Assembly: GCA_011364925.1 (NCBI GenBank)
Contig: RDOA01000001.1
Span: forward strand, 91,997-155,996
From: Promethearchaeota archaeon
Lineage (GTDB): Archaea > Asgardarchaeota > Lokiarchaeia > Sigyniarchaeales > SOKP01
DNA: 64,000 nt
Reading direction: 5' to 3'
The notes under the pieces: model-generated
The model's input: the letters and a program-made list of their open reading frames with translations, nothing else
Databases searched by the model: none
What the model was told of the DNA's origin: nothing
Translations under genes and position numbers: made by a program
Part shown: one piece after another, positions 1 through 64,000 of the stretch
Numbering within the stretch: position 1 is the first letter of the stretch
Layout: the number at the start of each line of letters is the position of its first letter

Positions 1-1
1 A

Positions 2-88
2 CCTACTAATCCAATGACCACTCCTACTAATACAATGACCACACATACCAATCCAATGACCACACCTACTAATCCAAAGATAGTGTAA
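2..88 (+). repeat. 21-bp tandem repeat (about 4 units), probably the C-terminal tail (PTNPMTT)n of a protein truncated by the window edge
   Basis: Units at 2, 23, 44 and 65: cctactaatccaatgaccac(t/a). Open frame reads PTNPMTTPTNTMTTHTNPMTTPTNPKIV then TAA at 86-88. Confidence 0.6.
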
Positions 89-227
89 AACTCAGAAACC
101 ATATATTTCTCAATTCCTTCTTTAATTAATATGATAATAAATTTCCGTTCTAATAAAGAGTTTTTGATTACAGTTAAATTTTAAGAAAAACTAATTTAGC
201 CAGCTGTTAATAGAGAGAGATGATTTT

Positions 228-2468
228 ATGGGAACTCCAGAAAATAATACCGTAAAAAAGGATTATAAAATCGTACGAACTGCTACTGCGTTTGATTGTG
301 GGGGGAGATGCCCTCTACGATTTCACGTTAAAGAAGGAAAGGTCATTCGTATCGAAGGTGATGATTTTGAAGATAAAGACAATCAGCTTAGATCTTGTTT
401 AAGATGTCGCGCTTTACGACAATATATATATCACCCGGATCGTTTAAAGTTTCCGCTAAAAAGGGACGGACCAAAAGGTTCGGGAAAATTTAAACGAATT
501 TCATGGGACGAAGCCTTGTCTGAAATTGCTGGTAAACTTAAAGAAGTGAAGGAAAAATATGGAAACTCAAGCATTTTTCTAGCGATGGGTGGTGGATACC
601 AAGCCGCGTTACACGACGGGATGTTCGCGATGATAAGATTGTTCACGCATTTTGGAGGATTCTCGACGCATTATGGCAACGTATCTTCTGAGGGTGCTGT
701 GTACGCAACTCAAACGCAATATACATCTCCATTCGTTGGGCATAGTCGTCCAGATTTAAAAAATTCAAAACTCATCATTATGTGGGGTTGGGATCCTGCG
801 AGAATGATCTCGGGTTCAGACACGATATATAACTTAATTCAAGCTAAAGAGATGGGCATAAGAATTGTTTGTATTGATCCAAGATATACGGACTCCGCAG
901 TTGTGCTCGCGGATCAATGGATACCAATAATTCCAGGGACTGATACGGCGATGATGGTTGCTATGGCCTATGTTATGATTAAGGAAAACCTTTACGATCA
1001 AGCGTTTTTAGATAAATACACTATAGGATTTAATAAATTTGCTGAATATGTAATAGGAAAAGAAGATGGGATTCCTAAAACTCCAGAATGGGCAGAGGAA
1101 ATTACCTCAGTTCCTGCAGAAACGATAAGAGATCTTGCTCGAGAATACGCGACCGCCAAACCTGCGGCCCTTATGGATTGTCAAGGTCCCGCTCGAAGTG
1201 CTACTGGAGAATTATACAATCGATGTGCGATGACTTTAACTGCCATGACCGGAAACGTAGGAAGGCATGGTGGAAGCGCTGCTGGAGGATTAATGGGAAT
1301 TCCTTACGGACACATGTTTTTTGCCTCTCGAATTCCGCCTCCCTATCGGAATCCTGTTGAGACTGGTTTGAAGTCAGTTAGAGGTTCTTTGGATCTACAG
1401 CTAAGATTCCAAGCTAGATGTCATATTAACAAAATTTTCGATGCAATTCTAAAAGGAAAAGAGGGAGGATATCCCTTTGACGTTAAATTCGCTTGGTTTG
1501 TAAACAATAACTTCTTGAACCAGCTTGGAAACGCGAATAAAGCAGCTGAAGCGCTTAAAAAGCTGGATTATATGGTTTGTGCGGAATTGTGGCTTACTCC
1601 AACGGCAAGATACGCTGACATTATATTACCTGTTGCGAGCACCGCAGAAAAAACCGATTTTACTAGACCTTGGCCTTCCGGTCCATATTTCCTCGCAATA
1701 AATCAGGTAATAGAACCGTTAGGAGAGTGTAAGTCTGATTTAAGGATTGCTGAAGAATTGGCTGACAAGCTAGGGTTGGAAGAATTCGAAAAATACCAAG
1801 ATGAAGAGAAAGCATTAAAATTTTTAATCAAGTTGCGCGAAGACTCAAGAAAAAATATTAGAAATACGAAGGAATTTTGGGAAAAAGGAATCCATAGACT
1901 TGATATTGGGGAACCTTATGTAGCTTTCAAAGAACAAATTGAAGATATTGAAAACAAGCCTTTCGCTACACCATCTGGTAAAATCGAGATATTTTCTCAA
2001 AGAATCGCAGATTTAAACGATCCAGAAAATCCTCCCATTCCAAAGTATTTGGAACGGTGGGAAGGTAGGTACGATCCTCTTAGCAAAAAGTATCCTATAC
2101 AGTTATTATCCCCTCATCCAAAGAATCGCGTCCACTCTGAACTATTCTTAATCGATTGGCTTCGAGAGGTCGATCCTCACGTTGCTTGGATAAACCCCGT
2201 TGATGCGGAACCGAGAAGAATACGAGACGGCGATGAAATCTTAGTATTCAACGATCGCGGTAAAATCACAATTAAAGCGTGGTTAACGGAAAGAATTATT
2301 CCTGGAGTGATAAGCATTTTCGAAGGTGCGTGGTACGATCCCGACGAGAACGGAATCGATAGAGGGGGTTGCGTGAATACTCTTACAAAAGACGCCTATT
2401 CACCTGGAGGAGCGTCAGCACTAAAATCGTGTCTTGTAGATATCAAAAAATTCAACGGAGGTGCTTAA
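228..2468 (+). CDS. Molybdopterin-dependent oxidoreductase, DMSO-reductase superfamily catalytic subunit
   Basis: N-terminal CGGRCPLRFHVKEGKVIRIEGDD FeS/MGD motif, SCLRCRALRQYIYHPDRLKFPLKR, C-terminal molydopterin dinucleotide-binding domain; followed by a FeS subunit. Confidence 0.9.
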   Translation: MGTPENNTVKKDYKIVRTATAFDCGGRCPLRFHVKEGKVIRIEGDDFEDKDNQLRSCLRCRALRQYIYHPDRLKFPLKRDGPKGSGKFKRISWDEALSEIAGKLKEVKEKYGNSSIFLAMGGGYQAALHDGMFAMIRLFTHFGGFSTHYGNVSSEGAVYATQTQYTSPFVGHSRPDLKNSKLIIMWGWDPARMISGSDTIYNLIQAKEMGIRIVCIDPRYTDSAVVLADQWIPIIPGTDTAMMVAMAYVMIKENLYDQAFLDKYTIGFNKFAEYVIGKEDGIPKTPEWAEEITSVPAETIRDLAREYATAKPAALMDCQGPARSATGELYNRCAMTLTAMTGNVGRHGGSAAGGLMGIPYGHMFFASRIPPPYRNPVETGLKSVRGSLDLQLRFQARCHINKIFDAILKGKEGGYPFDVKFAWFVNNNFLNQLGNANKAAEALKKLDYMVCAELWLTPTARYADIILPVASTAEKTDFTRPWPSGPYFLAINQVIEPLGECKSDLRIAEELADKLGLEEFEKYQDEEKALKFLIKLREDSRKNIRNTKEFWEKGIHRLDIGEPYVAFKEQIEDIENKPFATPSGKIEIFSQRIADLNDPENPPIPKYLERWEGRYDPLSKKYPIQLLSPHPKNRVHSELFLIDWLREVDPHVAWINPVDAEPRRIRDGDEILVFNDRGKITIKAWLTERIIPGVISIFEGAWYDPDENGIDRGGCVNTLTKDAYSPGGASALKSCLVDIKKFNGGA

Positions 2469-3027
2469 ATTGCAAGTTGGATTTTATTTCGATCAAACAC
2501 GATGTATAGGGTGTTCTGCTTGTGCGATAGCTTGCAAAGATTGGCACGATATTCCCGCGGGTTCTGAACATTGGATGAAAATTCTTTATAACGAGGAAGG
2601 TAAATTCCCTAATGTATACGTTAGTTATGTAATAAATCCATGTTTTCAATGTGAGGACCCAGTTTGTATCCCCGTTTGCCCCGTGAATGCGATAACCAAA
2701 AGAATTGAAGATGGGATTGTTACGGTTGATAGTGAAACATGCATTGGAAAAGATGAGTGTGGTTCTAAATGTTTAAAAGCTTGCCCTTACAAAGCTCCTC
2801 AATTCAGTTCTGAAAAAGATGCAAAAATGAGAAAGTGCAATTACTGTCTTGATAGACATTTAGAAGGAAAATTACCATCTTGCGTTGAATCTTGTCGAAC
2901 TCACGCATTAGATGCAGACACTTTAGAAAATTTAAAAAGAAAATACGGACCAATCCAAGAAGCGAATAACTTTCAATACTCTTCTCGAACCAAACCTGCC
3001 ATAATTTTTAAACCGAAGAAAACCTAG
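2461..3027 (+). CDS. 4Fe-4S ferredoxin-type electron transfer subunit (DmsB-like)
   Basis: Multiple Cys clusters (CIGCSACAIACKDWHDIP, CFQCEDPVCIPVCPVNAI, CGSKCLKACPYKAPQF); overlaps the upstream catalytic subunit gene. Confidence 0.9.
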   Translation: MLKLQVGFYFDQTRCIGCSACAIACKDWHDIPAGSEHWMKILYNEEGKFPNVYVSYVINPCFQCEDPVCIPVCPVNAITKRIEDGIVTVDSETCIGKDECGSKCLKACPYKAPQFSSEKDAKMRKCNYCLDRHLEGKLPSCVESCRTHALDADTLENLKRKYGPIQEANNFQYSSRTKPAIIFKPKKT

Positions 3028-3207
3028 AAATTAAATAAATCAAAGAGCAAACATAATATTATTTATATGTGAACCTCGCTAGGGCTTATAATTATAGGTA
3101 ATTTGCCTGACGAACTAAATAACTTTATATAAACTTTCTTTTATTAGTCCTTTAACTATAGTTATATTCATTACATTTAGGTATAAGATTTATAGTAAGT
3201 CATCACT

Positions 3208-6200
3208 TTGCAAATTCTAATAAATTTAGAGGGGATTTCTATTAAAAAATCTACAATTGTTTATTTATTAATATCTACAATTACAATTTGTACATTATTA
3301 ATTTCAGCAGACATGACTTTAAATGATTTAAAATATGTCAACAATTGTAATAATACTGAAACTTATGTTGATGGAACTCCCCCTTTTCTAAGAACTTCTT
3401 CGAATGATCCTCCTAATAAAAATTACTTTCAATACTATAAACAGATCACTATTCCTCACGAAAAAGTTATGGGCTCAGGAAGTCATAAAAACTTTCCTGT
3501 TCTAGTCTCAATTTTGGATTCGGATCTTCGCTATGATGTACAAGCAAGTGGGAATGATATTGCATTTGCAAATGATACAAATTGGTTATATCATGAAATA
3601 GAACTTTTTAATCAATCATATAATAGCACTCATGCTCAATTAGTTAGTTGGGTTCAGATTCCGAACCTTTCAACTTCAGTAGATACAACTATTTACCTCT
3701 ATTACGGAAATGCTACGATGACCTCTCAAGAAAATCCAGAAAGTGTGTGGTCGGATTATACATCTGTTTGGCATCTAAAAGAAAGTAGTGGAAGTGGATA
3801 TTACCTAAAAGATTCTAGTATAAACAGTTATGATGGAGACCCCAGTGGGACAGTTTATTTAGCGAGTGGAAAGATTGCAAGTGCTAGAAATTTTGGGGCA
3901 AATAGCGATAATATTGCCATAAGTGGTGGCTCAAGTCTATTAAATGGGGATAGTCAATTTGTTTTTTCTTTTTGGATGTATCCTAATTATGATAGTGATT
4001 CAGAATGGCAAAATGATGGAGAAAGACGTGTGTTCTATAAGGCCTCGTCCGTTAGGATGGCACGTACTTGGCGGGCAACTTGGCAAGATGCTGGTAAGGG
4101 GATTTTTCAGCCAGATATAGAATTTGATGATTATGGCACAATTTATCCTAATTTTGAAATAAACCGCCAAAGTTGGAATTATATCATTTATTCTTACGAT
4201 AGTAATTATTTTAGAGCTTATATAAATGGACAACTAAAATCATCGCAGTTTATTGGTTCTGACAGCCTCATTTCTGATTCAAGCACTTTTCATTTAGGAG
4301 ATATTGGAAATGATTGTTTTGATGGATACATTGACGAATTTAGAATATCAAACAATGTTAATACCAATGGATGGTACCAAACAGAATATAATAATCAGAA
4401 TAACCCCAATACATTCATTATATTAAGTGAAGAAGAAATTGTTGATCACAACCCCCCCTTATATTCAAATCTAACTGAGAGTTCAAATCCATTGGAATTA
4501 GGAGAAATTGAAATTATTCAAATAAATGTTTCAGATTTCTCAGGTATTTCTCAAGTACTAATAGAGTTCCAAGGATCGAACCATTCGATGTCAAACCTCG
4601 TAGGAAATAAATGGCAATATGATAGTTGGACTCCTAGTAGTGTAGGTAATTATTCCTACACAATTTGGATGGAAGATAATTGTAATAATTGGAATTCAAC
4701 CACTGGTACTATTGAAGTGATTGATAGTACTCCACCAACTTATTCAAACTTAATTGAAAGTGCGGATCCTTTACAATTTGGACAAAATGAAACAATTACT
4801 ATTAAGGTTTATGACTCTCCAGGTTCAGGAGTTAAGCAAGTTTTTTTAGAATATGAAGATGATGATTTAATATATCGTAACCACACGATGAATTTTGAAG
4901 GAAGTAACTCGTGGAGTTGGCATAATTGGAAGCCAATAACCGTGAAAGTTCATTCTTATAAAATTTATATGGAAGATAATGAAGATAACTGGAATATGAC
5001 TAGTGGAACAATAACAATTGCAGATACAACCGCCCCTGTAATAGAAAATCTTATCGAAAGTACCGATCCCTTAGAATTAGGGAACTTTATCACCATAGAC
5101 ATCGATGTCTATGATAATGAAACAATTGTATCAACTGTATTGATTGAATTAGAAGGAGTTAATCACACAATGAGCACTATTGGAGGAAATACATATGAAT
5201 ATAATTGGACTCGATCCGTTGTCGGAATTGTTTCCTATAAGATCTATGCCAATGACTCTGATAATAATTGGAATTCTTTAAGCAGTAGTTTCGATATCAT
5301 AGATACAACTCCACCGGATTTATCAGACCTTTGGAAAAGTGAAGACCCTCTAGAATTAGGAAATACCATCATAATAGCTGTGAATTCTACTGATTTATCG
5401 GATATCAAGCAAGTAAAAATTGAATTTGAAGGTTCTAACCATTCAATGGTATATGTCGGAGGAAACGCATGGGAGTACGATCTTTGGATCCCACCAACTA
5501 CTGGAAATTACTTATATACGATATGGGCAGAAGATAATAATAAAAACTGGGATTATATTAATGACTCGGTTTTCGTTCAAGATACAACCCCCCCAACCTA
5601 TTCAGGTTTGGTTGAAAGTGCTAATCCTGTCGAATTGGGCACATTATTAGCAATCTCGATTAATACTGCAGATTTAGCGGGCATCAAAGAAGTCTTAATA
5701 GAATATGAAAATTCTAACCATACAATGATAAATATAGGGGGAAATATATGGAATTTTGATTCTTGGATGCCAAATTCAATAGGTAATTGTACTTACAAGA
5801 TTTATATAACAGATAATAGTGAAAATTTGAATTACCTTGATAGTTGGATATTATTTATAGATACCATAATTCCAAATTTTGATAATTTATTTGAAAGTGC
5901 TAATCCTTTAGAGTTAGGGGATACTCAGATCATAAGAATAAATGCCTATGATTTCGCAGGTATTAATCAATGCTTAATAGAGTATAAGGGAGCGAATCAT
6001 TCTATGATTAATATCTATGGTAATACGTGGCAGTTTGATTCATGGAGCCCAAATAATTGGACTTTATATCAATACAGAATTTATGTTGAGGATAATAGCG
6101 GAAATTGGAATTTTGTCTTAGATAACTTTACAGTTCAAGATACAACGCCTCCTTCACCCCCCATCTTAACAAATAGTCCGAGTGGGGATGTTAGGGGTAA

Positions 6201-7296
6201 TTTAGTATTTGATTGGTCAGATGGAATTGACCCCTCGGGCATTGTATGTTATATTTTGATAATTGATAACGAAACGGATCCTTTATCAACCCCTGGATAT
6301 ATAAATCTGTTTAATATTTCTAATACTGGAACTGAAAGTAGTTATTATGAACTATCCGAGAACTTACCGGTAGGGAAATACTATTACTTTTTAGCTCAAG
6401 TTGATGGAGCAGGACACCAAAGTAGTTATACAATGGGAACTTTTACGGTTATTTTGAATCCCGATAATCCAGATTTTTTTCTTATTATTATGTTAATTAT
6501 AATTGGTGCTGTGGTTTCAATCGCAGTCGTAGGAATCATAGTAAGGAAAAAGACTCAAAAAGAAACGCATCCCCCTCGTAAAAAAATTCCTTACAAAATC
6601 ACAATTCAACATCTTAATAAAATCTCTCCCCAAATGTCGGGTATGATCGCTAAAGATGCTCAGGAGATCCCAATTATTAAAGAAACAAGTCCCGAAAGTT
6701 TAATCGAAGAAATAGATATAGAGGAGCAAGTTAAATCTTTTAAAGATTTAGGAGAAGAGTTTTTCTCCAATGGAGCTTATTTAGAAGCAATCGAGCAATT
6801 TCAGAATGCTAAAAATCTTCTTTTAAAGCAAGGAAAGGATACAGATGTAACCTTAATTTCAGATTTAATAGAAGGGATTGAAAGATTAGTAGAAGGACGT
6901 GAATCTCGATTAAATTTGTTGAGGAAAGAGAAAACTGAGGGGAACACTGTGAAAATATTCAATTTGTATCAAGAAGTAATTGAAATATCAAATAAATTAA
7001 GAGATTTTGATATAATAACAATGTATCAAAATGAATTAACTGAGTATTTCAAAAATAATTTGTCTAAAATACCAGAAATTGAAAGTTATAGAAATGATTT
7101 AGAAAAAGAAGCAGAATTATTTATATCTACAAGAGATTTTAACCAAGCAGCTCAATTATTTGAAAAGTGTGAGGAAATATCTCAAATTTTGGAAAAATAT
7201 ACAAAAGAAGAAAGAACAAATGTTGAAAAATTTAGGTTTAAGAAAAATGTGTTGAATAAAAGAACTAATCAGAATCACAGAGGAGACATAGAATGA
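3208..7296 (+). CDS. Large surface protein: signal peptide, DUF2341 and LamG/ConA-like domains, about 6 Ig-like repeats, one TM helix, cytosolic TPR-like/coiled-coil domain
   Basis: KNFPVLVSILDSDLRYDV... (DUF2341-like), LamG-like region, repeats 'PPxYSxLxESxxPLELGxxxxIxIxxxDxxGIxxVxIExxGxNHSM', TM FFLIIMLIIIGAVVSIAVVGIIV, then helical EEFFSNGAYLEAIEQFQNAKNLL. Confidence 0.8.
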   Translation: MQILINLEGISIKKSTIVYLLISTITICTLLISADMTLNDLKYVNNCNNTETYVDGTPPFLRTSSNDPPNKNYFQYYKQITIPHEKVMGSGSHKNFPVLVSILDSDLRYDVQASGNDIAFANDTNWLYHEIELFNQSYNSTHAQLVSWVQIPNLSTSVDTTIYLYYGNATMTSQENPESVWSDYTSVWHLKESSGSGYYLKDSSINSYDGDPSGTVYLASGKIASARNFGANSDNIAISGGSSLLNGDSQFVFSFWMYPNYDSDSEWQNDGERRVFYKASSVRMARTWRATWQDAGKGIFQPDIEFDDYGTIYPNFEINRQSWNYIIYSYDSNYFRAYINGQLKSSQFIGSDSLISDSSTFHLGDIGNDCFDGYIDEFRISNNVNTNGWYQTEYNNQNNPNTFIILSEEEIVDHNPPLYSNLTESSNPLELGEIEIIQINVSDFSGISQVLIEFQGSNHSMSNLVGNKWQYDSWTPSSVGNYSYTIWMEDNCNNWNSTTGTIEVIDSTPPTYSNLIESADPLQFGQNETITIKVYDSPGSGVKQVFLEYEDDDLIYRNHTMNFEGSNSWSWHNWKPITVKVHSYKIYMEDNEDNWNMTSGTITIADTTAPVIENLIESTDPLELGNFITIDIDVYDNETIVSTVLIELEGVNHTMSTIGGNTYEYNWTRSVVGIVSYKIYANDSDNNWNSLSSSFDIIDTTPPDLSDLWKSEDPLELGNTIIIAVNSTDLSDIKQVKIEFEGSNHSMVYVGGNAWEYDLWIPPTTGNYLYTIWAEDNNKNWDYINDSVFVQDTTPPTYSGLVESANPVELGTLLAISINTADLAGIKEVLIEYENSNHTMINIGGNIWNFDSWMPNSIGNCTYKIYITDNSENLNYLDSWILFIDTIIPNFDNLFESANPLELGDTQIIRINAYDFAGINQCLIEYKGANHSMINIYGNTWQFDSWSPNNWTLYQYRIYVEDNSGNWNFVLDNFTVQDTTPPSPPILTNSPSGDVRGNLVFDWSDGIDPSGIVCYILIIDNETDPLSTPGYINLFNISNTGTESSYYELSENLPVGKYYYFLAQVDGAGHQSSYTMGTFTVILNPDNPDFFLIIMLIIIGAVVSIAVVGIIVRKKTQKETHPPRKKIPYKITIQHLNKISPQMSGMIAKDAQEIPIIKETSPESLIEEIDIEEQVKSFKDLGEEFFSNGAYLEAIEQFQNAKNLLLKQGKDTDVTLISDLIEGIERLVEGRESRLNLLRKEKTEGNTVKIFNLYQEVIEISNKLRDFDIITMYQNELTEYFKNNLSKIPEIESYRNDLEKEAELFISTRDFNQAAQLFEKCEEISQILEKYTKEERTNVEKFRFKKNVLNKRTNQNHRGDIE

Positions 7297-8504
7297 AAAA
7301 AATACCAGGCACGATGTATCATTTTGGATTAACAAACTCTATTAGCGATACATTAAGCATCAACATTTGGTATAGAAGTATGTTAGTATTTGAACAAACA
7401 GGAATTTTTAAGGAGGAAATATTAAAGATTGTTAAGAATTTCCTTGAAAGTAAAAATTTGACTATTCCTAATAATAGATTAGAGTGGATTATAAAAGAAG
7501 AATTAAAAGATTTGTCCCCTGAGAGTGATATTACATTTATTGAAGGTACTGTATCTGAGATACTAGGGGAATTTCAAAAAAAATCCTCTGAAGATGTTAA
7601 AAAAATTGTATTAATGGGCCTTTCCAATGCGGGAAAAACATGTATCTACGAACGCGTGTTTGAAGGGAAAAAACCATGGGAATTAATGCAGTCTAAGGCA
7701 ACAAAAGGTATAGATTACAAGAAGTATGAAGTGGGTGAAATCTCAAAACCTATGATATGGGATTTAGGAGGACAACAGCAATACTTAGATGAATATCATG
7801 GACCTTTAAGAAAGAGCATATTTCAAAAAGCTTCTGTTCTGTTATATGTAATTGATGCCTCTGATGCAGGTAGATATGAAGATGCTAGGGATGAATTTGA
7901 ATGGAGCGTTAATCAGATGCTATCGTTTAATAAAGAGCCAAAATTGAACGTATTTCTTCATAAAATCGATCTTGTTAAGGACAAAAAAGAGTTATTAACA
8001 TATTTTAAGAATTTCCTAGGACAAAAGATATCGCATAATATAAGTTATTACAGTACATCAGTATTTGACGAATCACTTTTTACCGCTTGGAGTGGGATTA
8101 TTCGAGAAATATCTCCGAAATCTACATATATTAAGGCGGTTTTGAAATCTCTTAAGGATCAAGATGGAGTTAAAGATGCTGTGTTAATCGAAAAGACAAG
8201 TGGGCTAGCTTGTGGTTCGACACTAGATGAAAATGAGGAGGAAATCGTCATTGGAATGATTTCATTATTAATTGTAACTTGTGATAAGGTTACTAAAAAT
8301 ATGAAATTTGAAGACTTCATTGAATTTAGGTTAAAAACAAGAGCTCATTACTTATTAATCACTGATGTTACTGCAGATTTAATGCTTGTTGTTATCCTAG
8401 AATCACCAGGTTTTGAAGACCAAAAATTGAAGGAGATTGAAGCTGTAGGAAAAGATGTTGCAATCCAAATTAGAAATCTGTGGTCAGAAGAGGAGGTAGA
8501 TTAA
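7293..8504 (+). CDS. RagA/Gtr1-like small GTPase with N-terminal extension and C-terminal roadblock-like domain
   Basis: G1 GLSNAGKT, G3 WDLGGQQ, G4 HKIDLV, and TSVFDESLFTAWSGII resembling the TSIWDETLYKAWSSI segment of Rag proteins; C-terminal ~110 aa roadblock-like. ATGA overlap with the upstream gene. Confidence 0.85.
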   Translation: MKKIPGTMYHFGLTNSISDTLSINIWYRSMLVFEQTGIFKEEILKIVKNFLESKNLTIPNNRLEWIIKEELKDLSPESDITFIEGTVSEILGEFQKKSSEDVKKIVLMGLSNAGKTCIYERVFEGKKPWELMQSKATKGIDYKKYEVGEISKPMIWDLGGQQQYLDEYHGPLRKSIFQKASVLLYVIDASDAGRYEDARDEFEWSVNQMLSFNKEPKLNVFLHKIDLVKDKKELLTYFKNFLGQKISHNISYYSTSVFDESLFTAWSGIIREISPKSTYIKAVLKSLKDQDGVKDAVLIEKTSGLACGSTLDENEEEIVIGMISLLIVTCDKVTKNMKFEDFIEFRLKTRAHYLLITDVTADLMLVVILESPGFEDQKLKEIEAVGKDVAIQIRNLWSEEEVD

Positions 8505-8508
8505 GAAA

Positions 8509-9381
8509 ATGCCGCTAGGAATGTTTTTATTAATACACGATGAGGTATTGGGACCAGAAATTAAATGTTCTTATTATGCAAAACCAGTAAATCTCAGTCA
8601 GGAGTTCATTTCAAAATTATATATGTCCCACGCAGGATTTGAATCCTCATCTCATATAGAGATAAAATTTGAAGATTTTAAAAGCATTTCTTGTTTCACA
8701 GGAAATCTAGCCCGCAGAACTCAAAAAGAAGGTATTATGGGAATAATTTTCGAAGAAGACGATGAATTCGATAACTTAGATTTATTTCTACAAAGAAATT
8801 TAGACGAGGTGATACAAAATCCAAAGGATGAGACCTTACAAAAAATATTTTCCCAAAAACTACCAAATTACCTTAAATTGTCCAATCTCTTTCAAAAAGT
8901 GGATATTGAAGGATTTCCAGAAATATTCCTTATAACTGGAAACAATGAATTTAAGTCTCGCCTTCTAAGTATAAGTGAGAGTAGTATTCCATTATCAAAA
9001 ATGAACGATTTTTACAAAAAAATAGTAAAGAACCAAAAAATTCCACAATATCAATACATTAAATTAGATTTGGAAAATGGGTATAACTCGTTTATTGTTT
9101 TAAGAAATAAGGGTTCATCTGAAGATAATAAAAATATGCTTGAGACGCTAAAATTTTACTTAGAAAAAAACATCTATTATTCACTGGAGATTTTAGCCTT
9201 ATTACTCCTAGCAACGGTGATAAGAATAACCGATTTTAAAAAAGATCTCTCGAAGAAGGATTTAAACAAAACAAGGACCGTGTTACAAAGATTACAGCAA
9301 TCTAATGATTATTATAACGAATTCAATAATATTATCTTAGATTTGATAAAAGGAAATATTGTAATTCTCCCTTCTCTATAA
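8509..9381 (+). CDS. Longin-like domain protein (possible Nprl2/FLCN-like longin)
   Basis: N-terminus MPLGMFLLIHDEVLGPEIKCSYY resembles the 'hydrophobic strand - LGPKI' start of Nprl2-type longin domains; 4-bp gap after the Rag-like gene. Confidence 0.5.
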   Translation: MPLGMFLLIHDEVLGPEIKCSYYAKPVNLSQEFISKLYMSHAGFESSSHIEIKFEDFKSISCFTGNLARRTQKEGIMGIIFEEDDEFDNLDLFLQRNLDEVIQNPKDETLQKIFSQKLPNYLKLSNLFQKVDIEGFPEIFLITGNNEFKSRLLSISESSIPLSKMNDFYKKIVKNQKIPQYQYIKLDLENGYNSFIVLRNKGSSEDNKNMLETLKFYLEKNIYYSLEILALLLLATVIRITDFKKDLSKKDLNKTRTVLQRLQQSNDYYNEFNNIILDLIKGNIVILPSL

Positions 9382-10392
9382 TTACCTTATTTTTCCTAAT
9401 TTTTCTTCAATTTCTTTGAATAACATTGTACCCATACCAAAATTCACATTTTTAGAAAAAAGTAAGACTAAGACGAATTCTTTTCCTGAAATATCAATAT
9501 TTTTTGAGAAGCATTTTTGATGATCTTTAAATTCAAAATACATGCTTGTTATCTCATTGTTTTGTCTCTCCTTTCTAATGTAAAATTCTTTTATGATGTT
9601 TACTTTCAAATCTGCTGGGAATGATGCGAAAATCAGATTCCACTCACGATCGAAAATAAAAATTCCAAGTATTTCTCGCTCATCAATTAGATTTCTTATT
9701 CCATTCAAATTTACTCCTTGAATCATTAAATTCGAAGCATTATCATTCCCTACTTTTGAAACTCCACTATTTTTACTATCAAATACTTCTATATTTTTTG
9801 ATTCTAAATTCACAACTTGATATCTTTCAACAGATAAAGATCGATCTAATTGTATTTGAATGCTATGTTCACAAAGAATTCCTTTAGGGATGTTTATAGT
9901 TTTAATAATTTGAAATGGGTTAATTAGTTTAGTAGGAATTCTAATTACTTTTCTTATTTCGCATATAGGACATCTTACATTTATGTTATTATATAATCCT
10001 TCTTGATAACTAGTGGTATTATTTATCTCTTGTTTCGAATTGTTTTCGAATTTACTCGAATCTGAGTTATAATCACGCATCTCTATAAGGGATATATTGT
10101 CAAAATATCCTTTTTTGTAAGATTCTAGCTCCTGTTTAAGTTTTATGTTATCTAATCTGAGGAGACCTAAAGCTTTCTTCATTTCTTTATTTTTTTCTTC
10201 TAATCCCTTTAAATGAATTCTTAATAAAGAGTTATCCGATTTCTCCGATTTAGTTTTTAAATCTGCTTCGAATTCCATAATAAAATCTTCTAGAGATTCT
10301 ATTCTATCTAAATGTTCCAATATTTCTTGATCTTTTCTTATTAATTCCGATTTTAGACCTTCAATTTCAGAATTATTTTCCTTATCAGTCAT
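9382..10392 (-). CDS. Coiled-coil protein with CxxC zinc-binding segment and C-terminal roadblock/longin-like domain
   Basis: N-terminal coiled coil, NVRCPICEIRKVIRIP...CEHS, C-terminal EILGIFIFDREWNLIFASFP...EFVLVLLFSKNVNFGMGTMLFKEIEEKL. Convergent with and abutting the longin-like gene. Confidence 0.5.
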   Translation of the reverse strand: MTDKENNSEIEGLKSELIRKDQEILEHLDRIESLEDFIMEFEADLKTKSEKSDNSLLRIHLKGLEEKNKEMKKALGLLRLDNIKLKQELESYKKGYFDNISLIEMRDYNSDSSKFENNSKQEINNTTSYQEGLYNNINVRCPICEIRKVIRIPTKLINPFQIIKTINIPKGILCEHSIQIQLDRSLSVERYQVVNLESKNIEVFDSKNSGVSKVGNDNASNLMIQGVNLNGIRNLIDEREILGIFIFDREWNLIFASFPADLKVNIIKEFYIRKERQNNEITSMYFEFKDHQKCFSKNIDISGKEFVLVLLFSKNVNFGMGTMLFKEIEEKLGKIR

Positions 10393-10571
10393 TTATCGCT
10401 ATTTAGGCATTCTTTTCTCTTTAATAATAAAAACTCTCATTTATTACTTTATCGAATAACAACAACTCGGTTTAATTTCAAAATCCCTAAATCTTTTACA
10501 TTTTGCCAGATTTGATTTCTAAAGAATTATATCAATATTTCATTAAATAATTAGCCAAAAACAACATCAAA

Positions 10572-10749
10572 ATGGCAGAATCTAAATCTCTAATTTTCCA
10601 GATTCAAAAGATGTCCAAGAGCATTGGATGCTGGAACATTAGAAGAATTAAAGCAAAAATATGATGATATTAAGGAAGCCGATAACTTTATCTACTCTGA
10701 AAGGACCAAACCAGCAATTATTTTCAAACCAAAATCAAAAAAAAGTTAG
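10572..10749 (+). pseudogene. Deletion-scar remnant: 5' end of a PflA-type activase gene joined out of frame to the 3' end of a DmsB-like ferredoxin gene
   Basis: 10572-10617 reads MAESKSLIFQIQKMS (compare MAESKALIFQIQKMS at 11870). From 10612 in the +1 frame: CPRALDAGTLEELKQKYDDIKEADNFIYSERTKPAIIFKPKSKKS*, matching the C-terminus of the 2461-3027 protein. Confidence 0.85.
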
Positions 10750-10890
10750 TTACACTCTCGTATTTTCTTCTATTTATTAGGAAAAATTTAAGGCTTTTTG
10801 ATTCTATCCCCTCACTCTACCACTTCATCTTTCCGGTCTGTTTCTTTCACTTCTAATTTCATAGATAGAAGTGAAGTTTATTAAAAGAAT

Positions 10891-10905
10891 ATGATCAATG
10901 ATCAT
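10891..10905. promoter_or_regulatory. Inverted-repeat operator-like site 1 upstream of the PadR-like gene
   Basis: ATGATCA-A-TGATCAT, perfect 7-1-7 palindrome. Confidence 0.55.
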
Positions 10906-10938
10906 AACATTTAAATATGCTAATAGATATATGATCAT

Positions 10939-10953
10939 ATGATCAATAATCAT
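10939..10953. promoter_or_regulatory. Inverted-repeat operator-like site 2 upstream of the PadR-like gene
   Basis: ATGATCA-A-TAATCAT, one mismatch from site 1, 48 bp downstream of it and 14 bp before the ATG at 10967. Confidence 0.55.
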
Positions 10954-10966
10954 ATAGTGAAAAATT

Positions 10967-11725
10967 ATGGAAAAATTTAGAAAAAATGATCCAGAAACAA
11001 ATGAAAATGGTCCAGATTTTAAATCATTTCACAACAGAGATATAAGAAGATTCGATCCTCGTTTTTTTAATATGTATCGAGGGCCTTCATATCCTAGAAA
11101 TTCAAGAAATAAACATAGACACAATCATTCTCCTCCCTTTCATCCATTTGGTCCACCCTTGCCCATGTCAAGAGAGGAATTCAAAGAGATAAAGCATTTA
11201 ATGATCTTAACTCTATTATCAGAAATTCCTGAAGGCATTTCAGGATATCAATTACAGGAGCAATATAAGTTACCTCGTGGAAGCATGATGAGAAGTTTAA
11301 ATGAATTAGAAGATAATAAATCGTTATCCTCAATTCAAGACATTGTTAAAGGACGCTCTCAGAAAATTTTCAAAATTACAGATAAAGGGAAAGAATACTT
11401 GGAGAAACTTAAAGAAAAATGGACATACCAATTCTTAAGAATGACCGATATTGCACCTATGGAACAATATGGCAATCCATTTGGAAGTTTGCGTTTTAAA
11501 AATCGTTTAATTCGAAATTTAGAAAAGATTGAAGACATCGAAGATGCTATCGACATTTTTAGGGGATATCGATCGAAATTTAAACAAATGTACAAAAGAT
11601 TAGAAAATCGAATGGAGAAGTTGAACAAGACGAAATCGTATCTGGATTCTATCATAACTGAGATAGAAAATATGGATCAATTTGATTTGAATAAAGTAAA
11701 GGAAATGGTAGATAATTTTCCTTAA
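10967..11725 (+). CDS. PadR-like winged-helix transcriptional regulator
   Basis: FKEIKHLMILTLLSEIPEGISGYQLQEQYKLPRGSMMRSLNELEDNKSL...KIFKITDKGKEYLEKLKEKW. Confidence 0.75.
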   Translation: MEKFRKNDPETNENGPDFKSFHNRDIRRFDPRFFNMYRGPSYPRNSRNKHRHNHSPPFHPFGPPLPMSREEFKEIKHLMILTLLSEIPEGISGYQLQEQYKLPRGSMMRSLNELEDNKSLSSIQDIVKGRSQKIFKITDKGKEYLEKLKEKWTYQFLRMTDIAPMEQYGNPFGSLRFKNRLIRNLEKIEDIEDAIDIFRGYRSKFKQMYKRLENRMEKLNKTKSYLDSIITEIENMDQFDLNKVKEMVDNFP

Positions 11726-11869
11726 ATTAATTAAATTAACTTTTTTTTTTTAGCTTTAATTCTTAATTTTATCAAGATATCAGCATCCTATCAAAAATAA
11801 TAGAATTAATAAAATTAAATTAACTCCAAGACTTTTTTTATTTAATTATCAGCGTAAAATATATTTAAA

Positions 11870-12829
11870 ATGGCAGAATCTAAAGCCTTGATTTTCCAGA
11901 TTCAAAAGATGTCCACTGAAGATGGTCCAGGCATTAGAACGACTGTCTTTTTTAAGCAGTGTCCATTAAAATGTATCTGGTGCCATAATCCAGAATCTAT
12001 TTTAAAGAAAAAGCAATTAGAGTGGTTTAAACATAAATGCATAGGCTGTAAGACTTGCATCGAAGTGTGTCCGAATGACGCATTGAAGCTCGATGAGAAC
12101 GGGATGCATATCGACAGAGATAAATGCAATAGCTGCGGATTATGCTCAGAAGAATGTCCCAGTACTGCTTTACATATGTTTGGAGAATTATGGGATTTAG
12201 AAGACTTATATTACGAAATTCAGAAAGATAAAGTGTATTACACCCAATCTCAGGGTGGAATCACGGTTTCAGGCGGCGAACCTACTCTACAATCTGAGTT
12301 TATGTTGCCATTTTTAAAAAAGTGTAAAGAAAACGAGATTTCAACAGCATTGGACACTTGTGGCTACGCAAGCAGAAATATCTACGAGAAAGTACTTCCC
12401 TACGTCGATTTAGTACTTCTTGATATTAAGGAAATCAATTCTGAAAAACATAAAGAATACACTGGCGTACCTAACGATCTCATACTAGAAAACGCAATCT
12501 GGATTTCGGAATATGTAAAAGACCACCAGAAAAAACTTTGGATAAGAACACCTGTTATACCTAACTATACTGCCACTGAGGAAAACATTAAGGGCATCGC
12601 TGAATTTATCGTTAATCAATTACACAATATTCCCGAAAGGTGGGATCTGCTTTCTTTTAATAATTTATGCACCGCAAAATACGAAAGATTGGATATGAAA
12701 TGGTGCTTAAAAGATGTTCCTCTGATTTCTACAGATATTATGGAAAAGTTTGTAGAGATTGGCAAAAAAGAAGGTGTATCTAATGTTAAATGGTCAGGAT
12801 TAACAAAAAAAAAGGAAGAAAGTGAGTGA
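11870..12829 (+). CDS. Glycyl-radical enzyme activating protein family (PflA-type radical SAM with two inserted 4Fe-4S motifs)
   Basis: STEDGPGIRTTVFFKQCPLKCIWCHNPES, CIGCKTCIEVCP, CNSCGLCSEECP, GGITVSGGEPTLQ, ALDTCGYA. Confidence 0.9.
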   Translation: MAESKALIFQIQKMSTEDGPGIRTTVFFKQCPLKCIWCHNPESILKKKQLEWFKHKCIGCKTCIEVCPNDALKLDENGMHIDRDKCNSCGLCSEECPSTALHMFGELWDLEDLYYEIQKDKVYYTQSQGGITVSGGEPTLQSEFMLPFLKKCKENEISTALDTCGYASRNIYEKVLPYVDLVLLDIKEINSEKHKEYTGVPNDLILENAIWISEYVKDHQKKLWIRTPVIPNYTATEENIKGIAEFIVNQLHNIPERWDLLSFNNLCTAKYERLDMKWCLKDVPLISTDIMEKFVEIGKKEGVSNVKWSGLTKKKEESE

Positions 12830-12831
12830 GA

Positions 12832-13716
12832 ATGAGTAGAAGTAAAAAAAAAGTTGTATGGACTCCTGAAATTTCTAAAGAGGGTATAAAGTTTACCCAA
12901 CCAGACATCATGCTTAAATTAGTCTCGACAATTGACGAGCGAGGTTGGCCACACGTAACTCTTATTTCAAGTAATCGTGCCATAAGTAAAGATAAAATTG
13001 TGTGGGGCGCGTTTACCGAAGGACTAAGCAAGAAATACGTTAAGGAAAGACCGAAACAAGGAATTTTCTATATGACTCCGTCAATGCCGTTTAAATTTCT
13101 TCAAGCTAAGGTAAATTTTAATCATACTACAAAAGAAGGAGAAGATTTAGAACATTTTAACCAGACTCAATTAATGCGCTATTTTACCTACGTACGAACT
13201 CACACGGCGTATTATAACGACATTGTCGCAGTAACCCCTATAAGGAACTTACCGTTGTTCGGAATCGTTAAGGGAATTATCAAAGATATTATCGGAAAAG
13301 GAGGTGCGAAGACTAAGCTGGAAGAAAAAAGATTGAACGTACTTGGCTATAAATTATTCGCGGCACCAATCGCGGTGAGAGTAATTTCTTACATAGATCC
13401 TGAGGATGGTTATCCAAGAATGATTCCCGCTATTCAACTCCAAGCGACAGATCACAATAGACTGGTGTTTCCTCCTTCAGTATTAAAAGAAGATTTATAT
13501 CAAATTCCCGTTGATTCGAAAGTCGCGGTTTTTGGAATGAATTTTGATTTTTATAATCAAGTCGTTAAAGGAACTTTTACAGGGTTCAAAAAGTTCAGAG
13601 GAATAAAGTTCGGAGTCATTGAGATTGAAGAAATCTATAATAGCACGCCACCCGTCGCAAAGGTTATTTACCCTAGAGCAGAATCCGTTCCAAAAGTAAC
13701 AGACTTCCACTTGTAA
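12832..13716 (+). CDS. Pyridoxamine 5'-phosphate oxidase-like FMN-binding split-barrel protein
   Basis: N-terminal LKLVSTIDERGWPHVTLISSNRAISKDKIVWGAFTEGLSKKYVKERPKQGIFYM resembles the PNPOx-like barrel. Confidence 0.6.
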   Translation: MSRSKKKVVWTPEISKEGIKFTQPDIMLKLVSTIDERGWPHVTLISSNRAISKDKIVWGAFTEGLSKKYVKERPKQGIFYMTPSMPFKFLQAKVNFNHTTKEGEDLEHFNQTQLMRYFTYVRTHTAYYNDIVAVTPIRNLPLFGIVKGIIKDIIGKGGAKTKLEEKRLNVLGYKLFAAPIAVRVISYIDPEDGYPRMIPAIQLQATDHNRLVFPPSVLKEDLYQIPVDSKVAVFGMNFDFYNQVVKGTFTGFKKFRGIKFGVIEIEEIYNSTPPVAKVIYPRAESVPKVTDFHL

Positions 13717-13808
13717 AATTAATTATATTTTAGTCTAAATATATTGAAAATTTTATTACTGATTTCGTTTTTTCTAAAGTAGGATTAAAACTTAAGTAGA
13801 TTTGTATT

Positions 13809-15344
13809 ATGCCAAAAGAAAATATGAACGTCTTGTTTATTATTACCGATCAACAACGCGCTGACATGTTGGGGTGCTCTGGTAATAAAATTATTAAAAC
13901 TCCCAATATAGACAGACTAGCAAGCGAGAGTGTGCGCTTTTCAAATGCCTTTTGCACGAATCCAATGTGCATGCCAAATAGAGCAACCTTGATCACAGGT
14001 TATTATCCAAACGTTCACGGAGTGCGTAGTAACGGAATAAACTTACCTTTAGACATACCAACTATAACCCAAACACTTGTAAATAGAGGTTATCACACGA
14101 TTAATGTAGGTAAAATGCATTACAACATTTGGGTAATGCCTTACGATCCTCGAGATATGTCGGCTGAGAATTTAGATGATTGGAGCGTTGAGAAACCAAA
14201 CAGAAATCATTTAGCCCACGATAATTTTCCTAATCCTTATTATGGTTTTGAGGAATGTGATTTAGTAGTAGGACATTCTTCTGCATGTTTAGGACACTAT
14301 TTCGATTGGCTTAAGGAACGAGCTCCAGACATAGCTGAAAACGTTAGAAAACAACATTATCAAGATGTTCCAATATTTGGTATGTTTAACGACAACTATA
14401 TCCCCGAAGAGCTATACAATACTACTTATATTAAAAGTAATACTATCTCGTTTTTAGAGAGATATTCTGAGGGTAAATACAATGATAAACCCTTCTTTTT
14501 ACACTGCTCTTTTCCAGATCCACATCACCCCGTAAGCCCTCCTGGTAAATATAAGGACATGTATAATCCACACGATATAGTACTACCATCTAATTACCAA
14601 GATTTAAAAAACTTATACAAGCATCCCTATCTAAAAACCCACCTTGAAAATCCTCCATATAGAGGTGCATTATTGAGGGAAGAAATAGAAGAAAATATTA
14701 AACGCTTCACCGCTCTCAGTTATGGCGCCATGTCTTTAGTTGATCACGCTATAGGAGAGATTTTAGCTTCCTTAGATAAGTTAGGGCTATCTAAAAACAC
14801 TATGGTAATATTTACTTCAGACCACGGTGAGTATATGGGATCGCATGGTATATGCTTAAAAGGACCCTCTCCTTTCAACGATACGCTTCAAGTACCTTTG
14901 ATATGGAAAGTTCCTGGAATAACAAATCCCGGGGTTAGCGAAGCTTTAATCAGTTCAGTTGATATTCCAAAAACAATTCTCGAACTTCTAAATATTAAAG
15001 AAAGATATAGACCCGTCGGTATGCAAGGGTACAATATGAAGCCTGTGTTGGAGGATCCTACAAAAAAAGTGCGCGATTGCTTACTTATCACTGAAGACGA
15101 AGAAGTTGGACCTAAGGGCCCTTTATACACTCGATTATCTCACCTTGTTACAGAAAATTATAAAATAACTAAATATGCGGAATTACCTGGGTATGGTGAT
15201 ATATTTGACAGAAAAAATGATAAAGATGAGATCAATAATCTTTGGGATAACGATAAGGAATTACGAGCTGATCTAGTAGATAAATTACTTCACGAATACA
15301 TGATTACGCGAAGTAGATTTCCAATAAGACAGGGTGGTACATAA
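13809..15344 (+). CDS. Sulfatase (alkaline phosphatase superfamily)
   Basis: NVLFIITDQQRADMLGCSGN, TNPMCMPNRATLITGYYPNVHGV (C-x-P-x-R), FTSDHGEYMGSHG. Confidence 0.9.
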   Translation: MPKENMNVLFIITDQQRADMLGCSGNKIIKTPNIDRLASESVRFSNAFCTNPMCMPNRATLITGYYPNVHGVRSNGINLPLDIPTITQTLVNRGYHTINVGKMHYNIWVMPYDPRDMSAENLDDWSVEKPNRNHLAHDNFPNPYYGFEECDLVVGHSSACLGHYFDWLKERAPDIAENVRKQHYQDVPIFGMFNDNYIPEELYNTTYIKSNTISFLERYSEGKYNDKPFFLHCSFPDPHHPVSPPGKYKDMYNPHDIVLPSNYQDLKNLYKHPYLKTHLENPPYRGALLREEIEENIKRFTALSYGAMSLVDHAIGEILASLDKLGLSKNTMVIFTSDHGEYMGSHGICLKGPSPFNDTLQVPLIWKVPGITNPGVSEALISSVDIPKTILELLNIKERYRPVGMQGYNMKPVLEDPTKKVRDCLLITEDEEVGPKGPLYTRLSHLVTENYKITKYAELPGYGDIFDRKNDKDEINNLWDNDKELRADLVDKLLHEYMITRSRFPIRQGGT

Positions 15345-15348
15345 CCCA

Positions 15349-16239
15349 ATGATATGGAAAACTAAAATAACTCAATTATTAAATCTCCGATATCCCTTAA
15401 TTATGGGAGCTTTCGGCGGGTGGGGAAAGTCTGAGTTCGCGTCCGTGTTTTCCAATGTAGGAGGGTTAGGAATAATCGCCGCGTTGAATTTTCCCAACTT
15501 AGAAGATTTCAAAAAAGACTTACAAAACATGAAATCGTTAACTACAAAGCCGTTTGGAGTTAATCTTTCATTACCACACCATATTTTAAGAGATAATGAG
15601 GAAGGTGAGAAAACACGGAAAAGGTATTTAGATTATATTGAAATAGCACTTGATGAAAACTGTCACATATTTACAACTTCTGGCTATAAAGCAGCTTTCA
15701 TAGGAAAAAGAGTTCACGAAGCAGGAGGTTTATGGTTTCACAAGTGTGTTTTAATCAAACATGCTGTTTCCGCTGAAAAACAGGGAGCAGATGGGGTGAC
15801 CTTGGTTGGCTTAGAAGGAACGGGATTTAAAAATCCTCTGACAAACACTACTTTAGTAAATGTAACACTAGGTAGGAAGTTGCTTAAAATTCCAATCATC
15901 GCTGCTGGAGGAATAGGTGACGCCAGAGGTTTTTTGAGCGCTCTTGCACTTGGAGCCGACGCAGTGTGTTTAGGAACAGCCTTAATGGCAACTGAAGAAT
16001 GCCCTGTCCCAAAAAATATTAAAGAAAAGTGGCTCCAATTAGACATTTTCGAAGAATCTTTCCACGACAAGATTTACAAGTATAATGTGAAGAACTTTAT
16101 GGCGCCTTCCACTGCGATAGGTCATTTTGAGAAGCTCGTTCCTCTCCAAACTTTGATAGAGGAATTGATTACTGGTGCAACGAAGATATTAGACTCGTGG
16201 GGATTCGATCATGATGAACTTAACACGCTTGATCCTTAA
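15349..16239 (+). CDS. Nitronate monooxygenase / 2-nitropropane dioxygenase family flavoprotein
   Basis: RYPLIMGAFGGWGKSEFASVFSNVGGLGIIAA, KQGADGVTLVGLEGTG, IPIIAAGGIGDARGFLSALALGADAVCLGTALMAT. Confidence 0.85.
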   Translation: MIWKTKITQLLNLRYPLIMGAFGGWGKSEFASVFSNVGGLGIIAALNFPNLEDFKKDLQNMKSLTTKPFGVNLSLPHHILRDNEEGEKTRKRYLDYIEIALDENCHIFTTSGYKAAFIGKRVHEAGGLWFHKCVLIKHAVSAEKQGADGVTLVGLEGTGFKNPLTNTTLVNVTLGRKLLKIPIIAAGGIGDARGFLSALALGADAVCLGTALMATEECPVPKNIKEKWLQLDIFEESFHDKIYKYNVKNFMAPSTAIGHFEKLVPLQTLIEELITGATKILDSWGFDHDELNTLDP

Positions 16240-16323
16240 AAATCTCGTCAACTTTTAGAAATTAAGTGAAAAGTTTTTCTTTCCGCATTAATCTAATTAC
16301 AAAGAAAAGTAATATGGGTTAAA

Positions 16324-17271
16324 ATGGATATCTTCACTCATTTTGTCTTTGGTAGTTTGATGTATTTACTCTTCTTAAAGGAGGTTACTTTCGAATACTT
16401 ATTTATAGCTGCATTTTTCTCAATATTACCTGACTTAGATGTATTTTTAGCACCTTTGAGAAGAATTATAAAATCAAAGTATCTTGAACATCGTGGAGGC
16501 TCTCATTCTTACCTCGTTGGAATAATTCTTTCATTCGTAATTGGTCTAATAATTTCATACTTCACCCATCTACCGTTTTACTTAGTGTGGATAATAGGGT
16601 CGATATTTTTTGGTTTACATGTGTCAATGGATTTGCTTACCACGACTAGCATTCCTTTTTTATACCCGCTCTCTAAAAGAGAACATTGTTTCTACATTGA
16701 AAAGGCAGGAAGTATGTTTACATTTATAAGTTCAATAATCTTTTTACTTCTTCCGATGGTGGTGTTCAGGATTTTTAGAGGGATGCTCTTTTTTCAGATA
16801 TACATCAATGTTTACACTTATTTCTTTCTATTATATTATTTGTATCGAATAATATCAAAAATCTATATTTCTACCACCCTTGAAAAAGACCAAAAATATT
16901 TTCCTGGAATATTACCCTTTCATTACAGGCTCTACACTTATAAAATAAATGGAAATAATATTGTTTCTAGCGTTGAAAAAAAATCTCACTTTTCAAAAAA
17001 AACCGATATAATACAAATGAACTTTACCTTGACTGACCAAGAAAAACTGTTTTTTGAGAAAGCTAAAGAGTTAATACGGAAACATTATTATTTTGCGAAA
17101 TGGACATTATTCCCAATCTTCGTTCGAAATGATGGACTATTTTCCGTTAAATTCTTCTTTTTAGAATCGATGATGCGTAAAAGAACAATGTACGTACAGT
17201 ACGATTTTGACTTAGACAAGTATGATCCGGTTAATTATTTTCAAAAATCTGGTCCAATTCAAACCACATAA
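16324..17271 (+). CDS. Membrane-bound metal-dependent hydrolase (YdjM-like/DUF457)
   Basis: MDIFTHFVFG...FSILPDLDVFLAPLRR...HRGGSHSYLVG plus several TM segments. Confidence 0.7.
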   Translation: MDIFTHFVFGSLMYLLFLKEVTFEYLFIAAFFSILPDLDVFLAPLRRIIKSKYLEHRGGSHSYLVGIILSFVIGLIISYFTHLPFYLVWIIGSIFFGLHVSMDLLTTTSIPFLYPLSKREHCFYIEKAGSMFTFISSIIFLLLPMVVFRIFRGMLFFQIYINVYTYFFLLYYLYRIISKIYISTTLEKDQKYFPGILPFHYRLYTYKINGNNIVSSVEKKSHFSKKTDIIQMNFTLTDQEKLFFEKAKELIRKHYYFAKWTLFPIFVRNDGLFSVKFFFLESMMRKRTMYVQYDFDLDKYDPVNYFQKSGPIQTT

Positions 17272-17404
17272 TTATCCCATACTTATTTTAATGTAACTTC
17301 TCAGAATAGATTACCCAAATTCAAAATATTTATAGCATTTAGGCAAATAGATAGAATATATTTTATAAACATATATTAAAAAAATCTAAAAAAAATAATA
17401 AAAT

Positions 17405-19510
17405 GTGAATAACATGTCTGAATGGTTTATTCTTGTTGCATTGATAGCTGGAGTTGTTGCTATTCTTATAGCAGCTTATTTTGCGCGAATTGTTCTAAAA
17501 AAGGATCCTGGAAACGAACGAATGATTGAAGTTTCGGGATACATTGAGAAGGGGGCAAAAACATTTATCAAAGTTCAATATAAGGTATTAGCGGTTTTTG
17601 TGATAGCCTTGGCTTTGATTATTATGTTTTTTATTCAATCACCTAAGGGGTCCATAGTTAATTGGGAACAATCTGTTGCTTATGTCATTGGATCTGTGTG
17701 TTCAATGTTGGCAGGATGGATGGGAATGTATGTAGGCGTTAAAGCAAATACAAGATCGGCTCAAGCGTGCACAAAAGGAGTCAAGGCTGGTTTTGATGTA
17801 GCCTTCTTCGGTGGTGCGTTTATGGGACTAGCTGTTGTAGGCTCCGCTTTAATAGGAATTTCTATAGTTTATTTAATATTTCAAACTCCATTAGTTGTTT
17901 TAGGTTTTAGTTTTGGAGCAAGCAGTATTGCGTTATTCATGAAATGCGGTGGGGGTATTTATACAAAAACTGCCGATGTAGGTGCTGATCTAGTAGGAAA
18001 AGCTGAATATAATCTTCCTGAAGATGATCCGAGAAATCCTGCTACTATTGCCGATAATGTGGGTGATAATGTAGGTGATATAGCTGGTATGGGCTCTGAT
18101 TTATTTGATTCTTATGTGGCATCTATCTTAGCAGCCATGATACTCGCAACATTTTTAGGATTTGTAGATCCCAACAATGAATCAACATTTATCGTATTTC
18201 CCCTTGTGTTATGTGGTGTGGGTTTGATTTCTTCAGTGATAAGTATTTACTTGATAAAGTGGAAAGGATCAGAAGATCCTGGCAAATCTTTGAATTATGG
18301 AACCTATATTGCAACCCTAATCTTTGCTGGATTAGCGGCATTATTTGCATTTCTCATGACATTGGGTGCTACCGGAGATATAATTTTAAAAATCTGGAAA
18401 AATTATGTAGCTACTTTATTCGGACTTGGGAGTGGTATCTTAATAGGTTTCACTAGTGATTATTTTACCAGAGACGATAAAAAACCTACTCATAATATTG
18501 CTGAATCTTCTAAGGAAGGTCATGCTGTTGTAATTCTTTCTGGTTTTGCGTACGGTCTTATAAGCGTTGCTCCTGCGGCAATTGGTATTGTAATTGCTAT
18601 GGTTTTTTCTTACCTCTTAGATGGAATATTTGCTATAGCAATGGCTGCAGTTGGAATGCTTTCAATAGTAGGAACGATAGTATCAAATGATGCTTACGGT
18701 CCAATTGTAGATAACGCTCGAAGTATTGCGGAACAAGGAGATCTAGGAGAAGAAACTATTCGTATCGCTGATAGAATGGATTCGGCTGGAAATACTGCTA
18801 AAGCAATAACTAAAGGTTTTGCGATAGGTGCAGCCAACTTAACTGTAATCGCATTATTGTTTTCCTACAATGAAGACGCAAAACAGAGATTATTCGACTT
18901 AGGTCTCCCTACTATAAACTTAAGTTTATTAAATATCGATGTGTTAATCGGAGCATTCATAGGGGTGATCGTTCCAGCATTGTTTTCTGCGCTGTTAATT
19001 CTTGCTGTTCAACGAAATGCTGCAAAAATGGTTGATGAAATTAGGCGTCAATTTGAGTCTAATCCGAAAATTCTAAAAGGTGAAGAAGCTGCTGATTTTA
19101 CTAAAACCGTTAGTATAGCAACTAAAGGTGCTCTACGTGAATTAATTCTTCCGAGCATCATCTCAATCGCCGTTCCATTAGCTGTAGGATTTCTTTTTGG
19201 TGTAGCAGCATTAGGTGCATTCCTTGCAGCATCAATCTTGTCTGGATTCGTATTTGCTATTTTCATGGCTAATGCCGGAGGCTCTTGGGACAATGCGAAG
19301 AAATGGATAGAGGATGGAAACCTTGGTGGTAAAGGCACTGAAATACATAAAGCTTCCATTACGGGAGATACGGTTGGTGATCCTTTCAAGGATACTGCTG
19401 GCCCAAGTATCAACACACTTCTTGTAGTAATGTCATTGACTGCGACCATCTTCATGCCGCTGTTTGCTGCACTCAGTCCTTTCGGTTTGATTATCTTCCC
19501 AATGCTATAA
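17405..19510 (+). CDS. hppA: Membrane-bound proton/sodium-translocating pyrophosphatase
   Basis: DVGADLVGKAEYNLPEDDPRNPATIADNVGDNVGDIAGMGSDLFDSYVAS, NDAYGPIVDNARSIAE, HKASITGDTVGDPFKDTAGPSINTLLVVMS. Confidence 0.97.
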   Translation: MNNMSEWFILVALIAGVVAILIAAYFARIVLKKDPGNERMIEVSGYIEKGAKTFIKVQYKVLAVFVIALALIIMFFIQSPKGSIVNWEQSVAYVIGSVCSMLAGWMGMYVGVKANTRSAQACTKGVKAGFDVAFFGGAFMGLAVVGSALIGISIVYLIFQTPLVVLGFSFGASSIALFMKCGGGIYTKTADVGADLVGKAEYNLPEDDPRNPATIADNVGDNVGDIAGMGSDLFDSYVASILAAMILATFLGFVDPNNESTFIVFPLVLCGVGLISSVISIYLIKWKGSEDPGKSLNYGTYIATLIFAGLAALFAFLMTLGATGDIILKIWKNYVATLFGLGSGILIGFTSDYFTRDDKKPTHNIAESSKEGHAVVILSGFAYGLISVAPAAIGIVIAMVFSYLLDGIFAIAMAAVGMLSIVGTIVSNDAYGPIVDNARSIAEQGDLGEETIRIADRMDSAGNTAKAITKGFAIGAANLTVIALLFSYNEDAKQRLFDLGLPTINLSLLNIDVLIGAFIGVIVPALFSALLILAVQRNAAKMVDEIRRQFESNPKILKGEEAADFTKTVSIATKGALRELILPSIISIAVPLAVGFLFGVAALGAFLAASILSGFVFAIFMANAGGSWDNAKKWIEDGNLGGKGTEIHKASITGDTVGDPFKDTAGPSINTLLVVMSLTATIFMPLFAALSPFGLIIFPML

Positions 19511-19630
19511 TAAACTATCTTAAATTAAACTTTATTTTTTTAAAATTTAATTTTATTTTTATTCTCTTTTCAATGTTCTTTTAATGAAAATTTCGAATTT
19601 TGTTTTTAGGTTCTAATTTTCAAAAAAAAA

Positions 19631-20449
19631 TTATTGGTCTTCGTTATTATTATCAGATGCTAGTTTTTGGATTCCTTTTACCGAAAAGGCATTTGTAAAA
19701 CCAGCTATGGGCAAATTAGCAGGTACCATAATTATTGTGCTTTTCCCCGTTACTGCTGCTTCATAGAGCAGGTTCATCCATCGTAATTCCATTGCTTTTT
19801 CATTTTTTGTATATTCTTCAGCAGCTTCTACCATTTTAAACGAAGCTTGAGCTTCAGCAGTAGCTAATATTACACGAGCTTGACGTTCTCTTTCAGCTTC
19901 AGCTTGTCGAGCCATCACATCAATTAAATTCTGAGGTAAAACCACGTCTCGAACTTCAACACTCGTAACTTTAATCCCCCATCGTTCGGTCTTAGAATCG
20001 ATGATTTCTTGTAAATGTGCACTTATTTTGTCTCGTTCACTTAATAATTCATTTAGATCTACCTTACCCATAACTTCTCGCAATGTCGATTGAGCTGCCC
20101 AATTTGTTGCTACTAAATATTCTTCAACCTCTAAAAAAGCTTTTTGTGGGTCTACAACTTTATAATACATTATTGCATCCACGCTTACACTAACGTTATC
20201 CTTTGTTAGAGTCTGCTCGCTCCTAAAGGTGTAGGTTAACACTCTGGTTGATAATTTCATCGGTATAGTATAAATTCCCCTTAAGTACCAAATTAAACCC
20301 GGTCCTTTTAATCCCTTATATTTACCAAATTTTAATAATGGCGCTTTTTCCCATTGTTTTATTACTTTAAGACCGCTTATAAACCAGATAAATAGGATAA
20401 AAGCGATGATAGAGATTAGAGTGTAAATAATTGTTTGTTCTAAAGCCAT
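19631..20449 (-). CDS. SPFH/stomatin-like protein (slipin)
   Basis: N-terminal TM then FGKYKGLKGPGLIWYL..., TKDNVSVSVDAIMYYKVVDPQKA, EVRDVVLPQNLIDVMARQAEAERERQARVILATAEAQAS. Confidence 0.93.
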   Translation of the reverse strand: MALEQTIIYTLISIIAFILFIWFISGLKVIKQWEKAPLLKFGKYKGLKGPGLIWYLRGIYTIPMKLSTRVLTYTFRSEQTLTKDNVSVSVDAIMYYKVVDPQKAFLEVEEYLVATNWAAQSTLREVMGKVDLNELLSERDKISAHLQEIIDSKTERWGIKVTSVEVRDVVLPQNLIDVMARQAEAERERQARVILATAEAQASFKMVEAAEEYTKNEKAMELRWMNLLYEAAVTGKSTIIMVPANLPIAGFTNAFSVKGIQKLASDNNNEDQ

Positions 20450-20836
20450 AAAAACACCTCTTTTTTATTATAACAATATTCTTATATCTATGCTATAGAT
20501 AACTAATTCAGTTAAAAAATGTGGTCCTAATAAATCTTAGAGGAAAAATTAAATAAAGCTATGAAAAGTTACATAATTTTCTTTTCTGCGATTAAAAATA
20601 AATTAATGATAAGTATCTAAATACATTAATTCTAATTGATTAGAAAAACCTAATAACCTATATCGATGATATATAAATGAATTTTATGCTTTCCTCCAAG
20701 GAAATCTATTTATCAACTTTTATAATTTTGTCTTAAGACAGCATATATATGTCTATACCTATATTCTTACGAACAACCACAAATATCTAGCTAGAATAAA
20801 ATAAAAATATAAGACTGATTAACCAAGATATATTTA

Positions 20837-21562
20837 ATGAGATCTCAAAGATTGACCTTAGGAATATTAACTATTTTTCTCTGCCTTTATTATTTTACTA
20901 TACCCATTCAAGCACTACAAACCTCCCCAACATTTCGGCTAGGTGATACTTGTTTGCCAATGGACGAAGATGGTTTCATAGAATACGATTTTGAATCATC
21001 TCTTGCTACGACACTTGAAAAAGTAGAGATGAAGATTATTGATATTTATCAATTCGGTATCAGTCCTCCATTATTGGTTGTAAATATTTCTGTGAGTAAA
21101 TTAAATTCCACCAATAATGAATACGAGGCATTACTCGTGGATTCAATAGAATTCGCTAACCAAACCTGTTTACAGTATAATAAAACAGAACAATACTTTC
21201 GGTATCACCAAAGTATGGAGAACCTGTTAATTAATGGATACGGAGGGTTTTTCTTAATGCCTTGCGATCCTGTTGATATTAACCTTGTTAAAGGCTACAT
21301 CGATACTTATACTACATGGTCTGCAGCTATCGAGGAAAACACGATTACGATTGATATTAATAACGATCAGGTCGTCCTCTTATATAGCGATCAAGGAATT
21401 TTAATAAGAGAAGAGGTAATCTCAGCTGGTCAAGTAGTATCCACATTAAGCATTAGCATCCCGAGCGAACCTAGCATTTCATTTGGAGGCTTATTTCCTT
21501 TATTTTTCATAACAGCTCTCATTGGAGCTATATTTATCAAATGGAATACAAGAAATCGATGA
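20837..21562 (+). CDS. Predicted secreted/membrane-anchored protein of unknown function
   Basis: N-terminal signal-like LTLGILTIFLCLYYFTIPIQA, C-terminal TM FGGLFPLFFITALIGAIFI. Confidence 0.6.
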   Translation: MRSQRLTLGILTIFLCLYYFTIPIQALQTSPTFRLGDTCLPMDEDGFIEYDFESSLATTLEKVEMKIIDIYQFGISPPLLVVNISVSKLNSTNNEYEALLVDSIEFANQTCLQYNKTEQYFRYHQSMENLLINGYGGFFLMPCDPVDINLVKGYIDTYTTWSAAIEENTITIDINNDQVVLLYSDQGILIREEVISAGQVVSTLSISIPSEPSISFGGLFPLFFITALIGAIFIKWNTRNR

Positions 21563-21795
21563 GTTATTTGTTTCTAAGCACCAGAGACGATTTTACATTC
21601 ATTTAAGATACAAATATTACACGTAAAATTACTCAGACATAAACCATAATATATAGTCACAAGAAAATTTAGTCAAAAAGGCACATCCACTCCCATTTGG
21701 AAGATAACTCATTTTTTTTTATCATTTTGTTTAAAGAAAACATATAAAAAGACTAGTTTTTACAATCTTATTAAAATACATGAAAGGAACTAACT

Positions 21796-22539
21796 ATGGA
21801 GCCTACTGTTATAGAAGTAACTGGAGGAATATTAAGCCTATGTTATATAACTATAACGCTGATTTTAAGCATTATTTTAATCTATAAGTATTTTAAACTC
21901 CAATATAAAGAAGTTCTTTACGTTGGAATGGCACTCGTGGGTTTGGCGGGACCATGGTTTCCAGAAGGACTAGGCTTTTTATTAATATTAGTAACTGGAG
22001 GAGGATTAAGTGATGTATTTTACTTAAACGGTGTTATAACAATCTTTATCGTTTTTACGGCGTATCTACCTGTAGCACTCTTGTTTTGGTTATCAGCAAT
22101 TATGAAACTTGTAAACTTTGAGAAATCAAAGCTATACTTAAGGATTTCTCTGGTACTTGCTGCTATTTTCGAGATTGTATTTTTCGTGTTCGCAATCGTT
22201 GATTTAAGATTAATTGGCACCTTTATTGATGTGTTCAATTCTAGAGAAAGTACCTTTATATTCGTCTTTTATATGTGTTCTATGATCATTTTATTAATTA
22301 CTGCGATCATGTTTTCGTATGTTTCAATGAAATCGGAAAGTCGCAAAGTTAGATTGAAAGGCAAACTTTTTCTAATAAGTATGATCCTCTTCTTAATAGG
22401 TGGATTTATTGCTACAATCGCAACTGACATCATTCTTCTTATAATCTCGAGGGTCGTTTTAGTGTTCTGTTCAATTACACTCTATTTAGGCCTTTTATTA
22501 CCAAATCAAATACTAAAATTATTGAAAATAACTGAATAA
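21796..22539 (+). CDS. Multipass (about 7 TM) membrane protein of unknown function
   Basis: About seven hydrophobic segments along 247 aa. Confidence 0.6.
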   Translation: MEPTVIEVTGGILSLCYITITLILSIILIYKYFKLQYKEVLYVGMALVGLAGPWFPEGLGFLLILVTGGGLSDVFYLNGVITIFIVFTAYLPVALLFWLSAIMKLVNFEKSKLYLRISLVLAAIFEIVFFVFAIVDLRLIGTFIDVFNSRESTFIFVFYMCSMIILLITAIMFSYVSMKSESRKVRLKGKLFLISMILFLIGGFIATIATDIILLIISRVVLVFCSITLYLGLLLPNQILKLLKITE

Positions 22540-22688
22540 CTTAATCACTTTTTTTATTTTATTACTTAACAGATAAAATCATAAAAAAGCAGTTTTTAAA
22601 GCTGTTATTCTTAGTAATAGTGTTAATAACTTCTAAATTCATAAAAGAAGATGGAAAAATATATAAAACAATAATTTTTAATCTTTCA

Positions 22689-23022
22689 GTGACACATGAG
22701 ATATGGGGCTGACGGTGAACTTGATTCGCTGAGGAACCTCGCCTCACGTTTCCAAACTTGGAGTAGAGAACTACTACGGTGAAAACCGTATTTTAGCAAC
22801 TGAAACGGCACTGCCCTTTTACGCACATTAATGACTTGGATGTAAGCCAGAGAAATTGTAATCGGGAACGGTTGGAACGAGCTAAAACCAGGGTGCAAGG
22901 CCAAATGAAAGCGATGAAGATTTGGAACGAGCTTTAGGTAGGCCGCTTAGTTTGATGCCCCACCTATTTTTTGGCAACGAAAAATAGGACAAAAAGGCGG
23001 GTATATATCTCAGGTGTCATCC
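22689..23022 (+). ncRNA. rnpB: RNase P RNA
   Basis: Conserved blocks ctgaggaacctcgcc (CR I-like), gcaactgaaacggca, gggtgcaaggccaaat (22891-22906, CR IV-like), ggtaggccgct (22937), gacaaaaaggcgggtat. P1 helix: gtgacacatgagatat (22689-22704) pairs with atatctcaggtgtcat (23005-23020), with one mismatch and one G-U. Confidence 0.88.
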
Positions 23023-23028
23023 TTTTTT
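23023..23028 (+). terminator. Oligo-T terminator after RNase P RNA
   Basis: T6 tract directly after the P1 3' arm. Confidence 0.5.
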
Positions 23029-23072
23029 CCAATTGACTAACTACATTGCAAAATTAAATTCAGTAGGAATTG

Positions 23073-23690
23073 TTAAAAATCTCTTGACTTTCCCTTCATA
23101 TCAAAATCTGCGATAACCCCGCTTCTATTCTTAAATTCCCAATTTCTGTCAAAATCGTTGTACTTCCAGAAATGGGTATTACATATCCGTAGATTCTTAA
23201 GGAATATACCGTATGGTGAATTTTCAATCGTTTGCGGATTGATTCCATCAAGTCCAGGGGTATATGACAGTTTCATTTCGCCGTATGGCATTTTGATATG
23301 GAATGTGTTATTCTCTTGCTCTAAACTAATATCCACATATCTAATACCTAAAGTTTTTTTTAAAAGAATACTACCAGGGATATTGTTTATAAAAAAAGGT
23401 TCTATATACCTTCTCTGTTCCTCTGAGGTTTCACTATTAATATAGAGTCCTCCTTCTCCCCCTTTAGTTAAAACATCTGCAGCCTTATTTGAAAACAAAT
23501 CTACTACATTTATTGCTAATACTCCACTGATATCCACTTCACCGATCTTCCCTTCGTTAATTTGGAATAATTGAAATGATTTACAAGGAGTTTCACGGTC
23601 TCTACCGAAATAAAACGAGCAATGACCTTCAGAGGCACACGCTTCATACCATTTACCTTTTGTGCTCCAACTTATTCGTTCTTTTGACAT
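23073..23690 (-). CDS. DUF1326-like protein
   Basis: WSTKGKWYEACASEGHCSFYFGRDRETPCKSFQLFQINEGKIGEVDISG resembles the DUF1326 N-terminal pattern. Confidence 0.6.
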   Translation of the reverse strand: MSKERISWSTKGKWYEACASEGHCSFYFGRDRETPCKSFQLFQINEGKIGEVDISGVLAINVVDLFSNKAADVLTKGGEGGLYINSETSEEQRRYIEPFFINNIPGSILLKKTLGIRYVDISLEQENNTFHIKMPYGEMKLSYTPGLDGINPQTIENSPYGIFLKNLRICNTHFWKYNDFDRNWEFKNRSGVIADFDMKGKSRDF

Positions 23691-23795
23691 AAAATTCCAT
23701 CCCTTATGGATTAGAATACCTTTTAATTATGAATTACTCAATATATTAAATGGATAGGATGGAATTTATATATATGGTTAGAAACAATCAACTTT

Positions 23796-23909
23796 TTATT
23801 CTTCGTCAATTAAACTAAATGTGCCTTCTTCATTACCACATATGGGACATTTTTCAGGAATATCATCATTCTCGAACAAAGATCCACAAGTGTCGCATTT
23901 CCAACTCAT
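23796..23909 (-). CDS. Small rubredoxin-like / zinc-ribbon protein (37 aa)
   Basis: Not in ORF track. Translation MSWKCDTCGSLFENDDIPEKCPICGNEEGTFSLIDEE* with two CxxC motifs. Confidence 0.7.
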   Translation of the reverse strand: MSWKCDTCGSLFENDDIPEKCPICGNEEGTFSLIDEE

Positions 23910-23998
23910 CGACTTTTAATTTCACTGATACAAAGTATGTAAAGTGTTATCGATAAACAACTAAAACAATAATTAAAATATTGTTATTTAAAGTTTAG

Positions 23999-24862
23999 CT
24001 AATGCGTTCCATTACTTTCAATCAGTTTCAGTTCCGTTTCACTCAAGGAAATATCTGCTGCTTTAGCGTTTTCCTCCACATGCTTTATGTGGAATGCTTT
24101 AGGAATAGACATTACATTTTTATGGTTAATTAACCAAGCTATTGCTATTTGTTGAATAGTAGCATTATGTGATTCTGCTATCTTGTTAATTGTTTCTCTT
24201 AATTCTCCTTTCAAAGAAGTATAGCCTCTATGTCCTAATGGACTATAGGCAGTTAAAGTTACTCCCTTTTCCGTATAATATGGTAAGGAATCCACAATGT
24301 GCTCTTGTTTAGTAATATTAGCGTGTAATTGATTTGTGACCAGTTCGGCGTTAAGGTATGTTTGACTCTTTTTGAACTGTTCTACTGAAAAATTGCTTAC
24401 GCCTACGTATCTAGCCTTTCCTTCTTTTATCAAAAAATCCAATATTTTCATTTGTTTTTGCTTAGAGGTTATCGGAGATGGCCAATGGATCAAGTATAAA
24501 TCAAAATTTTTTATACCTAAACGCTTTAAACTTCTATACGCTGCTTTTTTCATAGCATTAAATCCCATATGCATAGGAAATAATTTACTAGTAATAAACA
24601 ACTCATCTCTATCGTATTCAGCTATAACCTCTCCGACAGTTTTTTCCGAAGTTCCAAGTCCATAAAACTCAGCTGTATCTATATGAGTCATCCCAAGTTC
24701 TATTCCTTTTCGTAGAGAGCTTTTCCACGAGTTATAGTATTCTTTATTTTTTCCTTTCTTAATTCCCCAAGTACCTTGACCAAGAATAGGAATTTGTTCT
24801 CCCGTTTTTCCTAAATTAATTTTTCTCATAATTTTAAAAAAATCATCGCAGAATTTAATCAT
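23999..24862 (-). CDS. Aldo/keto reductase
   Basis: GTWGIKKG, HIDTAEFYGLGTSEKTVGEVI, FDLYLIHWPSP, YVGVSNFSVEQF, YSPLGHRG. Confidence 0.93.
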   Translation of the reverse strand: MIKFCDDFFKIMRKINLGKTGEQIPILGQGTWGIKKGKNKEYYNSWKSSLRKGIELGMTHIDTAEFYGLGTSEKTVGEVIAEYDRDELFITSKLFPMHMGFNAMKKAAYRSLKRLGIKNFDLYLIHWPSPITSKQKQMKILDFLIKEGKARYVGVSNFSVEQFKKSQTYLNAELVTNQLHANITKQEHIVDSLPYYTEKGVTLTAYSPLGHRGYTSLKGELRETINKIAESHNATIQQIAIAWLINHKNVMSIPKAFHIKHVEENAKAADISLSETELKLIESNGTH

Positions 24863-25386
24863 CTACATTTATAATTATAATCATTTTTTGAAAAAATTCA
24901 AGATGAGATTAGGAGTTAGAATAACTGTTTTAATGTACTTAGACTAGTAATTATCTGTAATTAATTCTATCTATTTTGCCATACAAGAATTAAGCTTTTA
25001 AATCTAGCACTGGATAAAGACGACATAATTAATTGAGCTTCTTGATTTTCCCTTTTTTCACGGGATAAAACGAGACAGACAAAAAATTATATATATTTTG
25101 TGAAATCATAAAATAATATTATAATAAGGCGTTAATAACCTCCAATAAATTTGGGTTTTGTGCGCTTCGTATAATGTCATAGGGATCATCGTTATCCAAA
25201 TTTAGTAAAAACATAAGTTTGTAATTATATTCAGCAAAGGCGATAATCATTAAAAAGTATAGATATTTTAGGTTTAAAAGTTCATCAATACCGACGAAGA
25301 AGAGACTTGCTCTCACTTTTATCGTAAGTCTTGTTTGTATTGTTATCGTAAGTAGTTTTTTCTCTTATAATAATTCAACAAATATC

Positions 25387-28300
25387 TTGAATAATATGAA
25401 TAACAACAGAAGGATTGAATACAAGTCACCAAATATTTCTGTCCCACCAACTTTCGATCTGGATTATCCTTTAAATTATTCGTTGTATGGGAAACTTGCT
25501 CCGAATTATTCTTTATCAAAAATTAAAACGGGAAATTATACATGGTATGAATTCTTGGATATCAGTACAAATTCAACGCCAGTAGAATTAGAAGGCACTG
25601 TAAATGAAAATTTTATTGGGACGTTTAACCAATCGATGTGGGACTCTTTAAGCAACGGAACTGCTACAATTCGTTTTTATGTTAATAATTCATTGGGTGA
25701 AATAAGCTTTCTAGACGCAATAATTAGAATTGATATTACAGATCCTTCCATCGACAGTATTGATTCACCCTCGCCAGGAACATGGTTTAGCGCTACACCC
25801 CCAAGTTATAGCCTTTCCATCACAGAGAAGAATCTTGACACTATCTGGTACACGCTCGATGAAGGGACGAACAACTACACCGGAGCGACGAGTGGAACGA
25901 TCGATTCTACCGCCTGGACTAACGCGGGTGACGGCGCAGTTACAATTACGTTCTACGTAAACGATTCTGTAGGTAATTGGGCGTCTTCAAGCGTAGGTGT
26001 TAACAAGGACAGTCTTGATCCTATAATCGATAGCATCGATTCTCCCTTGTCAGGAGCGTGGTATAGTAGTGCCCCTCCAAGTTATAGTCTATCCATAACG
26101 GAAGCGAATTTGGATTCTATCTGGTACACGCTAGATGGAGGATCGAACAATTACACCGGAGCGACGAGCGGAACGATCGATTCTACCGCCTGGACTAACG
26201 CGGGTGACGGCTTAGTTACAATTATGTTCTACGTAAACGATTCAGTAGGTAATATTGATTTTGCGAGTGTAGGTATAAACAAAGATACGCTTGACCCTTC
26301 TATCGACAGCATCGATTCGCCATTGTCAGGGGCGTGGTTTAATAGTGCTCCTCCAGATTATAGTCTTTCCATCACCGAGACGAATTTGGATTCTATTTGG
26401 TATACGCTCGATGGAGGGACAAACAACTTCACCGGAGCAACGAGCGGAACGATCGATTCTACCGCTTGGACTAACGCAGGTGACGGCGCAGTTACGATTA
26501 CGTTTTACGTAAACGATTCTTTGGGTAACTGGGATACCGCAAGTGTTATTGTTAACAAGGACACCCTTGATCCTTCTATCGACAGCATCGATTCTCCATC
26601 ATCTGGGGCGTGGTTTGATAATAATCCCCCAAGTTATAGCCTTTCCATCACGGAACCGAATTTGGATTCTATCTGGCACACGCTTGATGGAGGTTCGAAC
26701 AACTACACCGGAGGGGCGAGTGGAACTATCGACTCTACAGCTTGGATTAACGCGGGAGACGGTGCAGTTACGATTACATTTTATGTAAACGATTCCGTGG
26801 GTAATTTAGATAAAGCGAGTGTTATAGTTAACAAAGATACCCTTGATCCTTCCATTGATAGCATCGATTCGCCCATTTCTGGAGCTTGGTTTAGTAGCGT
26901 TCCTCCAAGTTATAGTCTTTCCATCACTGAGGCGAATCTAGACTCGATTTGGTACACGCTTGATGGAGGATCGAACAACTACACCGGAGCGATGAGCGGA
27001 ACGATCGACTCCACAGCATGGACCAACGCGGGTGACGGCGCAGTTACAATTACGTTTTATGTAAACGATTCCGTGGGCAATATCGATTTTGCAAGCGTAG
27101 CAGTTAATAAAGATACGGTCGATCCTTCTATCGACAATATTGATTCACCATTGTCGGGAGCTTGGTTTGCTGGTACTCCCCCTAGTTATACTTTATCCAT
27201 AACAGAGACAAACCTAAACTCGATTTGGTACACGCTCGATGGAGGTGTGAACAACTACACTGGAGCAACGAGCGGAACGATCGACTCCACAGCATGGACC
27301 AACATGGGTGACGGCGCAGTTACAATTACGTTTTACGTAAACGATTCCGCTGGAAATTTAAATTTTGCGAGTGTAATAATCAATAAAGATAGCGTGAATC
27401 CTTCCATTGATAGCATCAATTCTCCATCGTCTGGTGCGTGGTTTAATAATAATCCTCCAAGTTATAGTCTTTCCATCACCGAGACGAATTTAGACTCAAT
27501 TTGGTATACGCTCGATGGAGGTGCGAACAACTACACAGGAGCAACGAGCGGAACGATCTATTCTACCGCTTGGACTAACGTGGGTAACGGGGCAGTTACA
27601 ATTACGTTTTACGTAAACGATTCCGCTGGTAACTGGGCTTCCTCAAGCGTGGTAATTAACAAAGATAGCATAGATCCTTCTATCGACAGTATTGATTCGC
27701 CTTCTTCGGGCGCTTGGTTTGGTAGTAATCCTCCAAGTTATAGTCTTTCCATCACCGAGACGAATCTAGATTCTATTTGGTACACGCTCGATGGAGGTAC
27801 AAACAACTACACCGGAGGTGCGAGTGGAACTATTGATTCTACCGCCTGGACTAACGCGGGTGATGGTCTTGTAACGATTACTTTTTATGTAAACGACTCC
27901 GCAGGCAATATCGATTTTGCGAGCGTAGCAGTTAACAAAGATACCCTTGACCCTTCCATCGATAGCATCGATTCCCCATCACCGGGAGTGTGGTTTAGTG
28001 GTACTCCTCCAAGTTACAGCTTATCTATCACTGAAACGAATTTGGATTCTATTTGGTACACGCTTGATGGAGGTATAAACAACTACACTGGAGGTTCGAG
28101 TGGAATTATTGATTCTACCGCCTGGACTAACGCGGGTGATAGTCTTGTAACGATTATTTTTTATGTAAACGACTCCGCAGGCAATATCGATTTTGCGAGT
28201 GTAGCAGTTAACAAAGATACCCTTGACCCTTCCATCGATAGCATCGATTCCCCCTCGTCTGGAGCTTGGTTTGGTAGTGATCCTCCAAGCTACAGCTTAT

Positions 28301-31300
28301 CCATCACTGAGGCAAACCTAGACTCGATTTGGTACACCCTTGATGGAGGTACGAACAATTACACTGGAACAACGAGCGGAACGATTGACTCCACAGCCTG
28401 GACTAATGCAGGTGAAGGTGCAGTTACAATTACATTTTACGTAAACGATTCTGTAGGTAATTTGGATACCGCGAGCGTCGTAGTTAACAAAGATAGCGTT
28501 AATCCTTCTATTGATAGCATTGATTCACCATCTTCGGGAGCGTGGATTAGTAACACTCCCCCAACATATAGCCTTTCAATAACTGAAACGAATTTGGATG
28601 AAATCTGGTATACGCTCGATGATGGCATAAACAATTATACAGGAGCGGTAAGTGGAACGATTGACTCCACAGCCTGGACTAATGCGGGTGATGGTCTTGT
28701 AACGATTATTTTTTATGTAAACGACTCAACGGGTAATATTGCTTTTGCGAGCGTAGGTGTCAACAAAGATACCCTTGATCCTTCTATTGATAGCATTGAT
28801 TCGCCATCTTCGGGCGCGTGGTTTAGTAGTAATCCTCCAAGTTATAGCCTTTCCATCACCGAGACGAATTTGGATTCAATCTGGTATACGCTCGATGATG
28901 GTGCGAACAACTACACTGGAGGTTTGAGTGGAATTATTGATTCTACCGCCTGGACTAACGCGGGTGATGGTCTTGTAACGATTATTTTTTATGTAAACGA
29001 TTCCGCTGGTAATTGGGCATCCTCAAGCGTGGTAATTAACAAAGATAGCATAGATCCTTCTATCGACAGTATTGATTCACCTTCTTCGGGCGCTTGGTTT
29101 GGTAGCAATCCTCCAAGTTATAGTCTTTCCATCACCGAGGCGAATTTGGATTCAATCTGGTACACGCTCGATGGAGGTGCGAATAATTACACGGGAGCTA
29201 TAAGCGGAACGATTGATTCAACTGCATGGAGTATCGCGAGTCAGGGAGCAGTTACAATTACATTCTATGTAAACGATTCCGCTGGAAATTTAAATTTTGC
29301 AAGTGTAATAATCAATAAAGACAGCGTCGATCCTTCCATTGATAGCATCGATTCCCCATTACCGGGAGTGTGGTTTAGTAGTACTTCTCCAAGCTATAGT
29401 TTATCCATCACCGAGACGAATTTGGATTCAATCTGGTATACGCTCGATGATGGTGCGAACAATTACACCGGAACGACGAGTGGAACGATAGACTCTACAG
29501 CTTGGACTAACGCGGGTCAGGGATCCGTTACAATTACGTTTTTTGTAAACGATTCCGCTGGTAATTGGGTTTCCTCAAGCGTAGTAATTAACAAAGATAG
29601 CGTTGATCCTTCCATTGATAGTATCGATTCGCCATCCTCAGGAGTGTGGTTTAGTAGCTCACCTCCAAGTTACAGTCTTTCCATCACCGAGACGAATCTG
29701 GATACTATTTGGTATACGCTCGATGGGGGTACGAATAATTATACGGGAGCAGCTAGCGGAACGATAAACTCTACAGCTTGGGCTAACGCAGGTCAGGGAA
29801 CTATTACGATTACATTTTATGTGAACGATTCTGCAGGCAACTGGGCCTCTTCTAGCGTGATAATTAACAAAGATAGCGTTGATCCTTCCATTGATAGCAT
29901 CGATTCCCCATTACTGGGAATGTGGTTTAGTAGTACTCCTCCAAGTTATAGTCTTTCCATCACCGAGACGAATTTAGACTCAATTTGGTACACGCTCGAT
30001 GGAGGGACGACCAACTATACTGGAACAACGAGCGGAACGATTGATTCTACAGAATGGAGTAACGCTGGACAAGGTGCAGTTACGATTACATTTTATGTAA
30101 ATGATTCTGCAGGTAACTGGGCTTCTTCAAGCGTAGTAATTAACAAAGATAGCGTTGTTCCTTCTATCGACAGTATTGATTCGCCATCACCCAGTGAGTG
30201 GTTCAGCAGTAGTCCTCCTAGCTATAGTCTTTCCATTACTGAGACAAATTTAGACTCAATTTGGTACACGCTTGATGGAGGTATAAACAACTATACAGGA
30301 GCAGTAAGTGGAACTATCGATTCTACTGCTTGGTCTAACGCAGGACAAGGACCAGTTACGATTATTTTCTATGTAAACGATTCTGCAGGTAATTTAGCTT
30401 ATTCAAGTGTTGGAATTAATAAAGATAGTATTGATCCCTCGATAAATAGTATCAATTCGCCCTCATCGGGGGCATGGTTTAGTGACACACCTCCTGGTTA
30501 TAGCTTATCCATTACCGAAGCAAATCTAGACTCGATTTGGTATACGTTAGATGGAGGTTTGAATAATTACGCGGGAGCGGCAAGTGGAACGATCGACTTG
30601 ACGGCATGGACTAACGCAGGTCAAGGAGCCGTCACGATAACATTCTATGTAAACGATTCTGCGAGTAATTTAGATTCTGCGAGTGTGATAGTTAATAAAG
30701 ATACCTTACCTCCAATTTTAGTACTTAACACTCCAATGAATAACACTTATGTGAATAATGCCCCTCCAATTAATATCACCGTCTATGATAATTTTGCTAC
30801 TCTAACTTATACAGTATTAGGATACTCTCCTCTTTCACTAACAAATCATACGGCTGTTACCCTTAATCCTGCTATTTGGAGTTCTCTGTCTCAAGGAGTG
30901 TTTTATGTTGTTATTAGTGGTTTCGATTTATTAGGGCAATCCTCTAATCTTACGATCACTCTGTATAAAGATACGATTGCACCCATTATAAGCATCACTT
31001 CACCTGTAAATAACACTTACTCGAATGTACCACCTTATTTAAATGTCAATGCTGTAGATCCGAACCTTGATACAATCTGGTATAGCGTAAATAATGTTAA
31101 TATCACTTTGCAAAATAACACGCTACAGGAGTTGAATAGCTCAATTTGGGCCAGCTTGCAAGACGAAGGACAGTATGAGGTTAAAATATATGCAAACGAT
31201 ACGTTTGGTCATTTAAATGATCTTTACACGCTTAATCTTTACAAAGATATTATTTATCCTACCTTAATAATAAATTCGCCATTAAATAATTCCTACTATA

Positions 31301-34300
31301 AGCTAGAACCTATTATTAATGTTGTAGTTAGTGATCCTTATTTCGATTCTTTATGGTATCGTGTTGGATCCCAGAACATTCCTTTAACTAATGACACAAA
31401 CCAACAATTAACCACTAGTATTTGGAATAATCTACCTGAAGAGGGAAGTTTTATAATTTATTTCTACGCTAACGATAGTGCTGGTAATTTAAACGACTTA
31501 TTTAGTTTGACTCTAAATAAGGATGTAAGAAATCCTGAAGTTATAATTATAAATCCAAACTCAAACGATTTATTCGGGGAACCCTCTCCTGAGTTCCAAA
31601 TTTCCATAAATGAACTTAATTTAAACAAGACATGGTACATGTTATACAACAATTCATGGAGCTCTTTGAATTACACTTTTAGCGGATTAACTGGAGTAAT
31701 TAATCAACTCGCTTGGGACGCATTCAAAAACACAGATGTAACCATTAGATTTTACGCAAACGATACACTGAATAATTTGGGTTATACCGAAGTTACAATT
31801 CGGAAGAATATAATTGCTCCAATAATGACTATTGTTGATCCCCAAGATAATGACTTATTCGGAATTGAAGCCCCAAATATTACGATTTATAAAGCAGGAA
31901 TAGAATTAAATACTACTTGGTACACCCTAGATGGTGGATTAACTAATTTTACTTTTTCAGGATTAAGCGTTGTCGTAAACCAAGATGCGTGGAATAATTA
32001 TGGATTTAGCGATGTAATTATCACTTTTTATGTTAACGATTCGTTAGGAAGAATCGGATTCGACCAGATAATTCTTAAAAAAGATCCAAATCCTCCACAA
32101 ATTCTGATTACTTTCATTAATCCGTCAACTAATAATTCCTATTGTGCAACAGAACCAACTTTCAGAATTGCGGCATATGATCCAAATTTAGTTTCAATTT
32201 GGTATCGGGTCGGTTTAACAAATATAACTTTTACAAATAATTCAGTCTTAATTCTTAACGATACAATCTGGAACAGCTTACCTCAAGGGAAATTCACGGT
32301 CGAGATTTTCGCTGTAGATCAATTAGGATATCTCAACGATTCAATAACCTTGACATTCCACAAGGACACACTTGCTCCTAAACTTGTAATTAATCAACCA
32401 GAGGACTATACCTACTATGATTCGCCACCTCCACTTAATGTTACTGTATATGACCCAAATTACTTATCTTTTTCTCTTACCTACACCGTTGTTGGATACC
32501 TCCCCGATGCTATCACATTAGAGAATAACACTGAGGAATTTCTAAATCCCGCCATTTGGAATAGTCTTCCCCAAGGAGAATTTTCTGTTAGTATTACTGC
32601 CAGAGATACTTTTAATCAACGAAACAATACATTCGTTCTTACGTTATACAAAGATACAATTGGGCCAATTTTTGAAAGCCTTATACCAGAGAATTTCAGT
32701 ACCTACAACTCTCCTCCAACTTTATTAATTTCTTATTCTGACCCCAACCTTCAAACTATTTATTATAAAGTTGGTACAAGTCCAATAATACCCATATCCA
32801 ACGGCATATCTCAAGATCTTGATTCCTCCATTTGGAGTGGCTTAACTGACGTATCTTTTACCATCGAATTTTATGCAAATGATACCTTTGGTCATATGAG
32901 CACTGTTGTGAATCTGACTCTTATTAAGGATACAACTATTCCTCTAATAACTATAAATTCTCCATTAAATAACACATATTATTCTACACCTCCTACTATG
33001 AATTTAGCTTTATTAGATCTCAATCCTGATACAATATGGTATACTGTTCTAGGTAGTAAAGTAATACTTTCGGGAATACAACCATTTGATAACTCTATAT
33101 GGAACAGTTTAGATCAAGGAGAATTTCAAGTATACATATTTGCTAACGATACTGCTGGTAATCTAAATAATACTCTTGTTTTGACATTACTTAAGGATAC
33201 AAAAGCTCCTTTAGTAACGGTTAATTTACCCCTAAACAATACCTATTGGAATACACGACCAACGATTAATGTGGAGGCCTTTGATCCAAACCTAAATCTT
33301 ATTCAATATCTTGTAGCAGGTGGTTATGTTACATTGCAGAATGGAAATGATTCGACACTTGTCCCAATATTATGGAATCTGCTTGGCGAAGGTGAATTTA
33401 CTCTGCAGATTTTTGCTTCTGATACATTTAGTCAAACTAATAGTTCGGTTATACTAACGCTCTATAAAGACACAATATTACCTAATATTGATATCATTTC
33501 CCCCCAACCTAACGATTTCTTTGGAGAGAATGCTCCCTTTGTGTCTATAGATGTTACTGATACGAATTTAGAAGAAATTTGGTACCGGTTAAGCAATGGA
33601 ACGGTTGTTACTAATAATTACCCATGGACAGGTTCTATTGATCAGTCTGTCTGGGACCAGGTCGGAAATGGAACCGTTACCATACGGATTTACGCCAACG
33701 ATACTGCGAGAAATGTACAATTTGAAGAGGTGGTAGTTCGAAAAAACATCTACGCTCCTATAATTAGTATCAATTATTTAGATAATCATTCTCCTTACGA
33801 TAACGAATTATTCGGAATAACTGCGCCTTATTTTGATATTTATACGTCAGGCTCAGAACTACAGTTAACTTGGTATACAATAAATAATGGTATTACAAAT
33901 TTTACATTTACTGGGTTAAGTGGTTCAATAAATCAATCAGCGTGGGATGATTTTGAATCTGGCACTGTTCATACTATAACTTTGACTTTCTATGTTAATG
34001 ATTCTCTCGGAAAAATTGGTTTCGATGAGATAATTATAAGAAAGGACATAGACATCCCAACAGTAGTTATAAATTCTCCTGTTGATCAAACTCCATTCGC
34101 ATCATCTCCGTTACTGGATCTGACTGTAACAGACCCAAATCTACACAAAGTTTGGTATAGTGTCAATGGTGAAACGAGAGATATTACGAACAATTTAACT
34201 GTATTTCTTGATGATTCCATTTGGAATAGTTTGAGCGATGGTGCTTTTACAATTGAATTTTTTGCGAACGATACTATGGGGAATCTTAATAGTTTAAGAC

Positions 34301-34824
34301 ATTTAGATCTTTCCAAAGACACAACTGGTCCTACTATAGAAGTAATTAGACCTACTGAGAATCAGAGAGTTGGTCGAAGCGCTCCTTACATTGAAGTTCA
34401 AATCAGTGATATAAACGGGATGGATAGTTCTTGGTATAGGCTTATTGGATATGGCAATAACACACTTTTTAATGGACCGATTGATAGAGTGGATGTGTCG
34501 TTATGGGAAAATCTTTGGGACTCGCTCCCTGATGGTTCCGCAGTTACAATACGATTCATCTCAAATGATACTCTTGGAAATGTTGCCTTTATTGATGTGG
34601 ACTTGATTATTAATAAACCTGCACTCCCACCAAGAATATTCCAATATCCCTTGGGATTTTTAATTCCCACTTTAGGATTAGTGGCGTTGATTCCTTTTAC
34701 TGTGAAATTGACTAAGACACGATATTACAAATCGTTAAATAACAAGGATAGAAGAAAGTTAAGAAATGCTTTAATAGCTGCAGGATTCTTTCTATCCTTA
34801 CTAGCGGTATATTTTGTCTTTTAG
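25387..34824 (+). CDS. Giant surface protein with tandem Ig-like repeats and C-terminal TM anchor; true start probably upstream (see findings)
   Basis: 3145 aa of beta-rich repeats; C-terminal IPTLGLVALIPFTV and LIAAGFFLSLLAVYFVF hydrophobic segments. Confidence 0.85.
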   Translation: MNNMNNNRRIEYKSPNISVPPTFDLDYPLNYSLYGKLAPNYSLSKIKTGNYTWYEFLDISTNSTPVELEGTVNENFIGTFNQSMWDSLSNGTATIRFYVNNSLGEISFLDAIIRIDITDPSIDSIDSPSPGTWFSATPPSYSLSITEKNLDTIWYTLDEGTNNYTGATSGTIDSTAWTNAGDGAVTITFYVNDSVGNWASSSVGVNKDSLDPIIDSIDSPLSGAWYSSAPPSYSLSITEANLDSIWYTLDGGSNNYTGATSGTIDSTAWTNAGDGLVTIMFYVNDSVGNIDFASVGINKDTLDPSIDSIDSPLSGAWFNSAPPDYSLSITETNLDSIWYTLDGGTNNFTGATSGTIDSTAWTNAGDGAVTITFYVNDSLGNWDTASVIVNKDTLDPSIDSIDSPSSGAWFDNNPPSYSLSITEPNLDSIWHTLDGGSNNYTGGASGTIDSTAWINAGDGAVTITFYVNDSVGNLDKASVIVNKDTLDPSIDSIDSPISGAWFSSVPPSYSLSITEANLDSIWYTLDGGSNNYTGAMSGTIDSTAWTNAGDGAVTITFYVNDSVGNIDFASVAVNKDTVDPSIDNIDSPLSGAWFAGTPPSYTLSITETNLNSIWYTLDGGVNNYTGATSGTIDSTAWTNMGDGAVTITFYVNDSAGNLNFASVIINKDSVNPSIDSINSPSSGAWFNNNPPSYSLSITETNLDSIWYTLDGGANNYTGATSGTIYSTAWTNVGNGAVTITFYVNDSAGNWASSSVVINKDSIDPSIDSIDSPSSGAWFGSNPPSYSLSITETNLDSIWYTLDGGTNNYTGGASGTIDSTAWTNAGDGLVTITFYVNDSAGNIDFASVAVNKDTLDPSIDSIDSPSPGVWFSGTPPSYSLSITETNLDSIWYTLDGGINNYTGGSSGIIDSTAWTNAGDSLVTIIFYVNDSAGNIDFASVAVNKDTLDPSIDSIDSPSSGAWFGSDPPSYSLSITEANLDSIWYTLDGGTNNYTGTTSGTIDSTAWTNAGEGAVTITFYVNDSVGNLDTASVVVNKDSVNPSIDSIDSPSSGAWISNTPPTYSLSITETNLDEIWYTLDDGINNYTGAVSGTIDSTAWTNAGDGLVTIIFYVNDSTGNIAFASVGVNKDTLDPSIDSIDSPSSGAWFSSNPPSYSLSITETNLDSIWYTLDDGANNYTGGLSGIIDSTAWTNAGDGLVTIIFYVNDSAGNWASSSVVINKDSIDPSIDSIDSPSSGAWFGSNPPSYSLSITEANLDSIWYTLDGGANNYTGAISGTIDSTAWSIASQGAVTITFYVNDSAGNLNFASVIINKDSVDPSIDSIDSPLPGVWFSSTSPSYSLSITETNLDSIWYTLDDGANNYTGTTSGTIDSTAWTNAGQGSVTITFFVNDSAGNWVSSSVVINKDSVDPSIDSIDSPSSGVWFSSSPPSYSLSITETNLDTIWYTLDGGTNNYTGAASGTINSTAWANAGQGTITITFYVNDSAGNWASSSVIINKDSVDPSIDSIDSPLLGMWFSSTPPSYSLSITETNLDSIWYTLDGGTTNYTGTTSGTIDSTEWSNAGQGAVTITFYVNDSAGNWASSSVVINKDSVVPSIDSIDSPSPSEWFSSSPPSYSLSITETNLDSIWYTLDGGINNYTGAVSGTIDSTAWSNAGQGPVTIIFYVNDSAGNLAYSSVGINKDSIDPSINSINSPSSGAWFSDTPPGYSLSITEANLDSIWYTLDGGLNNYAGAASGTIDLTAWTNAGQGAVTITFYVNDSASNLDSASVIVNKDTLPPILVLNTPMNNTYVNNAPPINITVYDNFATLTYTVLGYSPLSLTNHTAVTLNPAIWSSLSQGVFYVVISGFDLLGQSSNLTITLYKDTIAPIISITSPVNNTYSNVPPYLNVNAVDPNLDTIWYSVNNVNITLQNNTLQELNSSIWASLQDEGQYEVKIYANDTFGHLNDLYTLNLYKDIIYPTLIINSPLNNSYYKLEPIINVVVSDPYFDSLWYRVGSQNIPLTNDTNQQLTTSIWNNLPEEGSFIIYFYANDSAGNLNDLFSLTLNKDVRNPEVIIINPNSNDLFGEPSPEFQISINELNLNKTWYMLYNNSWSSLNYTFSGLTGVINQLAWDAFKNTDVTIRFYANDTLNNLGYTEVTIRKNIIAPIMTIVDPQDNDLFGIEAPNITIYKAGIELNTTWYTLDGGLTNFTFSGLSVVVNQDAWNNYGFSDVIITFYVNDSLGRIGFDQIILKKDPNPPQILITFINPSTNNSYCATEPTFRIAAYDPNLVSIWYRVGLTNITFTNNSVLILNDTIWNSLPQGKFTVEIFAVDQLGYLNDSITLTFHKDTLAPKLVINQPEDYTYYDSPPPLNVTVYDPNYLSFSLTYTVVGYLPDAITLENNTEEFLNPAIWNSLPQGEFSVSITARDTFNQRNNTFVLTLYKDTIGPIFESLIPENFSTYNSPPTLLISYSDPNLQTIYYKVGTSPIIPISNGISQDLDSSIWSGLTDVSFTIEFYANDTFGHMSTVVNLTLIKDTTIPLITINSPLNNTYYSTPPTMNLALLDLNPDTIWYTVLGSKVILSGIQPFDNSIWNSLDQGEFQVYIFANDTAGNLNNTLVLTLLKDTKAPLVTVNLPLNNTYWNTRPTINVEAFDPNLNLIQYLVAGGYVTLQNGNDSTLVPILWNLLGEGEFTLQIFASDTFSQTNSSVILTLYKDTILPNIDIISPQPNDFFGENAPFVSIDVTDTNLEEIWYRLSNGTVVTNNYPWTGSIDQSVWDQVGNGTVTIRIYANDTARNVQFEEVVVRKNIYAPIISINYLDNHSPYDNELFGITAPYFDIYTSGSELQLTWYTINNGITNFTFTGLSGSINQSAWDDFESGTVHTITLTFYVNDSLGKIGFDEIIIRKDIDIPTVVINSPVDQTPFASSPLLDLTVTDPNLHKVWYSVNGETRDITNNLTVFLDDSIWNSLSDGAFTIEFFANDTMGNLNSLRHLDLSKDTTGPTIEVIRPTENQRVGRSAPYIEVQISDINGMDSSWYRLIGYGNNTLFNGPIDRVDVSLWENLWDSLPDGSAVTIRFISNDTLGNVAFIDVDLIINKPALPPRIFQYPLGFLIPTLGLVALIPFTVKLTKTRYYKSLNNKDRRKLRNALIAAGFFLSLLAVYFVF
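25741..30708 (+). repeat. 18 tandem 276-bp (92-codon) repeats within the giant surface protein
   Basis: Unit DPSIDSIDSPSSGAWFSSxPPSYSLSITETNLDSIWYTLDGGxNNYTGATSGTIDSTAWTNAGDGAVTITFYVNDSAGNxxxASVxxNKDTL. Unit starts at 25741, 26017 and 26293 were checked; 18 x 276 ends exactly at the change of repeat type at 30709. Confidence 0.95.
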
Positions 34825-34836
34825 AATTATAATTTT

Positions 34837-35814
34837 TTATTTTTTCTGTTTTGAGTGTTCTAATATTAGTTTTAATTCGTAAAAATCCAATTTCTTTCCT
34901 AATTTCTGCTTTTCAAGGGCAATTGCTAATTTTTCTTTCGTGTATTTCTTCTGTGTTCTTTTTCTTTCAACAATATACTTAGTCTTTAGCTTTTTAACTT
35001 CTTCTTCCTTTTTTTTTTTTCTATAAATGTTCATCTGTTCTTGAAAGGCTTGTTTTTGGCTCTTGTCTTTTAGTTTGTAGAACAGTTCAAGATTTTTCTC
35101 GTTGGTTTGCTTTGCTCCAAATAGTTCGGATTCAATTTGTTTTTTAATATTTTCAAACGCTTTCGCTTTCCGATACAGGTTAAGCATTTGTTTATGGGTT
35201 TTTACTTTTCTTTTAGACCACTTATTTAATTTTGTATTTATAGTTTTAAGATTAACTTCAAGGATTTCAATAGTTCTCATAGTTTTAAAATAGATATTAT
35301 TCTGTATTTCGTTATTTAAGTCTCCTTCGAGTTTCTTTAAATGTCTAAGATTTATTTGTTTATCGCGATCTAAATTCTGAATTTCTTCAACAATATAACT
35401 TTCTTCGTCTAGATCTAAATTCTGTTCCTCAATTTCATTATTTAGATCATAAATTTTAAGTTCAATCTCTTCTAAAGAACTTTTAATATGGTGGATGGAA
35501 GATGTAAGCTCATCTTTGATTTTAGGTTTGTTAACCTTTTTCTTCTCTTCATAAGCGTATTCTAACACTCTTTTAAATTCAATATCTTTACGTTTTAAAT
35601 CTTTAATCTTTCTTTTATAATAACGGCGTCTTTTATCGTAAAACTCTTTTGCTGCAAATAGTGCTTTCACGATTTCAGAATCAATATTTCGGAAGCTTCT
35701 AATGTAGTTTTCAAGTTCTTTATTAGCTAGATTTCTTTTTAAAGTAAAGTTAATTATATTTTTTTGCCAATTATAGAAGTAACGACTAAAATCATCGAAT
35801 TTATGATCAGGCAT
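34837..35814 (-). CDS. Lysine-rich coiled-coil protein of unknown function
   Basis: Long heptad-like K/E-rich helix (KLKTKYIVERKRTQKKYTKEKLAIALEKQK). Confidence 0.6.
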   Translation of the reverse strand: MPDHKFDDFSRYFYNWQKNIINFTLKRNLANKELENYIRSFRNIDSEIVKALFAAKEFYDKRRRYYKRKIKDLKRKDIEFKRVLEYAYEEKKKVNKPKIKDELTSSIHHIKSSLEEIELKIYDLNNEIEEQNLDLDEESYIVEEIQNLDRDKQINLRHLKKLEGDLNNEIQNNIYFKTMRTIEILEVNLKTINTKLNKWSKRKVKTHKQMLNLYRKAKAFENIKKQIESELFGAKQTNEKNLELFYKLKDKSQKQAFQEQMNIYRKKKKEEEVKKLKTKYIVERKRTQKKYTKEKLAIALEKQKLGKKLDFYELKLILEHSKQKK

Positions 35815-35965
35815 TCATCCTAAAGTACAGATATAGTTAAATAATCCTTAATTATTAGATATAGTGTTTTTCTAATCATTAAAGGTTTACTTTACTAATT
35901 AAGAATAATTAGAAATGAATTAAAATATAAAAAAAAGATGGCAAGAAAGCTTGCCAAGCAAACAG

Positions 35966-36772
35966 TTATTCCAACTGTAAGTTTTTACTGGCGATGTTAA
36001 CTATCGGGAGTTTAGGATTCTGGGACATAGCTTTATGTGCCAGTATTACCATGAACTTTTGTGTGTCTAAATGACAACCTTCCCATTGTGAAGCAAAACA
36101 AACGTCAACCTCTTTACCTAGAGTGACATCTTGATTCATACCTTCTGGTAGATGGTTACTATCGAGACAAATTGGCTCGCATACGTAGAACGTGATTAAA
36201 TATTCAACTGTGCAAGGACAGTCGTCTAAAACTACTTCTTCAAAGTGAGCAAAAATAACACCCTCGAAGCATTCATCTCCTTTTAATTGGTTAAGGTAGA
36301 TTGCTCCCCATTTGGGTGAATACCCGCCGGTGCTAACGACGGTCATATAATATGGAGCTAAGTATTCATTATCTATGCATAATGGAAGAGGACCTGATGG
36401 AAGATAAGTTCTACTTTCATCAATTTCTAAGGTTCCTGGAACGGTGTCAAAGCGACCCACAAAGCCACTTTCTGGTACTGACACGTCACCTCCTCCCATA
36501 CTTGCTTCGTCCATAATTTCGCTGATTCCACCTTCAGAATCCTGCGGATCTGAAGAAATCTGCGAAATTTTATCCTCAAAGGATTTTTCTGGAATATATG
36601 GCAAATCAAAAGTATCCTCTTGAGAGCCATCCAAAGCAATAATCAAAACTCCCAGCACAGATAACCCAAGGGAAACAGATAAGGTAATAATTAGAATCCC
36701 CATAACAGTATTAGAATAACTGCCATTGGTCTCTTTAAAGAGACATGGTTTAGTGCTTTGAAACATCACCAA
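35966..36772 (-). CDS. Single-TM extracellular Cys-containing protein of unknown function
   Basis: N-terminal TM VMGILIITLSVSLGLSVLGVLIIAL; Cys pairs in the C-terminal domain (CPCTVEYLITFYVCEPICLDSN). Confidence 0.55.
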   Translation of the reverse strand: MVMFQSTKPCLFKETNGSYSNTVMGILIITLSVSLGLSVLGVLIIALDGSQEDTFDLPYIPEKSFEDKISQISSDPQDSEGGISEIMDEASMGGGDVSVPESGFVGRFDTVPGTLEIDESRTYLPSGPLPLCIDNEYLAPYYMTVVSTGGYSPKWGAIYLNQLKGDECFEGVIFAHFEEVVLDDCPCTVEYLITFYVCEPICLDSNHLPEGMNQDVTLGKEVDVCFASQWEGCHLDTQKFMVILAHKAMSQNPKLPIVNIASKNLQLE

Positions 36773-36873
36773 TTATTATTAGCACGTATCTAATATATAA
36801 ATATTATGGTCTTAAAAAAACACACAAAACCAATCTGGGCCGTGTTTTTGCATAATTTTTCAGTTTTGTTATC

Positions 36874-37461
36874 TTAAAAAAAAAACCCTAATTCCGTTTT
36901 TGGCATTTTCTTTTTGGTGCAATATTCATCTAATAGCTGATTGCTAAACAAAAAACAGTAAAATACTTTTTGGATTAGTTTAAATAGGGACTTTTTTGAG
37001 ATAAAGTTTTCTTTATCAGGGAAAATTTGCTCGTGTATCTCGATTATGTCTTCTTTATAATCAAACTTAAAATAAACTTCCTTAATAAGTAGGTATTTTC
37101 TTAAACCGTTTAAAAATTGAAGTTTCCTATTGTCTTTAAAAGAATCTAAAGTTCTAATCTTTTCTTTTGATATTTTAAATCTAATAGTGATAAAGATACC
37201 GTTCATATTCTTTGGTTTATAAACGCTCAAGTTTTCGATTTTTGATCCTGGTTGAAATGATATAACAAATCCAAAATCAAATTTTTCGCTAATAATCTTG
37301 TCTTTAAACACACCTTCCTCTAATAAATACCCATGTATTAGTTTCTCAATGGTAGCGTTCTTATTTGGCATAGTAGAGACTTTAATCAAATAAATGGATA
37401 TGTTTAAGAATATTTTTTTATCTTTATTAATGTTTAGATAAATGATTTCTAAATATTTCAA
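36874..37461 (-). CDS. Hypothetical protein
   Basis: 195-aa ORF without opposing ORF; plausible internal start MPNKNATIEKL. Confidence 0.5.
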   Translation of the reverse strand: MKYLEIIYLNINKDKKIFLNISIYLIKVSTMPNKNATIEKLIHGYLLEEGVFKDKIISEKFDFGFVISFQPGSKIENLSVYKPKNMNGIFITIRFKISKEKIRTLDSFKDNRKLQFLNGLRKYLLIKEVYFKFDYKEDIIEIHEQIFPDKENFISKKSLFKLIQKVFYCFLFSNQLLDEYCTKKKMPKTELGFFF

Positions 37462-37614
37462 TAGTCCTTAAGTTTTTCATAAGTTGTTATCAGCTCATTC
37501 ATCTTTTGTTATAACAAATTATATTATCTTTATTCCAAAATAGGATGGATGATTTGATTAAGTTTAAAATAAACTATTGAATAAGTATTATATAGGTATT
37601 GAAGTCAATATTAT

Positions 37615-39606
37615 GTGATTAATATGCATTCGATTATGCAAATTGCTAATGGTATAGGTATCATTAATGTAGAAAGGCTGAGAAAGAATGGTATAGACTC
37701 GATAGAAAAACTCGCATCTTCAACTGTTGAGGATATCCTTAAAATTGATGGCATTGGAGTTAACAACGCCAGGATGTTCATCGAAATTGCAAAGAAGCAC
37801 TTGAAGAGTATGAGGACGAGAGAGAGAATTCAAAGTATGATTAGACAAGAAAAACCTCCAGAAGTTTCAAAGGTAGAAACAAAAGCTTGTGATCTAATGC
37901 TTTTCGGTTCTAGTCGGCATAAAGTTTCTCTGGATTCAATAAAAAAGCTCGCCTCTGCTGATGAGGAAGATATCTCTCGATTGAAAGGAATTGAAATTTC
38001 GAATGCGAAACGTTATATTGACATTGCAAAAAAATATCTTGAGAGCATGCGAGTAAAAGAGCAAGAAGCAGATACCGTTGAGATTGAATTTGAACCACTT
38101 GAAGTAAAAAGCGAAATTAAAATTCCAAAAGACTCAACAAAAGCATCAAAACTGGAAAAAGTATCTGTAAAGCAAAAATTTACTTTAAAAGACCAAGCGA
38201 TTGCTCTTAAATCACCCACTTCAGTGAAACAGGCAACTCAAATAGCGTCAACAACCAGAGCTCGCAATGGAATTGATATAAAATCAGGTCAGAAAAAAGA
38301 ACCAATCAGTCCATCAGTGCTCAAAACATTCTTCCCTCTAGAACAAATGCAGAGAATTCGCTTTCTGCACTACAAAATTAAAGGTTTAGAGGACGCTTTA
38401 TGGAAGAATAGAGAATTTTCTTTTTCAGAGTTAAATTTTGTTCTGGAATATATTAAAATATTAAATATAAATTACAAAACTCAAAGCCAAATCAAAATTC
38501 TTAAAGAACTTGAAATCTCTAATACTTTTTACGATCCTATAGACAAGAAAGAGATTAAAATATGGGATTTAATCTTTGAGTGTGCACGTGTGTTATGGGT
38601 TTCTGCACAGGCCTATTCTTATCTCTCCCGAAAATACGAAACAGAGAAAAAAATGGAGAACGCAATCGTTTCTATGGTAGAATGTAGCAAAATGTATAAA
38701 ACTGCCGCATATTTTAGCGCTGCGTGCACTAGACAAGAAGAACGGGGATTAACATTGTCGGTCGAGAATCTAGAATTAAATTCTGAGGAAGCTCGAATCC
38801 TAGCTCAATCTCTTGCCACCACGAGCGAAGAAAATAAAGGAAATTACTCAATGGCGGCAAATCTATCAGCTGGTTTGAGTGCATTAACCAAACGCTTAGC
38901 TTTCGTTAAAAGAAGCGATATGATCATGGAAAATCAGTTTAAAGCTCAGTTTCAGTACGACATAGGACGAGCGTGCCACCTAAAAGCTAAATCTTACTTA
39001 ATTTTAGCTCCTGAAGAACGGAACGAAGAAACAATAGAAAATTTGCAGAAGAAAGCAAACTTTTATTATCACCAAGCTGAAGATTTATGGGAAAAAATGG
39101 TTGAAGGAACCTTAACTCCAGTTGAAAAAGACTGCTTAAAAAACAACCTAGAAATTGTAAACGAATATATTATAGAAAATGACGTTGAAATGATTGATGA
39201 AAGCGAGGCGTTAACAATCCAAGATCCGGAACCACTTATAATTGTTCCCGAAAATCTTGCGCCGTTCATTCCGAGAACGACTAATTACCTAACTAGATAT
39301 AAACAAACAGATCTTAATTTCGACGCTTATTTACGTTATAAGAATTTAATGTCTGATGTCTTAGTAAATTTCAATAAAATAGAGGAATTGAAAAATAACA
39401 AAGCGGGCATCGGGCGAACTATAAAACAATTAAAAATTCTCTATGAGAATAACGATATAGACATTAATAGTTTTACTGAATTGTTTGAGAAATATTCTAT
39501 AAAACTTGAGACTATAGAAGCTGCAATACAAAATTTAAGAGGCCCTGAAACAAAAAAACAAACCGATAAATTAAAAGCTCCACTTATAGGAAGTACGGCA
39601 CGGTGA
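37615..39606 (+). CDS. Two helix-hairpin-helix-like modules followed by a large alpha-helical domain (BRO1/TPR-like)
   Basis: LRKNGIDSIEKLASSTVEDILKIDGIGVNNARMFIEIAKKHL and a second copy SLDSIKKLASADEEDISRLKGIEISNAKRYIDIAKKYL; then a solenoid-like helical region. Confidence 0.6.
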   Translation: MINMHSIMQIANGIGIINVERLRKNGIDSIEKLASSTVEDILKIDGIGVNNARMFIEIAKKHLKSMRTRERIQSMIRQEKPPEVSKVETKACDLMLFGSSRHKVSLDSIKKLASADEEDISRLKGIEISNAKRYIDIAKKYLESMRVKEQEADTVEIEFEPLEVKSEIKIPKDSTKASKLEKVSVKQKFTLKDQAIALKSPTSVKQATQIASTTRARNGIDIKSGQKKEPISPSVLKTFFPLEQMQRIRFLHYKIKGLEDALWKNREFSFSELNFVLEYIKILNINYKTQSQIKILKELEISNTFYDPIDKKEIKIWDLIFECARVLWVSAQAYSYLSRKYETEKKMENAIVSMVECSKMYKTAAYFSAACTRQEERGLTLSVENLELNSEEARILAQSLATTSEENKGNYSMAANLSAGLSALTKRLAFVKRSDMIMENQFKAQFQYDIGRACHLKAKSYLILAPEERNEETIENLQKKANFYYHQAEDLWEKMVEGTLTPVEKDCLKNNLEIVNEYIIENDVEMIDESEALTIQDPEPLIIVPENLAPFIPRTTNYLTRYKQTDLNFDAYLRYKNLMSDVLVNFNKIEELKNNKAGIGRTIKQLKILYENNDIDINSFTELFEKYSIKLETIEAAIQNLRGPETKKQTDKLKAPLIGSTAR

Positions 39607-40103
39607 TCTCTATATCGAAATTAATAAGATATGTAAAAACCATCCTATTTTACCTCAGTATAGTAATTATACTAGGATTGTACGTAGTGAATCGAATACT
39701 AGGGTTAATTTTAGCTAGTTTTTTCTTTTTAGCTTATTTCGTAACTTATTTAGCTTCACTTTCTTCCAAACGAAGATTGCTAAAAATAATTAGGCAATAC
39801 CCATTAATTAGCGATACAGAAATTTCTAATCTCCTATCACGCTCTTTAGACAACATTAGAAATACGTTATTCTCTTTAGCTAAAAATCAGAAAAATAGAA
39901 AATGGTTAATAGTGTTTCTGAATAATCGCTATATCTTTCTGAACGAAAAAACTGTAGAAAATTATAAAGAACTTTATCGTATGGGATATAACGAAAAGAA
40001 AATTCTCGAACATTTACAAAGACATACAAGAATCAGATCAAGAGCCGAAGTTAAAGCAATTGAACTCACACTTGCGAGTCAGAATAGGCTTGGCGATCAT
40101 TAA
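39603..40103 (+). CDS. Membrane protein with cytosolic winged-helix-like domain
   Basis: Two N-terminal TM segments then LLKIIRQYPLISDTEISNLLSRSLDNIRNTLFSLAK; 4-bp overlap with the upstream gene. Confidence 0.5.
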   Translation: MISISKLIRYVKTILFYLSIVIILGLYVVNRILGLILASFFFLAYFVTYLASLSSKRRLLKIIRQYPLISDTEISNLLSRSLDNIRNTLFSLAKNQKNRKWLIVFLNNRYIFLNEKTVENYKELYRMGYNEKKILEHLQRHTRIRSRAEVKAIELTLASQNRLGDH

Positions 40104-40109
40104 TTGGTG

Positions 40110-41234
40110 CTAATTTAAATCTCTGAATTTTTCTAATAATTTTCTCTGTTCTTCAGAAATATTTTTAGGAATTTCAATAGATACGACCACATATTGATCT
40201 CCCTTACCTTTCCCTCTAAGATATGCAGCACCCCTATTTTTGATTCGAAATTCCGTCCCATGTTGGGTCCCTGGGGGTATCTTTAACTCTTTTTCAGTTA
40301 ACTTTTCGTTTTTATAATCAAGCGTAGGAACTTTGACTTCACCGCCTAATATTGCTGTGACAATATCAAGGTAAACTGGAGTAAATAGATCATTTCCCCG
40401 ACGAATAAAATGTTCGTTTTCCTCAATTTTTATACCTAAATAGAGGTCACCAGGAATAGCGCTACTTGATGGAACGTGTCCTGCGCCTTGAACTTTTAAA
40501 TGAACTCCATTTTCTATACCAGGAGGAATACTCACATGAATCGTCTTCTTTTCCGCGATTACTTTTCTACCGTCGCATGTGCGGCACTTTTTCTCAATAA
40601 TCTTACCCGTAGCATTACAATTATAGCATTCAGATTCCCGGATTATTGTTCCAAATCCGGATTGAGTCATCTTTCTTATTCGCCCTGAACCTTCACATTG
40701 AGGACAAATTTTAATACTTGAGGGATCTTCAGCACCAGTTCCTTCGCAATCGTCGCAAGGAGTGTATCTTTGAATAACAACATCTTTTTTTGTACCAAAC
40801 ATCGCTTCTTCGAATGTTACCTCAATAAAATCCTCGATATCCTGCCCTACTTCTCTGCGTGGAGCTGCCCTCGATCTTCCTCTTGAACCAAAGATACTAC
40901 CAAATCCAAAGTCGTCTCCAAAATTCCCCCCTCCAAAAATCGATCTGATAAGTTCGTCAAAACCAGGAATTCCTCCTCTGAAAATATTGCTCATGTCGAT
41001 ATCTACACCGCTAAATCCATACCTATCGTAATTGCTTCTCTTATTAGCATCGCTCAATACTTCGTAAGCTTCTTGAAGTTCAATGAACTTTTCCTTAGCT
41101 TTAGGATCGGTTTTATTTAAGTCTGGATGTAGTTTCCTTGCTAAGCGTCTATAGGCTAGTTTTATATCGTTTTCACTCGCATCCTTAGCTACTCCCAAAA
41201 CTTCATAGTAATCTCGCTTTTTATTTGTGCTCAT
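40110..41234 (-). CDS. dnaJ: Chaperone protein DnaJ
   Basis: J domain [35 protein letters not shown] region, CxxCxGxG zinc fingers. Confidence 0.97.
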
Positions 41235-41428
41235 TATCCAAATGCCACATATTGATCTCTGATTAGTTAAAATTCAATTACCTAGAATTAATTATGAAAT
41301 TTATCTTTTTAGGTAATAGGATATCTACAAAGAAATATATAAATTTCTTATAATTCATTTAAATAAAAAATGCATAATATAAGTAAAAGAAATAAAATGA
41401 GATGATTTCTCACAGGAATATAGATTGA

Positions 41429-43432
41429 TTAATCTGATTCTTCCCAATCTACATCTACTACGTGTTTTTTATCCTTCTCTTTTTTATCCTTGTCTTTTTT
41501 GTATGATGCTCCGCCAGCACCAGTACCACCCATATCTCCTGGTGGAACTCCACCCATCCCTCCTGGAGGAATGCCTCCCATCCCACTCGCTGCCTGTTGG
41601 GCTTGTTGAGCTGCTTGTTGATACACTTGATCTTGTGATTGTTGTGCATAAATTCTTTGAGAGAAACTATGCATCGATTTCTGGAGATTTTCAACTCCCA
41701 ATTTGATTCTCTGGAGGTCGTCTGTTTTAATATCTTCTTCAAGAGATTTAATAGCTGCCTCTATTGCGGTTTTCTCATCATCTTCAATCTTATCCTTATT
41801 TTCTTCCATTAATTTTTTAGTTTGATAGATCATTGAATCAGCGTTGTTCTTAGCTTCAATTACTTCTCTGAGCTTCTTATCCTCTTCCTCAAATTGTTCA
41901 GCGTTTCTCACTTTTTCTTCGATTTCTTCGGGAGTTAAGCCTTTTGCGCCTGTAACTGTAATACCTGTTTCTTTACCTGTGCCCAAATCTTTAGCGGTGA
42001 CGTGAACTATCCCGTCCGCGTCGATCGAGAATTTAACTTCTATTTGTGGGACTCCCCTAAATGCAGGAGGTATGCCCGTGAGATGAAACATACCTAATGA
42101 GATGTTATCTTTAGCCATCGCTCTTTCTCCCTGTAGAACATTAATCGTGACTGCGGGTTGATTATCAGCAGCTGTGCTAAAAATCTGCTGTTTCTCAGTA
42201 GGTATAGTTGTATTTCTCTCTATTAGTTTAGTAAATACTCCTCCTAAAGTTTCAACGCCTAACGATAGCGGAGTAACATCTAATAATAATAAATCTTCAA
42301 CGTCGCCTGCGATAATTCCTCCTTGAATCGCCGCTCCGATAGCAACGCATTCCATAGGATCGACAGAATGTTCCGGTTCTTTGCCAAAGAAGTCTTTAAA
42401 TCTTTTCTGAACTGATGGCATTCGCGTTGGTCCACCAACCAGAATTATTTTATCTACGCTAGCGGCTGACATTTTCGCGTCAGATACAGCTCTTTTCATT
42501 ATTGGATCAAGTCTTCTTAACGTTGGTTCAATTAGCTGCTCCAATTTTGCACGAGTCAATTCTACTTCAATATGGACCGGATTTCCTTCTTTTTGAGTAA
42601 TGTAAGGTAAGTTAATTTGAGTATTTAGAGTAGTGGATAATTCAATTTTAGCTTTCTCGGCAGCATCTTTAATTCTTATCATTGCTTTACTGTCTCCTTT
42701 AAGATCGATTCCTTCTTTCTTTTGGAAGTTTTCGGCTACCCAATCAATTATGGCGTTATCCATATCAGTTCCACCCAATTGCGTGTCCCCCGCAGTAGAT
42801 AAAACTTCAACTACGCCTTCTCCATACTCCATGATTGTTATATCGAACGTACCACCGCCTAAGTCCAGAACGCAGATCTTTAAGAGCTTACTCTTAGTAT
42901 CCTTGTCTAAACCGTATGCCAAGCATGCCGCGGTCGGTTCGTTGATCATTCGAACTACTTCGAGCCCAGCGATTTCTCCAGCGTTCTTTGTCGCTGTTCT
43001 TTGTGCGTCATTAAAATAAGCAGGGACCGTTATTACCGCTTTTTTAACTTCTTCGCCAAGATACGCACTTGCGTCGTTCTTAATTTTCTTGAGAATCATT
43101 GCAGAGATTTCTTCTGGAGAAAATTCTTTCCACTCTGTTCCGACTTTTATTTTAGCCTTGTAGGATAACCCCATTTTACGTTTAATAGCCGTAACTGTCC
43201 CATCTGGATTGGAAACTGCTTGTCGTCGAGCAGGTTCTCCCACTATTTTTCTCCCATTCTCATCAAATGCTACATATGATGGGAATGCTTTACCTCCTAA
43301 TGTTCGCCCTTCGGCAGCAGGAATAATCTCTGGTTGGCCAGTACCGCTCAAAACCGCACACGCGCTATTCGATGTTCCCAGGTCTATACCGATTATCTTT
43401 TCCTTTCTCTTTGATTTACTTTCTTCACTCAT
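41429..43432 (-). CDS. dnaK: Chaperone protein DnaK (Hsp70)
   Basis: [82 protein letters not shown]. Confidence 0.98.
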
Positions 43433-43800
43433 TATGTAATTCACTTCTTCAATGATTAATAGTAGAATTTGATTTAAATATCATATTTTTATTTTCTATT
43501 AATTTCAATGAGAGAAATAATTTTTGATATTTTTTTAATTTTATGACTAGGAGTTCATTCTATAACCATTTGAATTGAAAAAAATAATAATAAGAACCTT
43601 ATTGATCCGTTTTAGCAATAGTATTTACCACATATACTCTTAAGATTTTATCCCTTTTTTTATAAAAACATAAAAAATGATAAAAATTTTATTTTATTCT
43701 AATTTACTTAATCATACCAGTTCTTTAAATTAAGCATTCTAATCAAAAAAATTGTTATCGATTCTTAAGATACCTATCGAGATAGAATTTGTTCCTAAAA

Positions 43801-44628
43801 ATGCCTCGAAAAAAAAAGGATAAAGATAAAATGAGCGACGAATCAACTAAAAAGGAAGAAGCGCAATCACCTACTAAAGAAGTAACAAAGGTTAAGGACA
43901 AAGAAAATGGTGAATCCGCAGAAGAAAAAGAGGAACAAGAAACAAAACTTTTAGTAGGCAATGGACAGAAAGTTCTTGAATATCACGATCTTGACGAATT
44001 ACTTACAGAATGTACAAAGCTTAAAGAGGAAAGCAAAAAAGACAAGGATCGTCTTACAGAACTTCAAAAAGAAGTTGAAATTTGGAAAGGTAAACACATG
44101 AGACTTCAAGCGGAATTTGAAAACGCCCAAAAACGGTGGAGCAAAAACCAACAGAACCTAAGAAAAGAAAACATCGCGTACACTTTGAAATCATTCCTAC
44201 CATTATATGATTCCTTTAAAAAAGCGTTGGATGGCGACGATAAAAACCAAGCTGTGTTAAAACAATTCTACGACCAATTCATGGGCATCCTAAGGTTTCA
44301 TCAAGCTGAACCGATCAAGGTTAATGTAAACGATCCTTTTGACTATTCCTTACACGAAGCGTTGAGCACTCTAGAGCGAGACGATCTTCCTAACAATTCG
44401 ATTATAGAAATCATCCAAGACGGTTGGAAAATTGATAAGGACGTACTTAGATTCGCGAAAGTAATTGTCTCTCGAGAGCCATCTCCCCCAAAACCCGAAC
44501 CCGAACCTGAATCCAAGCCAGAACCAGAACTTGAAACAGAAGCAGAGGACAATGGCGCTCAAGATAATGGAGAAAGTAAAAAAGTGAAGATTGAAACAGA
44601 ACATATAGAACCTGAAGAGAAATACTAA
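43801..44628 (+). CDS. grpE: GrpE nucleotide exchange factor
   Basis: Coiled coil followed by LQAEFENAQKRW, LPLYDSFKKAL, DPFDYSLHEALSTLERDDLPNNSIIEIIQDGWKIDKDVLRFAKVIVS. Confidence 0.93.
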   Translation: MPRKKKDKDKMSDESTKKEEAQSPTKEVTKVKDKENGESAEEKEEQETKLLVGNGQKVLEYHDLDELLTECTKLKEESKKDKDRLTELQKEVEIWKGKHMRLQAEFENAQKRWSKNQQNLRKENIAYTLKSFLPLYDSFKKALDGDDKNQAVLKQFYDQFMGILRFHQAEPIKVNVNDPFDYSLHEALSTLERDDLPNNSIIEIIQDGWKIDKDVLRFAKVIVSREPSPPKPEPEPESKPEPELETEAEDNGAQDNGESKKVKIETEHIEPEEKY

Positions 44629-44808
44629 CAATACTAGTATTTTAAAAATTTATTTTCTATTAGATCACGCCTTACTTACTTGCCCTATTTATAAATTCAA
44701 GATAAGTTGTTAGTTTACATTATGTTTTATAATAAATACTTTTTATTACTTGAGTTTGGTTATGTACAATTAGTTTAACAAGTTTGTAATAAATTGGATA
44801 GATGAAAC

Positions 44809-45666
44809 ATGTCAATGATTCGAAAAGTAAAATCAGTTCTAAAAAGTAGAAGAACGATGGAAGGAGCCGGTGTAAGGTTAAGACGAGCTTTTGGATACGC
44901 TGATCCTTCTTTAGATCCTTTTTTATTGTTGGACGATTTTCATTCAGGCGATCCTCACGATTATCTAGCAGGATTTCCGTGGCACCCACATCGGGGCATT
45001 GAAACCATTACATATATGCTTCATGGAAAAATAGAACACGGTGACAGCATGGGCAATAAAGGCGTCATTGGATCGGGTGATGTTCAATGGATGACTGCGG
45101 GAAGTGGCATAATCCACCAAGAAATGCCGAAGAATAACCCGAACGATCCATTTCTGGCAGGCTTTCAATTATGGGCTAACCTTCCGGCATCTCATAAAAT
45201 GATGGACCCTCGATATCGTGACATAACTAACGAACAAATTCCAGAAGTTAGCATAAACGATAACATTAGAGTCAAAATAATCTGTGGTGAGATAAACGGA
45301 GTTAAAGGACCCGTCCAAGATATTGTAACTGATCCGGAATATTTAGATGTGTATATTGGGCCAAATTCAGAATTCAAACACGCAATTGATAATACGCATA
45401 ATGTTTTCGCCTATGTTATAGAAGGTGAAGCTTTTTTTGATCCAAGCAAAGAGAATATTGTTGACGAGGAGAACCTCGTCATTTTTAGAGAGGGTGGTGA
45501 AGTTATAGTAAATACTAAAGATAATTCTGTGAGGTTTCTATTAATCTCTGGAAAACCTATTGGAGAACCCGTAGCTTGGAGGGGGCCAATTGTCATGAAT
45601 ACGGAAGAAGAATTAAGAATCGCTTTTAGCGAATATAATAATGGTACGTTTATTAAGCATAGCTAA
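44809..45666 (+). CDS. Pirin family protein
   Basis: DPFLLLDDFHSGDPHDYLAGFPWHPHRGIETITYMLHGKIEHGDSMGNKGVIGSGDVQWMTAGSGIIHQEMP. Confidence 0.96.
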   Translation: MSMIRKVKSVLKSRRTMEGAGVRLRRAFGYADPSLDPFLLLDDFHSGDPHDYLAGFPWHPHRGIETITYMLHGKIEHGDSMGNKGVIGSGDVQWMTAGSGIIHQEMPKNNPNDPFLAGFQLWANLPASHKMMDPRYRDITNEQIPEVSINDNIRVKIICGEINGVKGPVQDIVTDPEYLDVYIGPNSEFKHAIDNTHNVFAYVIEGEAFFDPSKENIVDEENLVIFREGGEVIVNTKDNSVRFLLISGKPIGEPVAWRGPIVMNTEEELRIAFSEYNNGTFIKHS

Positions 45667-45894
45667 TCATACCCCTAATTTTTATAATAATTAACCTCTT
45701 AATAAGAATTGAATTTGCAAACATTCACTTTTACTCAAGCACCAAGGAATTAGCAACTTTAAGATCTGAATATTAAAGCGATTAGCTCTTTTTTTTTAAA
45801 TTCTATAGAATAAAATAGAGGTAATAATCATATAGTTGGTGGTAGATTATTGCAATATATTTAAATACTTTTCTAACAAGTATATAAGACATAG

Positions 45895-48800
45895 ATGGGA
45901 GAATATATAAACATTAAACTCAATAAAACCGTTGCATTTTGTCTTTTAGGTGTTATTATCTTAATCTTATTTAATTTCTCTCAGATTATTGATAACCTTA
46001 ACTTTAACAATCTTACTTATGGCACTGAAATTGAGAATTACGCAGGAGATATAAAAAGCTCAAGTTATTGGTTTTTAACATCTCCAATTGAAATAAACGA
46101 TCTTGAAGCTAATAATTGGACGTGGGCTGAGGAAGAACCTTGGTTTGGAGGAGGTAATGGTACCCTAAATAATCCTTACATTATTGAAAATGTTACTATA
46201 AATGTTGAGAAAAATTTTGATTTTGGAATAAATATCCAAAACTCAAATAAACATCTTCTAATCAACAATTGTACGGTTTCGAAAGCAAATTTAACAGGAA
46301 TTTTGTTAAGAAATGTAAATAATTCTGTTATAATTAATAACAAGGCTTTTAACAACAGTATTGTAGGAATTGGTCTAGTTAGTAGTAATCTTAATTTGAT
46401 ATTTGGAAATAATATAAGTGGAAATTCTATAGGAGGTATTGGATTAAATACTAGTTATTATAACTCTGTCTTAAATAATACAGTGTTTTCTAACACTGGT
46501 TATGGAATCGGCTTAGAATACTGTGATTATAATACAATTTCTAATAATACAGCAACCTTCAACGGAGAACAAGGGATTGGTTTGCTGAACTGTAAAAATA
46601 TTACGGTTTCAAGAAACAATGCGAGCTTTAATTCATTAGCAGGTATAGGAATCAGTTTTTGTAATAATAGCTCAATTAAACATAATATTGTAGATTCAAA
46701 CATTGGTTCTGGTATAAGTTTCGGTACCTGTAGTTTTACTTCAATATTAGATAATACAATATTGTCCAACGCTGGGTCTGGAATAGATATCGGGAATTCT
46801 GATCGCAATACAATTTCAAATAATGTAATAAATACTAATCGTAATGACGGGATAATTATTGTTGATTGTAATTATAACACATTTTCTAATAATGCTATTA
46901 ATAATAATCGTGATCAAGGGATGAATATCAGAACTTGTAATTTTAATACTCTTTCGAGCAATGCAATTAATAATAATCGTGATTTAGGGATTGGATTATG
47001 GAATTGCTTACATAACATCGTTTCGGGGAATGATGCAAACGGTAATGGTGATAGTGGAATATCTTTAGAAGCATGCAGTATTTCCTCTATTACGGGAAAT
47101 ACTGCAAATGTAAATGACCTTAATGGGATCTATATGTACAATTGCTTTATTACTAACATCTCAGTAAATACCATAGTAAGTAATCCTCAATATGGAATAG
47201 GTCTGTGGTATAGCGATAATATTGATATCTCGGAAAATTTAGTAGAAGATAATGGATGGGCAATATTTTTACAGTATTGTAATGAGAATAATATTATTGA
47301 AAACGATGTAATAGAAAGTGATAATTTAGGTATAGCACTTTGGTTCAGCGATAACAATATTATTACAGGAAATTATTTAGACAACAACGACTATTATGGT
47401 ATTTATCTAGTACGGAGCCATATCAACAGTATTACAAGCAACTCCATTAATAACGATCATAATGGAATCTATTTAGAATCAAGCACTATAAATACTATCC
47501 TAACAAATACAATTACAAACAATTATAACGGGATTTATCTAGTAAGCGGTCAAAGCAATAGTATTGTAGGTAACTCCATTAATGCCAATCATAATGGGAT
47601 TTATTTAGAACTTAGCGATAGTAATACTATCCAGTCAAATACAATTACTAACAACCAATATGGGATATATCTCTTTTCAAGTTATTCCAATTTTGTTTCA
47701 AATAATATATTTGACAGTAATGTCGTAGATATTTTTGATTCAGAAGAAGGCAATGGCGGGTATCCAAACGATGGTGATTTAAATCCTTTCATAATAATTG
47801 GTATTGTCTTAGCGATAATTGCTATCGTTATCGTAGCCAGTTTCGTTATCAAAAGTAGAAGATCTTCGAAAATTAAAGGTACTTCAGTAAGCAAACCTAA
47901 AATTGGACCTCAAACACAAGCAGAATTTAAAAAACCTCAACCAGAATTGAGATTAATCCCCCCATCAAAGCAAGTAGAGGAAGAAGATGAAGTTGAAGTC
48001 CTTCCACAAGAGATTATACCCAAAGAGGAAGAGATCATAGAAGAAGAAGTTATTGCTCCTATCGAAGAAATACCCGAAGAGGAACAAGTCTTAGAAGAGG
48101 AAATTATCGAATCTCTAGAAGAAATACCTAAAGGGGAAGAAATTGTAGAAGAAGAGGTTATTGCTCCTATCGAAGAAATACCCGAAGAGGAACAAGTCGT
48201 AGAAGAGGAAATTATCGAACCTTTAGAAGAAATACCTAAAGGGGAAGAAATTGTAGAAGAAGAGGTTATTACTCCTTTCGAAGAAATACCTGAAGAGGAA
48301 CAAATCGTAGAAGAAAAAGTAATTGCTTCTATCGAAGAAATACCTGAAGAAAAACAAATCGTAGAAGAGGAAGTTATCGGACCTCTAAAAGAAATACCTA
48401 AAGAGGAAGAAATAGTGGAGGGAAAGGTCATCGCTCCTCCAGAAGAAATGAGTGAAAAGGTAGAAGATGTAGAAGAACAAGTTGTTATCTCTCCTCCTGA
48501 AATAATTAAAAAGCAAAAGCTTGCTGCAACAGAGGGAATTAAATTCAAAGCTCCTGATACTATTGAAAAAATTCTACTCTTAAAAACTCTAAGTGGACAT
48601 CTATTAGGAGTCACATCTGTAGCGATTTCTCCATATGGGGAGTTAATCGTGAGTGGTTCGAAAGATAAAACGATCAGATTATGGGAGTTACCCTCAGGTA
48701 ATCTTGTGAGAATCCTTAGAGGACACAGCAAAAACGTTACTTCCGTTACTATATCACCAGATGAAAAATACATAATTAGTGGCTCAAACGATAAATCTAT

Positions 48801-49452
48801 CAAAGTTTGGGAATTAGATACTGGAAAACTCATCCATACTCTCAAGGGACATACCTTTTACGTACTATCCGTTGCTATTTCTCCTGACGGGAGATATATT
48901 GCGAGTGGCTCATTCGACAGGACTATTAAAATTTGGGAATTATCAACTGGAAAACTTGTGAGGACGATTGATGGGCATCAGAAGGAAATAAATTCGATTA
49001 CGATATCCTCTGATAATAAGTATCTCGTAAGTGGATCAGCCGATAAGACTATAAAAATCTGGGATTTTCCTAGTGGGGAGTTATTTAAAACTATTCATGG
49101 TTCAAATAGGCCAGTGACTTCAGTTGCGTTTTCTTCAGATGAAAAATATGTAATTAGTAGTTCTAGAGACAAATCTATTAAAGTGTGGGAAGTTACATCA
49201 GGAAATCTTGTAAGAACTTTGGAAGGGCATGCGTTCTTTGTGCTATCTATAATACTTTCTCCCAACGATAAATATTTAGTCAGTGGCTCATTTGATAGGC
49301 AAGTTAAGGTTTGGGATTTTTTAACTGGAAGTGTGATTGAAACGCTTAAAAAGCACAAAAAAGAGGTTAATTCCGTGGCTTTCTCTCCAGACTATAAATA
49401 CATCGTTAGTGGTTCTTCTGATAATAAGATTAATATCTGGGAAATCCATTAA
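45895..49452 (+). CDS. Transmembrane protein: extracellular parallel beta-helix (NosD-like), single TM, acidic repeat stalk, seven C-terminal WD40 repeats
   Basis: Repeats like NTISNNxxxxNxxxGIGLxxC; TM FIIIGIVLAIIAIVIVASFVI; EEIPEEEQVVEEE repeats; seven GH...SGSxDKTIKxWE blades. Confidence 0.93.
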   Translation: MGEYINIKLNKTVAFCLLGVIILILFNFSQIIDNLNFNNLTYGTEIENYAGDIKSSSYWFLTSPIEINDLEANNWTWAEEEPWFGGGNGTLNNPYIIENVTINVEKNFDFGINIQNSNKHLLINNCTVSKANLTGILLRNVNNSVIINNKAFNNSIVGIGLVSSNLNLIFGNNISGNSIGGIGLNTSYYNSVLNNTVFSNTGYGIGLEYCDYNTISNNTATFNGEQGIGLLNCKNITVSRNNASFNSLAGIGISFCNNSSIKHNIVDSNIGSGISFGTCSFTSILDNTILSNAGSGIDIGNSDRNTISNNVINTNRNDGIIIVDCNYNTFSNNAINNNRDQGMNIRTCNFNTLSSNAINNNRDLGIGLWNCLHNIVSGNDANGNGDSGISLEACSISSITGNTANVNDLNGIYMYNCFITNISVNTIVSNPQYGIGLWYSDNIDISENLVEDNGWAIFLQYCNENNIIENDVIESDNLGIALWFSDNNIITGNYLDNNDYYGIYLVRSHINSITSNSINNDHNGIYLESSTINTILTNTITNNYNGIYLVSGQSNSIVGNSINANHNGIYLELSDSNTIQSNTITNNQYGIYLFSSYSNFVSNNIFDSNVVDIFDSEEGNGGYPNDGDLNPFIIIGIVLAIIAIVIVASFVIKSRRSSKIKGTSVSKPKIGPQTQAEFKKPQPELRLIPPSKQVEEEDEVEVLPQEIIPKEEEIIEEEVIAPIEEIPEEEQVLEEEIIESLEEIPKGEEIVEEEVIAPIEEIPEEEQVVEEEIIEPLEEIPKGEEIVEEEVITPFEEIPEEEQIVEEKVIASIEEIPEEKQIVEEEVIGPLKEIPKEEEIVEGKVIAPPEEMSEKVEDVEEQVVISPPEIIKKQKLAATEGIKFKAPDTIEKILLLKTLSGHLLGVTSVAISPYGELIVSGSKDKTIRLWELPSGNLVRILRGHSKNVTSVTISPDEKYIISGSNDKSIKVWELDTGKLIHTLKGHTFYVLSVAISPDGRYIASGSFDRTIKIWELSTGKLVRTIDGHQKEINSITISSDNKYLVSGSADKTIKIWDFPSGELFKTIHGSNRPVTSVAFSSDEKYVISSSRDKSIKVWEVTSGNLVRTLEGHAFFVLSIILSPNDKYLVSGSFDRQVKVWDFLTGSVIETLKKHKKEVNSVAFSPDYKYIVSGSSDNKINIWEIH
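48010..48441 (+). repeat. 54-bp (18-aa) tandem repeats coding an acidic linker, about 8 units
   Basis: EEIPEEEQVLEEEIIESL / EEIPKGEEIVEEEVIAPI alternating units; unit starts at 48010 and 48064. Confidence 0.85.
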
Positions 49453-49583
49453 CTATACTTGCAAACTTTTAACCATTAAAAAAAGGAATTCATGCTCTAC
49501 TCTTTTAATTGTTAACCTAAAAAGTTATTAGTTGTTAATTATTGTATAATCACAAGTATCAAATATAATCTAGAGATAGTAGC

Positions 49584-49838
49584 ATGTCTGAAGAACCCGA
49601 ATTTCCACCGCTTCCAGATATAGGAGAGATCCTCGATAGGAAAGATCGCTTTATACCAAAGAAGACAACGGTATTAAAATGTAAGGAATGTAAATCTAAG
49701 TACACTCGCGAGTTTATAATTGGTGATTATGTTTTTAAAAAAATTGACGACGAAGAATGCAAAGAATGCCACCGGACTAGAACGCTTTCTGTTGACGAGA
49801 TTTATTCAGAATGGATTGATCCAAAAAAGAATAAATAA
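49584..49838 (+). CDS. Small zinc-ribbon-like protein
   Basis: LKCKECKSKYTREF...CKECHRTRTL. Confidence 0.6.
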   Translation: MSEEPEFPPLPDIGEILDRKDRFIPKKTTVLKCKECKSKYTREFIIGDYVFKKIDDEECKECHRTRTLSVDEIYSEWIDPKKNK

Positions 49839-49855
49839 AGATTTTTATTAATTTT

Positions 49856-50494
49856 TTAGCTTCTTGTTCGCATTCTATTTATCGCAATATATACGCATCC
49901 TAAACCTACACCCGTTGCCATTATAATTGAGACAAACATCGTAACTCCAATAATGCCAAGTGCGTTTATATCAAAGAAGTAATATATGTAATCACCGGTG
50001 AAGGCACCATATATAAAAACAAACACTAAATAACAAACGGGATAAATACAAATCCAATAGAGCAGATATCTCCATTTATATCTCGATTTATTTTCTGTTA
50101 ACACCCAATCAACAATGAACGCGATTGGAGCGATATAATGGAACACGATATTACTAAATGCTGCCCATCCGGTGGGGTGGTAGAACGGAGACAATAGAAT
50201 TGCAAAGAAAATAAATGTTATAGAGATGTAAGCGGTAAAAGCACCTTTAAGAAGTCCTGTAATCTTTTCGAGAGATTTTGGCTTATTGTACCATATAATT
50301 GCTAAAGTATACCATATAACAACCATGAAGTTTGATTGTATTGTGAAAGCTCTAAAACCATAAAACCATTCGTAAAAAGGGCCATAAAAAAGACCATAAA
50401 TTACTATACCAGCTATAATTGTAAACCAACTTAGTCCAGCAAAAATGATACGATAAATTAAAACAGTCTTATTTGATAGATCAAAATCTTTCAT
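49856..50494 (-). CDS. Multipass membrane protein, Pr6Pr-like
   Basis: Six hydrophobic segments; FRAFTIQSNFMVVIWYTLA and FHYIAPIAFIVDWVL motifs. Confidence 0.6.
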   Translation of the reverse strand: MKDFDLSNKTVLIYRIIFAGLSWFTIIAGIVIYGLFYGPFYEWFYGFRAFTIQSNFMVVIWYTLAIIWYNKPKSLEKITGLLKGAFTAYISITFIFFAILLSPFYHPTGWAAFSNIVFHYIAPIAFIVDWVLTENKSRYKWRYLLYWICIYPVCYLVFVFIYGAFTGDYIYYFFDINALGIIGVTMFVSIIMATGVGLGCVYIAINRMRTRS

Positions 50495-50608
50495 TTTTTA
50501 AACACTATAATTCATTATTTTAGATTAGATAATTATGCGTTTTGAAAGTATAGTATAATAAATAATTATTTCTATTTTGAATCCTAGAAAATGTATCCAA
50601 TAAAATAA

Positions 50609-51601
50609 TTATTCTATACCTAATAATTTTACTATTAAATTCGCCATAGAATACGGATCAAGGTTTTTATCCATAACTAATCGTATATACTCATCAATGG
50701 TAGGATTGGAATGAATCAATCTTTCTACTTTTTTAGTGATTTTGTGTTTTAGAATTTGTAATGTTTCGCTTTTAATCCGATTTATCTGGTAATTCACTAA
50801 TACTCCGGAATCTCGTAGAAACTCTCTATGCTTATCGATTAGTTCCATCATTTGTTCAAAATTCTCTCCAGTTTTCGAGTTAACTTTAATGATTTCGGGA
50901 GTCCAATTCGACTTAAGCAGTTTATTTACTTCGTGGTTGTTTGATTCGTATTTAAAGTTTGTTTTCAATTCAAGCATCTGCATAATCTCAGCAACTTTTT
51001 TATCAGCACCGTCTAAATCCATTTTATTTACTACAAAAATATCTGTAATTTCCATGATCCCGGCTTTAATGGCTTGAATGTCATCGCCTAATCCAGGTAC
51101 TAAAAGTACAATTACAGTCTGAGCTGATTTAAAGATATCGACTTCAGATTGTCCGACTCCCACAGTTTCTATGATAATAATATCACAACCGTATGCGTCC
51201 AAGATTTTTACAGCATCTTCTGTAGCTCTAGCCAATCCCCCTAATTGTCCTCTGTTTGCCATGCTACGGATAAAGACATTCCTTAGTGAAAAATTATCCT
51301 TCATGCGAATCCTATCCCCTAGTAATGCACCACCTGAAATTGGGCTAGTAGGGTCGACACAGACAATCCCTACTTTCTTTCCTTGTTCCGAAAAAAACTT
51401 AGTCAAAGTAGAGATGAATGTTGATTTCCCACTCCCGGGAGCTCCTGTAATGCCTAAAATATACGCATTCCCAGTGTAACTATAGATTGCATTGATGATT
51501 GTCTCTGCAGCTTCAATATCGTTTTCTGCTAAAGTGATAAGCCTAGCAGCTGCTCTAGAATTTCCATTAAGTAGTTTTTCGATTAAATCAGAATAAGCCA
51601 T
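50609..51601 (-). CDS. meaB: Methylmalonyl-CoA mutase-associated GTPase MeaB/ArgK
   Basis: GITGAPGSGKSTFISTL, VCVDPTSPISGGALLGDRIRM, FIRSMANRGQLGGLA, IETVGVGQSEVDI, VNKMDLDGADK. Confidence 0.95.
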   Translation of the reverse strand: MAYSDLIEKLLNGNSRAAARLITLAENDIEAAETIINAIYSYTGNAYILGITGAPGSGKSTFISTLTKFFSEQGKKVGIVCVDPTSPISGGALLGDRIRMKDNFSLRNVFIRSMANRGQLGGLARATEDAVKILDAYGCDIIIIETVGVGQSEVDIFKSAQTVIVLLVPGLGDDIQAIKAGIMEITDIFVVNKMDLDGADKKVAEIMQMLELKTNFKYESNNHEVNKLLKSNWTPEIIKVNSKTGENFEQMMELIDKHREFLRDSGVLVNYQINRIKSETLQILKHKITKKVERLIHSNPTIDEYIRLVMDKNLDPYSMANLIVKLLGIE

Positions 51602-51607
51602 TATTCG

Positions 51608-52009
51608 CTATCTTTTTAAATTGTTTTTTACAAACTCTACAATCGTTTTCAGTTCTGTACCTGGTCCGTAAAATCCTTTTAATCCGTGTTCTTCTAAAAA
51701 TGGTTTGTCTTCGTCAGGTATAATACCACCAACACTTACAAGAACATCATCTATGCCATTTTCCTTGAGTTTTTCCATTATAACCGGACATAACGCTTTA
51801 TGAGCACCTGATAACATGCTTAGCATAACCGCATCTGGATCTTCCTGAAGAACGGTTTGCACGATCATATCAGGGGTCTGGTGCAATCCCGTGTAGATGA
51901 CCTCCATACCCGCGTCTCTTAGTGCTCTAGCAAGGACTTTTGCCCCACGATCGTGCCCATCTAATCCCGGTTTACACACTAATACTTTTATCTTTCTATT
52001 CTCTGTCAT
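51608..52009 (-). CDS. Methylmalonyl-CoA mutase, cobalamin-binding (small) subunit
   Basis: KVLVCKPGLDGHDRGAKVLARALRDAGMEVIYTGLHQTPDMIV; DxHxxG B12 motif. Confidence 0.95.
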   Translation of the reverse strand: MTENRKIKVLVCKPGLDGHDRGAKVLARALRDAGMEVIYTGLHQTPDMIVQTVLQEDPDAVMLSMLSGAHKALCPVIMEKLKENGIDDVLVSVGGIIPDEDKPFLEEHGLKGFYGPGTELKTIVEFVKNNLKR

Positions 52010-52023
52010 AATATTGACCTAAC

Positions 52024-53658
52024 TTAAAATATTGAATCTTCTCTATATTCTCCAAATACTTCTTTTAAGGCAGCCATCACTTCACCAATTGATGCGTATT
52101 CTCTTATAGCATCCATAATATATGGCATTAAGTTTTCAGTGCCATTAGCAGCTCGTTTCAAGTTTTCCAGTTTTTCTTGAACTAGAGTGTTATTTCTTTG
52201 AGTCTTTACCGAATGTAAAAGCTCAACTTGTTCTTTAGTAACCTTCTCGTCAATTTTAAGTAAAGGAGTAGCGCACGGTTCTCTTAGTTGAAAATCGTTT
52301 ACACCAACAATAATGCGATCCTTGTTCTCAATTTCTCTTTGATACTTATAGGATGCGTTTGCGATTTCTTTTTGAAAAAAGTTAGCTTTTATAGAAGGGA
52401 TCACTCCTCCTAGTGCTTCTATCTTATCGAAGTATGCTTCAGCTTCTTCCTCCATTTTATTTGTAAGCCACTCAACATAATACGATCCTGCAAGAGGATC
52501 CACAGTATCAGCAACACCCGATTCTTGTGCGATAATTTGTTGCGTTCGCACCGCGATTTTAGCTGCTTTTTCGGTTGGTAAGCATAACGCTTCATCGAAA
52601 GAGTTAGTATGGAGTGATTGAGTTCCTCCTAATACAGCAGCTAAACCTTGTAATGTAACCCTAGCAATATTGTTTTCTGGTTCTTGTGCAGTTAACGATA
52701 CTCCGGCAGTTTGCGTGTGAAAGCGTAACCTCATCGATTCTTTCTTCTTTGCTCCATATTTATTTTTCATCCGCTTAGCCCATATGCGACGAGCTGCCCT
52801 ATATTTACAAATTTCTTCAAAGAAATTATTGTGAGAATTAAAAAAGAAAGAAAGTCTTGGAGCGAAATCATCTACATTTAAACCCCGCTCCATTGCGGCT
52901 TCCACGTAGGCAAAACCATCGGCTAACGTAAAAGCGAGTTCTTGAACTGCTGTAGAACCAGCTTCTCGGATGTGATAACCTGAAATCGAAATGGTGTACC
53001 ATTGCGGAACATATTTGGTACAATATTCGATTGTGTCAATTATTAATCGCATAGACGGTTCAGGTGGAAAAATCCAAGATTTCTGCGCTATATATTCCTT
53101 GAGGATATCATTCTGAATCGTTCCTCTTAATTGATCCGCGGAATGTCCTTGCTTCTCAGCTGTTACTACATACATGGCCAATAATATAGATGCGGGAGCG
53201 TTTATCGTCATTGATGTTGAGATTTTTGATAGATCGATACCGTTAAATAGTGTTTCCATGTCTTTTAAAGTATCAATTGAGACTCCCTCTTTGCCAACTT
53301 CGCCTAAAGACTTTTCATCGTCAGCTTCGTAACCATAAATTGTGTGTAAACTAAACGCTACACTTAAGCCCGTTGTTCCATGCTCCATTAAAAATTTATA
53401 CCTCTGATTAGTCTGTTCAGCAGTTCCGAAGCCTGCAAATTGTCTCATTGTCCACAATCGACCGCGATACATGTTTGGATAAGCACCCCGGGTGAAGGGG
53501 TATTTACCAGGTTCGCCTAGATCCATAGTATAGTTAAAATCTTTTATGTCTTCGGGAGTATATAACCTTTTGATTTCAATATTGGATAAATTTGTAAATT
53601 CTTTTTTCCTTTCTCCTTTAGAGGGTCTTAATGTTTTACTTTCATCAATTTCAGTCAT
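52024..53658 (-). CDS. Methylmalonyl-CoA mutase, catalytic (large) subunit
   Basis: PGKYPFTRGAYPNMYRGRLWTMRQFAGFGTAEQTNQRYKFLMEHGTTGLSVAFSLHTIYGYEADD, GGTQSLHTNSFDEALCLPTEKAAKIAVRTQQIIAQESGV. Confidence 0.96.
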   Translation of the reverse strand: MTEIDESKTLRPSKGERKKEFTNLSNIEIKRLYTPEDIKDFNYTMDLGEPGKYPFTRGAYPNMYRGRLWTMRQFAGFGTAEQTNQRYKFLMEHGTTGLSVAFSLHTIYGYEADDEKSLGEVGKEGVSIDTLKDMETLFNGIDLSKISTSMTINAPASILLAMYVVTAEKQGHSADQLRGTIQNDILKEYIAQKSWIFPPEPSMRLIIDTIEYCTKYVPQWYTISISGYHIREAGSTAVQELAFTLADGFAYVEAAMERGLNVDDFAPRLSFFFNSHNNFFEEICKYRAARRIWAKRMKNKYGAKKKESMRLRFHTQTAGVSLTAQEPENNIARVTLQGLAAVLGGTQSLHTNSFDEALCLPTEKAAKIAVRTQQIIAQESGVADTVDPLAGSYYVEWLTNKMEEEAEAYFDKIEALGGVIPSIKANFFQKEIANASYKYQREIENKDRIIVGVNDFQLREPCATPLLKIDEKVTKEQVELLHSVKTQRNNTLVQEKLENLKRAANGTENLMPYIMDAIREYASIGEVMAALKEVFGEYREDSIF

Positions 53659-53934
53659 ACATAATACACCAAATAATGGGAATAAAATGCCACTTTACTC
53701 TATTATCTTGCTTTCCTTACTTCTTGATAAGGAATTAGAATTATTAATTTTTACTTTAATATGTAAAATTGTTTATTTTTTTTTAAAACTGGTCATTGAA
53801 TTCGATAGTATAAACTACATTTATCGAAAGCGTTTGAAGATTCGAGCTAAAATAATATCATCACAATTTTGTATTAAAACTTAAAAAGTTTTTATAAAGA
53901 GTGTGAGTTATAAATAATATCTAAAAGGTGAAAG

Positions 53935-55395
53935 ATTGTTAAAATAGCTTTAGTAAATCCCGGACCCGGAGAAATTTTAGAGAAGGGCCGAATTGTAGCT
54001 AACGCAGATCATATATATCCTCCTTTAGGAATTTGTTATTTAAGTTCCATTTTAAAAAAGGAGAATTATCATGTTGATATAGTAGATCAAGCTGGGAAAG
54101 GATTCAATTTAAACCAAATAGTTAATTGGATTAAAAAGAAGGATCCAGATATCTTAGGATTCTCAACTTTAACTGCTTCAGGATCAGGAATTAGTGCAGC
54201 CTTAACCGCTATCGAGGTAAAGAAATGGAATCCTAACATTAAAATTGTGTTTGGTAATCGTCACGTAAACCATAACGATCTTAGAGTGTTAAATAAATAT
54301 CCCGAAGTTGATCTATGTGTAAGGGGTGAAGGAGAACATACTTTTATGGAGTTAGTGAAAGCTTTAGAAAAAAATTCACCATTAGAAAATATAAAAGGTT
54401 TAACCTACCGAGATAATGGGAGAATAAAGCGAAACGACGATCGCCCATTAATTAAGGATCTTGACAGCATACCGTTTCCAGACAGAAAAGCTTTAAATTT
54501 AGAATACACAGGGAGCTTTGGTGGTTTAGAGTTTGCTCCTAAGGGATTTACTTCAATGATTTCTTCTCGAGGGTGTCCTTACCACTGTACCTTTTGCTGG
54601 GGAATTCGAAGCGTTGGCTTCAGAACGCGATCAGTAGAGAACATATTGGAGGAAATTTTATTATTAGAAAGCGAAGGATATCAATACGTAAATTTTGTTG
54701 ACGATAACTTTACTGTTTCGAAAAAAAGAGTGATAAACCTCTGTAATTTAATGCGAAAAAATAAGGTAGACATTGATTGGATTTGCGAAGGAAGAGTTAA
54801 TCAAGTATCTAACGAAATGCTCCATGAAATGCAGAGATCAAATTGTAGAATTATGTTTTATGGAATAGAAAGTGCGAATCAGAGAATTCTCGATTATTAT
54901 AAAAAGAATATAACACCGTATCAATCAATTCTCGCGGTGAAAAAAACTAGGAGAGCAAAAATTCCATTTATATTAGGTTCTTTTATTGTTGGTGCTCCCG
55001 GTGAAACATTTTTAGAGATATATAATACTTTAAAGTTCGCTCAAAAACTTGAAATCGACTTTCCAGTTTTTAATCTTCTTGGAACAATGCCTGGAACCGA
55101 TATTTGGGACGAGATGGTTGCAAAGAATATTCTTGATGTAGATAAATATTGGGAGGAAGGAGTTCATATCCCAGATATAGATCCTGATGGAGTTCCCACA
55201 GATAAAATCTCAAATTTAATTTTAGTAATGCTAAAACAGTTTTTTATGAACCCAAAGTACATACTAAAAGCGTTATATAGAAGCGTTACGAGTTATTACA
55301 AAATTATGACGGTATTTAATATCCTAATCCAGAACACGAAGAATTTTGAAGAGTTCCATGGGTTAAGATCGTTTTGGAACCCAGAAAATGTTTAA
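53935..55395 (+). CDS. B12-binding domain radical SAM protein (apparent AUU start)
   Basis: Frame open from 53932 (TGA at 53929): IVKIALVNPGPGEIL...YPPLGICYLSSILKKENYHVDIVDQAG... then SSRGCPYHCTFCWG. The ORF track starts at an internal GTG (54247). Confidence 0.85.
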   Translation: MVKIALVNPGPGEILEKGRIVANADHIYPPLGICYLSSILKKENYHVDIVDQAGKGFNLNQIVNWIKKKDPDILGFSTLTASGSGISAALTAIEVKKWNPNIKIVFGNRHVNHNDLRVLNKYPEVDLCVRGEGEHTFMELVKALEKNSPLENIKGLTYRDNGRIKRNDDRPLIKDLDSIPFPDRKALNLEYTGSFGGLEFAPKGFTSMISSRGCPYHCTFCWGIRSVGFRTRSVENILEEILLLESEGYQYVNFVDDNFTVSKKRVINLCNLMRKNKVDIDWICEGRVNQVSNEMLHEMQRSNCRIMFYGIESANQRILDYYKKNITPYQSILAVKKTRRAKIPFILGSFIVGAPGETFLEIYNTLKFAQKLEIDFPVFNLLGTMPGTDIWDEMVAKNILDVDKYWEEGVHIPDIDPDGVPTDKISNLILVMLKQFFMNPKYILKALYRSVTSYYKIMTVFNILIQNTKNFEEFHGLRSFWNPENV

Positions 55396-55425
55396 AAGTA
55401 TAGATTTTTAATCTAATTAAAATTA

Positions 55426-56910
55426 TTATCCCCAAAAGGGCTTCCAATTATCCCAGACGTTCCAATTTTCGATATTCTTTATATTTTGTAAAATTGCTCT
55501 AAGGCGATACCTACTTATTAGAGTTTTATAAATTTGTCTTGTTATAAAACTTGGGCGCTGCATAAATTTTACATGCGTTTGTCTAATTCGTTCCATCAGT
55601 TCGCTTAATGGAATGGGAAGTACAGCCGTACCAACCTCCCAGCATTCATCAGGATTAATCCTTTTTTCTTCTACCATCTTATCCCAAATCCAGTTTCCTG
55701 GGATTATCCCTAAAATATGAAATTGAGGAAAATCTATCCCTAATTTCATAGAAAAGTTTAGAGTTTCAATAATCTCTTCGCGAGTTTCAATTGGTGCTCC
55801 TATAATAAAATTTGCGATAATCATATCGATCCCCACTTTCCTTGCATTTTTTACAGCATCCCAAATCTGATTTAAAGTAATTCTTTTATTGTACCAATCT
55901 AAAAGCCTTTGAGAAGCGCTTTCAACGCCGTAACTAATAATTTTACAGCCCATTTGTTTCATAGCATTCAAAAGTTCTACAGAGCTTTGAGTAACTCTCC
56001 CTTCAGCCATCCAATAAAAATCTAACTTTTCTTTTCTTATTAATTTAGACAACTCTAGAAGTCGCTTTTTGCTTATTGTGAAGTTATCATCAACCCAGAG
56101 TAAATTCTTAAAACCCTGTTCTTCAAGAAGAGATAATTCTTCTACTATATTTACAGGGGATCTCGGGCGCCATTTTCCCCAGAACATAGAACTAGAACAG
56201 AAAGAACACTGAAAAGCACAACCTCTTGATGATGCTGCTGAAGTAAACTTGCCTACCGACACTTCTAGGCCCTCTACTACATTTTTATATTCAATATTTC
56301 CTAACAATTTCCTATTTGGGAATGGAAGCGCATCAATATCTTTTATTAATGGTCTATCGTCATTTCTAACGATTCTATTATTGTCACGATAGGTCAGTCC
56401 TCTAATATCTCCAAAGCCCTTAACCTTTTCTACCCTTTCGGCAACTTCTAAAAGGGTTTCTTCCCCCTCTCCTCTTACACAAGCGTCGATAAAGGGGTAT
56501 TTGTTTAAAATTCTGGTATCGTTAAACGTTGCGTGATAGTTCCCAAATAGTATTTTTATATTTGGATTTATTTCTTCTTTTACTCTTCTACTAATCTCTG
56601 CAGCAGTAATACCTGTCCCGGCTGTAGTGATTGTCGAAAACCCAAGAATGTCTGGATCTTCCCGCTTTATCCACTCAAGCGTTCTTTCAGTCGAGAATCC
56701 CGTTGCGAATTGATCAAGCAACGATACATCAAAATTATTTTCGCTAAGATAAGTTCCAAGATATAAAATTCCCATCGGTGGAAATCCATAAAATTCTATT
56801 TTCTCTTCATTATACTTCTCAGCTCCTTCAACAGTACCGCAAAATGTTCCTTGTTCTGGTGGTTTTGGAAAAATTAATGATACCTTCAAAAAGATCAATC
56901 CTAATTTCAA
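55426..56910 (-). CDS. B12-binding domain radical SAM protein
   Basis: FPPMGILYLGTYLSENNFDVSLLDQ, DPDILGFSTITTAG, SSRGCAFQCSFCSSSMFW. Confidence 0.92.
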   Translation of the reverse strand: MKLGLIFLKVSLIFPKPPEQGTFCGTVEGAEKYNEEKIEFYGFPPMGILYLGTYLSENNFDVSLLDQFATGFSTERTLEWIKREDPDILGFSTITTAGTGITAAEISRRVKEEINPNIKILFGNYHATFNDTRILNKYPFIDACVRGEGEETLLEVAERVEKVKGFGDIRGLTYRDNNRIVRNDDRPLIKDIDALPFPNRKLLGNIEYKNVVEGLEVSVGKFTSAASSRGCAFQCSFCSSSMFWGKWRPRSPVNIVEELSLLEEQGFKNLLWVDDNFTISKKRLLELSKLIRKEKLDFYWMAEGRVTQSSVELLNAMKQMGCKIISYGVESASQRLLDWYNKRITLNQIWDAVKNARKVGIDMIIANFIIGAPIETREEIIETLNFSMKLGIDFPQFHILGIIPGNWIWDKMVEEKRINPDECWEVGTAVLPIPLSELMERIRQTHVKFMQRPSFITRQIYKTLISRYRLRAILQNIKNIENWNVWDNWKPFWG

Positions 56911-57045
56911 TTGATAAAAATATCTATTAAAGATGGTAATATATCTTTTAAATTAAAATCATAGTATTTCAGCACTTTTAAATGTTGACAAGGCTGAAAA
57001 ATAAATCTTTTAACTAAATTAACTTTTGATATATTTACTAATAAC

Positions 57046-58530
57046 ATGAAATTAATAAATAAAAAAATCAAAAAAGTAGTCTTAGTAAATCCAAATTTTA
57101 TTACTAAGAGTATCACTGATAAATTTACAATTCCTGCATTAGGGTTAGAATCCATCGCTGCGAACATTTTAGACCTCGTGGAAGTGAAGATCGTTAATGC
57201 GAAAGTTAGAAATTTAACAGCTGTGGAAATAATGGATGAGATTAATGAATTTCAACCAGATATTGTAGGAATTTCGTGTTGTTTCACAATAGGTATAAAT
57301 TTCTCTTTGGGAATTGCAAAGGAATCAAAACGGCTAGGTTTTGCAACTGTATTAGGAGGATGGCATCCGAATTTTGAATATTCTAAAGTCCTTAAGCATC
57401 CGTTTGTAGATTTAATTGTCCGTGGAGAAGGAGAAATAACTTTCCGAGAAATAATAAAAAATAAAGATTTAGAAGATATTAAAGGTATCTCATATAAAGA
57501 CAACGGGAGCATAATTAACAACGAAGATCGTCCTTTAATCAAAGATTTAGATAAACTACCGATTCCCACTAGAAAATTAAGAAATAAAGATTCGTATCAC
57601 CAGATTTTTCAAATGCCTATAGATGCAATAGAAACCTCAAGGGGTTGTCCGTTTAAATGTACCTTCTGTAATATACATCAATTTTATCGAGGAACTTATA
57701 GGACAAAAAGCATTGAACGGGTGATTCAAGAGTTAAAAATAATAGTAAGTCAAAATAAAAGTCAAAATGTCCTAATAGTTGACGATAATTTTACAGCAAA
57801 TATAAAGCGAGTAGATAAGATATGCGATAGGTTAATTGAAGAGGGCATAAAATTAGATCTTACTTGCCAGAGCAGAATCGATGTTATCAAAAATAACCCA
57901 GATGTAATAAAAAAGATGGCAAAAGCAGGGTTTTGGCTATTCTTTCTTGGAATCGAAACTTTTAGTCAAAAATCGTTAGATAACATTGATAAAAAAGTAA
58001 CTTTCAGAGATATTGCAAAGGCAATAAAAATTCTTCATGAGAATAATATATTGATAATTGGAAGCATGTTAATTGGTTCAAAGTACGACGAGGAGGAGCA
58101 AGACACGGATTTAATGATAAAAATAGTAAGAAAATTAGGAATAGACTTCCCACTTTATTCTATAATGACACCATTGCCTGGAACAAAATTTAGAAACGAA
58201 GTAATCGAGAAAAACTACCTAGTTTCTCATAATTGGAGTGATTATAATTTTACTACTGCCGTGAATCGGCTTGATAAATTATCAAAGGCAAAATTGGAAC
58301 AACTTTTATCCAAAGCATATTACTATGGATATTTTAAAAGAGGGTGGAAGAATACTATTTTTAAACTCCTTAAGAGGAAAGGAATTCATTTTCTTTTGTA
58401 TTCTAAAAAAAATTTTCGAATTATAAAGGACTTGTTTGGCTTTTTACTAGATATAAGAGGAATGAAATTCATGATGGACTCAACCGTTAAATCGAAAAGT
58501 TCCTCTACTATTAAAACATTTCAAAAGTAG
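57046..58530 (+). CDS. B12-binding domain radical SAM protein
   Basis: IPALGLESIAANILD, GGWHPNFEYSKVLKHPFVDLIVRGEGE, TSRGCPFKCTFCNIHQFY. Confidence 0.92.
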   Translation: MKLINKKIKKVVLVNPNFITKSITDKFTIPALGLESIAANILDLVEVKIVNAKVRNLTAVEIMDEINEFQPDIVGISCCFTIGINFSLGIAKESKRLGFATVLGGWHPNFEYSKVLKHPFVDLIVRGEGEITFREIIKNKDLEDIKGISYKDNGSIINNEDRPLIKDLDKLPIPTRKLRNKDSYHQIFQMPIDAIETSRGCPFKCTFCNIHQFYRGTYRTKSIERVIQELKIIVSQNKSQNVLIVDDNFTANIKRVDKICDRLIEEGIKLDLTCQSRIDVIKNNPDVIKKMAKAGFWLFFLGIETFSQKSLDNIDKKVTFRDIAKAIKILHENNILIIGSMLIGSKYDEEEQDTDLMIKIVRKLGIDFPLYSIMTPLPGTKFRNEVIEKNYLVSHNWSDYNFTTAVNRLDKLSKAKLEQLLSKAYYYGYFKRGWKNTIFKLLKRKGIHFLLYSKKNFRIIKDLFGFLLDIRGMKFMMDSTVKSKSSSTIKTFQK

Positions 58531-58539
58531 TTTAGATGG

Positions 58540-59304
58540 TTAAATCCATCTTTCAACTAATTCTTTTAATGTAAAGAAAACGAGATTTCTTGAAAGAGAT
58601 CTTGCTATAAAAGTCCTTAATCTGTTTAAAAATGTATCTCCTGTATTGAACCATCGATCAGGTCTAAAAAGAAGATTTTTATATTTGCTGAAGGGGTTTT
58701 TTTGCTCAGAAATAAGAGATTTCATGTCAATTGCCTCCCAAGGGTGAAAATATAATATGCTCAATTCCTTTTTATAGATTCGGTTAAAAAGCATACGGAG
58801 ATTTAAAGGTAGTCTAAAAAATGCATTGAAATTTGATGGCGGGACTTTCAGTATTTTAGAGTTATCATATTGATAATTTTTCGATTTTTTAGAAGGAGTT
58901 CCTGATGAATCGTATCTAAATCCTAATTCATCTAAAATCTCATATAGGAATAAAGGAGGTTTTAAATAAGGCGCTCTAAAGCCAACTATCTCCGACTTTT
59001 GACAAAGTTCTTCCAAAAGTCTTTTGTTCTGCTGGATTGATTTGAAACATGTATCGTAATCTAAGCGATTCAACCGCTCATGGCTTAAGCTGTGACAAGC
59101 TATTTCATGGTTCTGTTGTTCAATTAAAATTATATACTCAGGCAATTGTTCTACTATAGCTCCAGTACAGAAAAAAGTCCCCTTGATTTTGAATTCATCT
59201 AGTATATCTAATATTTTCTTTAATCCTATTTTTACTCCCAAATAGGAGTTGAATACACCTGGTATATCTCTTTCGATATCAAATGTCAGTACTATTTTCA
59301 TCAA
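58540..59304 (-). CDS. Polysaccharide deacetylase family protein (NodB-like)
   Basis: IVLTFDIERDIPGVF, GTFFCTGAIVEQLPEYI, HEIACHSLSHERLNRL, FRAPYLKPP. Confidence 0.9.
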   Translation of the reverse strand: MMKIVLTFDIERDIPGVFNSYLGVKIGLKKILDILDEFKIKGTFFCTGAIVEQLPEYIILIEQQNHEIACHSLSHERLNRLDYDTCFKSIQQNKRLLEELCQKSEIVGFRAPYLKPPLFLYEILDELGFRYDSSGTPSKKSKNYQYDNSKILKVPPSNFNAFFRLPLNLRMLFNRIYKKELSILYFHPWEAIDMKSLISEQKNPFSKYKNLLFRPDRWFNTGDTFLNRLRTFIARSLSRNLVFFTLKELVERWI

Positions 59305-59465
59305 ACAAACTTAAATCTTTGGACACGATTATAGATTCTAGGGTACTAAACTTGATAAATCTATTTAAATACGGTCAAAAAATGAAAATTTTTATATAGT
59401 AATATTTGGTTATAAAGAATATTGACAAATTTAGATATAAAGAATATAAATTAAAGGGTGTTTAA

Positions 59466-59948
59466 ATGCCATTATTAGACGGTTGGGAAGTTTCCTCCGA
59501 TAGAATTGAAAAGTATGAAAAAATGTTAAGCTCAGATCCGGTCGGGGATCCTATTTTTACATCAAAATGCCGACTCGGTAAAGACCATGGTTTAATAGTC
59601 GGAAGTACCAATGGTTTTGCATGGAGAATACAAGCGGGAATGTCTACTTCTATGTATTCAATGGGAAAAAGTAAGTGGGTACGATGGTACGATTTAGATC
59701 GAGTTGACCAAAAAAAAGAAGGTGTCCTTATATTATATCTTAAAGTAAGAGAAAAAGACGGAAGTTTAAAAATAGACGGAAAAGGTAATCCAAAATTAAA
59801 AAAATGGATGCTAGTTTTAGAAAGAAATAAGGATGAGGATAAAGGTCATTTTGCTCAAAGAAGAGCTGCATTCCACAGTGTCATGTCAGATGTTTTCAAC
59901 CAGAATAAGGGAGATTCAACTCCTGCAACAAGTGATTCAAGAATTTAA
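59466..59948 (+). CDS. Conserved-looking protein of unknown function, possibly PH/GRAM-like fold
   Basis: Strand-rich centre (HGLIVGSTNGFAWRIQAG...WVRWYDLDRV...VLILYLKVRE...KWMLVLER) followed by a helix. Confidence 0.5.
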   Translation: MPLLDGWEVSSDRIEKYEKMLSSDPVGDPIFTSKCRLGKDHGLIVGSTNGFAWRIQAGMSTSMYSMGKSKWVRWYDLDRVDQKKEGVLILYLKVREKDGSLKIDGKGNPKLKKWMLVLERNKDEDKGHFAQRRAAFHSVMSDVFNQNKGDSTPATSDSRI

Positions 59949-60055
59949 GTAAATCTTCCTATATTTTAATAATTTATTTTTTTTTTCTAATATTATTAGT
60001 TAACAAACCTCTTATAGGATAATAAAAAGAAATAGTAATAAAAAATAAAAATAGC

Positions 60056-60553
60056 TTAATTCAATTTTGAGCCACATTCACCACAAAAATTACCTGCTTC
60101 AGTTAAGGGAGCTCCACAATTTGGGCAAAATTTATTTTCCTCACTTGGTATAGCTTCTACTTCTGGAAGTCCTGCTTCTACTTCTGGTTGAGAAGGTTGT
60201 GGCTTTACGACTCCTTGGTCAGCTATTTCATTATAGATTGTACTCCAAATTTTTTTAGTTGTGAGCGCTCCATGAGTTGGACATGATGTTTTAATTAAAG
60301 TCCAAGGTGTTGATACTCTCATATAACTTTGTGGAGCTTCTTGACCACATTTATAACACCTAAAAACTCCGTCCTTGATGAAATCAATATACTGATCTTT
60401 ATCCCTTGTATTAACTTTGAAGGCTCTTGCACCGTGAACGGGGCATCTTTGTTTCACGACCATTTTACTTCCCGCAACTTTCACAAGATAAATGCTACCT
60501 ACTGCTCCACATCTTGGACAACTAAACGCTTTTTTATAGTCGTATTCCACCAT
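60056..60553 (-). CDS. Multi-zinc-ribbon protein
   Basis: CPRCGA...CPVHGA, CYKCGQ...CPTHGA, CPNCGAPL...CGECGSKL. Confidence 0.75.
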   Translation of the reverse strand: MVEYDYKKAFSCPRCGAVGSIYLVKVAGSKMVVKQRCPVHGARAFKVNTRDKDQYIDFIKDGVFRCYKCGQEAPQSYMRVSTPWTLIKTSCPTHGALTTKKIWSTIYNEIADQGVVKPQPSQPEVEAGLPEVEAIPSEENKFCPNCGAPLTEAGNFCGECGSKLN

Positions 60554-60645
60554 AATTTTTTCATCTTAAAATATAATCGTTACAAAAAAAGAGATAGACC
60601 AAATATAAAATCTTTTTGATATTGAAAAAATAAAATCGGTGAATT

Positions 60646-62103
60646 CTAATTTTCTTTTACTGATACAAGTTCATGTGTGAATGGATCGTATCCCGCAGAA
60701 TTTCTTCTACTCATTAGTTTATCGATTAAATCTCTAAAAATTTTGAAGTAAAAATTCTCAACACCAAAACCAAAAAACTCGTGATTCCACCTGAATTCTG
60801 CTAAAATCCTAATCAATTTGAGAATTGGTATATTCTTTAGTTCGAATACTTTCCTTCCGATTATTGCGCTCGTAAGTGAAATCGTTTCTAGTTGAGTTTT
60901 GTTCTTTAAGTAGTTTGAAGCGCGATCTCTTCTGATCTTTGACCAATCAAAAAGATTGGAGGGTGGTTTAAACCCTTTCTGCTGAGCTAAGTTGTAAATT
61001 CCAGTTCCAGGATAAGGAAAAAGTATTTTTATCGAGAATTCGCTTTCTGGATTAATTTTTTTAATTTTTTTTATTAAATGTATGGTTTTTTCTCTATCCG
61101 CTTTATTTTCACCTGGTATCCCGATCATCCAGCTATAATCAGCGCTTAGATCTGCATTTTTTGTAATCTTAGCGCTCTCTATTATATCGTTTGTAGTGAT
61201 ATTCTTGTTCAATAGATTTAATACTCGTTGGGAACCCGATTCCGCTCCAAAATACATTTGGGTGCAACCATGCTTTTTAGCATCTTGGGCTAGAGCAAAA
61301 TTTAGACGATTGACTCGTAATTCTGCCTTCCATTTGATGTCTCGTTCTTTAAAATAAGTAAAAAGGTCTTCAATCCGTTTTGAATTAGCAAAGAAGTAAT
61401 CGTCATAGAATGTAATCTTTTTAACGCCAAAATCCAAGCATCTATCCAATTCTTGAATGCACCTTTCTGCTGTCCACCCTCTCCAAACATTGTTGAATAA
61501 GGTATTGTAGCAAAACGCGCATCTAAAAGGGCACCCTCTGCTTGTAATGGCATTAAAACTTCCATTTAATATATATCGGTGAGGTTTTATTAGGGTCCAA
61601 GGTATGCTCAACTCATTTATTTCAAGATTTGTAAGTATCGCTGAATCAGGATTATGGATTATTTTTTTTTCTTTTTTATAAGAAAGACCGTTAATGTGAT
61701 TCAAATTTCTTCCGCTTACAAGTTCGTGATAAGTTTTTTCACCTTCACCGCGAATTACATAATCAATTAAGTTATTTTGAAGAGTTTGTGTTGGAAGAAT
61801 GGTTGCGTGAACACCACCCCAAACAATTTTAATGTTTTTAAATTCTTTCTTGATAAGCTCACAGATCTTAATTGCATATTGAATTTGCGGTCCTGTCATC
61901 ACTGATACACCGATAAATTCAGGTTCTTTATCGGAAATGGCGTTTAATACTTGAGATTCGTCATCAAACCGTAAATCAAAAAGTTCCACATCTACATTTC
62001 TTTTCAACAGATAATCTGCTATAAATAGAATAGAATAAGGAGGTGTGGGAATTTGTACCTTCGCGAATTCAAGTTGAGGATATATTAAAATCGATTTCGT
62101 CAT
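60646..62103 (-). CDS. B12-binding domain radical SAM protein
   Basis: PPYSILFIADYLLKRNVDVELFDL, VWGGVHATILP, YVIRGEGEKTYHEL, TSRGCPFRCAFCYNTLFNNVWRG. Confidence 0.93.
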   Translation of the reverse strand: MTKSILIYPQLEFAKVQIPTPPYSILFIADYLLKRNVDVELFDLRFDDESQVLNAISDKEPEFIGVSVMTGPQIQYAIKICELIKKEFKNIKIVWGGVHATILPTQTLQNNLIDYVIRGEGEKTYHELVSGRNLNHINGLSYKKEKKIIHNPDSAILTNLEINELSIPWTLIKPHRYILNGSFNAITSRGCPFRCAFCYNTLFNNVWRGWTAERCIQELDRCLDFGVKKITFYDDYFFANSKRIEDLFTYFKERDIKWKAELRVNRLNFALAQDAKKHGCTQMYFGAESGSQRVLNLLNKNITTNDIIESAKITKNADLSADYSWMIGIPGENKADREKTIHLIKKIKKINPESEFSIKILFPYPGTGIYNLAQQKGFKPPSNLFDWSKIRRDRASNYLKNKTQLETISLTSAIIGRKVFELKNIPILKLIRILAEFRWNHEFFGFGVENFYFKIFRDLIDKLMSRRNSAGYDPFTHELVSVKEN

Positions 62104-62179
62104 AACTCCTTCAAAACTTATTTTTTAACTGGAAATTGTTAAGAAATTCCATATACTTAACAAAATATAAATCTCTTTA

Positions 62180-62947
62180 CTATATTGCGCCTGCTAATTC
62201 CTCATTTTTTGCGAGATCGTAATATATATCTTTTTTTAAGAAATATTGGTTAATCCGCTTATAACTGCGCTTCATAGTTAAGTTTCTTGCACTTGTTAAC
62301 ACAGAAATGAAATTCAGCGTTCTGACTTTTCCTTTGTTCAGCTTTTTCGTTAGATAAATTAATGAATCTGAAAACACCTTATCGATTCCCAGTGAGTTTG
62401 GAGGCGTTTTAAATCCTCCGGTTTTTAAAAATACATCTCTTCTAACAATCATATTACACCCAGCAAGCTCAGGATATCCCAATAATGACTTTAATAAATA
62501 GAATATATGCATATTGAAGTTAAGTAAGGTAAATTGGGTGATCGTTAATTTTTTTGAAGCAACTCTGAACGAAAGAACCTTTCCATTATAATAATTAACT
62601 CTCGCACTGCACGCGTATAACTTTTTACGAACTTTGAAAATCTCGTAAATTCTTTGAAAGAAGTCTGGACAAAGCAGCGTATCAGCGTCTAAAAAAATGA
62701 TTAAATCTCCGGAAGTTTTAGAGCAACCATAATTTAATTGATTTGCTTTACCTTTTTTAGGGGAAATGAGCACTTTTGCATATTCTTTAGCAATATTAAT
62801 CGTGTTATCAGTGCTATGTCCATCAACTACAACAACTTCATAGGTAAGGTTACATTGTTGTTGTTTCACTGATAATAATGTGTTTCTTATATATTTTTCC
62901 TCGTTATAAGTAGGGATAATAACTGAGATCTCTGGAATGTTACTCAT
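62180..62947 (-). CDS. Family 2 glycosyltransferase
   Basis: ISVIIPTYNEEKYIRNTLLSVKQQ, VVVVDGHSTDNTINIA, LIIFLDADTLLCPDFF. Confidence 0.93.
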   Translation of the reverse strand: MSNIPEISVIIPTYNEEKYIRNTLLSVKQQQCNLTYEVVVVDGHSTDNTINIAKEYAKVLISPKKGKANQLNYGCSKTSGDLIIFLDADTLLCPDFFQRIYEIFKVRKKLYACSARVNYYNGKVLSFRVASKKLTITQFTLLNFNMHIFYLLKSLLGYPELAGCNMIVRRDVFLKTGGFKTPPNSLGIDKVFSDSLIYLTKKLNKGKVRTLNFISVLTSARNLTMKRSYKRINQYFLKKDIYYDLAKNEELAGAI

Positions 62948-63051
62948 TGCTTTCTCTGGTTTAATGAAAATTAATATATTTTTAGAAGATGAAGTGTTAT
63001 TATTATAAATAATAGAATGATTAAATAATTATTTGAAACAAGCTAAAGACA

Positions 63052-64000
63052 ATGACAAAAGTTTCGGGTAAAATGAAATTTTGGACTAAGGGCTTCGTAA
63101 TTTCATTTCTTTTTTTAATTTTAAACGCGATGTTAATCGTGCTCTTAATTGTTAGCCACATATTTCTGTCGATTCCTTGGATCGATCTATTGTATAGTTA
63201 TCTACGACCATGGTTGTTGTTAATTTTCTATGATTATAACCTCTTTATATACGGAGGAATTTTCATTAGTTACACTGTTTTACTTGTTCTGTACGTTCTA
63301 GGGTATAATTTGGCAAAGGTCAGACGGATGGTGGGTTCTATTATATATGTTTTTAGTTTATTAGGATTTGTTTTAGTAACATTCGTTGCCGTTCATTATT
63401 CATACGCTAGCATCTTATTTAATCAAGATCTAACTTTGAATGTAAGACTCATGTTTCTATTACTTTTATTACCCATGATTTTTGCGCTCAGTTTGTTTCT
63501 CGTTTTAGTTAACACCGATTTCCTCATTTTTTTCAAGGATTTAGTTAAGGCTCGCAAGATTTGGAGACATAAAAGACCCGAATTCGAAATCGAAGTTAAG
63601 GGAAAAATTACTTATATCAATATAAAAACAGAGGAATTTGTTTTTACTCCAGTACCGATGCTGATCATAGCACAATATCTACAAACTAAAGGATATTCTG
63701 TCTCGTGGTTTGTGAGAGGCGCTTTTAATCATTTAATTTCTTTAATAATTACTTATTTAATTGGATGGCCAAGAGCTAAAAACGCACTATTTAGATTTAC
63801 GGGGATGAAGGTTGGGGAAAATTGCTCAATATCTCAAAAAGCCTCCCCGGACCCTCTATTGCCTGAGTTAATAGAATTTGAAGAGGGAAGTGGATGTGGT
63901 ATTGGTGTAAAACTACTGACTCACAATGCAATGAATATAAAGCATGGAAGTTTTAGTTTTGGTCCAATCAAAGTGTGTAGAAACGCTAGGATTGGCGCGT
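63052..64000 (+). CDS. Membrane protein with C-terminal hexapeptide acyltransferase-like segment (truncated by window end)
   Basis: Not in ORF track. ATG at 63052, open to window end: MTKVSGKMKFWTKGFVISFLFLILNAML..., several TM segments, then GMKVGENCSISQKASPDPLLPELIEFEEGSGCGIGVKLLTHNAMNIKHGSFSFGPIKVCRNARIGA. Confidence 0.7.
   Translation, partial: MTKVSGKMKFWTKGFVISFLFLILNAMLIVLLIVSHIFLSIPWIDLLYSYLRPWLLLIFYDYNLFIYGGIFISYTVLLVLYVLGYNLAKVRRMVGSIIYVFSLLGFVLVTFVAVHYSYASILFNQDLTLNVRLMFLLLLLPMIFALSLFLVLVNTDFLIFFKDLVKARKIWRHKRPEFEIEVKGKITYINIKTEEFVFTPVPMLIIAQYLQTKGYSVSWFVRGAFNHLISLIITYLIGWPRAKNALFRFTGMKVGENCSISQKASPDPLLPELIEFEEGSGCGIGVKLLTHNAMNIKHGSFSFGPIKVCRNARIGA

Follow-up and report, generated by a model that had tools for sequence, protein, structure and literature searches.

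Several described protein families resemble one part or another of the protein reported here. NosD and other periplasmic proteins matched by PF05048 place a right-handed parallel β-helix outside the membrane, and NosD is not known to act as a receptor that spans the membrane and carries a cytosolic domain. Toll-like receptors join a solenoid ectodomain, built of leucine-rich repeats, to one transmembrane helix (TM) and a cytosolic module, whereas PknD-type proteins of M. tuberculosis are single-pass receptors that use a β-propeller, with the propeller outside and a kinase inside. PkwA from Thermomonospora (5yzv) and the cyanobacterial kinase-WD40 proteins possess a seven-blade, highly repetitive WD40 domain preceded by a kinase or another N-terminus. 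A systematic survey of prokaryotic WD40 proteins comprised 63 archaeal members and reported links to kinases, and the accessible part of its text makes no mention of a fusion with a β-helix (PMC5587647). A description of β-helix and WD40 combined in Asgard archaea was not found in the open-licence literature either.

In the window, i.e., the 64,000-nucleotide stretch of a Lokiarchaeia contig (RDOA01000001.1) that was analyzed, a single uninterrupted frame with an ATG start (45895..49452, +) encodes a single-pass membrane protein of 1185 amino acids that has a syntenic ortholog in another genome (G021). The earlier note had read this frame as a β-helix, a transmembrane segment, an acidic stalk, and a seven-blade WD40 propeller, and this layout was confirmed by the reading frame, Pfam, hydropathy analysis, and a full-length AlphaFold2 model built with six sequences. 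Hydropathy indicated two hydrophobic segments: residues 14-32 (45934..45990, +; model helix 12-22), corresponding to a signal peptide or a signal anchor that could remain uncleaved, and residues 633-651, a strong TM that coincides with a model helix at residues 631-653 (47785..47853, +). Between them lies the extracellular domain (residues 59-615; 46069..47739, +), modeled as solenoid β strands. The TM is followed by the basic cytosolic flank IKSRRSSKIK (residues 652-661; 47848..47877, +), an acidic disordered stalk with imperfect 18-residue repeats (residues 662-892; 47878..48570, +), the closing (velcro) strand of the propeller (residues 893-900; 48571..48594, +), and seven WD40 repeats of 42 residues each (residues 901-1185; 48595..49449, +). 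The propeller had also been said to terminate at the stop codon, and it does so, with the WD40 domain covering residues 893-1184 in the 1185-residue model.

The ectodomain starts with an N-cap and continues in coils with a period of 23 residues. It matched the Beta_helix model PF13229 with 232.1 bits (cut-off 25.9, E=3e-69) and the NosD repeat model PF05048 with 214 bits (E=2e-63), and it passed the repeat model TIGR03804 with 185 bits against a cut-off of 19.45. When modeled alone with AlphaFold, it gave a pLDDT of 87.5 and a pTM of 0.82, and the repeat scores above cut-off together with the solenoid fold identify it as a right-handed parallel β-helix, as in NosD. Its Foldseek neighbors were mostly polysaccharide lyases and epimerases (largely alginate-specific), phage tailspikes, and an adhesin, and they included pneumococcal adhesin PfbA and antigen 43; these matches were weak (TM-scores of about 0.15-0.45), the fold being generic for long rods. 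A likeness to carbohydrate-binding NosD and pectate-lyase helices had been proposed; the family models for NosD and AlgG missed their cut-offs (see below), and carbohydrate binding, read from neighbors with such low TM-scores, is suggestive only. Nine of the 11 cysteines share one register of the 23-residue period (coil position 7); a metal site built from this Cys/Ser ladder was considered and rejected, since this is a turn position for small residues, often Ser.

The stalk, of about 235 residues, contains about 32% Asp plus Glu and neither Asn nor Cys, its autocorrelation is highest at a period of 36 residues and next at 18, and it was modeled without structure at pLDDT values below 50 (about 25-40 for residues 655-888). 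The domain that follows matched PF00400 in seven stretches (286.8 bits versus a cut-off of 27, E=3e-88) and was modeled at a pLDDT of about 90 with the blade layout of a propeller, comprising 29 strands, i.e., the closing strand plus 28 others. In the model, the closing strand ahead of blade 1 completes the ring, blade 7 being devoid of an outer strand. The best fold match was bacterial PkwA (5yzv; Foldseek TMt 0.98). In sequence, the solved structure that matched best was 2ymu, a highly repetitive propeller, and designed propellers came next. Blades 5-7 are similar to blades 2-4, and blades 3 and 6 each have an aromatic motif behind GH (TFYV and AFFV, respectively; SWFV, TWYV, TWWV or TMYV in kin) that is present in all six relatives examined, so that, judged by sequence, the two motifs might form a paired binding site. 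As to the description of this domain as a eukaryote-like scaffold, a cytosolic propeller is indeed predicted, but a eukaryotic character in any specific sense is only weakly supported, the closest solved propellers being prokaryotic or designed. The WDR5 model PF25175 scored 251.5 bits versus 250, a value inflated by the repeats, and the WD40 tree contains prokaryotes only. No kinase domain was found among the best 25 Pfam matches listed, nor is there a free folded region for one. The protein shares with PkwA and the cyanobacterial kinase-WD40 proteins a seven-blade, highly repetitive propeller, whereas it carries a β-helix ahead of it.

That the helix and the propeller lie on opposite sides of the membrane, as had been suggested, is well supported by several independent predictions: (i) a basic stretch directly follows the TM in all four candidate receptors with this architecture, as expected from the positive-inside rule; (ii) sequons occur at 2.85, 3.68, 4.43, and 0.39 per 100 residues in the four ectodomains, at zero in all four stalks, and at no more than 0.34 in the propellers; (iii) the nearest kin of the stalk and propeller module are soluble proteins of two other genomes (G015 and G023) without a TM; and (iv) other β-helix-TM proteins carry TIR_2 (40-59 bits versus 28) or an ABC ATPase (93 bits versus 25) after the TM, and since these domains work in the cytosol, the C-terminus should be cytosolic as well. 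An external WD40 domain was rejected in view of the charge flank, the sequon distribution, and the tails of family members. By prediction, the protein is therefore of the single-pass type I, with a signal, an ectodomain, one TM, and a cytosolic C-terminus. It resembles PknD-type receptors in being single-pass and in having a propeller, which is placed inside here and outside in PknD.

The gene is present in a single copy in its own genome (3.9 Mb, 112 contigs). Its ortholog in G021, a genome of another species in the same genus, encodes a full-length protein of 1140 residues with 57% identity, and in both cases the gene is preceded by dnaJ, dnaK, grpE, and pirin. Shorter versions were found in different neighborhoods of G003 (L046; 772 residues, shorter helix) and of G152 (L150; 764 residues), the latter belonging to another genus of the family. 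Since the same fusion recurs in a syntenic full-length ortholog and in two non-syntenic shorter versions of complete architecture, it is neither a chance event nor an assembly join, and the architecture withstands this objection. Four genomes from two genera thus encode the complete arrangement, two of them in synteny, and these four were the only WD40-bearing receptors detected among 228 genomes of the phylum at the threshold used. Among the best 80 GTDB loci for the profile, helix and WD40 shared one ORF only in SOKP01000046.1 (Candidatus Lokiarchaeota archaeon E44_bin85), which the G003 locus matches; the WD40 proteins of the remaining loci were bacterial or, in a few cases, archaeal, and several of them had a hydrophobic segment at the N-terminus or further inside. 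The gene is flanked by those for pirin and GrpE, a small protein with a zinc ribbon, and a membrane protein without a family assignment. The receptor gene adjoins the dnaJ-dnaK-grpE cluster (window 40110-45666), and soluble relatives of its WD40 module are located near a thermosome-like gene (L047:1773-3458), which may be a coincidence.

Two other ORFs of the window were noted. One of them (3208-7296) consists of a LamG/DUF2341/Ig-type ectodomain, a TM at residues 1090-1108, a basic patch, and a helical tail looking TPR-like; the parallel with the 1185-residue protein that the earlier note had drawn holds for this outline, but no TPR family in Pfam matched the tail. The other (25387-34824; 3145 residues) combines Big_13 repeats with a pair of hydrophobic segments located at its extreme C-terminus.

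The architecture belongs to a larger family of β-helix proteins, of which 118 distinct ORFs were sampled from relatives, 102 of them with a complete C-terminus and a TM after the helix; as they were selected by match strength and ORF length, the tail counts are no frequencies. Tail lengths were bimodal, with 81 of at most 31 residues, 21 of at least 88, and none between, i.e., about 80% of the sampled TM-bearing relatives stop shortly after the TM. Four long tails were discarded (L264 is polytopic, while in L206, L223, and L056 the called TM lies inside the ectodomain). The remaining 17 comprised WD40 (three), TIR (four), a Cys/His-rich zinc finger read from sequence (four), a zinc ribbon (two), a shared domain without a family match (two), a winged HTH (one), and one other tail, and a further sequence set added more TIR tails, one ABC ATPase, and another zinc ribbon. 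Some ectodomains of the family also carry the solute-binding domains Peripla_BP_6 and SBP_bac_5. The WD40 modules of the four receptors form one clade (support 99/99) with those of the two soluble proteins of G015 and G023, which begin with an HTH-like segment and a zinc-ribbon-like CPYC...CAYC pair (as read from their residues) and continue with a similar stalk and propeller. In the tree of ectodomain N-caps, the window and G021 proteins stand apart, and those of G003 and G152 branch among proteins that are anchor-only; forcing all four into one clade was rejected (p-AU 0.0045; 103 columns of modest resolution). With anchor-only and zinc-ribbon relatives, the ectodomain of G003 shares about 48-56% identity, and therefore similar rods carry different tails. 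Since the WD40 modules form one clade and the ectodomains do not, the module was joined to different rods, or the rods were exchanged, more than once. Stalk and propeller are, thus, an interchangeable module found on different rods and in soluble proteins.

Several other tails were observed in this family. A β-helix, a single TM, and a cytosolic TIR domain are combined in L263:2-4216, L263:4221-8480, L265:1098-6728, L198:2622-5249, L296:938-7555, and L304:2957-7228 of Lokiarchaeial genomes, some of these proteins bearing outer solute-binding domains in a layout of Toll-like-receptor style. In the TIR tails, the Glu of an S..V..EW motif aligns with the DE of the CRISPR-associated TIR protein Cat1, and one β-helix-TIR protein (L295:1610-6646) ends inside the TIR domain, being possibly a decayed or frameshifted copy. 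One protein (L292:2843-5539) unites a β-helix, a TM, and an ABC-transporter ATPase. L229:2899-5343 and L237:1435-3666 have a cytosolic domain in common that found no match in Pfam or PDB, and a roadblock-like identity was dropped for this reason. The zinc-finger tail (CVVHKGPVEG..YLCPHC..FYC..CA..L...G..CW.C) occurs in L049:1850-5242, L052:1637-4759, L052:4954-7926, and L055:3770-6712 behind β-helix or β-helix-PKD ectodomains. The analogy with Toll-like receptors (solenoid ectodomain, one TM, cytosolic module, and TIR in some relatives) applies to the family and not to its WD40 member, which has WD40 instead of TIR; in addition, the rods are β-helices in place of leucine-rich repeats, and no homology of ectodomains is claimed.

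Taken together, we consider it reasonably probable that the 1185-residue protein is a modular single-pass receptor or adhesin of Lokiarchaeia whose propeller serves to dock cytosolic partners. The designation "receptor" in the earlier note agrees with the predicted single-pass topology, with the helix outside and the propeller inside, while signaling itself would be a further step. The rigid and probably glycosylated rod would point outward and meet a ligand, for which a glycan or the surface of a partner cell is the likeliest candidate, if its weak and generic fold neighbors are any guide. The single TM and the long flexible stalk would tether the propeller in the cytosol, and clustering of ligand-bound rods would concentrate the propellers so that cytosolic partners might be held near the membrane and brought together. 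Lacking any attached enzyme, the propeller would work by keeping hold of partners, and as the stalk is disordered, recruitment or clustering is a likelier means of transmission than a conformational change.

The rod might instead hold the cell to a surface, a partner, or the glycocalyx, with the WD40 domain tying it to cytosolic structures and no signaling involved. Four-fifths of the sampled TM-bearing relatives end right after the TM, as surface proteins would, and since the family is made up mostly of surface proteins that are simply anchored, the primary role of the rod may be structural; moreover, PfbA and antigen 43 are among the fold neighbors, and a long stalk suits a tether. However, we know of no cytoskeletal partner, and the TIR, winged-HTH, and ABC-ATPase tails as well as the solute-binding ectodomains in the family fit sensing better, which makes a pure adhesin or envelope strut unlikely, albeit worth considering. 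A NosD-like role, in which the β-helix cooperates with a membrane machine (ABC or other) that handles metal or glycans and is assembled by the propeller, is improbable: PF05048 matched, NosD structures turned up in both sequence and fold searches, and the fusion to an ABC ATPase in L292 recalls NosD with its ABC transporter, but the NosD subfamily model TIGR04247 gave 118.6 bits versus a cut-off of 300, so that membership was rejected, and no nosF/nosY-like gene was seen among the flanking genes. An active polysaccharide lyase or epimerase with an incidental WD40 domain is very improbable, since, despite the dominance of alginate lyases and epimerases among the fold neighbors and a weak phmmer match to AlgG, the AlgG mannuronan epimerase equivalog NF038177 scored 23.6 bits versus 700 (thus excluding AlgG membership), the ectodomain lacks the DPHD motif, which we take to be the one used by AlgG-type epimerases, and its coils are poor in Lys, Arg, and His.

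More tentatively, the single-pass receptors of Lokiarchaeia may form an expanded set that has arisen by domain shuffling and that combines β-helix rods with interchangeable cytosolic modules (WD40, TIR, zinc fingers, winged helix, ABC ATPase) in Toll-like-receptor style. The WD40 member would then be a non-enzymatic docking version, perhaps meeting a soluble WD40-TIR protein of its own genome (L059:4620-8303, on G000:C25). The latter, which contains about 19 WD40 repeats and ends in a TIR-like stretch, is a conceivable partner. Several genomes of the genus encode similar WD40 ORFs of 1126-1232 residues.

To our knowledge, little is known about how Asgard archaea sense surfaces, glycans, or partner cells, although models of how eukaryotes arose give a central place to contact with partners. 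If true, a shuffled family of rod receptors with adaptor, TIR, and DNA-binding tails would offer named, testable candidates for outside-in communication, and it would mean that receptor building through domain shuffling takes place in Asgard archaea, close prokaryotic kin of eukaryotes.
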